Source: Blastobasis lacticolella
Lineage: Eukaryota; Arthropoda; Insecta; Lepidoptera; Blastobasidae
DNA: 64,000 nt
Reading direction: 5' to 3'
NCBI GenBank assembly: GCA_905147135.1
Contig: LR990048.1
Coordinates: forward strand, 16,600,563 to 16,664,562
In this document: positions 1-64,000 of the stretch, piece after piece
How positions within the stretch are numbered: the first letter of the stretch is position 1
How the letters are laid out: each line of letters opens with the position of its first letter
The notes under the pieces: model-generated
Told to the model about the DNA's origin: nothing
Seen by the model: the letters and a program-made list of their open reading frames with translations, nothing else
The model's database searches: none
Translations under genes and position numbers: made by a program

Positions 1-1332
1 TATTGTAAAACGGTTTACAAGTCCAAATAAAAAAAAAATTTCATAAATCGGGCATAAAATTATGATTTAGATTAGATCTTGACTCTGTACGATTGAATTA
101 TAGAACGATGTTATTGTGATATTTACTTTTATTTAGTCATGTACATAACTGTTTATTGCACACGATAAAGAAACTTAGATAAACACTATTAATAGAAATG
201 ACACAACGGGCACTACTTATTTCTAAAAGAAATTTCTTCCAGCAGACCTACAGAAGTTAACTTTTATACCTACTTTAAAATTTCATTTATTTGAAAAGAA
301 TATCACAAACATTGTCACAACTACCTGTCTGTTCAGAAATATTATGTATTTATAGATGTCTTAATCACATCCAAATGTGTAGGACATACCTGTGTAGGGT
401 CATTAAAGCACTGATATTGATTGAATGGCTCGTTATTGGTATCACAGAATGCGCTAACATAAACACTCGAAACCCATTAATTTTAATTGAATGATGCATA
501 TGTCGCAACACGAAAAACTTATATGTTGCACAGTTTTAATTTGGAAAATTGCTTTAAAAACTTGCCTAAACTTCATAATGTTAGTGTTTACCAAAGTCCA
601 ATTTAACATACCAAATATGAATGTCATGCATTGAATGTCAATGCATATTTTATCCACATTTTAAAGGTATGACCGGGTTTCTTACTGCGTTTCTTACATC
701 TTTAGTATCCCCATATTTTGATACAGTTGCATGCATTATGGTCACTGCCGCGTGTTAATAACCGTGATAGTTTAAACATTATAAATTTATTTACTTAGTA
801 TGATTGAAGTCTCAACCAGTTTGCTTCAATAGCAATAATACTTAGAACGTAGACTAGAATGATGCATGTTTCATCAAAATACTTCACTCCTATGAGTTCA
901 GTCTAAGCATCGAAACTATAAAATACGTTTCTTGTTTCTTAACTTTTCCAAATCCAAATGTCGTGAACTATAGCAATTACGCGTAATCTGCTTCATCACT
1001 ACTATGGCCTGATTCCATGTCCAGGCACAATGCTAAAGTAATAACGGACAGGATTACGGCCATTGTGCTTTCGCAGGACAGGAAAGCCTTGTAAGTATAG
1101 AAATATCGGTAATACCGGCCCGTATCAAAAGAAAACTATGAAATGACAATATTGGTTGCCCAGTGGTCGAACAATGACTTAACTACATATTTTGCGCTAC
1201 ATACTTCATCTTTTCATGTCGGACGTACAGTCAATTTAAGCGGATGTGTTCAGTTCTGATTGGAATTCGCCTCTGTAATACTTATTACATCATTCTAAAT
1301 TATTTATGCACTTATATTATTATGATTTTATT
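1..1332. other. Non-coding, AT-rich, nothing recognised
   Basis: No open frame here resembles a known protein, and I see no RNA gene or clear repeat. The short frames present are typical of random AT-rich DNA. Confidence 0.5.
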
Positions 1333-1565
1333 AAAGACTAGCCATTCGCAGTAGCTTTCACCCGCGCGCAGTTCGGTTCACTGTAAATATTCAACTATCC
1401 CGCGCGATCCTATTGTTTTTACGGGATAAAAATGCTGTTACTCATTGATAATGTAGCATTCTTTTAGTGAAAGAATTTTTAAAATCGTTTCAGGAGTGTT
1501 CCAGATTACCCCCAATAAACCAATTCACAAACGTATATAGTTTTCCTCTATATAATATTAGTAAG
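1333..1565 (+). repeat. Decayed common arthropod interspersed repeat
   Basis: It starts with a run like GACTAGCC...CACCCGCG, followed by a CGGGATAAAAA block, and ends in TATAATATTAGTA. This order is shared by a very widespread insect repeat that I recognise by pattern, not by search. It is strongly diverged and has no coding capacity. Related pieces lie at 3990-4170 (reverse) and 44620-44815. Confidence 0.45.
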
Positions 1566-2154
1566 ACGTATAGATATCAATAATCAGTATTTCTATTCAG
1601 TATTATAGGAACTTCGTAAATAAGAACGAATTAGCCACTGCATTCAATCCATTACTAGATAGGAGAGGGGCCTGCTCAATAGGCGGCGCCAGGATTTTGC
1701 CATCTCCACATTTTACAAACGGATCTTTATTTTAGAATTTCAATGCGTTTTTATTGTTTTATTGCGTTTGTTACTCTTTTCTAGTCTACAGAGCTCTAAG
1801 TGCTCTTACGTGGACTCCCTCTGAAACATTAGTTGCCACAACCAGCCCGCGTATATCAAAATTACATCTCCCGATATGACGTACATATTCCAATATGCTT
1901 TAGTTGATACAAGAAAAATGCACTCTACTTCCCGCATCTCGCCAACGAGATTACAGTGATTGCTTTTCGACGATTGCTGTAAGGAATGCGTGCGACGGCA
2001 CTCGCGGTGCCGTATGCCTTGCTTCAAATTACATTTCCTCCACTACATCCGGCTGATATGACGGAGTGGCTCGTAGATGAAGCCATAAGCGGCAATGTAA
2101 AACAAATTGACTGGCAGATGAGATTTCGTCTTTCATTTCGTTCCTTAGAACTCG

Positions 2155-2800
2155 ATTTGTTTTGTTCATAATGAGGCGTACTAGGGTATTCCTAGTTCCG
2201 CTTGCCGAGTTGTTGTCTCCCTCCACTCAAGAACTCGTTTACTTCATCAGTTGTCAGTTCTTCCGCTTCTTGTCCTGCTTCTCAAAATTTTTTCTCCTTA
2301 ACTGCAAGTGTTTCCCAGGTATTGTACTTAGAAACAACTTCAAGGTGAAGGACATTTACGACGACAGGTCCAAGATCAATGTAGGCATTGATCATGATGT
2401 TGGTTTTGTCCAATATTCAACAATTCATATTGAGACCTATCCACTACGACACTGATGCTAGGCCGGACAGCATACGTTGAGTTGTGCGAGAGCCGCTCGC
2501 CGTTTATGTTGATGCCCATACCTTTTTAGTCCAGAGCATCTTAAACATTATTTTAAGATGCGTTTGCGTGTTACTCGTCTGCGCAATTGGATGGCTTCAG
2601 TTCGACTGCTGGTCACACAGAACACAAAACTACTTGCATGTGTTCTGTGGCTGGTCCTGTACTTGGATGTTAGCGTCTACTTGGCGTCGCAAAATTTACG
2701 AGTTGACGAATAAAAATTTTGCGGGTTTGTCAAATTGTCACCTTCTAACCGCTTTCTTCATGAACTTGGTACTGAACCTGTCGGCGCCGATAAGCAACGA
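2155..2800 (-). pseudogene. Decayed RTE-clade reverse transcriptase fragment
   Basis: Read on the reverse strand, short blocks match the reverse transcriptase of the better preserved RTE copy at 52833-54395. One is GININGERLSH near 2505-2545, preceded by a FKML block. Another resembles LEVVSKYN followed by KNFEKQ near 2270-2350, where the other copy has LEVVDDYT and SKFEKEV. The frame is broken repeatedly. A 189-residue open frame on the + strand (2484-3053) is the antisense of this relic, not a gene. The boundaries are approximate. Confidence 0.5.
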
Positions 2801-3054
2801 TGTTGTGAGTTCACACGACGTACATAAACGTCGATTACAACTCCGCAAAAAAAAATACGAATGTGGAAGGAGAGACGGAGGTACGATTTCTTTCGAAAGT
2901 TTCGCATTTGCAGAAGTGGAGGCGAGGTTGCGTTACAACCCTAGTAGGAACTGTATTAGGATCAGTTTGTTCCCTACATCTAGCTATTTAAAATTGCCTT
3001 ACTGTGTGATGAGTGTGCTATTAGTATTTACTGCTAACGTTCAAGAACAATAAT

Positions 3055-3125
3055 AATGACCATCATCAGCCAGACTTTATTAGTCCACCGCTGGACATAT
3101 ACCTTTTCCAATAACAACCGATGTA
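3055..3125 (-). mobile_element. RTE 3'-end fragment
   Basis: It begins with CATCATCAGCC and continues with TCCACCGCTGGACATA. This is the reverse complement of the GCCCAGCAGTGG...GATGATGATGA tail seen at the end of the RTE copy at 54340-54392. It is a short isolated 3'-end piece. Confidence 0.55.
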
Positions 3126-3709
3126 CGCTTTTTCCGGCATGCCCAATCAAGCTTCCACCTGCAGCCTAATATGTAATTATAATAAACATCGGATTTTCAA
3201 CAAGTCCCTCAAATATACAATTACATCGTCAAATCATCATCTCGTTTCGAGCGTCGAATTCAAATTAATCATAAGTCCTAACGAAAACCGCTTACAAAAC
3301 AAACCTTGTGCCGGTCCGATACAAAACGAAAACGTTGGTTAACTAAGCCAATAACCTGGTAATGTTTGATTTATAAATCTGAAGTCTCGCTTTGACGTGG
3401 CGACTTTCAAGCATGAGGGAAAGAAATAGATGATAATAAAATTTTCATATTTGGATAGTCCGAGTGACGCCTTTGGATGGCACTCTGCGGCTGATTGGAA
3501 TGGATGAATAAAAGATGCGACAATTTGTGAAATGAGAACCGCAGCCGATTATGTATGCCATATTCAATTATTGCTGGGTGTCGCTGGTTCTTGAGACTAA
3601 GCACTGTGATGTGGAAGGGAACAGCTGCTTTTCTTAATTACTATTCCTTTAATGAAATAGGTAAAATTTCCAGTAATCTTCTTGATAATTTTTGATTTTT
3701 TTTAAATAT

Positions 3710-3765
3710 AATACGGTAGGCAAACAGGCAACCGGGTGCCCAGGCACTGAATGAAAGCCGCTTCT
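3710..3765 (-). repeat. Short SINE-like 3'-end fragment
   Basis: TACGGTAGGCAAACAGGCAA is the reverse complement of the tail shared by repeats at 46515-46630 and 58028-58150. Only this end is preserved. Confidence 0.45.
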
Positions 3766-3989
3766 GCGCAGTCACATGCCTTGTTTAAGAAGATTACTGT
3801 TACCTATTCCTACATACTTGTGTTATTAATTGGATTCTATTTGCAGTCGTTAATGCCGTTGGGTATGGGGTTCCTCAGAAACAGCTTGTTCCATTTCATA
3901 TGGTTTCACCGTGTTCAGTGTCGGGCAGCCCAAACCGGTGACAGTAAATGGACTATATTCAGCTTCTTTACTTCTGTGTGTTGGGGCCA

Positions 3990-4170
3990 ACTACTGAAAC
4001 GATTTTAAAAATTATTTCACTAGTATGAAGCTACATTATTTCCGAATCCAGAGTGACATATTCAACTTTTCATCCCAGCTAAATAATTCCGCGGGGTAGT
4101 TGAATGTTTACAGAAATCCGAAATGCGCGCGGGTGAGAACCACGGGGGGTTACTAATATTGAATATTTTT
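3990..4170 (-). repeat. Decayed arthropod interspersed repeat, reverse copy
   Basis: Reverse-complemented, it shows CACCCGCGCGCATTTCGG, then CCCCGCGGAATTATTTAGCT, then GGATGAAAAGTTG and a TCACTCTGGATT block. This is the same block order as the repeat at 1333-1565. Confidence 0.4.
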
Positions 4171-5217
4171 AAAGATATGCCTATTCCGTATTCCGTCTCC
4201 TCTATTTGCATTGCGTCTTAAACATGTAAACCCTACCCGCAATTTAACGCAAATATGATCAGACAATAGTTGTCACAACAGGCGACTTCCCGCGGTGCGC
4301 GTGCGACTGACAATAATGACATTCAGTGTAACCATACCCCTCCCCCTGCCCCTTCGCCAACCCTTGCCGAGTAGACACGCGGAATAAATTGGACAGTGAT
4401 ACCTATAGAAATGCTGCACGCCTGTCATAACCTATTTGGCTGAAACGTGAAGCGGCCGTGAAATATTTAACAAAAAAAGGGGACGATTTGTTACGGCATT
4501 TCCGTTTTGGCAACGACTCTAATGAAGTGTCTAATGAGGAGGTTAACAAAGACATATCAACAACACAAACGCATAAGCTTTCTTTGTCGCAAAAGGCTCA
4601 CTTACCGTCGGTTATTTGCCTCCCTCTGTTATAAAAAGCCCGTTTTTTGAAAGCAAAAAAAGACCCGATGTAATCTTCATGCTTGATTCTGCCATACCTT
4701 TTGATTTCAGATTTCAATATAATCGTAAAGGGCTGGTCTATGCGGTGCTCTGGCGGACATTACTCAACCAAATTGGGCTAATCAACATGAATCCGATATA
4801 ATAGGTATCATTACGGTATTGGCATCGAATTGTCCCTGTACGGTTTCGATTTTCCAATCGGAGTCAATCAAAAAACCGTTTTCAATTTCCCCGAAGCCCC
4901 GAACTCCCTGTCGCGGAAAATGTCAGGGAGCCCAGACTCGCGACCCGCGGCCCGAGCAAGTTTTGTTAGATGTGAATGAATTCATTCATAACTTTGTAAT
5001 AGCAAATTATGGCTTATTCATTATTGTTGGAATTGGCAGAGTAACTAGCGGTGTGGTTTTGGAGAAAGAGCCGCGTTCCCTAATTGATCGATGAAATGTC
5101 AAACAGCACGGATGAACTCGCGAAATTATAAGTCCACGGTGGTTGACACTTCATAATCGGGATCGATTCTAGTTTCACGTTTATCAAAATAGGGGGCTGA
5201 AGGGAACCACTAAATTG

Positions 5218-5350
5218 ACTGAATAAATGAATAACGCTTTATTGCACATTAAAAAAATACAATGGTACTTAAAGTTAAGCAGCGGGAGAAGCAACAGGCC
5301 AATTGTTTCTTACCAAGCAACTCAATGTTTTCCTACACGTTGTTATGGTG
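5218..5350 (+). repeat. Interspersed repeat fragment (CTTTATTGCACA family)
   Basis: The block GCTTTATTGCACATTAAAAA with ATACAATGGTACTTA recurs in shorter form at 58558-58640, where CTTTATTGCACATAAAATAC is seen. The AATAA-like motifs inside belong to the repeat. They do not mark the end of a gene. Confidence 0.4.
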
Positions 5351-8173
5351 CCCACACACATAAGTCCTTGTTCCACAAAATATTTTAACTTTATTAGTAT
5401 GTAGTTTTTAACTTAGACTTCATTGGCTAAATCCATCTAACTTACACTTACATGTGTTCGTCGTTAGATATGTGTTGATGCCGTTACGATTGTGGCCCTC
5501 TGGCAGTTAACAAAAACTATATTCACTTAGTAAACGATTTACTTTTAGTAATGGTCATCATTTCGCTATATGATTGCACTTTTTATCTTTCGATAAGAGC
5601 TTTCTAGACCCGCTACCAAACAGCCCGCCGCCACAATGTCAATCGGTGTTCGGCCAGCGGATCGCTTTTATTTCTATGAATACCGGAATTGATAGCTTCG
5701 ATGGGCCTAAGCCGCAGATGTCTATGCGCGCGATGGCTGTGGCAGGCTCGTGGACAGGCCAGGGGTATCGTGTTTTTCGCGTTTTGCAAGTTTGTTGCAT
5801 TGTCTTGTTTTCCTTGGAAACTAACAAAATTTATAACTGGATTTTATATTTTATTTGTACAAAACGTTCGTGTTATTCGGTTGGTGTAGTGCATAAAAAT
5901 AGCTTATTGTTACTTTAAGAGGGAGGTAAATATATATCGTACCGCCTGATCGTCTATAAGTAATCATATTTTTGGTTATTGTTTGTATCGTTTTGTAGTG
6001 TGTACCTGCAACTCCTCAATGCGCGACACATTTCTCATTATCATAGACCTTGTGATAGCCTCTCCCTAATGACACCCTAGCCTAGGTAATCTCTGGTGCC
6101 ACGATCGGCTTTCTGCCTGCGCTGTCCCGTTAAAAAAGTCTAATGTAAATCCAAGACAATTTGCCGGGGCCGCCCGCCGCCGTGACAGCGCCTCCCGGCA
6201 CTCATTGTATGCAAACGTCTGGCGCAGCAGGCATTGTTCAGGCCGAGATTAAGGTGGGGTCCTCCATTATTCACGGCCCAGGGCTGCAGGGCCGCACGCC
6301 CGATTGGATTGGAGGTGCTCCGGGCCCGCAGCGAGAGGACTGCCGGCCGCAACCTCTGCTTCTTGGAAGCTGTATGTTTTATTGTTTTCCTGATTGTATT
6401 ATTTCCATTTTTTGTAACGTTAACAATATAATTAGAACTTCAAATGAATTAGAAAGCCTAATCTGAGTTTCACTCCCGACCGGAGTTAGTGAAACATCAG
6501 TAGATAAATGTTGGCCTGACTGACACACACAATGTCAACAGCAGCGATACTTTAAGCTTCAAAAGGTCCTATTACGTACAAAATATGAGAAGCAATTTGG
6601 CACAAACCGAGATCTAATTTGGTCGTGTGTTTCTCCACCTGCAGACGCCCGCGACCTAATCAAGCCTGTAATCGAGAAAAACAATGCCGGATTTGAATGG
6701 AGGTAAAAACGCCCGGGGCCGCCTGTCTTTTTGTCCCACTGATTTGTTTTCCGAGACAGGCTTTAGAAGCAATCAGCCCCGTAAATAGGGTGTAGGATTA
6801 CACACGATTTTTGAAGACACCGAGGAGCGTATTTGCTGACAAGTGACAACAAATGAATTCCACGAGAGATTGCTTTTCTAAGGAGTATCGGCGAAATTTC
6901 TTTTCATGTTTGTCTCAAATTACTTTCCGATTGTTTTATGTTAATCACAAAGGTCGAAGGACTGGCTTAGCTTAATATAGCCGAGTTATTTGAGTAGCTG
7001 TGAAATGAAGTTGAGTTGCGTTGATGTACCTATTTTTGAATAATTTCTTTCCAAGTCGAAATATGTACCGGATCGTTTTCCAATCTTCCCGAGGACAATT
7101 CTCGCAAGTCCCGCAGTGGCGAGGCGACAATTCGCGCAACATTTCGAAAGAAATTTCGCACGAACCACTCTATTGAATTTAGCGCTGTAAGCCGACCCCG
7201 CACCACGTGACTCGCGCCTAGGCCGAATTGCTACCTTATTCAGAGCCGGGAAGCCCATGGCGGCCATAGCGGCCGGTCACGTGCGCTGGTCAATTTCCCC
7301 TCGTTCGTTGTAGGGAAATGGCTGAATTGTAACGTCAAATGCGAGGGGCGCCAAATGGTGACACTTGAGCGCGTTTGATTGGACGCGTCCAATTGTAAAT
7401 ATTCCATTCAGTGTCCTGATGCAATTAACTACACCTGAGCGAGGATGTTATGAAGATATCGTCTGTCTGGCGCCTACACGGCAGTCAGTTTCCGATGCAA
7501 TTAAAATTGAATTCTCGTTTGCGAATTGATTCCGGGGAAATAAAGTTCAATCATTTCATCGGAGCGCGGATTAAGCAAAGCAATTTGTTTATTACAGTTA
7601 CGCTTCTTGGTAATGAAATAATTAAACTATTATAGTTATAGTTTTTCATCTATGCTTCGAGAATGATATAATGTATTATCCAAAATTGTATATCATGTTC
7701 AGTCAGACCTCTAGTGCTGACTGCACGTCTCCATATCTCGAAATTCCATCAATAGGTATAATGCGGCAAGATCTCCGCCCCGTAATATTCGGTCGCATAC
7801 CTCCGATATCTGGAATACTGCATTTCAATATGGTGAATACTTTCAAAAATAGAATGGCCGATGTCCGGCTGTGGTCGTCGCGGCAAAAATCACGGTCGGC
7901 CGCCGCCGCGCCCGCGCGTGCATCCCGAGTCTGCATGCGTCGTGTTCGCATTTCGAATTTCTCTACTAAAGTCGCTTTACATTCTTTAGGGGGAGTCCTG
8001 TAGTATATCTAAAAAGGCAAGCGCGTAAATTTTGCCGCGACGACCGCAGCCGGCATTGGCCATTCTATTTTTAAAAACAATTAGTAAAAGTTGGCGCTAA
8101 AACTGACCGTTAGAATTGGCAAAAAGATGTAGAAATTATATACTCAGCGGCACAAGTCCAAGTTCTTATCGTT
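5351..8173. other. Non-coding, with GC-rich islands, no gene recognised
   Basis: The stretch is mostly AT-rich, with sharply GC-rich patches near 6140-6370 and 7060-7340. The patches carry no protein that I recognise and no splice-bounded frame. They could be conserved regulatory DNA upstream of Axin, but one sequence alone cannot show conservation. Confidence 0.35.
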
Positions 8174-8220
8174 CAGAACATCGCATAAACAAACCCTTGG
8201 TTTGTTTATGCGATGTTCTG
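8174..8220. repeat. Perfect 22-bp inverted repeat with 3-nt loop
   Basis: Arms 8174-8195 and 8199-8220 are exact reverse complements (left arm starts CAGAACATCGCATAAACA), separated by CTT. Such a perfect snap-back is unlikely by chance. It is not flanked by transposon-like ends that I can see. Confidence 0.9.
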
Positions 8221-8499
8221 GATTGGTTTCCAGGGACTAAGGGGTAATTTATGATTAACTTGTGCTCTTGACTCACTTATTCTAACAATGGTTGCTTTTT
8301 GTGTCGGTGAGTTTATTTGAAAGATATACTGAAACCAATACGATGTTACAATGAAATACACGCGCACGCGTCGCCATGAGTACTTTTAGCTGTTTGGCTA
8401 TGCAGTATTTACTAATACGCGTTTGTTAGATAGGGTGTATAGAGTGTACAGATCTCGCGTGTGAATTTAAGTATTTAGAAGATATTAATGATGGTGGTC

Positions 8500-9937
8500 T
8501 AGTATTTTATCGAAAACTAAGGGTGGAAAGCTTAATGAAATAAAAATAGGGCACATTAGTTAAATATAAATAGCTATTTATTCCAGAAAGGAAAAGCATA
8601 TTTAAACACACATATTGGATCAAATTAGATAAGTTATTATATTATAGGATAGGCAATCATAGCAAACAAAGTTACATGGGAAATATAACAATATATTCTG
8701 AACATAATAAAACATGGCAAAATACAAAATCCCTAAAAATAGGACAATAGTATTACGTATGATTCAATCAATAACAGATTATATAGATGAATAAAACTAA
8801 TACAAAATATAAAGCAACAATAAAACAATGCAAGTTTGTACTTAACTCTGTGCCGGGTCTGGAGCAACAAGGCCCTCCCAGTCTTTCGACTGGGTTTATA
8901 TAACCAACATTCAAACGGAAGTTAGAAGCCGTTACATTTCAACCAATGACAGCACGTTATAATAATTCTAATTAACTATGAAATATTGTGCAAAGATAAT
9001 AACCAAATTCATCGAAATAGTTCTTAAAACTATTTTAAATAATTATAAGATACATTAGATATTTAGAAACCAAACTTTTAGTTAATTAGTACTGAATGTA
9101 CTCAAAGATTAAACATCGTTCAGGAATTTCGTACATTTGTTCTGAAAGGACTATAATTTTATTTGGCAATATTATTTATTATTAATTACCATAGTTTTAC
9201 TTTTAAATAACAATTAAAAATAGACTATAATACCATATAATATAACACGTTTACACTCAATTAAATTATCCGTTTTTACACAGCGACTGAGTTTCAAATG
9301 GAAACGTTGCGTTTTACCTGGCCAGTAGCTAAGCTGTACAGCAGTATCATGTCTTCTTCATGACAAAACGAATAAGTGCAAGTAATTGAATCACTTGAAT
9401 ATTTAGATTTTTGACTAGTTTAGAATACAGCACTAATCCCTTCCTCTTAGGGATGTCAACAAGGCGAGCTAAGATGCTCAAGTAGGCTCTTGTTGATAAT
9501 TTATTCGTTTTTTTTTGTTTCTTTGTCTGTGTTCCATTAAGTTAGTAGAGCTAGTAGGCACTAGCTCTTGGCCACGAAGACTTGTTTGAAAAAGTAGCCT
9601 GTCCAATTGCAGATCAAGGTTTATCGCAGGTAAAGCGGCTAAAAGCAGGTACGTAATTTAATACGGGGCAAGGTACCTAATGAAGCTAGTCAGTCTTAAA
9701 TCGAATACCTTAGTACGCGATTCACATCACACCGCCTTTACTCCGTGGGTAATAATAAATAACGAACTTACTAACATGTAAGGGTGGCTTTATTAACCTC
9801 GTTAGAAGCTATCTAAGGTGGGTAATTATATTGGTTTTATATGCACAGTCTGTAGTGTAGTGTACGCTAAATTGTCGTCTCATTTGCGGGCCTATTAATG
9901 ACATTACGCGGTGTGGTTCGGCCTACAGAGGCCCCCT
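8500..9937. other. Non-coding AT-rich DNA
   Basis: No long frame is present on either strand. A short CCCAGTC...GACTGGG hairpin near 8877 lies upstream of a TTTATATAA run. I cannot assign this stretch to a known element. Confidence 0.35.
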
Positions 9938-10003
9938 ACCAGTATAAAAGGAGCTAACCTTGCTATGCGTGTCTATAGAGACGCTAGCTCATCTTATACT
10001 GGT
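9938..10003. other. 66-nt imperfect hairpin next to a TATA-like box
   Basis: Arms 9938-9956 and 9985-10003 pair at 17 of 19 positions (ACCAGTATAA against TTATACTGGT, then GAGCTA against TAGCTC). The loop itself contains a near-palindrome, GCGTGTCTATAGAGACGC. The left arm includes TATAAAAGG, a good TATA box. A second small palindrome, GGCCTACAGAGGCC, lies just before it at 9920-9933. It could be a microRNA-like precursor, a foldback remnant or the core promoter of an unknown transcript. The sequence does not decide. Confidence 0.5.
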
Positions 10004-13000
10004 TTTGTAGGTCTATTGTGCTGTTGACTGTATAGTGCGAACACAGCTATTCAGTTGACGGCGTCGCCAGTGGTGAAGAAGTGGCCGTTTCAAACTAGCA
10101 TTTTAGTACAATAATGCGTTAGTTCCGATTTTGTCTACTGTATAGATAAGGTGGTTCTCGCGATTCGCCTTTTAATACTCTTGTTACGGGACAGATGACG
10201 GTTTGCATTTGCATTTGTTTGACGAACGAATAGTGCAAAAACTTAGAGGAAAAAACTATGTAGTTTCTCTATGTGTAAAAAGCACTGAATTGATTTGTGT
10301 GAATTTAGAATGTAACATAGAATTTCGCAAACGAATTAGGTAGACCGTACACTAGTGACCTGGAATCAGGGTTCGGAATTATCAACATAATTTTTTTTTT
10401 TTTGATAATTTAAATATAATAATTAATTAACGGGTATTTATCAGCTGATAATCTCAGATATCTCATTATTCTATGAAGCATTCCCCGCCCACAAACTGCT
10501 GTTTTTTTTGCTGCAATGTATTCAATAAAACTCAGTTAAAAACAGGGTCTTCGGCATTTTGGTATAGAAAAAATTTGTGTCATTTTTTAAAAGTGTCACT
10601 ACGCTCAGAAGTGGCTAATCGCGTTCACATACGCGTAAATGGACATTTTACAGTTATTGTGTAAAACGATTTAGGGAGGGAATCAACCATGAATTATGTC
10701 TTAATAGTTCTTACGTAAGTACACAAAAATTGGCAAAGATTATAACTTTGAGAAAGCATCAAAATCTTAGATAAAGTTTAAATTAAAACGAAAGTTGTTT
10801 ATTACCAAAACATAAATATTAGTCGAACCTAGTTACAAAACACACGTTCCTAAACGATTAAAAACGATTCCTTTGATAAATAAAAATATAAACAAACCGA
10901 AATTGTATTCAATGTTTCCTTTAGATTCTTACGTAACAAATATTAAACAAGGGTGGGGTCGGCCGATAAGAATATTTTCTGTTTCTCAAGAATTTTTTCT
11001 TACATTAGGTGGGAGGCAATAACTGGCAAAAACTGTCTTACGTATTAAATAAATGGCGCCCTATCTTAAGACTAAGTTCCTACTGACTGACCTACCTGGA
11101 GTCGATGTGAGATACAGAAGTGACGAGCTTCAAAAACGTATTATTGTTCAATGTTTCCATATTTTGTATTTCTGGGAAATGTCTGTATTTTGTGTATCTG
11201 GGAAGAATGTTTTCAAGTGATTGAAATTATGAGAAAGATATTGAAGGAAGTCCTCTATACAAGAGTAACGCAGTAACGCCGACTAACGTGTAATGGGAAA
11301 GTTAATTTTGCCGCAAAAAGCACTCCTTGCTTTTCATAACGCAATTATTCGCTGATCAGATCGGAAATGTTCTTTAAAAAGCTGGGGTCCGAAGTGGCAA
11401 GAATAAAGAATACAATATGAAGAAAAACATCAAAAGAATTGTAGATATATGCGAAGCTAGCTAGGGAGAGCAAAGTGGCGGTCAAAAGTCTCGCCTCCTG
11501 TAAGACAAACACGTAAGCTTTATGTATGAATGTACATTTTGTATTTTCGATCTAAATAGACACCTATGTACTTACAAAAACTTAAAAAATGATTTATCTC
11601 GCTATAATTTAGAATTTTTTATTAGTGCCATTGACGAGCTCGATTTAATTAAGTGACTAAATGTCTGGTTATTTGCTTTTGAAGTGGCTTCACCCCAAAC
11701 GTATACATGTTTGGGCAGCGAGGCCTCTATTTTTCCACCACAACAGAGCCGGGCGCGGCGCTCTGCTACCGCCTACCGGTCAAAATAAATTACCTCTCCC
11801 CCTTCCCTTTGCGAATTTGCTTCTTTTGATCATTTCTAAATCAATTTCCACGCCCCTACCATAAGTTACGTAGACATTGATAAAATTGTTAACAGTTATT
11901 GATTGCTGATTGATTTTGAGGCGTACTTGTTATTTTTATTTTAAATTGTTAGCTCGGCCCGTGCGAGATGAAAGGAACAAGGAAAGTAGGTGCCTGCTCG
12001 TCTCTTCTTACAGCCGGCACGTGAAAGGTGCCTTCGTTGTTGCTTTATTTTGGTTTAGGTTTTTAATTCCTTTTCTTTTTGCGCTTTTGCGTTTGGGTAG
12101 GCTAATCGTTTTTTAACACCTTAGGAGTTAGAAGGAACAGTTAATACACATTATGATATGTAATTAGATGATCTGGCATTTACGCTTTCGGAACAATTCC
12201 ATTTTAATCCATCGATAAAACTCATTACAGCGGTGTAAAGTCGCGCACACGCCACACATCCAACATCGCAATCGTCGCCGCAAAGCACGGCGCACGTCGA
12301 CGATAGGAACTCATTATTTTTCCTTTGTAATTAGTTTCTGTCCCGCTCCTGCGTGAAGGTTTGCGTTTAGTTAGAGGAGTTTAGCGCAGATAGTGAGCTA
12401 ATTCGTCAAAGGGCAGCGGCCCTTTGTGCCGGCTTATGGTAATCAACGGGAGCGGCGCAGCCCTACTGGGGATTTGATTTGCGCTATACCATTTTAATGA
12501 GATTTATTAGCTAGCCACTCACTACGTTTGTATGCATGGCGGTGGGCCGAATGTATCGGAAATCCAAAAGTGTGTTGTATACAGATATAAATGCGGTGCC
12601 TAACGGGATTTAAGCTTTTAAAACGTCAAAAGGTCAATGGTGAGTAAAACAACAAAAATTTATGTATGCTGCGTGTAAACGTGATTTCCATAACAAAACA
12701 ATACAGGTATACTAGCACTATAAAATACTCTTAGGTGGCCCAGCGAATGTACTTATTCACCTTTGACCCCAGCCTTTGACCGTGATGACAGACCACCGTC
12801 CAGCGATCAATTTGCATCAAAACAATGACAAATTAACGATGGCGAATTTATTACGAAGGCTTAGAGGAGAGGTGGCGTATCATCTGAGCTCAAAGGGCGC
12901 CGACAAAGCGGCGGGCGGGGGCGGGCGGCATTAGCGGCGCGTTTGATCCCGCCGCAGGGCTGCCGCGCACTGACCTACCGCAACCGGCCTTGCTGGCCGG

Positions 13001-13500
13001 GCGCGCAGGCTGCCTCGAGCGACGCACTGACACCACCGACTAACACTCACTTGACACCAGTTACATTTTGCGATATGGGTTCCTACTCTATCTGAAATTA
13101 AAATCTGTTTGAAAGAAATATTTAAGAAATTTGCCTGTCCATTTATTGCAAATAATGCTATAAAGCATTTGTTGAATGTTTTATTCGTCCCAAATAGAAT
13201 TGTGGTATAGCAGAGGTTTTAACATACAAAATACTTAGACTTGACTCAAAGCGTAGCTACTATCGCAGTCTGTCCGCCTTTGTCGGATCTCTCAAAAAGA
13301 CTTTGTTTAGCCATAAATAGCCGTCTAATTTAATATTCTCTTAGAAAATGAATTACCAAACCTCTTTGTTGACAATCTCTTTTGAGTGGAACGGCGCGCG
13401 CGGCAGCCCTACGTGTCCCCCCAGAGCGCGGCTCAAAGTGAGTGTGTTACTCTTTAACCTGCGCGATTCGCGACCGGCTAAACTTACCACTCCGCTAAAT
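10004..13500. other. Non-coding region upstream of Axin
   Basis: No coding exon is recognised. The stretch is AT-rich with a very GC-rich island at 12880-13040. Two CCTTTGAC motifs near 12763 and 12775 resemble weak TCF sites. Confidence 0.35.
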
Positions 13501-13536
13501 AAAGTTAAAAGGCTCCTCCAGCTTTGTCTCGGCCCG

Positions 13537-14364
13537 CCTTTGATGTACGGTGAGAACATCCCCGCGCCCCCCACCCCCGCCCGCAAACAGTTCACCGCAA
13601 CCTCCAACTATTGCCTTTAATGCCGATTGGGGAACAACTCAACCCCCACACGATTGATTAGTATGTTATGTAGTGCCAAAGGAATTCTGAGGAAGCGGTC
13701 CCGATCAAAGTGGACCCTTTCACGGAGGATCTCTGCTTCTGCGAAATTCACATTATTTTGAGCTCTCTACATTCGTACTTGCTATTTAGTTCGCCGTTAT
13801 TGATTGATGTGTGATTGAGATAAGTTGCATATTGGATTCGTATTTCGTAATCACGGTCTCTCGACTCGACTGCGAACTACCTTAATTAGACCTTAACTAT
13901 TGCTAAGTTTAAACTTCAAACTGCTAAAGTTGTAGGTACGCTTGTTGGGGCCACCAAAGTCTGCTGACAGGTGGTGGCGCGCCTGTTGTTTCCTGTCATT
14001 GTTTATATTGTGACTTTGTTCTTGTTGGCTGTCTGTCAAGTTTAGTTCCTTTGACATCCGCGAGCAATACTTAATATCAACTACTTTATTTAGTTCCATA
14101 GTACATGACGGGAGTCATTATTACTTAAGTACAAGAAAGAATGTACTCATGTAGTGTCTTTGATGGGTACTGAAAAGTCTGCCACACCAAGTTTGTAAAA
14201 CAAAGTCGTAGCATTAAAGCCCGTGCTCACGGCCGCTGCTTCCCGGGCGGGTCGTCCCGAATTCACCGGCGCGCTCCGAGGCTAGGAAAATTCAATTAGT
14301 GTAATAACAGAGCACAGTTCCATTACCAATCAAAGGAAAGCGGAAAGTTTGTGCACATCAAAGA
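13537..14364. promoter_or_regulatory. Cluster of TCF/Pangolin-like motifs
   Basis: Five matches to CTTTGAT or its complement occur in 828 bp: CCTTTGATG at 13537, GATCAAAG at 13703, CTTTGATG at 14158, ATCAAAGG at 14329 and ATCAAAGA at 14357. TCF-family factors, which mediate Wnt signalling, bind SCTTTGATS. The cluster lies 4-5 kb upstream of the first Axin coding exon. Axin2 is a direct Wnt target in vertebrates, so a feedback enhancer is plausible. Function is inferred from motif density only. Confidence 0.35.
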
Positions 14365-15683
14365 GTCGCTTAGTGCGTGCGCCAGCCGCCCAGAGGCCGC
14401 CCGTCAAATGACACTTTGGCGGGGCTCCGGCGGTGGGTTGATGGGGAGACGGGATCAACCGACGCGCACCTATTCATTGATGTGTCGATCACATCACATC
14501 GCATAGGTAACGGTCGCTTATAGGTATGCCTATGCCTATGCTGGTGAATAGCCGACCTAGATAGGCTAAGTTAAAGGTATAGATTTTTGTTTTGTTAAAT
14601 TTTAAAATTAGAAATGATTGGGATGAAACGGATAGTTGTTTTACGGATGCCGGATATCCGGCCAGCCTACAAGCTGATTACCTAATGTATCTTTGCTAAT
14701 TATGCCCAAATTGGTAGTTCCTAGGTAGTTAACTAGATACCTACTTATATGACTTTCTTTGAATTTGTTTCAGACGTCACCCGCTGCCAAAAGAAAGACT
14801 CTACGATGCAGCGGCTATAGGCTGCTAAATAGGTAGGTAATTAATTAGTTTTGTAAGTAGTTAGGTAATTAAATCTAAGTTACCACTGTTTAGCGTGGAA
14901 AAGGTGTGAAACATGTGAAACGTGCACGTGCAAAATTTTATTTGTTTATTAGAAATCCAACTAGTTGATGGGGACGCTCAGTGCGCTGGCAACCTGGTCT
15001 ATCATTTTGGGACTTCGTCCTCGTGGTCACTTTCCCTCCATCTTCCCAAGTACTGCAGGTTCGAACGAGCGAGCGAAGAACAAGCAGCTCCTGGATTATT
15101 TACAATTGGGCTTCTTGTTGAGTTACGTATGCGGTTGGACAAAAATGAATCCAATGTTTATTGTTTACATTACTTTGAACTATGAGAACAGCGGTCCTCT
15201 TTGTTTTATTTAATTTGTTCCTGGAGCTGTTAGATGTGATATCACTACGTAAGCTCAGGAGTACTCAGGACTGTATTTTGTTGATATGTTTAAACTTTCA
15301 GTCTCTTTGTTTCGCTCGCACGTCGATCACATTCGTTCTGTGTGATTGAGAAATTAAAAATATCTCAAATACTTTTTTAAACTAAACTTTAGTTACCTAG
15401 TTAACAATGTGGTCTCAGCTCTGCCTACCCCTATAGGGAAGAAAAAAAGGCGTGAAGGTATGTTTTTCTTTAATTACCTGAGCCCATTTAGTTTTTCTTG
15501 AGTTTCAGAGAACTGAACTCCATTTCCAATTTCCAACAGACGTTGTCTGTTATTTTATTATTACCTACTTACATCTTCACAATATATACAAAATATTTGT
15601 ATAAAGCCGCGATTAATCCGTTATTGGGTTATTTGCGAGATGTAATATAATGTTTGTAACTTTAATCATAATCAATCTAAGAT

Positions 15684-15917
15684 TTGGCGGATCGGGTGCC
15701 TACTTATTACAGTAGAGCGAATGCCGTCTGATCTCTGTGACTCTTTTAAACAGCCTGACCAGATTGGATCATGATTACACATTCAGTCGCCTGAATGTGC
15801 AGTGCAAGTTTCCTCACAAGTCACGAGTTCACAACACGATGTTTTTCCTCATCATAAGATTATTGGTTAGTGTTCGACTAATGTAAATAATACTCAGAAC
15901 TTACTACCTACATGGCG
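15684..15917 (-). repeat. SINE fragment lacking its tRNA-like head
   Basis: It shows the blocks CGGATCGGGT, a CCAGTC-type CTGAATGTGCAG run and ATTGGTTAGTGTTCG, in the same order as the fuller copy at 55645-55917. It ends at ACATGGCG, where the fuller copy continues into a tRNA-like segment. Confidence 0.6.
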
Positions 15918-16299
15918 GCACTAGCGTTGTTTGTCGGTATTTCGTACTATTAGATTATCAACCCTTTAATAAGGAATCATTCAATCCAACCGATTTTTTA
16001 ATATCTATTGTTTTACCACACCACAGAATTATTATTTAAATTTCTGTAACTTAAATTATTATTCCTGAGTTCAATGCCTATAACCTACCTACCGTTAGTT
16101 ATCTAAGATTAGGACCAAAGTATCTAGGAGTAGGACCTAGATACTTCGATGGAGTTTCCTACGGGAAGGGGTGAAACTGAAAGAAATTCAAGAATAACTA
16201 AACAAATAAACGCAGCTGCTTTTCTTTAAATCTACTGTTTGAATTAATATTCACACTTCATGCCGCCAATATTCATATGAGTAAGAGAGAACTGATAAA

Positions 16300-16577
16300 G
16301 TGAATACTACCGCCCTCTAGTGCAACTTCTGTCTCTTCTGTTGATATGCAAATGAGCGCCGCCGCGCAGAGCAGTCTTTCGATTTCATGGCGTCGTCGCT
16401 AGATGGCAGTGACGGACAGCTGACTATCATGGCGGCGGTTATATTGTCAAAAACGTCATGTCAAACATTCTTGTACACAAATCCACACCAAGCTAATTTA
16501 TAATTTTGTTTCAAAGTAACTTTTCTGTTCATGTATCACATTTTCTTCAGAAACTTTTCACCACATTACTGTGTCAG
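16300..16577 (+). promoter_or_regulatory. Probable Axin promoter and non-coding first exon
   Basis: A GC- and CpG-rich patch (16345-16440) with ATGCAAAT, GCCGCCG and two ATGGCG runs sits in AT-rich DNA. A strong donor, GTCAG|GTAAGG, ends at 16577. The first recognised Axin exon is preceded by an acceptor at 18301, so a 5' UTR exon upstream is needed, and this is the best candidate. The transcription start is not defined by the sequence. Confidence 0.4.
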
Positions 16578-18314
16578 GTAAGGACATCCAGTATCTTACG
16601 GTATTTCAGTCATTATTGTGCTAAAAATATGATATCTTTCGGGAGATGGTGTAGGATTTCGTTGGGCATGGCTGTTTTTGTCATCCACACCTTCAGGCTA
16701 CTAAATCATTATCACAAATTGAGAGCCTCGTGGTGAAACTTGTTACCTGGTATTTTTTTAGGACGCCTATAGTGTATTCGTGACAAATTCACGAGATTTG
16801 GCTTTGTTTACAACTTGTTTCCTGTCGTTACGGGCGTCGCATAGTTCGTATGTAAATTTTTTGTTTACACATACATAGTTTCTTGTTTTCCTCTCTAGAT
16901 TATCGCTATTTATTGACTTTATAATTTTCAATTTCATAATTGTGTTCATTCATGAATATCTGTATAACTCATACAGGTGTGTATGACCTACCTAAGTTTC
17001 ATACTATGGTCATAGTAGGTGTATAGCTTCTAACAATACCTACCATAGTAATTTATTAGTAGGCTACTTTTAAATCTTGTTCATAAATTTGATACAGGTA
17101 TTTGTTTACATTATAAACTGTTCAGCATTTTTTGGTATTTTAGTTTACTCCTTGAAATGACAATGTAGATATGAGTTATTGATTTTATAAAAATCAAAAT
17201 CATAACAAAAACACTGCATACAACTCAGCATAGAGGGTTGAAAATGATTGATCGGTCTCCATTGTTGAGATTCTGCGGCCAACTGCCGCTCTCACTCGCA
17301 CCGTAGTCACTACGCTGTGCAGTCGTGCTGATCTCTATTTAATTTTTTACCTTAAATAACCAATATAATACCATATTTAATATCCAGTAATAATTCTATT
17401 AACTTGTGAACTACTGCCAAAGTGTATTGTTTGTCTCAATACAATGAACATGGTAAGGTCTATTATAATTTTTTGCCCTTCATATTTTTTTCATCATGGT
17501 TATTGAACTGTGCAGTTATGATTTAATTTGTTATGACATGCTCTTATTATAATCTATCCCTTTTATGTTATGGTTTTGGATGCAAAAGAATTTTATAAAA
17601 GATTTTAAATATTTGTCCGTCACGGCTGAATTTTTTTAGTTCTTTTTCTAACTGTTGTGTGAGAAATGCAATGCATTCCTGATATACGATATCTTATTTT
17701 AATAGTTAAGTGGATTGAATTTGTAATGGTTAGGCTTTTTATACTGTTTTTTGTGGTAATTATGATCTCATGAAAGTTTGCCCGACGCCGATCGATGCCG
17801 GAGACTCTTGACTTCAGAATTTTCTCTCACTCTTTTTGCTGGTGTCCTTTTCTAATGTATAGAAATCAAATGTAAGGCTGGGTATGATCCTTATTGTGTA
17901 GTCTATTGATTTTTAGACGAGGACTTGGTTTTGATGTTGCGTAACTAGAGTACCGAGTATGGAACCTGGAGTCCGGATTAGAGGGTTGTAAAGTATTATT
18001 AGATATGTTTGTGATACTTGTGAGTTGAACCAGTATATTGTATTGTATTAGTAATATTTGTACAAAAAAGTAATTATTTATTATTGGTTTGAAGGTTTCA
18101 ACATTTGTGTTGGTTGTTTTCTACTTGTCCAAAAATACCACAATTCTATGAATTAACTTAATAGTAGTAGTATGTGTACTTCTATATTTCTAGTTTCTAC
18201 AGTCATGCTACTAATACCTAAGTACACAAAAAATATTGATTATTTTTTTTTTTAAGTTAGAGAAATAATTGTTAAGATGAATGTATTATTTATGTGTGCA
18301 GGTGGTGTCTCGCC

Positions 18315-18353
18315 ATGCAGCGCGCGGGTGGGAGAAGGGCCTGTGCGCCATGA
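18315..18353 (+). promoter_or_regulatory. 12-codon upstream ORF overlapping the Axin start codon
   Basis: An ATG at 18315, in good context, opens the peptide MQRAGGRRACAP. It stops at TGA 18351-18353, which overlaps the Axin ATG (18350-18352) as ATGA. This geometry is known to allow termination-reinitiation coupling. Whether it works here is an inference. Confidence 0.5.
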
Positions 18354-18383
18354 GCCACACTCCTGTCGGCGGCCACCCGCAAG
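18350..18383 (+). CDS. Axin: Axin exon 1 (start codon)
   Basis: It encodes MSHTPVGGHPQ and ends at AAG|GTGAGG in phase 1. The exon body extends upstream as 5' UTR to an AG at 18300-18301. The N-terminus is poorly conserved, so this is the least certain coding exon. Confidence 0.65.
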
Positions 18384-21300
18384 GTGAGGCAAATTCATAT
18401 CGCACTGACTTTATTATTTGTGTATTTAATAACTGATTTTGTTTGAAGAAGGATAGGTACACTCTTTGGGTGTAGTCAAAACACTGACTGCAAACGAACG
18501 CGACCGTAGTCAGACTAAGGGCCGATTTTTCAATCCTCAGATAACATTTATCTGTCTAATAAAATAATATACTGCCAAATTAAAACAAACAGTTATCCTT
18601 CACTTATACATGAAGATAGGTACGTTTTTATTTTAGTCGTATAATAACTTATCAGATTGAAATATTTTACCCGAGGATTGAACAATCGGCCCTAAGTCAG
18701 ATACTTTAGTACCGTACTCCAACGTAATTTTGCAGCTAGCTTTAGCTACAGCTGTTCGTTCGGATCGTGCAGTTAACAAATGCAGACATTTCATTCAATC
18801 AATCAGTTATATTGCCGTCCATACTGTTGAACGTAGGCCTCCACCAGAGAGTGCCATCCATCTCAGTCTTAGGCAGTCCATATCAATCCCCTACCCGCCT
18901 ACCTTTCCAAGGTCGTAGACCATCGCGCTACGTTTCAGCCTTTTAGTACCTTTTTCGATAGAAAAAGAAGGATAATACTGTATATGGCGTAAAAAGGAAC
19001 TAATATGCCGCCAAGGAATCTATACTGAATTAAAGACAACTTACGCCCTCCGCACGGTCTTTATTATCGTCGACGCGCGTATGGCTGAAGGCCGCCTATT
19101 TCAAGTATATTCTTATATTCGCCTCCTTCTCGAAGTTATGACGGCCAAGTTGTGTGGTTTGGCCGAGATATACGTTTTCTTGGATAGCGTCGTATCGAGA
19201 GAGCGATTTCGTACTGAAAATAAATTAATTACTAGTCTGCTTACCGCTAATAACTACTGAGTTTTTGCTTACTTATACCTGAATACATCTATGCATGTTT
19301 CCCGTGCAGGTTGGGTTAGGTTACGCATTTACTACTTAAAGCTAATGTATCAGGTAGTAGGACTCGGTCGATCTGAGGAGTCCGCCTACCAGTACCTCCG
19401 CCTTATCTATTTCTGCCGCCAAGCAACAATGCTTGCATTGTCGTGTTCCGGTTTAAAGGATAAAGTAGTCAGCGCAATTACAGGCATGAGGCATTCCATC
19501 TAAGTTCTTACAGTGACAACGCACTAGAGTTTTTGCTTACGGGTCGCCATAGGTTACGCCTAATTATACGTTTTTCCCGTGCAGGTTGGGAGCACAAGCT
19601 TGCTGACAGGTCGTCGCTGCCGCCTGCTTCCGGGGAGGAGAGGAGCAAATCTCAATCCAAACATGTGTTCACACAACCACTCTCTAAGTAAGTTAATATT
19701 TTTATCTGACTAGGTATCCTTGCAGAATTTTATTATTTGCCTATGTAGGAACTAAATGAAAACAAACTCTATAGTAAACTATTCATATTTAAGTTTACAT
19801 TTTTGAAAATTGATGTGTGCAGTCGTTCGAATCCCTAATCTTCTTAGACAAGACCTGCTGTTGTGTTTAGTTAACTATTCTAGAAGCTTGCAATTTTTAT
19901 TTTAAATTGAAACAAATTGTATTTATTTCTGCCAGTCCACCACAGTGTGCATAATTTTGTCAAAAAACATATTTTCTAGAAAAACAATAACGCGACATTG
20001 ATATAAGTGCTGGCAATCTTATGAGAGTTTTGACGAATTCGGGGAAGGTTCCCGCCACCACCAATAGTAATAATACTATTTAGTTGTTATTGTGTTTTAT
20101 AAGACACATTTAGATTTTATATTGCAACTATTAAGATATGTGAGTAGCGGCTTATAAGTCGAGGGTCGCCGAGGGAGAGAGAGCGTACCAAAGTCGCTAG
20201 GTCAGGAGATCAGGTCTTGCTACCCTAGGCGATAGATATATATTAGATAGTATCGTGATACACTGGTTCCCCCAGGGCCGGCGCTGGCGGGGCGGCGGGG
20301 CTCTCGTGGCGCTCGGAGACGGAGGGCTCGTCGGGCAGCTCGGCGCGCTCGCCCGCCGCGAGCTCGCCGCCCTACATGCGGTGGGCACGGTCCCTGCATT
20401 GCCTGCTCGAGGTACGTACACGGATATACACGCACCCATACACACCCACACATCACACACGTGAATAGTCTACCGTTGGACTTGTGCCTCTGTATAGGGC
20501 TTTGCCATATTCTCCACGCTTGGCGGGTTGGAGATCGCAGTGTTTGAAACACAACAGAAAATGCTGCTGCCCATTTTTTGGTCTTAAGACATTAGACGCC
20601 TTTTACGACACCCAGTCTATGGGTAGGTGCAATTCTATTCTACCGGACACCACACGGCATCTCTTATCAATATTCACCGTGCTGGTTTGCTTAGCTGCCC
20701 CGGCAACCTCCATGCTTGCGTTGGGCGCATGTACAGATCAAAACACACCCAACTCACCCGTTATGTCCTATAATCATAGCAAAAGCTCGCTTCTAAAAGG
20801 CCTTGGTCAACCTTGTTTGGCCAACGGTATTAGAAGGCACAGCTAACAAGTGGCCAGCTCGTTGTGGTGTTGATGTACGACCAGCCTCAAAGTACGAAAT
20901 GGTCATCCATTCAGTTCCCGGACTCTGCGAGCGTTGGTTAACCTCGGTTATTAAGCGGGCTACAAAACTGACATCCCTAGTGTCTACAGACCTTCAGTTC
21001 GAGTGTTTCAGTTAAAACCACACATTGAGTTGAGCTTTTACGTGACGCGTCAGAAGATGGAACGAGGGTTTTTTCAATTGTAATCTCTTTTCGTTTGGCA
21101 TAACCTACTTTCAATTCACTCGCTTCTAAGAATCGTTAAGAGAAGGTCAACAATAACAACTGCGCAGATTTTGCTACACACTCACAATTTTAACTGCACT
21201 GTTCGACTGTACAGTCAAGACTGTGCAGTTAAAACCCAAGATGTGTTGCCCGTTTTAGTCACTAGCCTTCCTCAGTAGTTCCTCCCATGTTTAGCTGCAC

Positions 21301-24300
21301 AGTTCTGTATACTCAAGGCTGTGCAGTTAAAACTGAAGGGATGTAGCCCGTTTTTGGTCTCTACCCTTACTCAGTACTTCCTGCAATGTTGCCAGGACGC
21401 GGAGGGCGTCCGGCTGTTCCGCAAGTTCGTGTGCGGCGCGGGCGGGCTGCACGTGGACCGGCTCAACTTCTACTTCGCCGTGCACGGGCTGCGGCAGGAG
21501 AGCGAGCCCGCCAAGATACGGCAGGTCGTGCACGCGATCTACAAGTCAGTATGCAACTAACGTGGTTTTTTTGCGGCAGACAGGCATGCGGGCCACCTGA
21601 TGGTGGGGTGAGCTGAGGTCAGAATTGTTTAGTAATGTGTCGATTCTTGTGTATCGCTCAAAGAGCGGTTGCAGTGCAATGTTTTCTTTTTAACAGATAC
21701 GCGTTTTCTAAGGAAAGTTTGCTCTCGAGAGTTTGACTTTGGGCTTGTTGATTATTTGACTTTCATACATTTGGTTCTTAGTGTATAAAAAGAACTCGGA
21801 TATTACTAAATTATGATCTGTCCAGACTGACTTGTTTTATTTGGTGAACAAAGAATACCCAAAATCACGACTTGCCATATCAATCACGCTACGTACAATA
21901 TGTATAGATGTCTTGAATTATATAAAAAACACATAGAATGTGAATATCAATAAATATAAATACTGCTGCAAATTATCCTTTTAAATACATAATTTCCATA
22001 ACCAAATAAGACAAGTCAGATTGGACAGATTTTACCTCGCCCGGAACGCGTCACTCCCATTTCTGTGTGGCCCGGCCTTTAATGCTGATAGTATCGTAAA
22101 TTCATTCATTGATTCGCGACCGTAGCTAGTGAAATAATATGGTATCTGCCTAACCCTACGGGAAAAAAATTGACTTTATGTATGTATCGTACATTCATAA
22201 TATTCGAATAATGATTCGGCCATAGTCATATTTTCCCTCATCTGTTATACATAAAAAACGTTCATTTTACAAGAGAATAGAACTGAAATAAGAAAAGAAA
22301 TATCCACCTTGGTCCAACTACAGGGTTGCTATTAAGATAATTTACGCTCATCTTTAATTTAATCGAGTTATATATCAAATCAAAGATATTTTTTCCCCTA
22401 TCCAGTAACGGTATATGGTTGCAAAGCCAAAAGTTGGTCTGAACGGTAACATCGTTGAAATTAATTATGTAATTGAATGAAAATGATTTCATGAATGTTC
22501 CCCGGATCTCCTATAACCGTGGCGTTCCCTTTAGGTTCCTGCGCAAGTCCGAGCTAGCGATGCCCGAGCCGCTGAAGCTGCTGGTGAAGCAGAGCCTCAA
22601 GGACGGCGCGCCCATCGAGCGGACCGTCTTCGACCACATGGAGAAAGAGGTATGCTGGCTGCTGACTGCTGGGCCTTATTGCAGGGGAATAAGAGCGATT
22701 TTAGAATTTTGGAGTGTTTGTTCTGTGGTGAAAAAGGTGCCTTGTTAGAATGGAGTTAGGTATGTTGTGGAATGGCTACTAAGTTCTTAGTATGTGGGAA
22801 GAAGAAATGCACATTACAGATATCCAGCACCAAAATGAGCATTGTGATATTATATAGGTGACTTATAATTAATTTTTGGTATTAGAAGTATGTGCTTAAA
22901 ATAACAAACAACTTTTACTATGGCACCAACTTGGAATCCCGAAAAAAATCTCAGCTGTTTCATACAAAATTGAAAAGAAATTCTGCCAGAACCTATAAGA
23001 CAGCTTTTTTTTTCGCGATTTTAGTGTTGGTGCCATGTTAAAAGTTGTATGTTATCACAAGTACTTATGCGCTTATTACACATGCCTAAATTCAGAAGCA
23101 AAAAGCGTGAGAGCAAATCAAATCAAAGTGAGAGCAAAGTAAAGCTCATAGAATAAGGTCCATTTTTGCATCACTAATATTATGTTATAGCGTGTGTCAA
23201 ATAAGAAGAGACTTGGCGGGTCACGTGGTTCGACTTGCGCTGCATACGATTACCTGCGCGAAATCCCCCCCACTGCCATTTGACAAGTCTCTTCTTTCGT
23301 GACACGGGTTATACGTGTTGCTCCGCTTTGCAAAAGCCGTGACACAAAAATGGATCTTATTTAATGTGCAATACATTCCACTTTGATTTGGTCTCCCGCT
23401 TTTTGCTTCTGAATTTAGTAACTGAATTAAGGCAGGCATATGTAATAAGCGCATTACCCCTTGGTATCAATTGTAAGGTATTGTGGTATAAGATTAGTAG
23501 TCATTTTTTCTTGAGTTTATTTACATGACTTAAGCCCTAGTTTGACTTGAATTCGCCCCTCCTTAGGTGACGTTGGCGATAACGGAGTCGACGTACGCGG
23601 CGTTCCTGCGGTCGGACGCGTACGTGTCGTACGTGGGCGCCGCCACGCAGCCGCTGTCCTCGCCCGACGCCTCGCCGCCCGAGCACGCGCCCAAGGTACG
23701 TAGCGTGGTCCGTCCTACAGGCGACGCGTACGTGTCGTACGTGGGCGCCGCCACGCAGCCGCTGTCCTCGCCCGACGCCTCGCCGCCCGAGCACGCGCCC
23801 AAGGTACGTAGCGTGGTCCGTCCTACAGGCGACGCGTACGTGTCGTACGTGGGCGCCGCCACGCAGCCGCTGTCCTCGCCCGACGCCTCGCCGCCCGAGC
23901 ACGCGCCCAAGGTACGTAGCGTGGTCCGTCCTACAGGCGACGCGTACGTGTCGTACGTGGGCGCCGCCACGCAGCCGCTGTCCTCGCCCGACGCCTCGCC
24001 GCCCGAGCACGCGCCCAAGGTACGTAGCGTGGTCCGTCCTACAGGCGACGCGTACGTGTCGTACGTGGGCGCCGCCACGCAGCCGCTGTCCTCGCCCGAC
24101 GCCTCGCCGCCCGAGCACGCGCCCAAGGTACGTAGCGTGGTCCGTCCTACAGGCGACGCGTACGTGTCGTACGTGGGCGCCGCCACGCAGCCGCTGTCCT
24201 CGCCCGACGCCTCTGGATAACTAGTCTGGATGCACGTACATGCCAAGGGCGTGAGTGCATTCGTCATCATAGCCCGTAACAGTCCACTGCAGGAATTAGG

Positions 24301-27300
24301 GCATCTCCCACGAAAGGGGAAGTCATTGCTATAATCTTCACGCTTGGCAGGCGGGTTGAAGATCGCAGTGTCGCAAATATAACAATGGAAAACGCTGCTG
24401 CCCATTTTCTAGTCTATGGCGACTTTAGATATTTTACTTTAAAAACGTAAGTCGCCTTGTCCACCCACGATTGTAAGGGGTTGATGCTGTTTTACTCTGC
24501 TGGGACACCACAGGGCCTTGTGCATAAGTGTATTAAACACTCCAATAAATGTTTCTTTGACTCTACAACAATATTCATGATATTTTGTGCATATTTTGTC
24601 AAAATCAGTTTGCTAAAAGAAGAAAGAATTAGCTGTCCCTTTTGCCCAAAAGACTCGGCCTTAACCACCAGGGTATTTTTAATTAAGCTTGCCAAGCCTC
24701 CTTTTTTGTGAAGGACAGTCATTATTTTTATAAATAAAATGTTTCTCTACCTTTCTTGTACGCGAAAAGAATGAAAACTAACCATCCGCAACACATTTCT
24801 TGTATTCGAACTAAACACGCCTGAAATTGAAACATCCAACATTCCCTGAGATGACCATGAATTGACCACCACTACATTATGCAATCCTCTTCCAGCCGAT
24901 GGGCTACGCGCTAGCCACCCTGCACGAGGGGGAGGAGTTGTCGGTGGGGGGCGCAGGGCCCGCGGGGGGGCCGGGGGTGGGGGCCGCGGGGGGCCCGGCG
25001 CGGCTCACGCACGGCGCGCTGCTGGCCTCGCAGACGCGCCGGCTGCATCACGATATCGCACCGTGAGTATTCATTCTAGCATTCAGCTTAACTATAATGT
25101 ACTGGAAAGTAAAGCGGCAGCGGACTAGTGGCAGCGTGCTTGCGAGACCGATAAAGGGGGGGGGGGGGGTTATGGATGGAACTACATACATTGGGAACTG
25201 GGAACTGGACATGTCACGTCAACGCAACATGCTCGTTAGATGTGCCTCCTAATACCTTTAAGCGAGCTCGATCGAGGTCTTCCGCTGGGTACCCTGAGAC
25301 TGGTTGGGCATTCTCGGGAGCCTATTGGTACCGTATATTATTATTTTGCTAGCCAGCAATAGTGAGACGCCCCGTAATTCTTTCTACACAGTATGAACTG
25401 ATTACTACTTCCATGTTACTGTAATCTTACCCCATACTAATGTATGTGAATGAAGTATGTTCAATGTATCTGAAATATAAACAATGGTGTTTAAAATTAA
25501 ATAGAATGGGAATATACAGCTTTGTGGTCTTTAGTAGTGTAAATTCCACGTTGAACATACTTATACACTGATTCATAGCAATAGCACATCATTTTCTAAA
25601 CATAAAGCTAATTAGTTGAATTATTAGTTAGTTTTAATTATTTTTGTTTAATAGGTAGTTTGTACAAATGTCAGTAGTTTAGTAAACAATATAGAACTGA
25701 TATAATATCCAATGTAGTTACACTAGCTACAACATAGATGTCGCTTATCATTAGAAGTAAATGTGTGACCCCGAGCATTGCATGAGCAAACCCACAGCAC
25801 ATTTAATTTCGCCTTTTCTAATGTTGTTTTTCTTTTTTGTTGTTATTATTATTTGCTCTGTGAGTTTGGGCGCGTTCAGGTACTACGGAAGCACTATATT
25901 TATAATCCCTAAGTTGAGAAATTCTGATATTTTTATTGAGACCTACGACTCCAATGACAACGCACCTGCGGTTCTACATTTCTGTTTCATGAAACAGTGT
26001 GAACCAAATATATTATGGGCGACAGCCACCACTTTCGATCTATAGGCTAATTACATAACGCTGTTGCAAGAAATTATCTGATTTCAATTATTGAAATTGT
26101 TGCTTTTGCGAATTCGTATCATCGATTTCATGGGTTCAGTTGCTAACAAAGTTCCATTGCAATAAACTGGAACTATTAAATCGATTATTCGTAATCCCAA
26201 ACAAACAATTTCAATCATTGAAATCAGAGAATTGTTGCCAACAGAGTTACGTAAGTAGCCTACTGGTGTCTGATTCTGGCGCCCTTTTCGTCACTTTCAC
26301 TTTATTTTTCAATAAACTAACTTGTCACGGAGATCGTAGAGTAGACTGTCCCCGCTGTCCCCTTATGTGCTTCCGTAGTAGCGATCGCCCCCCTCACTCG
26401 CGCCCGTTTGCCCCCATGTGTGTCCCCTGCGCCCGCGCATGCACCGCACGCTCGCTACGCGCCGACGCCGCCGCTGCTCCTGTCTGTCCCACATCACTGC
26501 CTATCCTAAACACTCATGTCTTTGTCCTTATTTCCCGAAATTTTTGTTCTGGTCGATAAATCGATCGTTCGATACGTGAAAAATAATATTCACTATAAAT
26601 CATTACCATTTTCCTTATTTTCTGAAATTTTGCTTTTTGGTCGATAAATCGATCCTTTGATACGTGAAAAATTATATTCACAATTGTATTATTAACATTA
26701 CAATTAAATTGTTTTTACAATTTTTCTTAATTACATTCCAACTTCGATACGCACGAAAAAAAATCGATACATAACTACCTAATTCAATATTTTCATAAAA
26801 TACGAATATTCATATCAATCCATGTATATCCATCGCCATTGCCATTCACTCAAATATGGAATGTAAACTTCTCTATTATTTCTAACTTCTTTTTCAATTC
26901 CATAACTTCTATACAAAACCTCACATCGCCCCGAAACCCCATCACCACCGACACTCCCGCCGCACCCCCCATCCACTACCCGCTGGGCTCCCACGCGCCG
27001 GCCCGCCAGCCACCGCAAGCGGTCGGTGTACAGCGCGCACGTGACGTACGCCGGCTACTGCCCCGCCTCGCGGCAGGACTCGGAGCGCGCCAGCCTCAGC
27101 AGCGGACGCGCCGACAGCGACGCCGTCTCCCTATCTGGGAGCAGTGTGTGAGTATATACCACTTGTATGAAGATACCACAGTGAAATGGCTGTGTCCGCG
27201 GAGTCGAACGCTGATTTAAGGTGGGTAATGCCAATTCCAAGGCCAGAGAGACGGATAAACGTGAAAGAAGTGAACAAGAAAGCAATATGAAATTGCTTGA

Positions 27301-30300
27301 ACTATGGCCCTGACGTGATTTACGACCTCTGTGAGCTCAGTAAAGTTCCTTTAGGCATCGGCGCGGGATTGAGTGTCTGTCGGGAACGACTTGGTCAGAA
27401 TGAAATATATTTATTTATGACCCTATGTGATTGGTGCTAAGTTGAAAGCCTGGAGCATCGTCCTTGGGTTGCGCGTCTGGACTGGACACCTTAATTACCT
27501 GAGTGAGAAGACTGTTACTAGGCAGGCATGCTCCATTTTTAAACTCCTTCCGTCATCTCTTACGTAAGAGAGCTGGCGGTAACGACAGCTAATAGTATTC
27601 CAGTTCGTAAGGTAAGATAACAAATTAGCATTTGCAACTCTTGGCGAGACTGGTCTTATCCACTACCAATAACCAAGTAAGTACTTCTGACATAGTCGTA
27701 GACATCGATGTATATAATTTCTGTTTATTTTCCCTTTTAATTTTGTTCAGTTTTGTAAAGCTGTTTTAAATTTGCACCGCTAATTCATTATAATTTTGCA
27801 TCATAAAATCCCTTGCCCATACTTACAACATTCACGACCATGTTTTATGTTAATGCGTTGGATGTGGTTGTCATTTTGACTTATCAAGCATTGCTTGAAA
27901 ATAGACTTGATGTTTCAGAGATAAATTGTATGCACAAATTCATTTTATTGCCAGAAGCATATCTGGATACCCAATGCCCGGCCGGAATATCTTTCTGTTT
28001 CTTCAATAAAAATGTATCCCATTAAAAAATATAAAATAGATTGCCAAGGCCCACACAATGCTTTTATTGATAAAAAGTCTTTAATATTTGGATCTATAAA
28101 ATGGCCAAACCATATTTCTGATCAAAATGAAGGGTTACTATAGTTTAGCTTTGTAGAGTTACGGACTTAGCTCTTCATGAGATTAGATAACTTTTAAACA
28201 ATGAAACCGTTATGAGCTTGTGAGTTTTTGAAATCTATTTTACTAGAAATGTTTCTGAAGAAATCCATTTTTAGAGATGAAACAGATAGCTGTTTAGCCG
28301 GGTACTGGATATCCAGTCCAGATATTTTCGTTTCAAAATGCGGCAATGCATACTTTTCTAAGTTGGAAAATGTTTGAGAATAAAAATGATATTAGGAATT
28401 CTCCCATTTTGGTTGGTTTTATTTAGGAATTCTGCGTTACCCAGCAATCGTTTCTAATCCGCAATCACCTGATATGCCAAATACTGCATCATGGTCAATG
28501 CCTTGGCCCTCGCGCGATAATAATTGACTCCAAGATTAGGTTCTAATGGGATGATAATGTAAATGGGGATCCGAATTACTTACTGTCTATGGTCCAGGTT
28601 CTAATCTACATCTTCCCTCCCCACAGTGACGGGCTGTCGCTCCGCGGCGGGCGCTCCGGCGAGCGGCGGCGGCGGCTGCCCGGACTCGACAAATACATGA
28701 ACAAGGAACAGGACACCGGCATGGTGAGACTATACAGCGTTGATAGTGTTTTCAGATATAAAAAGGCTAAATAGAGTAGTATAACTTGAAAATTACGTAC
28801 AGTGTTCCCATACGAAATGACAAACAAATTTCAAATTTTGTGAATTTGAAGGTCCGATGCTAAAAATACAGTGTTTGTGTACTTTCAAAGTTTATTATGG
28901 TTGACGATATGACACAAAAATTCAGTGAATCTACTGTAGTTACAGTGCATCTGGAAGCAGTGATAGTATTATTTGAGAATAATTAATTTAGCTTTGTCCC
29001 AGGCGCCAATAGCACAACCATATCACTAAACTAGCACTGGTAAACCTTTACACGTGTTTCGCTATCCAATGAGTATCCTCGGAAAGCCTTTAACTATAAG
29101 TCCCTTACTTTTTATTTATGTATCGTTTATTGGGTTTGCCGTGTACCCGGTGGCCCAATCTACCCAGGCCAAGAAACACGTCAATATCGCTCGCTTTCTC
29201 GCGCCATGTATCTCGTGATAATATAATATCCAATTCAACCAAAAAATTATGAGTTTGTCTGTCAAATAGAAATGCTATAAGTGAGGCTGCAAATTCACGA
29301 AGAGGTGATACACTTTTAGTTTAAGACACTAAGAACAAAACAATTTTAGATATTTCTTGTTGAAACCCTCACTTTCAGCCGAGTACCGGACGCCTTACCA
29401 AGTCATCTAATAGTATAACATATCCACAGGTGATCCCCCGCACGCTACGGCCATCGGAAGCGGGTCGCGTGCTGCCTCCCGCGGAGTTCGCGCCGCTACT
29501 CATCGAGAGACTCGAGAGGTTGCGACGCGACCGCGACGCCAGCGATCGCCTCGACCGGAGACTGGATGAGGTAACACACCCCACATACCATACGGCACTC
29601 ACCATACACCATACCGCACACCGTGCATCAAAGGGTGACTCCACTACCTTTGGTTTATGTCCGAAACTAGAAGCGGAAGATTTCGCCGATGGTTCCCCCT
29701 AGCAAACGTCATCATTTAATAAATAGTGTTATAATTCACATTTTTTCAAATCTCGGTGTAGCTTGAGTTATCCTCTCTATCCTAGCAATACTGCGATAGT
29801 CCGTCCCGCCTAAGGAGTTCGTGCCCTTCAGTTGCAAAATGTTCAAGTTAAGTAAGTCCAATGTCCAAGTACAGTGACCAGAATAATGTCCGGATAAAAT
29901 GTCTGGAAAAGTTGGCAACCCTGGTTCTAAGGTAGCTCTGCCAGGGAGTATGCTCTGCAGCAGAACCACAAACAATCATTATTTTGTTACCATTGAACAT
30001 CATTTTTATAAAATTATAATTGATCTGTATTAATTAAGGTAGTTCGTCGGCAGAGTATGACACAGACATTTTAGTGACTTGAACATTTTGCGCCTAAGGG
30101 GTTCGCGCCTTACTCGTCGAGTAGCTCGAGCAGCTACGGCGCGACCGCGACTAATTATTTTACAATTTGTACCCGTTACTTTCTACATTTTTGTATACAA
30201 AACTTCCACCCTATTTACCCAGTCTCCCACCGAGCTCGCCTTGAATCCTTATGTGTTCCCTCTCCCAGGGCGAGGGCTCGGAGGCGCTGCCGCCGGCGCT

Positions 30301-33300
30301 GGTGGCGGCGGCCATCCGGGACAAGCTGCAGCTCGACGACGACAACGACCAGGACATACTGGGTGAGCTATACCGTGATTTAATGGTCGAAGATCCGGCC
30401 AGAGGAATATGTTCCCTTGTCAGTTATTCAGTAAAATCGTGCATTATTAGGTCGGCACCCCTTAAGTTGCCAGATACCCTGAACGACGGTGGCCACTTTC
30501 CATCAGGTGGACCGTTCGTCCGTGTGTCACCATAGGCAATAAAAAAATTATACGGGGGAATAGGATTCAAATAAGAAAATAATATATTATTATTTTATGA
30601 ATGTTCACCGATATTTCTGTTGAGACCAAGTTTTGCGCAGGCTTCCATTTTTGTTGAATAAGGAAAAAATATTTTTTATTTGACATATAACTCAATTAAA
30701 TAACAGATGAGGGAAATATAGCTATGAAAGGATCTCCTACTATAGGTATCGAGTGATGACGAAGTGGCTGTGTGGTGACCAGTAGAGCTGGCCCGTCTAC
30801 TTGTTTGCCGATTATAGAGTACAGACCTAGTAGTGGAAATAAATTGTTGCCAATATCTGAAATATGGATGGAGAAAAACTTGTCGGCAAACTAAATTGTC
30901 GTTGTGGTCCAAAACGACATGCATTGTTACGTAAACTTGTAAAATTACTGATGAAAAATTAAATAATGAATCACTATGTCAATGTCGAAATTAAAAAACC
31001 ATGACGTGTACTATAAGTGTCATTTATGACATTAGTACATTCGAAACCACCGCAGACTTCATAAAAAAAAGTGATCAGCCTACATTGCACCTCTTCTGCG
31101 TCTATACTCTGTACCACCGATCGCCACAAACCTGCCACTAACCAACAACACCCGTGCCCCCCGCAGACCAGCACGTGTCCCGCGTATGGTCGGAGCGCAC
31201 CCCCGGCGGCTCCCCCCCCGGGCGGCGGCGGCGCCCCCCGCACGCGCACCCCCCCGCCCGCCGCGCGCCCTCCGCGCTGTCGGCGGACTCGGGCCACTAC
31301 GACGCGCCCGAACACCCGCACCACCATCACCATGCGCACTCGCTGGCGCGCAGGTAACTATGCGATTGAAAGACATCACACATCGGCTACGGATGGCTGA
31401 GAATACACATCACCACACACCACCCAGACACTGCCGCACACCACCACCCACACACCACCATCCACACACCATCATCCACACACCACCACTCACTACCACA
31501 CACACCCACTCACTACCACACATCACCACACACCACCACTCACTACCACACACAGAACACACCACCACACACACAACACACCACCACACACACAACACAC
31601 AACACACCACCACACACACAACACACCACCACACACACAACACACCACCACACACACAACACACCACCACACACCACAACACACCACCACACACCACAAC
31701 CCACACATCACCACACACAACAATACGTCCCAACTCAGTCATGTAAACTCGCTATAGTTCAATTGCGATAAGAAAATATACATAGACATATCTTTATTTG
31801 GTCCAATAACACATTAAAAACCTTAAAACTAACAGAATAACAGAAAATAGCGAATCATAGTTTTCTGCCGGCCTTGCCGCTCGACCAATCGGGTCGCAAC
31901 AAATTAGAAAGCTAACTTCACAGTGACCAATTGACGACAGAAAATAATAAAAATGAATACCTCGCCGATTGAAATAAACAGCAAATACTAGACTGACTGC
32001 TAAGCAAATGGATAGCCTAGACTTTATTTTTAATTTGAGACATTTAAGTTGATTTTAATATTTTAATAAACTTTATCTTTTGTGTTTGAACTTTTACTTC
32101 ACTGTGAAAACAAACACCTTTACTCACTATTTTCTTAACGCGAATGAACGCGTGTGTAACGCAGTTAACTAAACGAAGGGCGACACCATGACACAGCTTC
32201 GCAGACGACACACACACTCGCATATACAAACACACGAATACACATCGCCTGAACTCCACCACCATTGTGCTTATACAAATATCACTGCGCGGACATTCGC
32301 TCGAAGATTAACTAACACGCCACACCGACAATCGTCACACCATAACACAATACGTTCCTTAATAGTGCCAAAACCCACCACGGGATGTAGGCCTATACTA
32401 CTATCGGATACTACATCGTCGATCTCCACTCTTCTGGCAGACAATATATCGTACACATTTGCGCGTAGCACCGACCCTACTCTGTGAGCTCTGATACGCT
32501 ATACTCACTCAATACAATACTTACACAATACACACGTCATGACACTAATCTGAGTGGCTCTGACTTACATTCGCGCGTAGATGCACTCCACAAACTGGCA
32601 CATGTCGCATAACATACAGCTAACAATAAAACTGTACATTGAGATATAAACAACATGTTTGATGCTCTCATTTACACAAATCTGTTAATACAATATTGTA
32701 ATATACTTACCAAACCGCACTTAAAACTTGAATTTAAGTAGCCACTATTGTATGTAAATAAATACTCTCTCAACAGCAACGGCTAGTTGGCTTCGTAAAG
32801 CATCTCAGTCGCACAAATACTGAGCTGAAACTAGCCGATGTGCATTACTTACTGCCCACTTCTGTAGATAATTAATTTGAGAACTAGAATTTCAATATTG
32901 ATTGGAACCAATGAAAGCCTAGTCCAGATCTGCCTACACGAGCATAGTGCCTGTAAGCAGCTCTGGGCTACCCGCTACCATATTGGCTGTGTCGATACCC
33001 TCCGAATGTTTGTACCAAACTGTTTTCATTCAAAATTCAGTGTTTACGGACAGGTCTGTCTGGACTAGGCTTGAAGTCGCAATTGTTATTAGGTAACGAC
33101 TAACAGATGCATGATTATTTGTTTGGTTTGCATGTACACTAGCATACTAAGACAACTGTACGCTAATTACGTAACGCTGTTGCTAACAATTCTTTGATTT
33201 CAATGATTGAAATTGTTACTTTTACGATTACATATAATCGATTTAATATTTTCAGTTTATTGCAATGGAATTTTATACGCAACCAATGAAATCGATAATA

Positions 33301-36300
33301 CGAAATCGTAAATGTAACGATTTCAATCATTGAAATCACAGAATTGTTGGCAACAGGGTTACGTAATTAGCCTACTGAGATACGGACACGATTCCACTCG
33401 AGTTACGCTCGCACTTATAAGCTTCAATATTCATTCGTGAAAGTGTTTCACTGTTTTAGTATTGGTTTGCCTGTTTGAAGTGTTTCATTGTGTTACACTA
33501 CACTATAACTAAAACCATGAATATTGTTTTTTTGCTAGCTGCAATTTTTTTTACAAATTTTGCTTTCATATTTTGTTATGTTCATATTTCAAGTAAGAAA
33601 AGAAACTATTGTCTTGAAGCACTTCAATCAAATCCGCCTCTTTTCGTTGTATTGTGTGAGAGTATGGCCGTTTCTGCATATATTATTCGTTTCGCTTGTT
33701 ACCGCAAAAAAAATTATAAATTCAACATTCAATTCGTGTCGAAAAAAACAAGTGAGTAAAGTAATTTTTTGTTGCGAGCGTGGTGACTTTAAATCACAAA
33801 CCAGCAAAATAGTCTTAGAATTGAATGACGAGCGTAGCAAGTGATTCTAATACTACTACGGCTACGTAAATTTCACTTTCCAGATCACAGCTAAATCGCT
33901 TTTACTGCGGGTTTTTCCCACTGATTATTTCACTTTTACTCATACCCTAAGCAAAAAATTAGTTGGCTACGAATATTTATTTATTTACGCACCCAAAGCA
34001 TATTTTTCGTCGTGTACAGTTGAAAAGCTTAATTTCCCCGTCCTATCACATCATTATGAACACGTTCACTCGCCCAACCACTTCCAATTCTGACTCCCCA
34101 TTACCCCACCCAGGTCGATGTCAAAGAAGACGGTAACGGAGCTGACCGACAGCGGGGTGTCGGTGGTGTCGGAGGGCGCCGGCAGCGGGGTGGAGCCGCG
34201 CGTCCTGCTGTGGGTGGCGGCCACCGACCGCCGCGGGATGGGCCGCGACCGCGACCGCGACTCGCGCGGCTCCAGCGCCGACCGCGACGACCGCCGCCGG
34301 GGGAAGGAGCGCCCACGGTATGTATGGCTGCCGGGGACCGCCGCCGACCGCCGCGGGATGGGCCGCGACCGCGACCGCGACTCGCGCGGCTCCAGCGCCG
34401 ACCGCGACGACCGCCGCCGGGGGAAGGAGCGCCCACGGTATGTATGGCTGCCGGGGACCGCCGCCGACCGCCGCGGGATGGGCCGCGACCGCGACCGCGA
34501 CTCGCGCGGCTCCAGCGCCGACCGCGACGACCGCCGCCGGGGGAAGGAGCGCCCACGGTATGTATGGCTGCCGGGGACCGCCGCCGACCGCCGCGGGATG
34601 GGCCGCGACCGCGACCGCGACTCGCGCGGCTCCAGCGCCGACCGCGACGACCGCCGCCGGGGGAAGGAGCGCCCACGGTATGTATGGCTGCCGGGGACCG
34701 CCGCCGACCGCCGCGGGATGGGCCGCGACCGCGACCGCGACTCGCGCGGCTCCAGCGCCGACCGCGACGACCGCCGCCGGGGGAAGGAGCGCCCACGGTA
34801 TGTATGGGTTGCTGAGGATCTGATAGCAGATGCTAGATGGACGGTGTGAGGGACACGCGGTACGGTGTTTTACGACATGGCGTTTCGATATAAACACTAG
34901 GCCGTCGTCGTTAAGACTTGGGTAAATAATAGTCTCGACGTGTGATATCATGTTAGCTACGATATTCTCATCGCCTTTGACGTAATTTATAATGTAGCTG
35001 AAACGACAACACATATCATATATTGGACTCGAGGTATTAAAATTGTCATTATGCATTGAGAAATAATAAATAAATAAATAAAATAAATATAACAGACAAC
35101 AGTATCAAAACTCAGGTAGCGGTATTTCGAGTTGAGTGTTGTTTTTTCGACATTCCCCATAGTTAGTGCCTACCACCTACCTACCAGCTTTAAAATCCCA
35201 GTGTAACAGCTACCAATTTTCTGGTACAGAGTACAGACTATAACAACCGAGCCATTTTAAACTCCCAAATACTTTCAACTTACTAAACCACCACCTCTCC
35301 ACCCACAGCAACAGCGGCAGCAAATCCAGCAGCGCGAGCGGTGGGACCGCCGCGCCCCCCGTCCCCCCCGCCCCCAGTACCACCGACCCCACCGCCACGC
35401 ACACGGTGGTGGTGCTCTCGTTCCTGGACGAGGCGGTGCCGTACCGGCTGCGGGTGCCCGCCGCGCCGCTCACGCTGAGGACCTTTAAGGAGTACCTGCC
35501 CAGGAAGGGGAACTATAGGTGAGTGGATGCCTGCCCAGGAAGGGGAATTATAGGCGAACAGGGGGAGAGGCGATAGAAACTTGTTTGGTAACCACTAAGG
35601 TGACCTTTGCCCTGCAGTGGTACACCTAAGGTTAGTAAAAAAAAAGTGGCAACGAGCAGCCTGCTGGTAAATGGTTACCGTAGGCTATGGACATTTGCGA
35701 TACCAACACGACTAAAATAAGTATACCGAGACAGAAATAGCGTCACGAAAAAGCGTTTGTTTCCTTCTCTCCCAGTATAAGATGACAAAGAAACCAGTAC
35801 CTATTGCGATATAAGTGTATAGTTGTGCTTACCGTGGTAGGGTATCACCAGCTGTAAGAACCATTTCACATCCTTGAAGAACTTTATAATGGGAAAACAT
35901 CAGCAAGGTGCTATTTCCACAATCTAAAGGGCCCCACACATTAACAGTCCGTCTGCAGTCTCTGGTCGTATCGGGCGGCCTGCCGTCCTAGGCCAATAAC
36001 GTCTACACACTAGCACTTTAAGTTAAGAGTATGTGAAAGAAAGATCTATAATAACCGTCCGAATTACCTAGCCGTAGCCAGCCTGCCGTAAATTGATGGA
36101 GTTAGGCATCAAGGCCTATCAATGGGCCTGCCGTAAATTGAAAGATTCGAATGAATGAAGGCATCTAACAAACAAACCCTCCGCAGGTACTTCTTCAAAA
36201 CGGAGTGTGCGGATCTCGACAACACCGTGATCCAGGAGGAGGTGAGCAACGACGGCGACACGCTGCCCATGTTCGAAGGGAAGGTCATGGCGAGAGTCAA

Positions 36301-36313
36301 GAGCGTGGAATGA
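18350..36313 (+). CDS. Axin: Axin, Wnt/beta-catenin destruction-complex scaffold (15 coding exons)
   Basis: Coding exons: 18350-18383, 19585-19687, 20276-20411, 21396-21544, 22535-22649, 23567-23695, 24896-25062, 27010-27147, 28627-28723, 29430-29570, 30269-30362, 31167-31353, 34114-34317, 35309-35518 and 36187-36313. All are bounded by GT/AG and all phases agree, giving 2031 nt or 676 residues. Axin holds APC, GSK3, CK1 and beta-catenin together in the cytoplasm so that beta-catenin is phosphorylated and destroyed. Domains: RGS (about 80-205, ending STYAAFLRSD), GSK3-binding helix (about 357-403, VIPRTLRPSEAGRV then LIERLERLRRDRD), beta-catenin-binding segment (about 428-447, QDILDQHVSRVW), a His/Pro-rich linker, and DIX (about 596-674). 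A PPASGEE run near residue 28 faintly recalls the N-terminal tankyrase-binding segment. Exons are far more GC-rich than the introns. Exons 6 and 13 end in tandem arrays carrying extra donors, so longer isoforms up to 980 residues are possible. The start is the first ATG of the first recognised exon. That frame is also open upstream to the acceptor, so an extra upstream coding exon is not excluded. Confidence 0.95.
18519..18693. mobile_element. MITE with TAA target duplication (Harbinger-like)
   Basis: The ends are GGGCCGATTTTTCAATCCTC and its near-perfect reverse complement, flanked on both sides by TAA (18516-18518 and 18694-18696). This 175-bp foldback lies in Axin intron 1. TAA duplications and short TIRs are typical of PIF/Harbinger MITEs. 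Confidence 0.75.
19585..19687 (+). CDS. Axin: Axin exon 2
   Basis: It is bounded by CCCGTGCAG| and |GTAAGT, phase 1 to phase 2. It encodes the N-terminal tail (starting GWEHKLADRSSLPPASGEE), where vertebrate Axin carries a tankyrase-binding site. The 55-65 bp around its acceptor are duplicated upstream at 19259-19316. Confidence 0.75.
20276..20411 (+). CDS. Axin: Axin exon 3, start of RGS domain
   Basis: It encodes an Ala/Ser-rich tail and then PPYMRWARSLHCLLE, which matches the first RGS helix of Axin (PPYLKWAESLHSLLD in vertebrates). It ends in phase 0 at GAG|GTACGT. Confidence 0.9.
20463..20650 (+). repeat. Interspersed repeat, family A copy 1
   Basis: It shares, in order, CTCCACGCTTGGCGGGTTGG, AGATCGCAGTGTTT, GCTGCTGCCCATTTT and ACGACACCCAG with copies at 24250-24520, 48816-49060 and 49197-49400, and in reverse at 52125-52288. 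It is SINE-sized and lies in Axin intron 3. Confidence 0.6.
21201..21395 (+). repeat. Diverged tandem duplication beside the exon 4 acceptor
   Basis: Segments about 21201-21300 and 21302-21395 share CTGTGCAGTTAAAA, a GTAGCCCGTTTT-like block and CTCAGTA(C/G)TTCCT, spaced about 100 bp apart. The second copy runs straight into the exon 4 acceptor AG at 21394-21395. Confidence 0.6.
21396..21544 (+). CDS. Axin: Axin exon 4, RGS core
   Basis: It encodes DAEGVRLFRKFVCGAGGLHV, then LNFYFAVHGLR, the RGS helices 3-5. Vertebrate Axin has DDQDGISLFRTFLKQEG...LDFWFACTGFR here. It ends in phase 2 at ACAA|GTCAGT. Confidence 0.93.
22535..22649 (+). CDS. Axin: Axin exon 5, RGS
   Basis: It encodes KFLRKSELAMPEPLKLLVKQ, then LKDGAPIERTVFDHMEKEV, corresponding to RGS helices 6-8. 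It is bounded by CCCTTTAG| and |GTATGC, phase 2 to 0. Confidence 0.9.
22901..23055. mobile_element. Foldback MITE
   Basis: The arms ATAACAAACAACTTTTACTA...GGCACCAAC and their near-perfect complement enclose about 95 bp. The inner part (GGCACCAAC...CAGCTGTTTC) recurs in diverged form at 59757-59826. Confidence 0.65.
23067..23454. mobile_element. Long foldback MITE with nested inverted repeats
   Basis: Outer arms ATGCGCTTATTACACATGCC and GGCATATGTAATAAGCGCAT are complementary. Further pairs lie inside: TTCAGAAGCAAAAAGCG with CGCTTTTTGCTTCTGAA, AATAAGGTCCATTTTTG with its complement, and AGAAGAGACTT with AAGTCTCTTCTT. It lies in Axin intron 5, only 112 bp before exon 6. Confidence 0.7.
23567..23695 (+). 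CDS. Axin: Axin exon 6, end of RGS domain (shortest form)
   Basis: It encodes VTLAITESTYAAFLRSDAYV, then a Pro/Ser-rich tail ending PPEHAPK. STYAAFLRSDAYV matches the last RGS helix (NTYPSFLKSDIYL in vertebrates). The first donor is AAG|GTACGT at 23696. Four more identical donors, at 23804, 23912, 24020 and 24128, lie in the tandem array that follows. All are in phase 0 with an open frame, so the true exon end could be any of 23695, 23803, 23911, 24019 or 24127. Confidence 0.9.
23615..24213 (+). repeat. 108-bp perfect tandem array, 5.5 copies, spanning an Axin 5' splice site
   Basis: Copies start at 23615, 23723, 23831, 23939, 24047 and 24155. The last breaks off at 24213, inside the exon part, before a donor. 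Each full unit holds 81 bp of exon 6 end, the donor AAG|GTACGT and 27 bp that reads as intron start. I see no mismatch between copies. Since 108 is 36 codons, the coding frame stays open to a TAA at 24218-24220. The unit peptide begins DAYVSYVGAATQPLSS and ends RSVVRPTG. Confidence 0.95.
24250..24520 (+). repeat. Interspersed repeat, family A copy 2
   Basis: It starts CATCATAGCCCGTAACAGTC and carries CTTCACGCTTGGCAGGCGGG, AGATCGCAGTGT, GCTGCTGCCCATTTT and a GGGTTGATGCTGTT-type end. It is a fuller copy than that at 20463 and lies in Axin intron 6, just after the tandem array. Confidence 0.65.
24896..25062 (+). CDS. Axin: Axin exon 7
   Basis: It encodes PMGYALATLHEGEELSVGG, matching the SGYLPTLNEDEEW segment after RGS in vertebrate Axin. 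A Gly/Pro/Ala-rich spacer follows, then RLTHGALLASQTRRLHHDIA. It ends in phase 2 at CACC|GTGAGT. The Gly-rich part is very GC-rich and could be length-variable. Confidence 0.88.
25948..26036 (-). repeat. Interspersed repeat, family C fragment
   Basis: The reverse complement shows GGTGGCTGTCGCCCATAATA, and GCAGGTGCGTTGTCATTG at the other end. The same blocks occur in + orientation at 45115-45236 and 57487-57620. Confidence 0.55.
26044..26262. mobile_element. MITE, copy 1 of a two-copy family in Axin introns
   Basis: Ends TAGGCTAATTACATAACGCT and the complementary GTTACGTAAGTAGCCTA enclose a second pair, GATTTCAATTATTGAAATTG with CAATTTCAATCATTGAAATC. A close relative lies at 33160-33375 in intron 12. 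Confidence 0.75.
26529..26681 (+). repeat. Two-copy tandem repeat containing CGATAAATCGAT
   Basis: About 66 bp repeated with a spacing of 86-87 bp (26529-26594 and 26615-26681). Both copies contain GGTCGATAAATCGATC and GATACGTGAAAAAT. CGATA-type motifs are bound by DREF and BEAF-32 in flies. Function here is unknown. It lies in Axin intron 7. Confidence 0.65.
27010..27147 (+). CDS. Axin: Axin exon 8
   Basis: It starts after CCCGCCAG|, the only AG that fits after the last in-frame stop and keeps phase 2. It encodes HRKRSVYSAHVTYAGYCPAS, then DSERASLSS...SDAVSLSGSSV, matching the NPYYVNAGYALAPAT...[20 protein letters not shown] stretch of vertebrate Axin. It ends in phase 2 at AGTGT|GTGAGT. 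Confidence 0.85.
28627..28723 (+). CDS. Axin: Axin exon 9
   Basis: It encodes VDGLSLRGGRSGERRRRLPG, continuing the SSVDG...RKQHRREM region. This part lies just before the GSK3-binding segment. It is bounded by CCCCACAG| and ATG|GTGAGA, phase 2 to 0. Confidence 0.85.
29430..29570 (+). CDS. Axin: Axin exon 10, GSK3-binding domain
   Basis: It encodes VIPRTLRPSEAGRVLPPAEF, then LLIERLERLRRDRDASDRLD. It matches the vertebrate GSK3-binding segment (HIPRTYRVPKEVRVEPQKFA, then [20 protein letters not shown]). The exon is in phase 0 at both ends. A decayed copy lies in the next intron at 30090-30152. Confidence 0.93.
30090..30152 (+). pseudogene. Decayed duplicate of Axin exon 10
   Basis: GTTCGCGCC, TACTC, TCGAG, CTCGAG and CGCGACCGCGAC occur in the same order and nearly the same spacing as in exon 10 (29487-29540). 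Translation recalls the exon (LEQLRRDRD against LERLRRDRD) but contains stops. A shorter related piece (GCCTAAGGAGTTCGTGCC) is at about 29808-29828. Confidence 0.6.
30269..30362 (+). CDS. Axin: Axin exon 11
   Basis: It encodes GEGSEALPPALVAAAIRDKL, then QLDDDNDQDIL, leading into the beta-catenin-binding motif. It is bounded by CTCCCAG| and CTGG|GTGAGC, phase 0 to 1. Confidence 0.85.
30450..30550 (+). repeat. Interspersed repeat, family B copy
   Basis: GGCCACTTTCCATCAGGTGG followed by a CCGTTCGTCCG stretch and an A-rich end. Related copies lie at 46515-46630 and 58028-58150. It lies in Axin intron 11. Confidence 0.55.
31167..31353 (+). CDS. Axin: Axin exon 12, beta-catenin-binding region
   Basis: It encodes DQHVSRVWSERTPGGSP, matching the DEHVQRVLRTPGRQSPGP segment that binds beta-catenin/Armadillo. 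Arg/Pro-rich sequence, LSADSGHYD and a His run (HPHHHHHAHS) follow, as in the HHHRHVHHHVHH stretch of vertebrate Axin. It ends in phase 2 at CGCAG|GTAACT. Confidence 0.9.
31400..31722 (+). repeat. CA/CAC-rich minisatellite in Axin intron 12
   Basis: About 320 bp of almost pure A and C on this strand, made of CACACCACCACACACACAA-like units of about 19 bp that shorten and drift. Long frames on both strands here are low-complexity by-products. Confidence 0.9.
31723..34113. other. Remainder of Axin intron 12
   Basis: Apart from the MITE at 33160-33375 I see no feature. A frame at 33475-33759 has a hydrophobic start but no known similarity, and I do not call it a gene. Confidence 0.4.
33160..33375. 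mobile_element. MITE, copy 2 of the family at 26044
   Basis: CGCTAATTACGTAACGCTGT at the left end and GTTACGTAATTAGCCTAC at the right are inverted repeats. The inner GATTTCAATGATTGAAATTG pair is also shared with the first copy. TA-rich ends suggest a DNA-transposon MITE. Confidence 0.75.
34114..34317 (+). CDS. Axin: Axin exon 13 (shortest form)
   Basis: It encodes RSMSKKTVTELTDSGVSVVS, then a linker rich in Arg, Asp and Gly (GRDRDRDSRG, DDRRRGKERP). The first donor is CACG|GTATGT at 34318, phase 2. Identical donors at 34438, 34558, 34678 and 34798 lie in the tandem array that follows, all in the same phase with an open frame. The true exon end could therefore be 34317, 34437, 34557, 34677 or 34797. 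Confidence 0.88.
34224..34807 (+). repeat. 120-bp perfect tandem array, 4.9 copies, spanning an Axin 5' splice site
   Basis: Five copies 120 bp apart end in CCCACG|GTATGT at 34318, 34438, 34558, 34678 and 34798. Copies are identical as far as I can read. The unit is 40 codons, beginning DRRGMGRDRDRDSRG and ending RYVWLPGTAA, and the frame is open to a TGA at 34847-34849. Each unit holds exon end, donor and the first intron bases joined back to the exon. Confidence 0.95.
35309..35518 (+). CDS. Axin: Axin exon 14, start of DIX domain
   Basis: A Ser/Gly then Pro-rich linker leads to HTVVVLSFLDEAVPYRLRVP, then LTLRTFKEYLPRKGNYR, the first half of the DIX polymerisation domain (vertebrate: [20 protein letters not shown]). 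It ends in phase 2 at CTATAG|GTGAGT. Confidence 0.95.
35495..35558 (+). repeat. 35-bp tandem duplication across the exon 14 donor
   Basis: CCTGCCCAGGAAGGGGAACT (from 35495) recurs from 35530 as CCTGCCCAGGAAGGGGAATT. The match runs on through TATAG and the donor. The second copy has GC instead of GT at the splice site, so it is a degraded donor. Confidence 0.85.
35637..35705 (+). repeat. Interspersed repeat, family D fragment
   Basis: GTGGCAACGAGCAGCCTGCT, then GGTTACCGTAGGCTATGGAC and ATTTGCGATACCA. It is related to 40597-40760 and 55306-55500 and lies in Axin intron 14. Confidence 0.55.
36187..36313 (+). CDS. Axin: Axin exon 15, end of DIX domain and stop
   Basis: It encodes YFFKTECADLDNTVIQEEVS, then LPMFEGKVMARVKSVE and TGA at 36311-36313. 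It matches the DIX C-terminal half (YYFKKVSDEFDCGVVFEEV...LPVFEEKIIGKVEKVD). Confidence 0.95.
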
Positions 36314-36316
36314 ACA

Positions 36317-36440
36317 TATCACCATCACCAGCCTAGTCCACTGCTGGACATAGGCCCCCCAATGATGCCAATGCACCGTGTTCTCGTCTCGAGGCATCCA
36401 GCATCCTCTGCCCGCAAATCTTTACTCCACCTGGCTGGAG
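36317..36440 (-). mobile_element. RTE 3'-end fragment at the start of the Axin 3' UTR
   Basis: It begins three bases after the Axin stop with CATATCACCATCACCAGCC, then TCCACTGCTGGACATAGGCC and TCCACCTGGCTGG. This is the reverse complement of an RTE tail and the last coding part (compare 54240-54392). Confidence 0.7.
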
Positions 36441-39400
36441 ACATGATGGAATCCTCGGTGTTAGATAGACGTCAAATACCTACCTTAAAGTTGGAATTAT
36501 ATGTTGGTCCGACTGAAGCCAAGTATGTATGATGAGGCAGTCGATAAGAATACAGCGTATAGCCAGGTTGAAGAGATAGGACGCGGACAGGCAATAGCAG
36601 AACGGGAAATCAAGATAAGTTATTTATCTAGTAGTCATCTAGCCAACAAAATATGTCACTAAACAAAAGTATCGTAATGTGCAAATGTTGCAAGCTAAAG
36701 TAGACCTTGTTGTAACGAATCTTCATGTAATGCCATTGTACAAGCTTCCATGCAGCCTTGTCCACATCCTATCTCTACATGAATTGCGCCATTGTAATAT
36801 CACATAGTCGCGGTAAAACTAAATTATTTCATTGTGCACCAGCACCGAAATAATCGTCCAGCTTTAGAAAGAGAGTATTCAAGCAGCCTCACGTTTCCTG
36901 TACTAAATGTACGTCATACGAGTTTGCAGATCGCGCTGATTGCTTCTTTTTGAAGCACGATTTGTAATACCACAGCTGCGTTATTCCAGTCCATATCCAT
37001 GCCATCATTGTCGATCTTGTCGTTAATATATAGGGCTAATGCTCTCTTAACGGATGTTTCACTGTTCATGTTTTCGGATTGTTTTCTTTTCTATTTATAT
37101 TATTGAAGTAGATTCACAGAGCCATCTTTTAGGTGCTACGGCAAAATTTGTTTCCACTAATAAAACTTAGCTAATAATAAGAGATACTTTTGAAAGAAAT
37201 TTTGTTGACATACAACCCACACACTCCCATAATAACAGTGACAAATAGGACGTTCTATAATTTAATTTTCGTTTTAACTCTCTGATCTAAACCATATTAT
37301 AAATCTTTTCGATAACGCATATTGATGTTACGTGTTATTATTATTTTTCTACTTTGAGTTTCCTCCAGATTCACAAATTTCTTTCAAAACTGTCACTCAT
37401 TATCTTACTAGTAATTAAGAAAATAAAGATTACCAGTTGCCAATCATTCAGTGCAAAAGAAAACAATTCGATAGCTAATGAATAATTCTGCGCTTAATTG
37501 AAAATGGCCGTGCTCTTGTTATTTTATTCACAATAGCTTTACTTACCAAATTTTAAAGTGATTCAAATTGTGAATAAACATATTTACAGCGTTACGCATA
37601 ACTGATAATCTGCCAAATAACGTCTTGGCTTCCAGATAGTAAAATCAAGGATCTATTGTTAGTTTTATTTTGAATTTATTTATTGTTCACACAAATGAAG
37701 TACGATGCAAATGATAGTATCAAGAGTATAAACGCGACTAGATCGCGCGGCCGTTTGGTGCGAACCTGGTATCGCAGGAGTATTGCGAACTGACCGTATT
37801 AGTACAATAATTTACGAAATAATGGAGGAAGAGGTCAGAGCAATACTCTTATACCTTGCCTTGCCAAATAGTGTCATAATATCCCGTTTTGGGGCCGAAC
37901 GCGCCGCGCCCTCATCAAATTCGGTTCCTCTAAGCTTTAGCTTTGATTAATTTTAATTATTTTTATACTTGGAGCTAGTTGAGTACGCTTACTACTGTAC
38001 GATATTTTTTAAAAGCAGAATTAAGGTTCGCCAGTTTTTTTTTATAATATTAAATTAATTAATTTTACCCTAGTGTTACGTGAATGACTGCTTAGTTTGT
38101 ATATTTTTAAATTAATTGAATAATTAATATTTTAGGTATAAATGACCTGTTATGCGACAGCTGTTTATTTCAGTTAGAAATTTGGTGTTGAGAATGTCAA
38201 ATAAAATTATGAAGTTATGAAAAATAATACATATAATATCGAGGGTCGACGTATTGTTATAATCATTTAAGGTGACTATTTATCAATACGATATTTACGT
38301 TTCCTTCGGCGCCCTCTCGTGTTATCATCACATATTATATTCGCTCAAATCATTTGGGGAAATCATGCTGAATTATGAAAGTTGTTAGAATATATAAAAA
38401 ACAAGCACACGGTGGGATCTCTGACATATTTATATCGAAGTTATATCTATTACTATAATTAATGAATTAAATTATTTCCGTTCTTCAGCTGTGAGTAGAG
38501 AAGTAGAGAGTAAGAGAGAGACGTTTATAATTCTTTTGCTACTGGAGATTCAAAGTTATTCATTCTTGGAGCAACATATAGAATAGATTTTGTTGACAAT
38601 ACTTCTAAAGTATACTTGGAAATTAATGTGCTTTATTTTTAAATCGTTTTGCATCGACTTTAGAATTATTATGAATAAAGAATCCTTTTTTCAGTACCTT
38701 CCTAGTCCTTTTGACTAAACTCAGAATGGAAATCTTTGAATCTACACTGTGTTCTACAATAAAAACTGTATATTTTCTATGACAGACTGAGTTTCCCAAG
38801 AACTTCCATATTGTAATGACTAGTCTTAACGAGCGGCCTGCGCCGAAGCGCCAGGATATGCCTACGACGGCCGCGGTTCGTCCTACAGTACTTACTGCCG
38901 GCGGAGGATCAGCTGATTCTATGGAGACCTGTCTAAATATCCACATATGTTGTTTCTCTGCTAATATATTTATACTATTATATATACAAAATTTGGAAAT
39001 CTCAAGAAATAAATGTGTCTACGACATATCGGGCGATTGAGATTTTACTTCGGTTTTATTGTTTGGGATTTCGAAATTGATAGCGCAGTTAATGAAAATA
39101 TAGGTGGCAGTTGAAGTATTCAACTCACGACTCAATATCATGTTATGTTCTCCATAGAATCACCTGGTACCTGCTGCGGTTATATGTATGTCATTTGTAA
39201 ATAAATATAGTTAGCTTGTGAAGTCCGGTCCACAGTACATAAGGTAAAGTACATAGGGAGTGTTGCCAGCGATCGGGTGCACCTGACGATGCACAATATT
39301 AAGAATCGGGTGCGGAAAAATGTGCCTTCAATGTTGATACGTTTTCATAGTTGATGCTTCTAAGTAGCTGTAAGCACACTTGTAAATATAGATATAATGC

Positions 39401-40076
39401 GACTACGATTCGAACTCTTTATTTTATAGTAATTTAATATTTTATTTATTCCCCCAATCTCCGCCGCGTCTCGCGCACTCGCGACGCGTCGCTGTTGTAT
39501 CTTCCTCGAATTTCGAAACACTGCCATTTATTTAATCTGTTTCGCTATTTTTTAATTCCTTCCTGTTAACGCTTCTAAGCGAAATACATTGTACAACATC
39601 TCATAGCATATACGTCGATGTATTCAGTACCCAAAGTCTATAGAATCAGTCTTTGTAAGCGTTGTTATCGGTCTTCAGTTTGAAAGTTGTGTGTGAGACG
39701 CGAGTCCGACTCAGTCGTGGTGGCGGCTCGCAACGCTACACTGTACATACATAGATGAACTAAGTTAGGCACTTTCAGTACACTGCGTCTCAAAGTACCT
39801 TACTATCATAAGATAACAGTCCAAGTGGGCTCAAATATGTCGAGTTAAAATTGCTTGTTAAAATTGTAAAAAGAAATATGTTTTCCATATAAGAGTGTAT
39901 TACGGGACGATTACTAAGTTGAACGATTTGTAATAAAATAATTATAGTATAAAGTATTACGTTACATGTATCGAAAGTTAGAAACTGTCAATCCGACTGT
40001 AATAATTATTGTAATAGTAAAAGAATTTCACTAATCGGACTGTATTATTTTTTTAACTAGCACATGTAACATTTAA

Positions 40077-40082
40077 AATAAA
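40077..40082 (+). terminator. Candidate Axin polyadenylation signal
   Basis: AATAAA followed by AT-rich DNA. It is the last good signal on this strand before the repeat-rich intergenic block. An earlier alternative is at 39200-39205. Confidence 0.35.
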
Positions 40083-40152
40083 CTGGAACTGTGCCATATA
40101 ATTCAAGTATTTCATTTAATATATCCTCTGAAAGCCTGAAAAGTTAAAATCC

Positions 40153-40186
40153 CATAGAAAACATGATTACTTTCATGTTTTCTATG
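40153..40186. repeat. Perfect 14-bp inverted repeat
   Basis: CATAGAAAACATGA (40153-40166) and TCATGTTTTCTATG (40173-40186) are exact complements around a 6-nt loop. Confidence 0.8.
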
Positions 40187-40270
40187 TACTACCCGTCACA
40201 ATAAGTTTTCCGGTCCGCAGAATACTGCCAACCAATTACTGCAAAGCCACAATATATATGCTAACGTAAA

Positions 40271-40375
40271 GAGCGTCGGTGGCCTAATGGCTGGCGGGTC
40301 CGACTTGTAAGCGAGACGTACCCAATTTCATCCCCAGTGCGCCATGTACGAATGACCACGCTCTTACGGTGATCC
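40271..40375 (+). repeat. tRNA-derived SINE head
   Basis: GCGTCGGTGGCCTAATGGCT resembles a tRNA 5' half with an A box, and the TTCATCCCCAGTGC segment is a decayed B box. The same family occurs at 58184 (+) and 55645-55917 (-). It is not a functional tRNA. Confidence 0.65.
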
Positions 40376-40596
40376 TGCATATTCAGGTTATTAAATATGT
40401 TACCATGATCCAAAGGTTCCCGACCTGTTAACTGGGTCGCACACTGCGATTACGTGGCCGCCACTGCAGAACCTATCCATCCGTTCTGTGAGCCACGTGG
40501 CTTGCCCATAGCCACTTCGGTTTTGCGACCTCAGACCATGGCTATAACTTCAGAGTTGTAACTGGACGATGTTTTTTACATTTTTTTATACCATTA

Positions 40597-40760
40597 AGGT
40601 GGCAAATGAGCTTACGGCCTGCCTGATGGTCACCGCAACCTATAGACGTTCGCAATATCAGGGGCATCACCCACGCGTTGACGATTTCATTTCACCAATT
40701 TTACTGACTAATCCTAAATCAGGACGACTTCGTCCACTTTTCCAACTCTTCCACTGCCAT
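40597..40760 (+). repeat. Interspersed repeat, family D copy
   Basis: AAGGTGGCAAATGAGCTTAC, GGCCTGCCTGATGGTCACCG and ATAGACGTTCGCAATATCAG are shared with 55306-55500. Confidence 0.65.
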
Positions 40761-41370
40761 TCACTGGCAAGACTTTTGTCTTAAGACACTGCGGTATTTT
40801 GGACGAGATCTTCAACAATTTCCCGAACGCTACCTGCTCGTTTGCCTCCAGGGATGGCGACCGAAGTCAAAATTTTAGTCAGTCAGGTATTATAAAAAAT
40901 ATTAGACGAGCATTTTTCCTTTTGTTACACGAACTAAAAATAACGCCGAATTTTGCTAAGTGACGTCACGATCTCCATTCTTGCAATTTCATACGCTATA
41001 TCTTTGTTTTTTTTTATTGACCTGATAAATAAAAAAATACGTGTCTAATATTTTTTATATTCTTAACTGACGGGCCAAGTAGAATTAAAAAAGATTCGAC
41101 TATTATTGTCCCAGTCATCATCCCTGTTATAAAAAAACGCTGCTCAACCATCGATTGGCCTTTTTCTCTAAAGTCTACTTAGATAATTGTTCATTAGGCG
41201 AAAAGTCGCAGGACAGAACTTAGAGTTGAGGCAGACATCAATTAAAAGACGTGAGTATTGAGCGACATAATTTATTTGGAGTTAGTCTTTTATTTTTATT
41301 TTTTTTTCACAATTTTTTATTGTCCATTTACATTTTTACAGCTAGTCGTAATACTGGTCTATATAATAAG

Positions 41371-41457
41371 TACAGTCGCCTGCAGATTAATCGGGCGTCA
41401 TACTGCTATACTACTGATGTGCGCTGGAGAGGCCCGAATTGTCTGCAGGCGGCTGTA
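41371..41457. mobile_element. Palindromic MITE with TACAGTCG ends
   Basis: TACAGTCGCCTGCAGATTAA at the left and its near-complement TGTCTGCAGGCGGCTGTA at the right form 26-27 bp arms with few mismatches, in an 87-bp element. TA at each end suggests a Tc1/mariner-type target site. Confidence 0.7.
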
Positions 41458-41867
41458 CATAACTAAAAATAATATTTACGAAACAGAGTCTGTGATGTTA
41501 CTTTATCAATCGAGTATAAATCAAACTAAATAAATTAAATTTCCTTTATGGTCCGTTCTACTAAGTCCAATTTCTCTGCTGGCGACCGTACATATAATTT
41601 CAAAACTGATGTACATAAATGCCGAAGACTTTGCCTTCCAAAGGCAATTTACGAGTAGGAGCAATACAGATTAAAATCGAACCGCGCCATCATTATTATA
41701 GGAAATTGTATAAACAACGACACGCCGCGCGCCGTGCCGACGATGGGTTGCAGATGAGTGATGGGGTCTTGCCCCTTAAGAAAAAAGTGTCCAATCCCTT
41801 ACAATGTCCAACATATTATGTAATAGTCGCGTTCATCGCAACAGATAGATATCGTCCGAAAAGTGTG

Positions 41868-42029
41868 TACAGTCGAGTTCATAAATATGTGAGCATTGCC
41901 AAGGCTTCAAATTTAATGTACATGGAAGGGTACTTATATATCTGAGCAGATGTACATATCTTTGATTGATGAATCTGCTCAGATATTTGAAGCCTTGGCA
42001 ATGCTCACATATTAATGAACTCGACTGTA
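41868..42029. mobile_element. Palindromic MITE with 44-bp arms and TACAGTCG ends
   Basis: The left arm (41868-41912, beginning TACAGTCGAGTTCATAAATA) and the right arm are complementary, with one mismatch that I can see. A second pair, ATCTGAGCAGAT with ATCTGCTCAGAT, lies inside. The ends match those at 41371, so the two probably share a transposase source. Confidence 0.8.
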
Positions 42030-42067
42030 CCATTTGCCGGAACATGAACTCTGTGTTTATTATACTT

Positions 42068-42185
42068 AAAGGAATTTGTTGTTCGCGGATCGCTTAGCGC
42101 TTCATTATTAGACGTGGGTGTCGGACGCTTCGTGTGCATAGTATTCATAGTGTAGTGCGGTCCGCGGACAACAAACAAAGACCTT
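42068..42185. mobile_element. Foldback element, about 118 bp
   Basis: TTTGTTGTTCGCGGATCGC near the left and GCGGTCCGCGGACAACAAAC near the right are near-complements. AAAGG and CCTTT mark the ends. Confidence 0.55.
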
Positions 42186-42301
42186 TATGTGTACTATACA
42201 TAAGAGTTGATTTTCGGGCAACGGGTACACATTATACCTATCTGTCGCGACCACAGAAATCAAAATAAAATAAGTCAGTACAAGTCTTAAGCGCGCGTGA
42301 C

Positions 42302-42307
42302 TTTATT
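42302..42307 (-). terminator. Polyadenylation signal of the MYSM1-like gene
   Basis: TTTATT on the + strand reads AATAAA on the coding strand, about 205 nt after the stop codon. A GT/T-rich stretch follows, as expected downstream of a cleavage site. Confidence 0.6.
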
Positions 42308-42510
42308 GCCTGACACTATCTGACATCAGAGAGTTATTGCGCAGTAATACAGTTATGCGCAGTAGTGGCCGAGGCGTCAAGCGACAATTGGCATTTCTAT
42401 TTACTTATGTTATTTTGATTTGTGTGGTCGCCACCGATGCACGCCGACTTATAATGTAATTGGGTTTTACGGGTGAGATCTACAGCACTTGCACTATCCC
42501 GTGAGGAACG

Positions 42511-42612
42511 CTATCTGAAGATGTCCCGGATGCCGAGCAGCAGCCGCTCTGTGATGGGGTCTTGGTCGCCGTAGCCGGCCGACCGCATGTGGTGGGAGAC
42601 GCTTGATATGCA
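42511..42612 (-). CDS. MYSM1-like exon 10 (stop)
   Basis: It encodes [20 protein letters not shown], then [13 protein letters not shown] and TAG at 42513-42511. It is separated from exon 9 by a 2.2-kb intron that holds a transposon. Confidence 0.85.
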
Positions 42613-45600
42613 CTGGAAGAGACATTCATTCATTGTACTGGGTGGAAATTTTCAACGCTACCGTACTCTAAATACTGAAGATAGGAAAATTGGCTAAAAA
42701 GTAACATTCCTTTATTTCTTAAATAAATATGCCTGCATTCGAATATTTTCGAAAATACGGTTGCCACACCCGGGAATTGATCCGGCTAAAACACAAAAAA
42801 ATACCACATACTTATACAGGGTGTCCCGTAAGTCGACGTCAAGCCGGAATCGGGTGATAGTCCAAATCATAATAGAAACTAGAAAAATTAAAAATAAAAT
42901 CTATGTCTTGAATTTTATAAATTATAGTCATTTCTTTTTTTTTCGAGAAAATGTACACCCTGTGATGGATTTTTAGCTCCTATTGCTACAAATCTTAACT
43001 TTTTTTCAATTTTATTTTTCTTATGTAATCCCGAATAGTGCTAATCTAACCTATTACTTAGAATTCTAAGTCAACTGCTCCAGCTTGGAAGAAAGTGTCA
43101 CATTATGCCGTACAATGAATAGACAATTAATATTTCGTCCAACTTTAACGGACCGTACTGAAAAAAAAAGAACTACGCCAGGTTGGCAAGTAGCACTAAA
43201 AGTTGACGCATTTAATAAGGATTCTAAAATGGTATAATACTTGCTACATTATTTCTTTGATTACGGGGAAAAAAAATTCCTTCAAGAAACCCAGTTTCGA
43301 ATTTTTTTTCTTTAACTACTAAAAATTATTCTAGTGCGTTCAAAGCTTGCCTAAGACCGAGTGAGACGGAGAGTCATTCATGAAATGTGAGTGAGACAGG
43401 TAGTGATGCTTTCAAGTCAGAGATGCTAACTTTTTGTTAAATTTAGGACAAATTTTCCTTAAGTTTAAAATTAAACACCAATTAGATGCAAAGATTTATT
43501 ATTTACAAAAGATGTTCAAACTGCCTTCCTTCAACTGCAATACAAGCTCGACATCTTCTTAAAAAAGATCGGATTATCACACGGGCAAATTTTCCGTTGT
43601 TGACAAATTCAGCTGCTTCCGTAATTCTTTGCCGAAGCTCAGCTACATTTTCGATTGGCTTAAAATAAACTTTCTCTTTCACTGCTCCCCAGTAAAAAAA
43701 ATCTAATGGATTTAAGTCCGGTGAACGGGCTGGCCACGAGATCGTACCAGACCGACCTATCCATCTGCCCGGATATTCTTCATAGAGAAATGCTCTAACT
43801 GAGCGGGCATAGTGCGCTGGGCAGCCATCTTGTTGATACTACATCTCTCTGTAAATACCGAGTGGCACGTCTTCCAGTAAACTAGGTAAACTGTTTTGTA
43901 AAAAATCTAAATAAACTTCAGCAGTCATTCGGTCTTAGGCAAGCTTTGAACGTACTAGAATAATTTTTAGTAGGTAAAGAAAAAAAATTCGAAACTGGGT
44001 TGATTGAAGGATTTTTGTTTCCCCGTAATCAAAGAAATAATTTAGCAAGTATTATTACCATTTTAGAATCCTTATTAAATGCGTCAACTTTTAGTGCTAC
44101 TTGCCAACCGGGCGTAGTTCTTTTTTTTCAGTACGGTCCGTTAAAGTTGGACGAAATATTAATTGTCTATTCATTGTACGGCATAATGTGACACTTTCTT
44201 CCAAGCTAGAGCAGTTGACTTGGAATTCTAAGTAATAGGTTAGATTAGCACTATTCGGGATTATATAAGAAAAATAAAATTGAAAAAAAGTTAAGATTTG
44301 TAGCAACAGGAGCTAAAAAACCATCACAGTGTACATTTTCTCGAAAAAAAAAAGAAATGCCTATAATTTAAAAAATTCAAGACTTAGATTTTATTTTTTA
44401 TTTTTCTAGTAACTATTATGATTTGGACTATCACCCGATTCCGACTTGACGTCGACTTACGGGACACCTGTATGTCATCAATCGATAGGGTCAATCGAAA
44501 GGGATCAAATCTCTCATACAAACACGGTAAATTTAATTAAAGGAAATCTATTACATTTAATGTTATGGCGAGTGTTTCACGAGTGTGCTTATACAAACGT
44601 GGTTCCACCATATTTTCAATATTACGCTATCAAAGTCAATGAAATTTTGTAGACGTGATCCGGAAACCAATATCTTATGGTTTGACAGATTTCCGTTAAA
44701 ATTTTCCGTGCCAAATTTTATCTAAATCTGTTCAACAGTTTAGGCGTGGAAACGTAACAGTCATACCGTAGTCATACAGAGTTACATCCGGATTTACACA
44801 TTTAGCACCAGAAAACTCAGCCTGAAACAAACCAAACCACCCACCTTATCCAAATAGCTGAGCCCAGCCTCGGGGCACAGGTCATTCACCAGGTCCACAG
44901 TGTACTCGTTGGGCTCTTCGTCGGGCTTCATGACCCCCCGCAGCTCCCGCAGGAACCCCGGGAGGCTCTCCATCGTCAGGTCCGGTTGGAGCCGCACGCT
45001 GAACTGGTAGCCGATGGGGATGTCGTCCGGTGTTGGATCCAAGGACTCTTCGACGCGAAAGCAGCTGCAAGGATATTTTTAAATTTATGCTACGCAGTGA
45101 CAACACCTCAGTGCAGACAGATCACCTGATGGTAAGTGGTAACTGTCGCCCATAACATCTAGGATTCATGCGTTTAGGTTGCAGGTAACAAAAATGCAGA
45201 AGCGCAGGTGCGTTGTCACTGTGTGGACTATGATGAACTGCCTCATGTTTTTTTATTTTATATTGCTTGAGTTTGTCAGATATTTGGATATCTAAAGTGA
45301 GTGTATGTAATACTACGCACCGATACTGCGAAGCGGTCCGTCCCCTCGGCCAATGCTGCGAGGTAATCACAGCCAGCAGCGGACACGACGGCCTCTCCAA
45401 GCCCCGTTGTAAAGCCCGTTGCGAGCGAAGGTCCCTGTCGGAAGGTGCAGCTCCGAACGTGGGGTGCGAGTGATGCCAGGCGCAGGCCACGGCGCCTAGT
45501 GATGCTAGGTACTCGGCGGCGGCTGATTGGGATACTGGGGGGGATTAAGTTGGATAAGTAATGGAAGTCACAAGTTGTAGACTTGTATTTTAGTATGCAA

Positions 45601-48600
45601 TAGACCTGAGATGGTGCTACTGAGCCTCGAATGGCATGATTTGAGGTCGCCGACGCGTCGGACTGGCTCATTTTCCGCTGGAAAAACGTAACCCATTGAA
45701 TTGATACGATTCTTATCATGGAAGAAGACTGAGCCGAGAGGTCAGATATCAAAATAAAGCCGTCATTGGCTACAAAAAATCTGTCATTTTAAAACACCTA
45801 TTTCCGGCTAATTACACGGCAGTATTTTGACATTGGATCATAATATCTGTGCTGCGGCGGCTCAGCAACGCCATCCAAAAGAATCAAAGTGATACGTTAA
45901 TTAGAGCTCAAAACCATATTACATCTCTCTAAATCTACATAGCTGCATTCAAGTTGTTATATGTGTATATTCGTATGTAGGTATATATTTATACTTTGTA
46001 TTAGGTGTAAGTTCGCTAGTTTAAGTCCACGTTGCTGACTTGACTGTAGTCTTTCTTTATTCAAAGGTTGCCTGGTAGAGATCACTTGCAGCGATATGGC
46101 AGACTTTGCCCACAACCAGATAAGGTTTTTCTCTACTTTATAACGTAATTATTCTTGTGTGAGAAATAAAGAATTTATCTATCCATCAAGTGAAGCCAAC
46201 AACATCCTATTACATAATATGTACTCACCAGGATCCATATCGCAGTGCGTCCCTCCGGCGGCGGCTCTTGCGCGCCGGTAGTGGGTCACGGTGAGTCGCG
46301 CCGGGGCCCCCGCTGACCCCTCCGCGTCCGGGGGGTCAATGGGGGGCACGTACTGCCCCCCCGCCAGCCCCATGACCTCCCCGCGGGAGGTGTGGGCGTG
46401 CGCGTCCATCGCTATTAGCGCCGAGACGGCTATGCGGACTTCGTATGGGGCCTGTGTGGTTGGAGAGGTTGTTGGTTAACACTTTCTTTTCTATCAGGTA
46501 TATTAGAGGTTGCTTCAGAGGCGGGCAACGCATTGGTAACTCCCCTGGTGTTGCTGATGTCCATAGGCAGCGGTGACCACTTTCCATTAGGTGGCCCGCT
46601 TGCCTGTTTGTCTGCCGTATAACATAAACAACAGGTACAGAAGGCAGCATCTCAACCTACAATGTTTAGATTTTGGACTGTTTCCAATTTGTACGCGTAC
46701 CCATAGTGATGCCAGCTCATTTTATCCGCGGACGGTGGACCTATTATGTATCGACAACTTTCGACTACAAGCAAGGCTCTAGGCGTTGAGAGAGTTCTGT
46801 CCAATATCCTGATCCTCCTACCCTGCAGAACTGAGGTCTGTAGCACAGTTTTCAGTATCTAATTCTTACTTAGTAATAAGTTTTAATTGAATAAAGATTT
46901 ATTATTATTAATAATATGTAAGCAGCGGACTCACCGGCAACTCAGCATTATATAACCGGCACTGCAGCAATGGCCGTGGCCTGGGCGCCCGCGGTCGCGG
47001 CGGCCGCGCCGGCCGCGGCTCGTCGCCCACCGCGTACAAGTCCCCCGCCGCCGTATGCATTATCGTGTAGCCGCCGGCCCCGTCGCCCGGCTGGGGGACG
47101 GGCAAGGAATGTTTGTTAGAAATACACAAGGAACCATATAAGGTTATCGATTTTTTTTACATAAAGAACTAAAGTTATCGATATCGAGAGAGCAAAGAGT
47201 TAGTAGCAGAGAGATTTGTCAGGATCGTAGCAAGTGGAATGATGTGGTCTCTGATTACTCCTACAGGAAAATGGCGGATGTTATGTATGTATTAGTAACA
47301 CGCAGTGGGCAGACCACCATATCTACAGTATGTCGGCGTCTACATATAACACTGTGGCAGGGCCGACCTAGAAGGCAGCTAGACAGTTGATAGTAATTCT
47401 TACGTAGTTTAAAATAAAGTCGCTATCGGAAGCGCGACGTTCCCCGCTTCCAAAAGCGACTTTATTTTAGCATTTAGCACGCATGTAAAAGCAATGGATT
47501 TTCTATTTTTCTCTAATAAATATCAATATATTTTTTTAATTTAAACTTCATATTGGTTAACATGTATGTACATGTATCTAATCAACTGATCAACTGGAGA
47601 GTTGTCTGTTCTATACTGTAGTACTCTGGTCTTGTCTCAATTTGCAGACTTCTTCAAGGTCAGTGATTATAGTGTATGAATAGAACCAAAACCAAATATG
47701 TCAAAATCACATACCAAATGTATCCTCTTCTGTCTTTTAGGCATGGGCTCAAACTTCCGCAAAGGCATTGCAATGGGGGTTTCCTCTACTGATGAAGATT
47801 TCGTAGATGGAGCCGGCTTCTTATTCTTTTCAGGCTGCTCATTATCACTGTCTACATCAATTTCTATATCACTTTCTGGTTCCGTGTCTTTTTCTAATTT
47901 TATCTGCAGAAGCAAATAATAAACATCATGAATATTAAATATTATCTTAGCTACATATTTTTATTGAGCTATAATAATTTAGAGAAGACACAATATAAAG
48001 AGTTATTTGCATAGATAATAGGCATGCTCAATCTTCCATCGGGTGAGATGGCAGCCAGAAGCCTTACTAATTACTATAAAAAAATTATTAGAGTAGAATT
48101 ACCACTTGTTCCCCTTCACTCACGGACAGGGCCTGTCCAGAGCTGAACACAATTTGCATTTGAGGACTCTTGATATCCTCTGATGTGCCAGAATCCATCC
48201 TCTGTCTGCTTTGAGGTGACTTCAGGCTTTCTTCACTTCTCTTTCTAATCAATCCCTTATCGGAATTTCTAGAAACTTTTCTCCTGTGATTTCCAGCCTT
48301 TCTGGCAACTTTCATTTTCTCCTTTTGCTGGTTGATCATCATATTTCTCGAAAGCATATCTGCTGAATCCAAATCAGAGCCAACAGACTCTATACTACCA
48401 ACCACAAGGTCATCTTCATATAAAATCTCTGCCGGGTTTATGGCTTGCAAGCCTATGGTCTTATTGTCTAACAAAGGGTTTGGTTCTGAACTTAATTGCT
48501 GCACCAAATTTTTTGTGTTATTCTTTTTTCTGAATGGTTTCTTTCTTGTAACAGGGATTGTTGTGGTGCCAGTGGTAACCATTTCCAATACACTGGAGAC

Positions 48601-49963
48601 CTCATCTGTAACTATTTCCTCCTGTACAACTGTGGGAACATTTTCATGATCTTCGTTTTTGTCAAGGCCAAATAATGGGGTCTCCAAGTTAACCCCATAT
48701 TCCGCTTCAATTAAAGCTTGTATTTCAGCCTCAGTCTTTGTTTTTAAGGTTTGTGAGATTTTCCTTACATTTCTACCAAATTTTGCCTGTAACAAATTAT
48801 TCATATTCATTCTTTTCATCATCACAGCCCATAAAAGTCCACTGCAGGACTTAGGGCCTCTCCCACAAAAGGGGAGGCCAAAATCTCCACGCTTAGCAGG
48901 CGGGTTGGAGATTGCAGTCTTATAAATATAACTAAGGAAAACACTGCTGCCCATTTTCCAGCCTATGGAGAACTTTTGTCTTGAAAACGTTTGCCGCCTT
49001 GTATGACACCCACGAGCGTAAGGGGTTGGTGCTATTCTACTTAGCTGGACACTACATGACCACTTAGCCGTTCATTCATTCTATTTCTAATACTATATTT
49101 TGCTATTTTTATGATGCAATTCTTAAACTACTGGGATAAATGAATACAGCAAACTCATAGCTTTTATAAATGTTTAAAGTTTATCACTTCTACAACAGCA
49201 GCAGCCCATAACAGTTGACTGCTGGACTTGGGCCTCCTCCATATTCATAAGGGGTCTCCCATGATCTCCACACTTGGCACGAGGATTGGAGATTGCAGTG
49301 TTTACAATATACAACATAAAAGCAAAGACATTTACTGTAAGTCTAATTCGTCACATTTTACGACACCCAGTCGAAAAGTTGGTGCAATACTACTTTAACT
49401 CCTAGAATAAAACGCAGTAGTTTACGTAACTTACAACTTCTTTAGCTAATAAGTCTTTTTCAGCTGGACTCCATGTTGTGAGCATTTCATTATTATGTTT
49501 CCCTCTAGTATTATTTCCTGTAAGTTTCCTAAAACAAATAAACAGACATGGTAGATAATATTTCTATTTAAACTAGGTATTTTTTATGGTGGATGGTTTA
49601 GGGCTCACCTATTTCTGCTTGTTTGGATATCATACCAATTGTTTGCAGTGGAATCCAAGAGCCATTGAGGGTGCACAGTGTCTTCCCTACTAGAACACGA
49701 AGGGCTGAAATACAACGAAAACAAGTAAAATCAAGCCAAAAAGCAAATTCTTTGCACAGAAGTATATCAACAACAAGATACAAACAAATATTGCAAATCA
49801 AGCCTATAACACTAATTATAACTAAAATGACCAAAACAAAGAAGTGAAATTAATTAAAAATAATAAAGTAATTCAATTGTACATACATTCCTTGGCTATT
49901 TTGTGCAAAACAAGAATTAAAAGAAAAATCCCCCAAAATATCAATTTCATCATCGTCCGCCAT
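42511..49963 (-). CDS. MYSM1-like histone H2A deubiquitinase (SANT + JAMM/MPN), 10 exons
   Basis: Exons, in transcript order: 49963-49887, 49704-49636, 49528-49435, 48786-48103, 47903-47715, 47090-46935, 46451-46229, 45534-45321, 45064-44845 and 42612-42511. Every junction is GT/AG and all phases agree: 2028 nt, 675 residues. A SANT/Myb-like domain lies at about 66-112 ([20 protein letters not shown]). A low-complexity acidic and basic middle follows, then an MPN domain from about 424. The JAMM zinc protease site is complete: Glu448 ([10 protein letters not shown]), His519 and His521 (WHHSHPTF), Ser529 and Asp532. Family members remove monoubiquitin from histone H2A in the nucleus. SANT plus MPN, and the CDMDP and SDRD blocks, favour MYSM1 over other MPN proteins. 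The SWIRM domain that lies between them in vertebrate MYSM1 is not recognised here. The start is the first ATG, opening [13 protein letters not shown]. Confidence 0.88.
42817..44470. mobile_element. DNA transposon with about 540-bp terminal inverted repeats
   Basis: Left arm 42817-43360 and right arm 43929-44470 are reverse complements with scattered differences. The outer ends are CAGGGTGTCCCGTAAGTCGA and, complemented, CAGGTGTCCCGTAAGTCGA, flanked by TA on both sides as in Tc1/mariner elements. The interior (43361-43928) encodes the broken C-terminal end of a DDE transposase on the - strand. It sits in the last intron of the MYSM1-like gene. Confidence 0.88.
43480..43935 (-). pseudogene. 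Broken DDE transposase C-terminal fragment
   Basis: Blocks [38 protein letters not shown] and [16 protein letters not shown], then [13 protein letters not shown], match insect transposases with QDGAPAHY and PARSPDLTPLDFFLWG motifs. A stop (TAG, 43841-43839) interrupts the frame just before YQQDG, and the N-terminal half is absent. It cannot make an active enzyme. Confidence 0.8.
44620..44815 (+). repeat. Decayed arthropod interspersed repeat, 3' part
   Basis: It contains AATTTTATCTAAATCTGTTC, AACAGTTTAGGCGTGGAAAC and GTAACAGTCATA, ending in ACATTTAGCA-like sequence. This is the tail of the same widespread insect repeat type as 1333-1565. Confidence 0.5.
44845..45064 (-). CDS. MYSM1-like exon 9
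   Basis: It encodes [20 protein letters not shown], then [20 protein letters not shown] and on to [13 protein letters not shown] sequence ending SYLDK. It corresponds to the part after the MPN core (ISEEISPDGSYRLPYKFEV in vertebrate MYSM1). It is in phase 0 at its end. Confidence 0.88.
45115..45236 (+). repeat. Interspersed repeat, family C copy
   Basis: GATGGTAAGTGGTAACTGTC, GCCCATAACATCTAGGATTC and GCAGGTGCGTTGTCACTGTG are shared with 57487-57620. Confidence 0.65.
45321..45534 (-). CDS. MYSM1-like exon 8, JAMM HxH...SxxD motif
   Basis: It encodes [20 protein letters not shown], then [20 protein letters not shown] and [17 protein letters not shown]. The H-S-H, seven-residue gap, S-x-x-D spacing is exactly that of JAMM metalloproteases. 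It ends in phase 2 at TATCG|GTGCGT. Confidence 0.93.
46055..46180 (+). repeat. Interspersed repeat (TTGCCTGGTAGAGATCAC family)
   Basis: AAAGGTTGCCTGGTAGAGAT and a TTCTTGTGTGAGAAATAAAG tail. A tail-only copy (ATTCTTGTGTGAACAATAAA) is at 56201-56232. This is a common lepidopteran repeat type. Confidence 0.55.
46229..46451 (-). CDS. MYSM1-like exon 7, start of MPN domain
   Basis: It encodes [20 protein letters not shown], then [20 protein letters not shown] and on to [10 protein letters not shown]. It matches MYSM1 (LHAHVSMAEVIGLLGG, LQCEMDPVS). Glu448 in GEVMG is the catalytic acid. It ends in phase 1 at CCTG|GTGAGT. Confidence 0.93.
46515..46630 (+). repeat. Interspersed repeat, family B copy
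   Basis: GCAACGCATTGGTAACTCCC, GGTGACCACTTTCCATTAGG and TGCCTGTTTGTCTGCCGTAT. It is close to 58028-58150. Confidence 0.65.
46935..47090 (-). CDS. MYSM1-like exon 6
   Basis: It encodes [20 protein letters not shown], then a Pro/Arg-rich spacer and [12 protein letters not shown], running directly into the MPN exon. It is bounded by CCCCCAG| and CCG|GTGAGT and is in phase 0 at both ends. Confidence 0.85.
47411..47469. repeat. Imperfect hairpin in a MYSM1-like intron
   Basis: AAAATAAAGTCGCTATCGGA with the following AGCG pairs with CGCTTCCAAAAGCGACTTTA and TTTT over 24 positions, with about three mismatches. The loop is 11 nt. Confidence 0.75.
47715..47903 (-). CDS. MYSM1-like exon 5
   Basis: It encodes [20 protein letters not shown], an acidic stretch, then basic [11 protein letters not shown] and [11 protein letters not shown]. 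It is in phase 0 at both ends (TCTGCAG| and TTG|GTATGT). It is probably a disordered linker. Confidence 0.85.
48103..48786 (-). CDS. MYSM1-like exon 4
   Basis: At 684 nt it is the largest exon. It completes the SANT domain ([31 protein letters not shown]) and then encodes a low-complexity stretch with basic clusters ([21 protein letters not shown]) that could act in nuclear localisation. It ends at CAAGTG|GTAATT. A repeat abuts its acceptor side from 48816. Confidence 0.9.
48816..49060 (+). repeat. Interspersed repeat, family A copy 3
   Basis: CATCATCACAGCCCATAAAA, CTCCACGCTTAGCAGGCGGG, TGGAGATTGCAGTCTT, CTGCTGCCCATTTTCC and GTAAGGGGTTGGTGCT. It is about 30 bp from the exon 4 acceptor, so the splice branch region of this intron lies next to or inside the repeat. 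Confidence 0.65.
49197..49400 (+). repeat. Interspersed repeat, family A copy 4
   Basis: CAGCAGCCCATAACAGTTGA, TCTCCACACTTGGCACGAGG and ATTTTACGACACCCAGTCGA. It lies in the same intron as copy 3. Confidence 0.6.
49435..49528 (-). CDS. MYSM1-like exon 3
   Basis: It encodes [20 protein letters not shown], then [12 protein letters not shown], the first SANT helix. It is bounded by TTTTAG| and GAAGTT|GTAAGT, phase 2 to 0. Confidence 0.88.
49636..49704 (-). CDS. MYSM1-like exon 2
   Basis: It encodes [20 protein letters not shown] and ends in phase 2 at AATTG|GTATGA. The HPQWLLDS motif precedes the SANT domain. Confidence 0.85.
49887..49963 (-). CDS. MYSM1-like exon 1 (start codon)
   Basis: It encodes [20 protein letters not shown], then QNSQG, and ends in phase 2 at GGAAT|GTATGT. 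The acidic N-terminus follows an ATG in good context (AAAATGGCG). Confidence 0.82.
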
Positions 49964-51176
49964 TTTTGTTTATTTGTTGTGCGATGATTCGTTTTCATCA
50001 ATCGAGTAATCCGTTATGTCAAAAATTCAATTTTAAATTTATAATACAAATTTTGTTTTATATTAGAATTATTATTAGTAGGCATAGTTTTAATTCGTAA
50101 ATCTCTATCTAACTAAAGTATATTTGCTATAATTATAAAGCAAAATTTAGGGCCAAATACAAAACTTATCTAGATAGTAATTGGCTCGATCTAAACAAGC
50201 CACCATAAACTGTCAATGCCAGATTGACAGTTGACCAAGTATTTGACAATTTTGACACACATTCTGGGATGCCACGTTTATGTAATTATACAATAAGCGT
50301 ATAATCCTGTCCGTGTGGTGCCGGGCAAAGAAGAACTACAGGCTACCGAAAGTGGGTGGACCAATATGTCTGTCCTTGGGAGCGACTTCACACAGCGGCA
50401 CCAATGAACTCATGACCATGACGTATGCCACTGCGTCGAAATATCAAGGTAAAAACAATACTAACCGAGGTAACAAAGCCGATAATATGTGTAGGAAAAG
50501 TGTGGCGAATAACCACGAAAGTTTTAAAACCTTTATTAAAATTGGTTAATTTTATCCCCTTGTATGTTTTTATACCGACTGACAAAAATATTACCACTAA
50601 TATTTTAATAATTTAGAAAATTTGAGGTAGGACTTGGCTCAAATCTAAGAGTGGCTCTTGGTGGTATCGCGAGGCGGAAAGCCGTACACGACGCGTGTGA
50701 TGAATTAGGGTAGATAGAATGCAATGGAATAAAATTTAGTAACATTTACGTTTAATAACCGACTTTCTGATTTGATTAGTCAAACGTAAAAAGTAAAAAT
50801 AATACTTAGTCCCGTGTCTCTGCAAGCCATCGCACACTAGTTACGGCTGAAATCGTTCTTGATGGATGTAGATAGGTAGAACAGAGCAATTTATTTTGTT
50901 TTATTTCAATAAAATCGGCCGTCTTGCCATGCCATGGCCAACTCAACTGTAGCCGTATGAAAATTGTTCATATAAATAGAAACTATTAATTTTATGATGG
51001 CAACCCTGACTGCACGGCGCAGCGCTAGCCAGCTAGCCCAAGGCTTTCGTGTTTATGAATTTTATTGCTTTGAAATTATATTTATTTATCACTCGTGTTG
51101 TGCTTAAACATAACATGCGCGCCGTGTAGTCCACCAATGTTTTAAAGCAGACACGTCGTCTCAGTGCACTTACATA
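49964..51176. promoter_or_regulatory. Divergent upstream interval of MYSM1-like and SQOR
   Basis: The two genes start 1.2 kb apart on opposite strands. The interval is AT-rich. A coding-like patch at about 50303-50450 (CGTGTGGTGCCGGGCAAAGA onward) is not recognised and may be transposon-derived. No TATA box is convincing. Separate or shared promoters are both possible. Confidence 0.4.
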
Positions 51177-51271
51177 ATGAGTAAAATAGTGACCAACTTT
51201 CGACCTTTATATCCTTCGGTATCCAACATAAGAAAATTATCGGTTTCTGCTACATTTAATGAAAAACACTC
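51177..51271 (+). CDS. SQOR: SQOR exon 1 (start codon, targeting peptide)
   Basis: The ATG at 51177 opens MSKIVTNFRPLYPSVSNIRK, then LSVSATFNEKHS. It ends in phase 2 at CACTC|GTAAGT. Confidence 0.85.
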
Positions 51272-54200
51272 GTAAGTTCATAGTTATGTTTATAATTATA
51301 CTGTTTTATAAACTTTTGATACCTACTTTACATCTCCACAATAAACTTAGTAATACTAGAGGTATTAGGCAGCATAGGGCCAAAATCCTTTTACTTTCAA
51401 ATTTTTCGGAACCGTAACGTTACCGTTAGTTTTAATAGTTTTAAATTACGACGTACTGATGCGCTGTTTTTGTACTGTTCTCTGGCATAATCTGAACAAA
51501 CTGCTTAACCGGTTACTGTAGTGGAGAGATGAGTGTAGAGCTTTAAAAACTGTTTTGTTTCAGATGTAAGGTCCTGGTGGTGGGCGGCGGGTCGGGCGGC
51601 TGTACGATGGCCGCTAAGTTTGTCCGCGCCTATGGACCGAAAAAAGTAATAGTCTTGGAGCCGAGTGATGTAAGTTATCAAAATAAAAAATAAAAACAAA
51701 CAAGCAATGACCTTGAGTGTGCAGTAGCGAATTTACATACAAAAACACATTTTGAATGTAAATTCGCATTCCCCCATTACATCACCCAATGCTTAATAAG
51801 TTTTCTATGGGTACTGCAGTGAACTACTATAGGTACTACTGATATTTATTTATTATTTACCATAATTATTTATTCATATTTTTAACTGTGATCCTATGTT
51901 ATTATCATTAAGTATCATTAGTCAATATGTAAATAAATAGGCATGCATGTCAATATGTCAGATTTTTCAGGCTACAGTTTAACAGATTATTGTATTTGGT
52001 TACCTGGGAAATTGAGCTTACATACCTACCTATATCATATTCCCAGGTAAAAAAAATACAAAAACACTGACATAACTCGCTCATAAATTATTTCGATAAT
52101 CATTTGGTAATCTTAAGTAGTGGTGTGTGGTGCCGTGCCGCCATCTCAAAGAATAGCACCACCCCATCTCCTCCCGTGGGTGTCGGAAGAGGCGACTAAG
52201 GGACGAACCCGAAAAATGGGCAGCAGCATCTATCTGGGTACATTTACACCTACTGCACTGTGATCGCCAACCCGCCTGCCAAGCGTCGCGATTATGGCAA
52301 ACCCTTCGCTATTTGGTACAGATACTTCCCGAAACAGCCGTGCTCAGACAGTATCTGCACCAGACGGAAAGTCAGCACTCCATGTTTTCTGTCTACCCAC
52401 TCCTGAAGGACGGGGCGTACAGCGTTGATAGTCCGTCGTCCATATGTCGGATTTCCGAGACTATCCCTCCATCGTCCCATTAAAACATCTTGCGCTTCAC
52501 GCCTTCTTTGGTTTACCTCTTCACGAGCAGGGCGCTGCTCAACATTTCTTCCTGCTAATATACCGACGCAAGAACTTCTGCATCCATATCTCAAGGAGGG
52601 AAGCCAGCAAGAACGCAGGCGGCGCCCGTCGACACCGTCCTGTATCCTCGTATTGCTCTCACTGCTATTATCCGCTGCGGTCTACGCAGCTGAGATCTGT
52701 TGTCAGCAGTAAGAGCATCCGAACAGACAGGTGCACCGTAGAGGACCATGCTACGTATTACTCCTGCGTACAATCGCCGACATCCTCCATTCGGACCCCC
52801 CAAGTTCGTTCCCCAAGCAGGAGGCGTCCAAATGGCAAAAGACCCTAGAGCCAAGTTAACCCGACACTACACTGAAGATATCCCGGACATCAACCTGTAC
52901 GAGATTAGTATCGCTCTCAAACAGCTTAAGAACAACAAGGCGCGGGGTGATGATGGAATTGCGGCTGAGCTTCTGAAAGCTGGTGGCAAACCTGTGCTTA
53001 AGACCCTTCAGAAGCTTTTCAAGCGTCATCCTCGAGGGAAAAACGCCATAAGCATGACACAGAAGCATAGTGATATTCTTCTTCAAGAAAGGTGATAAGG
53101 CTCTCTTGAAGAACTTCAGACCAATATCGCTGCTGTGTATAAGCTGTTTTCGAGAGTCATTACGAATCGTCTCGCACGCAGGTTTGATGACTTCCAGCCT
53201 CTCGAACAAGCCGGATTTCGAAAAGGTTAGACCACATACATACGCTGCGGCAGTTTATACAGAAGACCGAAGAGTATAACTGGCCATTATGCTTGGCGTT
53301 TGTGGACTATGAGAAAGCCTTCGATTCGATCGAAAGTTGGGCGGTGCTCCAGTCTCTACAGCCAAATTGACTAAAGATATATCTAAGCACTGAAGTGTTT
53401 GTACGAAAACGCCACTATGACAGTTCGTCTCCAGGACAAAACCACAGAGCCTATTTAGCTGCAGCGAGGTCATCACCTTGTGTCTAACACAAGGTGATGT
53501 CATATCACCGAAGTTGTTCACCGCTGCACTGGAGGATATTTTTAGGCTTCTGGACTGGGACGGACTTGGCATCAATATTAACGGCGAGTACCTCACTCAC
53601 TTCAGATTTGCTGACGATATCGTAGTCATGGCTGAAACCCTGGAAGAATTGGGCAAAATGCTCGACGACCTCTGTAGTGCCTTTCAACAAGTAGGTCATA
53701 AAATGAACATGGACAAGACGAAAATTATGTCGAATGTCCATGTTGTGCCTACTCCAGTGACAGTTGGAGGCATTCCACTTGAAGTTGTTGACGACTATAC
53801 ATACCCAGGACAAATAGTCCAGCTAGGTAGGTCTAAATTCGAGAAAGAGGTCAATCGACGAATTCAACTCGGTTGGGCAGCGTTCGGGAAGCTACGCCAT
53901 ATATTTTCGTCCCAATTACCGCAGTGTCTCAAGACGAAGGTCTTTGACCAATGTGTATTGCCAGTGATGACTTACGGAACTAAAACGTGGCCGCTCACTG
54001 TGGGCGTTATAAGAAAGCTCACTGTTACCCAAAGGGCAATGGAAAGAGCTATGCTCGGAGTTTCTTTGCGCGATCGAATCAGAAATGAGGAGATCCCCAA
54101 GCGAACGAAGGCCACCGACATAGCTCTAAGCATTGCCAGACTGAAGTGGCAGTGGGCAGGGCACATAGCTCGTAGAACAGATGGCCGATGGGGCAGTAAA

Positions 54201-57200
54201 GTTCTCGAGTGGCGACCACGTTCCGGAAGACGCAGCGTGGGTAGGCCTCCTACAAGGTGGACCGACGACCTGGTAAGGATCGCAGGTACCAGCTGGATGC
54301 GGAAAGCACAGGACCGGCCTTTGTGGAGATCTCTGGGGGAGGCCTTTGCCCAGCAGTGGGCGTCTTCTGACTTATATGATGATGATGAATCTTAGGTAGC
54401 AACTTAGTACTGACAATGCAGTCAGTTATGAATAGATTGTAAACAATGAGTAGTGTAATTCTTGGTTCCATAATTTGTACACAAGAATGACGTAATTTTC
54501 TGGTCGAGCAAATCTTCTCGATTTCCTACAAGAGGAATAACTTTGAGGTTGATTTGTTATTAACTTTTGCATGTTTCCTAGGTTTTCATTCTTTTTACTC
54601 ATGTCTATGTAATTGAAGTAAAAAATAATTATTATTCAACAACATGCTGACGCCTTATTTGACGAATATAACTATCTATTGAAGAACAATCCCTTGGGCT
54701 TTAGGTAGTACCTATAGTATACGACTAAGAGGTCAATGTCCGTTATTCTCAATCCCATTTGGCATGAACTACCTATAGTGTCATCCATCCAATAATTTCA
54801 AAGCACCTACACCATACAAACCCTCTATAGTCGTAATGTAATGCTTAGAACTAAGAACAATAAGTAGGTAGTTAATTATGACATCTATTGCAATGGCTAC
54901 CTAAGTTAAGACTTGCCTTGTTTATATTGTACTAACAATATACAATACAATACAAAAACATATAGATTAAAAATAAACTCTAACACGTTTATACTTACGT
55001 GTTTGTTAGCACAGCGACGAAGAGTAGGTACCTAACTATGTTACTATAGTGGTGATAAATGTGCAAACATGACGGGCAGAGTTATCGATGTCGTAATGGT
55101 TGGCTATCTATTTCCACAAATAACTAGGTACCTACTTGTATTACCTACATACATTTTCAGACTACATTGTAACGAATATCTCTCTATCCGAGGTGGGGTG
55201 GCTTTATGATGTCCGGTGATAGCGTCCGGTTAAGTACCTCTATACCTATTGTCGTTTTGCATGAAAACGGTATAATTTATATTATTGTTCCATTTCTGAA
55301 CCACTAAGGTGGCAAGCAAGCATGGGCCTGCCTGATAGTAAGCAGTTACCGCAGCCTATGGACGTTTGCAATACCAGGGGTACTCGGAAGCGTGTTGCCT
55401 TCCTCGCAAGAAACTTTACGCATCCTTCTTGAAGGCTCCATGTTGTACATACTTGAGATAACCTTGAGGTGAGGTGGTCGCTATTCTAACATCCACAGTG
55501 TCGCGCGGCTCTTACTATAGCGCAACAGTCGTCCAAGCTACACTGTCACGATGTTCGATAAAAAAATCATCTTGGCGTTAACGTCCCGGTTGAGTACTTG
55601 CACGCGAGGGCCCAGGTTCCGCCTTGACCATGATCCAGGATTTGGCAGATCGGGTAATTACAGTGGAGCTACTGCCATCCTACCTCCGTGACCCTGCTAA
55701 TAGAGAAACCTGGCCAGATTTGAATCATGGTTACACATCCAGTCGTCTGAATGTGCAGGCTTCATCAATATGTTTTCCCTCACCGTAAGAGCATCGGTTA
55801 GTATTCGTTCAGCTAATGTACATAACTCGGCAAAAGAGTCATTGGTACATGGCGACAGGTTTCGAACTTCTCACGCTTACGAGTCGGACCCCTTAACCAT
55901 TCGTCCGCCGACGCGTCCAATGTTGTTCGATAGTGACCCTTATTCCTTCCTGATCCTGATGTTACCGTTTGATCCCCAGGTGCACTATTACCAGCCGCTG
56001 TGGACGCTGGTCGCGGCGGGCATACGGCCGCTGTCGGTGACGGCGCGGCCCGAGGGGTCCGTGCTGCCAGCTGGCGCCAAATGGCTGAAGGTAACACTTT
56101 ACTATGGGATCTTTAATCACTTGTACAGACTTTGGTTGACTGGATAAGAAAAGCGATAAGCACGCCTTTTGTTGCCCACATGATAGTTACCTAAGGTCTA
56201 TGTAATTATTCTTGTGTGAACAATAAAGAGTGTGTCCGTCTATATGTATTAGAGGGAAGCATCAGATCACCGGATGGTAGGTAAGTGATCAATCACTCCA
56301 GGCGGGGGAGGATTCACGGCCAGTAAATTGCTCGGTGAGTGTGGATGCAATCTATTTGTGCATTTGGTGCCCAGTTCTTTGGCAACGCGCGTATGAAATG
56401 GCTCGGTACCGAACCGTTCGATTTATCCCGAATTTGGCGCAAAACTTGCAAGGATTGGAAATGCTAAGTCCCAATTTATAGATTTGACAAGTTACGATAA
56501 TACGGGTAGGTACCTACTGGTTTATCGCGTCTTCAGACCGTCGTCGTGTCGTGTGCGGCATGGCGGCGACTCACATGCGACGCGTAGGGTACCCATATCA
56601 AACATAAAGCCGCTTGTGAATAGCTCAGTGTGCGATTGCCTTAGGTATTATTAAAATTCAGTAACGATTGGGAACTTATTGACAGTCGGGTCGAATCGAG
56701 ACGGAATCGGATCGCGAGCTTCGTGTTCCCGAATCTATTATGGAAACATCTAGCTAGATCCAAGGACTTGGACTGAAGACTGAAGAAGTCGTCGTAAATT
56801 ATACTTTGGAGTTAAATACTAATTGTTTCTTGCACCACCAAGAGTTAGGGGCTAACCTTGAGTTAAAAAACTTAAGTGGTGCTAAGGATTAGTCAACTTA
56901 CATGCAGGCATGTCATTTCAAAACTTACAAAGAAATAGACTTATTTGAATCACTGTGGAACGAGAGAGAGCAGTAGACTTCAATCACCAGCAGCAGTAGA
57001 CCAATCGTTAGTGACTAGAAGAATACTTTGACTAATGGCCTAATACTCGCCTAGTCGCTAAATCGAAAATTCATTTTAGGTAAACAAATATTGTAGAACA
57101 CCGAGGCCTTGCTACGACATTCTATGACATTATATCAATAGCCAACGGTTGACATTACTGCATCATAATACCTAAAAGATAACAAAACAAGCACCGACCA

Positions 57201-57866
57201 ACTAGCAATTGTCGTCAAAATACGGAAACAATGATACATTGTTAACGCTTGTATAAATGGGAATGTATGTATGTTCTATTTTATGTGAACCTGAACATTA
57301 ATGAGAGTACTTTGTGTGTGAGGCGTGAGCCTTGCTTCTATTTCTGTTTAGAAAGAAGAATGCTTGCGTAGCGTTATTGTGTCCCGGGTCAAAGCCCTGC
57401 AGCCAGAGCGTTTCAGATGCTGCCGCTTTCCATCAGTAGAGCTTAAAAAATCTAATGTTTACTCACATACTTTATTTATGCATCGCAGTGGTAAACGAGC
57501 AGACAGCCTATCTGATGGTAAGCGGTGACTGTCGCCCATAACATTTGCGATTCATGCATTTAGGTTGCAGGAAACACAAATGCAGAACCGCAGCTGCGTT
57601 GCCACTGTGAGGACTAAGATGAAATGTCAAAGTCAAAAGCTTTTTATTGCAGAACAGAACATAGTAAATACAAGGCTACAAATTACTTCATCTGCTGTAA
57701 TGGTAACAGAAGTCTTCATAGACCAGTGTAACGTGACCCCTTTCTTCTGCAGGACAGCGCTGTGGACATCGACCCTAAAGCGGGCGTGGTGGAGACCAAG
57801 TCAGGCGACAAGATCAAATACGAGTTCCTTGTGGTGGCTCTGGGCATCGGCAACGACTATGGAGCG
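51177..57866 (+). CDS. SQOR: Sulfide:quinone oxidoreductase, mitochondrial (first four exons; runs off the window)
   Basis: Exons: 51177-51271, 51564-51669, 55980-56090 and 57753-57866. All junctions are GT/AG with matching phases, giving 142 residues. SQOR oxidises H2S on the inner mitochondrial membrane, passing electrons to ubiquinone. The first 30 or so residues (MSKIVTNFRPLYPSVSNIRK) are basic and lack acidic residues, like a mitochondrial targeting peptide. Residues about 33-46 (CKVLVVGGGSGGCT) form the FAD-binding GxGxxG turn. HYYQPLWTLVAAGIRPLS, VLPAGAKWLK and YEFLVVALGI match human SQOR (HFYQPIWTLVGAGAKQLS, YRYLIIALGI). The redox-active cysteines lie further on and are not in the window. 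Intron 2 (4.3 kb) and the open intron 4 (over 6 kb) hold LINEs. Confidence 0.92.
51564..51669 (+). CDS. SQOR: SQOR exon 2, FAD-binding Rossmann turn
   Basis: It encodes CKVLVVGGGSGGCTMAAKFV, then RAYGPKKVIVLEPSD. It is bounded by TGTTTCAG| and GAT|GTAAGT, phase 2 to 0. Confidence 0.95.
52125..52288 (-). repeat. Interspersed repeat, family A copy 5 (reverse)
   Basis: GCACCACCCCATCTCCTCCC, GTGGGTGTCGGAAGAGGCGA, AATGGGCAGCAGCATC and CACTGTGATCGCCAACCCGC are the reverse complement of the family A blocks. It abuts the R1 fragment. Confidence 0.65.
52290..52832 (-). mobile_element. R1-clade LINE, C-terminal fragment
   Basis: Two reverse-strand frames together give the region after the reverse transcriptase of R1 elements: NLGGPNGGCRRLYAGVIRSM, LYGAPVCSDALTADNRSQLR and RTVSTGAACVLAGFPP, then REEVNQRRREAQDVLMGRWR and LTFRLVQILSEHGCFGKYLY. 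One frameshift lies near 52593. It is truncated at both ends and abuts an RTE piece of opposite orientation. Confidence 0.82.
52833..54395 (+). mobile_element. RTE-clade LINE, 5'-truncated and broken reverse transcriptase
   Basis: Successive frames carry ISIALKQLKNNKARGDDGIA, KNFRPISLLC and FVDYEKAFDSIE. Then comes one open frame, 53478-54395 (305 residues), with FADDIVVMAETLEELG, the RRIQLGWAAFGKLRHIF block and the C-terminal ARLKWQWAGHIARR...GRPPTRWTDDL. The endonuclease and the first part are missing, and at least three frame breaks or stops lie before 53478. The copy ends in GCCCAGCAGTGGGCGTCTTC and a short TGATGATGA tail, the lepidopteran RTE signature. It lies in SQOR intron 2. Confidence 0.88.
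53471..53499. repeat. 12-bp perfect palindrome inside the RTE copy
   Basis: CATCACCTTGTG (53471-53482) and CACAAGGTGATG (53488-53499) flank a 5-nt loop, exactly where related elements read QRGVRQGDVISP. A second palindrome, GGTGATGTCATATCACC, overlaps it. It looks like a local templated insertion. Confidence 0.75.
54396..55305. other. SQOR intron 2, unassigned part
   Basis: AT-rich DNA with no coding or repeat pattern that I recognise, apart from TACCTA-rich low complexity. Confidence 0.35.
55306..55500 (+). repeat. Interspersed repeat, family D copy
   Basis: AAGGTGGCAAGCAAGCATGG, GCCTGCCTGATAGTAAGCAG and ATGGACGTTTGCAATACCAG. It is the best preserved of the three copies. Confidence 0.65.
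55645..55917 (-). repeat. tRNA-derived SINE, near full length
   Basis: Reverse-complemented, it starts with a tRNA-like head: GCGTCGGCGGACGAATGGTT (A box) and a GTTCGAAACC-type B box. The body follows, with ATGTACATTAGCTGAACG, AACCGATGCTCTTACGGTGA and CTGCACATTCAGACGACTGG. It lies 60 bp before SQOR exon 3, so the acceptor region of intron 2 is next to a SINE. Confidence 0.8.
55980..56090 (+). CDS. SQOR: SQOR exon 3
   Basis: It encodes VHYYQPLWTLVAAGIRPLSV, then TARPEGSVLPAGAKWLK. It is bounded by ATCCCCAG| and AAG|GTAACA and is in phase 0 at both ends. Confidence 0.95.
56240..57480. other. SQOR intron 3, unassigned part
   Basis: Nothing recognised beyond mixed AT-rich sequence. No exon-like frame flanked by splice sites is needed to join exons 3 and 4. 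Confidence 0.4.
57487..57620 (+). repeat. Interspersed repeat, family C copy
   Basis: GTGGTAAACGAGCAGACAGC, TGGTAAGCGGTGACTGTCGC, GATTCATGCATTTAGGTTGC and GCAGCTGCGTTGCCACTGTG. Confidence 0.65.
57753..57866 (+). CDS. SQOR: SQOR exon 4
   Basis: It encodes DSAVDIDPKAGVVETKSGDK, then IKYEFLVVALGIGNDYGA. It matches the strand before the second nucleotide-binding part. It ends in phase 0 at GCG|GTATGA. Confidence 0.93.
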
Positions 57867-58027
57867 GTATGAATTATTTACGTTCAACTAACAGCAATAA
57901 TACTCTTTTAAATAGTATTGTGTTTCTGCCGGTGAGTAAGGTTTCCAGTGCTCCATGGGGTGGGGATTTGGGGAACCGTGGCTTTGGCAGTGGAGTGGCA
58001 TTTGGTTTTTGCTGCCAGAGCAACGTG

Positions 58028-58150
58028 TTATAGAGGTGGGCAACGCATTAGCGATACTCTTGGTGTTGCTAATGTCTATAGGCAGTGGTGACCACTTTCC
58101 ATCAGGTGGCTTGCCTGTTTGCCTACCGTATGACATTAAAAAAAAAAACA
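58028..58150 (+). repeat. Interspersed repeat, family B copy with A-tail
   Basis: GGCAACGCATTAGCGATACT, GGTGACCACTTTCCATCAGG and TTGCCTACCGTATGACATTA, then an A run. The A-tail suggests retroposition. Confidence 0.7.
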
Positions 58151-58183
58151 GCAATATGTAGCCGTGTGGTGTGGTGAGCGTGG

Positions 58184-58375
58184 AGGGCGTCGGTGGGGTA
58201 ATGGCTAACGGTACAAACTTGTAAGTGAGAGGTACCGAATTCGATCCCTAGTGCTGCCATGTACCAATGACTTTTCTGAGTTATGTACATTAGTTGAACA
58301 TAAATGGTTCTCTGACGGTGGGGTAAAATATCGTGTAGTTCAACGGCTATGCTATTAGTTTTCTGAATAGTGTAA
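58184..58375 (+). repeat. tRNA-derived SINE
   Basis: GGGCGTCGGTGGGGTAATGG (A-box side) and ATTCGATCCCTAGTGC (B box), then CATGTACCAATGACTTTTCT. Same family as 40271-40375 and 55645-55917. Confidence 0.7.
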
Positions 58376-58557
58376 AACAAACTGTTTCTGTTTGGAACTA
58401 CTCGTAATAAGCTCCTAACCGATGGTTATAATGATTCATGAGGAAAATTTAGGTTTATAGTTTTGAAGTCGAAGCATGTGAGCTATTTCCCGCGGTGTTT
58501 ACACACCCACGACAATAATAATAAAACTTGAAAACCAATCCATCACAGATAGACAAT

Positions 58558-58640
58558 TTATTTATTTATATAACTTTATTGCACATAAAATACAATTGGC
58601 GGACTATCTTCCAGTCAACCAGTAGACCATGCAGAGAGTG
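58558..58640 (+). repeat. Interspersed repeat fragment (CTTTATTGCACA family)
   Basis: ACTTTATTGCACATAAAATA, CAATTGG and CCAGTCAACCAGTAGAC. Related to 5218-5350. Confidence 0.45.
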
Positions 58641-58757
58641 AGCAGGTAGGTGCTTAAAACAACACAAACGACCTCAATACTATATTTCGAGTGTTTAATT
58701 AATTTTATTTTGAAAGATTACGTGTTCATTCATTGAAGTCATATAAATAAAATAATA

Positions 58758-59129
58758 CAGGGTTCTACCCATGAAACTGAACAACTTTCCCCAAGAAACA
58801 TACCCGTGGAAACTCATAGTTTAGGCAGAAATCGAGATTTAGATAAAAAAAAAAGTTCAAATTTAAGTTGAAATAAATGCACTTTAAGTAAAAGCGCGCA
58901 ATGTTGCGCGTGCAGGCCGGCCGGCCGCGCGACGTCAGTGGCCACTGGTCCCGCGGGCGAGCGAGAGGCGTGCATCGGACGATGAACATTGCGCGTCGCA
59001 ATTAATTATTTATTTTAGGTAGCGAAATTATGAAGTCATTTCCGCATGTATGTTTCTTGGGGAAAGTTATTCAGTTTCATGGGTAGAATATGGGATTTCA
59101 ATTAATGCTAGCGGTCTTTTTACACCCTG
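58758..59129. mobile_element. Long-TIR MITE with TA target site, nested in an outer inverted repeat
   Basis: The ends CAGGG and CCCTG are flanked by TA. CTACCCATGAAACTGAACAA with CTTTCCCCAAGAAACATAC at the left pairs with GTATGTTTCTTGGGGAAAG and TTCAGTTTCATGGGTAG at the right. Outside it, AAAGATTACGTGTTCATTCA (58713) pairs with ATAAATGAACACGTAATCTT (59163), so the MITE lies inside a larger foldback. The centre is GC-rich (58890-59000). Confidence 0.8.
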
Positions 59130-59756
59130 TATAATGTCAAAATTAATCATAATTTGTCTTCAATAAATGAACACGTAATCTTTAAAAAGAAAAAAAAATA
59201 ATGTTATTGTTATTATTACTCGTAAAACGCGCTGCAATTATCACCGAAACAGGTCACAACCCATCCCAATGTTTACGTAATAAAAAAGCCGATAACTCTG
59301 CGATAACTTTTATCAGTGTGAATTACTTTTATTTCTGCATTTACTGTGTTTAATCATCAATTCACAAAACAAACAGCCACACCTTCATTAACGCGTTATT
59401 ATACATGTTTATTAGCGAAAGTTAATGAAGTCAGTTGACGAAAGTAACTTAAATGGCACGCGGTTTAGTTGCAAACAATAGTTTCTTACATTTTTCAATT
59501 CAAGAATAACATTGGAATTAGATTCAATGACTGAACATAAATCTGTTTCATTCATTTTGAGGTGGTTTAATACCTGAATGTATTATCTCGATACATTGCC
59601 TTGCTAATAACATAACTATTTTAATCGATAAAGTTATTTATACATGGTAGCACTGCGGATCGAACTCGGTACTTCCCGCTTATCTATTTATGTATAGGTT
59701 GACCATAAGTTAGTTCTTGATACCACACATGCATTGAGAAAATTAGCAAGTTTTAC

Positions 59757-59826
59757 GATGACACCAACTCTGACAAAAGCGAAAATAAAATCAGCTGTTT
59801 CGCACACAATTTGACGACGAATTCTG
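59757..59826 (+). repeat. Diverged partial copy of the MITE at 22901
   Basis: GATGACACCAACTCTGACAA...AAATAAAATCAGCTGTTTCG...GAATTCTGG follows the inner order of the element at 22901-23055. Confidence 0.5.
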
Positions 59827-60878
59827 GTTAAATTTCACCCTGAATACAATTCATACCACACCGCTTGGATTGAATAACTTTTGGATCCACTGTAAAGCAT
59901 AATAAAATAAAGTGACATTTTAATGTTAACATTATGATTATCACGATTTTATTACGGGTAAAATAATAAAATAGGTACTCTTGTTTCTCTGTACGCCTTA
60001 AAGCATTACCACTGAGAGGAATCGATAACGATGGTTTTTGTAGCAATTTTTTGTGCAACATCTTTATTATGGGCCATTAAAATAGATAAGCTGAATGAAA
60101 AAGTATTTATTGAATTAGGATTACGTTAATTAATCTCTTTTCAAAAGTCAAAAATCTAACGGAAAACAAAGGGAAGTTAAGCGAGCTCATCCAGGTAGGG
60201 GGCGACGCATGCAGACCGATCAGCGCGTACGAGTGCTTACTCCGGCGAGACACCGGGCACCGATACGCGCCACGCACATAACCGCCTAGGCGAATCATGT
60301 GCGGCGCGCGCCCGGCCCCAGCCAGCCCGCCGGCGCTCACACCCGCACGCACCAGCCGGCCTACCCGCGTCGCGCCCTGAGCTCGGAACAAATAAGTAAA
60401 AAGAATGTCGTCTGTCTGTCAGTATGCCGCTTCAGTTAGGAAAATGACCATCTGTGGGAAAAAGAAACGGCAAGAAACCCACAGGTACATTTAAATATGA
60501 TTACATTGCATTGATACATTTGTCAATTTAATTTGAGTGAGCCTGTCTTGATTGGAATATGATGTGAACCTCTACAAATCGGTCAAGATAACTAAAAATA
60601 AAAATAAATTAAAAAACAAAAAATGGCACAGCAAAAGCAGGCCAGTCCACCAAGGCAGCACCCGTTCACGAGCATGACGCAGGGCCCAGCCATCGTCCAA
60701 TTCAACCATATTTGAGGGAAGAGAACGACCCGACCCCCATGCCACCACCAGGCAGACTTTTAAGTGAGCATGCGCTGCCAATGCCGTACACATTAAAAAA
60801 ATATTTGTTATTCAATGACTATTACACATCAAATTATCCTCACCCAATTAACAAAATTGTAAATTTATAAATAACTTC

Positions 60879-63164
60879 CTATTTCGAAGAGCTAGTAGTA
60901 CACCATACATTTTTGTCATTGATATATTCATCAATTTTATAATAGGCTTTTTTCATTAAAGTTGTTTTCACCTTATCTTTAAATTGTAATTCAGGCAAAT
61001 TAATAATACATTCAGGAATATGATTATAAAATCTTATACAGTTACCCATGAAAGATGAATTTACTTTACTTAGTCTGAACAACGGTGTTACCAGTTTATT
61101 TTTGTTTCTTAAATTGACATTATGAATATCAGTATTTTTAGCAAATTGGGTAATATGCTTTCTAACATACATAATATTATCAAATATATATTGACTTGAG
61201 AAAGTCAATACATCAATTTCTTTAAACAATTCTTTGAGCGAATCACGTCGACGTAATCCATATATTGCTCTTACAGCTCGCTTTTGTAGTTTGAAAATGA
61301 TGTCACTATCAGCACACTTGCCCCATAGTATGATGCCGTATGACATAATACTATGAAAATAACTATAATAAACTAATCTAGCTGTATTCACATCCGTTAG
61401 CCTCCTTATTCGCCACACGGCAAATGCAGCCGAACTTAACCTACTAGCCAATGATTCAATATGTGGGCCCCATTTAATTTTTGAATCTATATTAACGCCT
61501 AAGAAAGTAGTTTTCTCTACCAACTCAAGTTGCGTTTTATCTAATATAACATTACATTGATTACTTTGTACATTAGGGAGGCAAAAATGAACGCATTTAG
61601 TTTTTTTAGAGTTTAAGACTAAGTTATTAATCGTAAACCAATGAAGCACATTCTGAAGAACACAGTTTACTTCGTCTATATTATTATCTTTCCTATTAAT
61701 TTTAAATATCAGTGAAGTGTCGTCAGCAAACAAGACTATACCAGCAATATTCTGCACCATGTATGGAAGGTCATTTATATATACAAGAAAGAGAAACGGC
61801 CCCAATATAGATCCTTGTGGCACTCCAATGCTCACTTTCCCACCCGCAGATAACTCGCCATTTACATTTACTTTTTGAACTCTACCTTCTAAGTATGATT
61901 TCATCATTTCAAGACTATCATGCGTAAAACCGTAATGTTTTAATTTTAGTAATAGTGTTGAATGATTTACACAATCAAATGCTTTAGACAAATCGCAAAA
62001 AACACCTACTGCATTATGATGTTCTTCCCAAGCGCCAAAAATTTGTTGAATGAGGCTAATACCAGCTTCGGTAGTATTGCGGCCTTTTGTGAAGCCATAT
62101 TGTTGTTGATGAAATAATTTATTACTGTTAAAGTGCACAATCATTTGACTTAACATGATTTTTTCAAAGATTTTACTGAAAACGGGCAGGATGGATACCG
62201 GTCTAAAATTATTCAAACTATTTTTACAACCTGATTTGAATAATGGCACCACTTTACTGATTTTCATGAGGTCGGGGAAAACACCTACTTCGACGCAAGC
62301 ATTAAAAATGTAAGCTACAAACGGTGCTAAAATATCAACAACAGTACTTATAACTCTAACTGACATTCCCCAAATATCTTCCGTATTTTTCAACTTAATG
62401 CTTTTAATAATAGTTTTAGCGTCTACTTCGGAATAACAAAAGCCATTTTCACAGGCACCTATATTTTCTTTTAACAAGTTTTCTGCACTAATTGGGCACG
62501 AGTTTAGCAGTGAGGTAGTTTTAATCGGTATTTCGGTAAAAAATGTTTGGAACAGCTCTGCCACTTCTTTATTTGCGGTACTAGTTCCGGTTTCTGTTTT
62601 GATTTCATAATGTGTATCACGAGGCTTTGTTTTCCCTGCCTCCTTATTTATTACATTCCACACAGTCTTAGCCTTGTTTGAAGACGAACTTATAATTTTC
62701 TTATAATGCTGTGATTTTGCAATTAGACAAACTTTCTTAAACGTTTTTGAATATTTTTTGACATATTCTACAAAATCTTTATCATGGCAATAAGCTCGTT
62801 GACCGTATAGTTCAAACATTCTATCTCTGCTTTTGCGGATACCTAAAGTAGCCCAATCACTAAATTTAGATTTACAGTTACTTTTTATTCTTTTTTGCGT
62901 AAAAACACTTTGATAAACATTATTGACAGAATTGAACATATCAGAAAATAGAATGTTTGGGTCATGAGAATCAAGAGAAAGGCCGGCAATGGTCTCCGAT
63001 AAGGCTTGTTTGAAGTGTTCAATTCTCCTTCGAGTAATTGGTCTTGTAATTATTTCATTGATATTACATTGTTCCGTAAAATCAAAAACAACGAATTGTC
63101 CACTATGGTCAGATCTTGTAAAATTTATAATAGCCTTTTCGTTGACCTCGCAACAGCAGAACAC
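60879..63164 (-). CDS. LINE reverse transcriptase (761 residues, open)
   Basis: Reverse transcriptase of a non-LTR retrotransposon, copying element RNA at a nicked target. Blocks seen in order: KVVPLFKSGCKNSLNNFRPV, FCDLSKAFDCVNHSTLLLKL, GVPQGSILGPFLFLVYINDL and LFADDTSLIF (catalytic Asp pair, near 61720). Then comes the C-terminal domain with TFLGVNIDSKIKWGPHI and AVRAIYGLRRRDSLKELF. The ATG used here lies inside the protein; the true frame continues upstream into the endonuclease across a frameshift at about 63315. Confidence 0.9.
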   Translation of the reverse strand: MFCCCEVNEKAIINFTRSDHSGQFVVFDFTEQCNINEIITRPITRRRIEHFKQALSETIAGLSLDSHDPNILFSDMFNSVNNVYQSVFTQKRIKSNCKSKFSDWATLGIRKSRDRMFELYGQRAYCHDKDFVEYVKKYSKTFKKVCLIAKSQHYKKIISSSSNKAKTVWNVINKEAGKTKPRDTHYEIKTETGTSTANKEVAELFQTFFTEIPIKTTSLLNSCPISAENLLKENIGACENGFCYSEVDAKTIIKSIKLKNTEDIWGMSVRVISTVVDILAPFVAYIFNACVEVGVFPDLMKISKVVPLFKSGCKNSLNNFRPVSILPVFSKIFEKIMLSQMIVHFNSNKLFHQQQYGFTKGRNTTEAGISLIQQIFGAWEEHHNAVGVFCDLSKAFDCVNHSTLLLKLKHYGFTHDSLEMMKSYLEGRVQKVNVNGELSAGGKVSIGVPQGSILGPFLFLVYINDLPYMVQNIAGIVLFADDTSLIFKINRKDNNIDEVNCVLQNVLHWFTINNLVLNSKKTKCVHFCLPNVQSNQCNVILDKTQLELVEKTTFLGVNIDSKIKWGPHIESLASRLSSAAFAVWRIRRLTDVNTARLVYYSYFHSIMSYGIILWGKCADSDIIFKLQKRAVRAIYGLRRRDSLKELFKEIDVLTFSSQYIFDNIMYVRKHITQFAKNTDIHNVNLRNKNKLVTPLFRLSKVNSSFMGNCIRFYNHIPECIINLPELQFKDKVKTTLMKKAYYKIDEYINDKNVWCTTSSSK

Positions 63165-63310
63165 ATTGTCGATGCAAGTCGCTGATGATTCTGTGCATCG
63201 TGTCGGCTCTAAAAATACATAATTAAGATTAAAACTACGAAATAAGCTTATTATTCTCTTACTAAACGTTGTTTTTTCTAGTAAATTAACATTAAAGTCT
63301 CCACAAACGA

Positions 63311-63763
63311 TTACCTTTTTTTACACGTACAAAGTCTTTCTAAAACTTGTTCCATAGTTTTTTCATAAATCTCATAGTTTTCATTGTATGGTGGCCTATA
63401 CACACAAAGTATGATGCACTTTTCTAGCTCCACGCAGGATAACTCAATCTTATGTTCAACTGAGAGGCCAGAAACATCTTTCCGGTCTTTCGATTTAATA
63501 TTTTGCCGTACTGCAATTAATGAACCACCACGGGAAATAGATTTCCGATTAAAACAACTAATTATATTATAGTTAAATAAATTAAATGACATGTCAGATT
63601 CCCTCAGCCAGTGCTCAGTTAAACATAAAACTTCTACAGGAGTTTTCTTTAAATATAATTCTATTTCATGTTCTTTGCCAGAAAAACCTTGTATATTTTG
63701 ATGAATTAATCGTAAACAATTCTTGGGCTTTTCTTTTGTCTTAAAATCTAGTTTAAAGAGCAT
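63311..63763 (-). CDS. LINE endonuclease, N-terminal part (frameshifted from the RT)
   Basis: It encodes RLIHQNIQGFSGKEHEIELY, VLCLTEHWLRESDMSFN, and GGSLIAVRQNIKSK with ELEKCIILCVYRPPYNE. These are the LNIQS, TE and YRPP motifs of apurinic-type endonucleases. The frame ends early in a run of seven A residues (coding strand). The next block, VIVCGDFNVN, continues in another frame, so one base appears lost in the homopolymer, by mutation or by sequencing error. Confidence 0.85.
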   Translation of the reverse strand: MLFKLDFKTKEKPKNCLRLIHQNIQGFSGKEHEIELYLKKTPVEVLCLTEHWLRESDMSFNLFNYNIISCFNRKSISRGGSLIAVRQNIKSKDRKDVSGLSVEHKIELSCVELEKCIILCVYRPPYNENYEIYEKTMEQVLERLCTCKKR

Positions 63764-64000
63764 CCTTTGTCCTTAGATGATAACATACAGGAGCCCTGGT
63801 CAATCCTACTTACGCTAATATTGTTATAACAATTAATATTATAAGCTAACAATGTAGCAATATACTTTTTGTCCTTTTGCTTGAGATACAATGTATCATT
63901 TGTACAAATAATATTGCCAACAAATTTGTTGATGTCAAAAAATGTAAATGCGTTACTATAACGAGTCAAATTATATAAACATGTATTCAGTCTATGAATA

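What the first reader, a model, noticed from the sequence alone, without database searches (positions are those of the whole stretch)
23615..24213. Axin exon 6 end and its splice donor amplified five times in frame (108-bp array)
Seen: perfect 108-bp units, each with exon end, an intact AAG|GTACGT donor and 27 bp of former intron. The frame stays open through all of them, and every donor is phase 0. Choosing donor 1 to 5 gives Axin with 0 to 4 extra copies of a 36-residue unit directly after the last RGS helix, and each unit repeats part of that helix (DAYVSYV). Failing to splice gives a stop at 24218. Inference: a 'splice-donor minisatellite' that could tune isoform length without ever shifting frame. 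The sixth copy stops before its donor, which is unusual for simple slippage.
Basis: partly seen in the sequence, partly recalled or inferred. Interest (0 to 1): 0.88.

Follow-up and report, generated by a model that had tools for sequence, protein, structure and literature searches.

The report
Repeated splice donors at exon ends
In the Axin gene of a moth or butterfly the end of a coding exon, with its splicing signal, is copied head to tail five times; the same build recurs at a second Axin exon, at two other genes of the genome and in predicted Axins of three other moths, so it looks like a recurring local mutation that splicing tolerates rather than a device for tuning one protein.

Summary
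In detail: five identical 108-bp units plus a 59-nt partial copy, each full unit holding the end of an Axin exon, an AAG|GTACGT donor and 27 nt of intron. It is not unique. A second array (34220-34807, 120 bp, five donors) sits at another Axin exon, and a two-copy version at a third. Looking around 40 other exons of the same genome I found two more: 121 bp x 8.2 and 157 bp x 9.1. Predicted Axins of three of 49 named lepidopteran species repeat the 3' end of other Axin exons. All seven cases with three or more copies are on the donor side.

Known unit lengths are 108, 120, 121, 157, 103 and 119 bp: frame is kept no more often than chance. In the 121-bp array using any later donor brings in a stop codon; in the 157-bp array the later copies lack the acceptor AG. 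Best reading: exon-end duplications, amplified and homogenised, tolerated because copy 1 keeps exon and donor intact while later copies leave with the intron. Frame-preserving isoform tuning is not excluded for Axin (no RNA was available) but is unlikely. The kind is known from human genes; its recurrence in Lepidoptera is the surprise.

The parts
23567..23695 (+). Axin coding exon Ed (sixth), last RGS helix; true exon, holds copy 1 of the array
   Evidence: gene model with open spliced frame; PDB Axin RGS match
23615..24213 (+). array A1: 5 identical 108-bp units (81 nt exon + 27 nt intron) + 59-nt partial copy
   Evidence: TRF, copy comparison
23696..23701 (+). donor 1 GTACGT, repeated identically at 23804, 23912, 24020, 24128
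   Evidence: same U1 duplex energy for all five, -5.9 kcal/mol
24155..24213 (+). partial sixth copy without donor
24218..24220 (+). first in-frame stop if the intron is retained
24260..24512 (+). interspersed repeat just downstream of A1 (similar stretches at 48815-49056, 20502-20584, 49203-49301, 52256-52300)
   Evidence: self-BLAST
24896..25062 (+). next Axin exon (acceptor AG ends at 24895)
34114..34317 (+). Axin exon Ej, before the DIX domain; true exon, holds copy 1 of array A2
   Evidence: DIX domain in the next exon
34220..34807 (+). array A2: 120-bp unit (94 nt exon + 10 nt intron + 16 nt filler), 4.9 copies, donors ACG|GTATGT at 34318, 34438, 34558, 34678, 34798
35495..35553 (+). two-copy spaced duplication of the last 24 nt of exon Ek (copy at 35530-35553, 11-nt spacer, 1 mismatch)
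   Evidence: Smith-Waterman score 43, none of 200 dinucleotide shuffles reaches it
29483..30151 (+). decayed downstream copy of part of exon Eg (29483-29537 copied at 30098-30151, 78% identity)

Best explanation
The array is one member of a recurring class of local, GC-rich minisatellites in this lepidopteran genome: an exon end with its 5' splice site is duplicated a short way into its own intron, often with a spacer or partial copy, then amplified by slippage or unequal exchange between the long identical stretches and kept uniform by gene conversion. Copy 1 remains the true exon with an intact donor, so splicing from donor 1 gives the normal protein and copies 2 to n leave with the intron. 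Donor-side arrays therefore persist where acceptor-side ones do not. SHOWN: anatomy, recurrence at several loci and species, donor-side position of the amplified arrays, lack of frame conservation, absence of the acceptor AG in later copies of one array. INFERRED: order of events, amplification mechanism, selection against acceptor-side arrays, predominant use of donor 1.
For: Two arrays and one two-copy duplication at donors of one gene. Two further arrays near 40 sampled exons: C10, 121 bp, 8 identical copies plus 25 nt, and C3, 157 bp x 9.1. Axin exon ends repeated in predicted proteins of Arctia (period 103 bp, donor CAG|GTATGT inside the unit), Operophtera (119 bp) and Phthorimaea. The true exon holds copy 1 in 4 of 4 arrays of this genome. 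C10: use of donor 2 or later includes a stop. C3: all eight later full copies have GG where copy 1 has the acceptor AG, keep the donor, and their 6-7 differences from copy 1 are all A/T in copy 1 and G/C in the others, fitting GC-biased homogenisation. Decayed downstream copies at L032 and L044 and Axin Ek and Eg suggest an ongoing process. 4 of 15 Axin exons scanned have a downstream copy within 700 bp and none an upstream one; among 379 non-exon windows 2 to 4 independent events; Fisher on 13 exons 1e-5 to 5e-5.
Against: No transcript data, so donor use is unproven. The five A1 donors have equal U1 pairing and similar predicted accessibility (0.42-0.48), so nothing in the sequence forces donor 1. 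Duplication itself is not donor-specific: of the 40 sampled exons 4 have a downstream copy (L032, L035, L044, L053) and 2 an upstream one spanning the exon start (L037, L062); only the amplified arrays are all donor-side. A 20 x 10-kb sample at fixed places had no such array, which fits arrays that track exons but leaves the genome-wide rate uncertain. Only one of the 40 exons carries an amplified array at its own donor. The mechanism of the first duplication is not resolved.
Confidence: 0.68

Rival explanations
1. Isoform-tuning device: the cell chooses among five equal donors and makes Axin with 0 to 4 extra 36-residue units after the RGS domain, and likewise 0 to 4 extra 40-residue units before the DIX domain.
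For: Both Axin arrays are multiples of three and open; all donors within an array are identical and similarly accessible.
Against: Sister arrays in this genome and in Arctia and Operophtera are not multiples of three; the C10 array meets a stop past donor 1; four species hit different Axin exons; the A1 copies are identical, so nothing shows selection on the added peptide.
Confidence: 0.1
2. Assembly or library artefact: GC-rich exon ends were multiplied during amplification or assembly and are single copy in the animal.
For: Copies are perfectly identical in A1 and C10; arrays sit in GC-rich stretches (unit GC 0.73 and 0.80), which are hard to sequence; reads were not available.
Against: In C3 copy 1 differs from copies 2-9 at 6-7 sites, and copy 6 shares one of copy 1's letters; decayed duplications of the same build exist; the class is seen in other species whose published assemblies used other technology (Operophtera: Illumina, error correction from ALLPATHS-LG and a Celera assembly, passages of PMC4558862; Arctia: PacBio CLR trio binning, passages of PMC7433188; that the proteins come from exactly those assemblies is presumed from the species names).
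Confidence: 0.1
3. Intron or exon gain in progress: each A1 unit boundary is a proto-splice site (AAG|GT), so units may be removed as 108-nt introns or spliced in as new exons.
For: Tandem duplication of AG|GT segments is a proposed route to new introns (passages of PMC2891723); the intron part of the unit ends in an AG in A1 (CTACAG) and in Arctia (TATAG, deduced); the predicted proteins of Arctia, Operophtera and Phthorimaea look as if the predictor spliced across units.
Against: In C3 the later copies lack the acceptor AG; the exonic AAG of A1 lies in a GC-rich stretch without a pyrimidine tract (by eye); predictor splicing is no proof of use.
Confidence: 0.12

Closest known systems
Variable internal tandem repeats at exon-intron boundaries of human genes in segmental duplications (PMC2812944, abstract and passages seen)
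   Same: Minisatellite units at an exon-intron boundary, on average four copies, lineage-specific, can be kept or spliced out.
   Different: There 30-bp units on average in recent multicopy paralogs; here 103-157-bp units with a whole donor, in Axin and two PDZ-domain genes of a lepidopteran, seven of seven arrays of three or more copies on the donor side.
[quoted passage not shown]
   Same: Local duplication of coding sequence with AG|GT; the duplicate can become intron.
   Different: Here an existing donor is duplicated into its own intron and amplified up to nine times; no new intron position is shown.
Tandem alternative 5' splice sites (recalled, no call)
   Same: Several competing donors for one acceptor.
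   Different: Here five to nine identical donors with identical context 108-157 nt apart.
Small tandem duplications at DNA break ends, by Pol alpha-primase or polymerase theta (PMC8355091 and others, seen as search listing with start of abstract; one search found only a reference-list passage)
   Same: Short duplications arising at breaks; A2 and Ek carry a filler or spacer.
   Different: Nothing seen on preference for exon ends; later amplification needs a further step.

Membership tests
Minisatellite / VNTR | head-to-tail units of tens of bp or more with high identity | tested here: met
Minisatellite / VNTR | copy number varies among individuals | not testable with these tools
   one assembly, no reads
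Tandem repeat at an exon-intron boundary (PMC2812944 kind) | unit contains coding sequence, splice site and intron | tested here: met
   for A1 and A2; for C10 and C3 (exon limits there read from sequence and frame)
Tandem repeat at an exon-intron boundary (PMC2812944 kind) | transcripts keep or remove the repeat | not testable with these tools
   no near-identical protein, hence no transcript of this species, headed the lists
Alternative-donor isoform device | frame preserved by every donor | tested here: inconclusive
   met for A1 and A2, not met for C10, C3, Arctia and Operophtera
Alternative-donor isoform device | donors 2-5 used in mRNA | not testable with these tools
   no RNA
Intron gain by tandem duplication | new intron bounded by duplicated AG|GT and spliced out | not testable with these tools
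   AG|GT present, splicing unknown
Axin gene | RGS and DIX domains in one open spliced frame | tested here: met
   open spliced frame; DIX Pfam 38.3 bits (cut-off 22.2) and RGS Pfam 23.1 bits, just under its cut-off of 23.9; Axin RGS structures at E 4e-17; 60-70% identity to named lepidopteran Axins rows that cover 95% or more of the model

The most novel reading that the evidence does not exclude
Lepidopteran genomes carry a large class, perhaps thousands per genome, of splice-donor minisatellites: an exon's last 80-130 nt, its 5' splice site and 10-32 nt of intron amplified 3 to 9 times or more downstream of the true exon. They come from a recurrent exon-end duplication process with a fairly uniform unit (103-157 bp), are filtered so that only donor-side arrays survive amplification, and are homogenised with GC bias. 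They form a natural series of identical competing donors in which the rules of 5' splice-site choice, and the birth of new exons and introns, can be read directly.
Probability: 0.45. Interest if true: 0.85.

Novelty: new variant of a known kind. Interest (0 to 1): 0.74.

Why it matters
If real, exon ends in moths and butterflies are hot spots for repeated amplification of splice donors in ordinary genes, including a core Wnt regulator. That would explain odd repeated proteins in annotations (Arctia Axin, 920 aa), give a natural experiment with five to nine identical donors competing for one acceptor, and expose the first step of intron and exon gain while copies are still near-perfect. It also warns that gene predictors can misread such arrays as protein repeats.

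Tried and rejected
Axin-specific cause: rejected after arrays of the same build appeared at two other genes. Further decayed exon copies in the window: 12 exons were compared with their flanking introns, arrays removed. Eg and Ek stand out on the plus strand; Eg also has a weak minus-strand match (score 26, shuffle maximum 24) and Ee a weak one that 3 of 200 shuffles reach; both left aside. Donor choice from RNA structure: accessibility is 0.42-0.48 in A1 and 0.34-0.57 in A2, no clear preference; the Ej line about a stop used a wrong frame start, and the open frame of A2 (34094-34849) is taken. Left out of the donor-side count of seven: Maniola Axin (25-aa duplication inside an exon), low-complexity repeats of Nymphalis and Vanessa, the two-copy 78-bp repeat at L034 (exon end uncertain), the two-copy or decayed copies at L032, L044, L053, Ek and Eg. 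For Phthorimaea only the repeated exon end is seen in the protein, not the donor; for Operophtera the deduced DNA allows GT but does not prove it. In one search a further row is the Eg copy itself and was not counted. Genome-wide count of triple-donor patterns: not completed. Papers on such repeats in Lepidoptera: listings of searches showed none (22 listed 20 of 46 papers, 23 listed 20 of 113; the others were listed in full); subscription journals are not held. PMC10759296 was opened for passages and gave nothing used here. A GACG near the left end of several units was noticed and not pursued.

Full report
WHAT IS THERE. The window is from a lepidopteran: the spliced model of the gene at 20276-36313 (597 aa, one internal exon and the 5' exons missing) matches named lepidopteran Axins at 60-70% identity in the rows that cover 95% or more of it, and its RGS part aligns with Axin RGS structures 1dk8 and 1emu. 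Array A1 (23615-24213) has five identical 108-bp units and a 59-nt partial copy. Each full unit holds 81 nt of exon, donor AAG|GTACGT and 27 nt of intron.

NOT ALONE IN THE GENE. Of the arrays that Tandem Repeats Finder lists in the 64 kb, two have units over 24 bp, and both are in Axin and span a donor: A1 and A2 (34220-34807, 120-bp unit, five donors ACG|GTATGT, in the exon before the DIX domain). Exon Ek has its last 24 nt repeated once after an 11-nt spacer. Part of exon Eg has a decayed copy (78%) in the next intron. Of 15 Axin exons scanned within 700 bp, 4 have a downstream copy and none an upstream copy (three exon positions approximate). Of 379 non-exon windows of 150 bp, four independent places have a local direct copy, of which one is an interspersed repeat and one a microsatellite; a fifth row is the Eg copy itself. 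Fisher tests on 13 exons give 1e-5 (two events) to 5e-5 (four events). The window was chosen because of A1, so these figures lean upward.

NOT ALONE IN THE ORDER. Among predicted Axins of 49 named lepidopteran species (counted by hand from the rows), three repeat an exon's 3' end, each at a different exon, with exon limits taken from the window's gene: Arctia plantaginis (exon Ei), Operophtera brumata (exon Ef2) and Phthorimaea operculella (exon Ec, three copies). Where the predictor read through the array the DNA period can be recovered: 103 bp in Arctia (99% of positions consistent, local score 85, next best 10), with donor CAG|GTATGT in the unit, and 119 bp in Operophtera (100% consistent, 56 against 8), where the deduced letters after the exon end allow a GT donor. 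Tuta absoluta, close to Phthorimaea, shows a single copy in its predicted protein. Proteins understate the number, because an array spliced from donor 1 is invisible. One search scanned 171 proteins and printed the best self-match of those above a threshold; the other rows are short, low-complexity or mid-exon repeats, and no row outside Lepidoptera shows an exact block like these.

NOT ALONE IN THE GENOME. The assembly is held as G000 (577 Mb, 45 contigs). I fetched 700 bp on each side of 40 exon matches: 32 of 63 PDZ rows and 8 of 27 RhoGEF rows. Rows in open frames of 324 aa or more and rows with stops were not used, nor were most lower-ranked rows; some of the 40 lie near each other and may share a gene. 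Found: C10:11286414-11287406, 121 bp x 8.2, eight identical copies with the donor of the sampled exon (GAG|GTACGC; 89 nt exon, 32 nt intron), ending in a 25-nt partial copy without donor, as in A1; C3:10997880-10999312 (minus strand), 157 bp x 9.1, at another exon about 360 bp upstream of a sampled PDZ exon; a perfect two-copy 78-bp repeat at L034; downstream copies of exon blocks at L032, L044 and L053; upstream copies spanning the exon start at L037 and L062. So of the 40 exons one has an amplified array at its own donor, 4 have a downstream and 2 an upstream copy. A sample of 20 x 10 kb at fixed places (3.00-3.01 Mb of C1 to C20) gave no such array.

HOW IT WORKS. In all four arrays of this genome the true exon holds copy 1 and the extras lie downstream. 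Counting the three other species, seven of seven arrays with three or more copies are at exon 3' ends, although two-copy duplications occur on both sides of exons. Splicing from donor 1 leaves the mRNA unchanged, so a donor-side array is tolerated, while an acceptor-side array would push extra coding pieces into the mRNA (inference). Two arrays speak against use of later copies: in C10 the frame meets a stop in the first intron piece, and in C3, whose unit spans the whole exon, the eight later full copies have GG where copy 1 has the acceptor AG, while all keep the donor. The 6-7 differences between copy 1 and later copies in C3 are all A/T in copy 1 and G/C in the others, which fits GC-biased gene conversion homogenising the later copies. 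Partial last copies (A1, C10) and filler (A2) point to a spaced first duplication, possibly at a break, followed by amplification over the long identical stretch.

FRAME. Known unit lengths of arrays with three or more copies are 108, 120, 121, 157, 103 and 119 bp: two of six are multiples of three. The open frames of A1 and A2 are what chance offers. The five A1 donors are equal in U1 duplex energy (-5.9 kcal/mol; the other Axin donors range from -1.2 to -10.1) and similar in predicted accessibility (0.42-0.48), so mixed use cannot be excluded; it would add 36 residues per unit between the RGS domain and the rest of Axin.

ARTEFACT. Perfect identity in A1 and C10 is what an artefact would give, but C3 has structured differences between copies, decayed copies of the same build exist, and the class appears in species whose published assemblies were made from Illumina reads (PMC4558862, passages) and by PacBio trio binning (PMC7433188, passages). 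Reads were not available.

KNOWN KIND. Minisatellites at exon-intron boundaries are described for human genes in segmental duplications (PMC2812944, passages), and tandem duplication of proto-splice sites as a route to introns (PMC2891723, passages). Recurrent donor-side amplification in Lepidoptera did not appear in the listings of searches, two of which were capped.

Noticed in passing
21181-21390: Decayed tandem duplication (shift 101 bp, 78%) in an Axin intron, ending a few bases before the acceptor of exon Eb.
   Followed up: partly
26522-26699: Decayed tandem duplication (shift 87 bp, 82%) in another Axin intron. In the 1.5-kb self-BLAST every direct local duplication except one between interspersed repeats (48825-49311) lies inside Axin; shorter arrays outside it are.
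   Followed up: no
C3:10997880-10999312 of G000 (L033, L073, L108, L109): The 6-7 differences between copy 1 and copies 2-9 are all A/T in copy 1 and G/C in the others, as if homogenised with GC bias.
   Followed up: partly
31405-31713: CACCA-type microsatellite about 50 bp after the donor of Axin exon Ei, the exon that is amplified in Arctia.
   Followed up: no
23567-24217: The read-through frame of A1 gives weak Pfam matches (DUF6301, PDEase_I_N) with no single stretch passing on its own; they look like chance summed over repeats.
   Followed up: no
60882-63320 (-) and 53421-54392 (+): Reverse transcriptase frames (Pfam RVT_1), the first 813 aa without a stop.
   Followed up: no
43001-44288: Inverted repeat of about 365 bp at 96% around a transposase-like frame at 43503-43838 (mariner-like by recall).
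   Followed up: no
A1, C10, C3 and Operophtera units: Units, or the exon within them, have GACG near their left end; may be chance.
   Followed up: no
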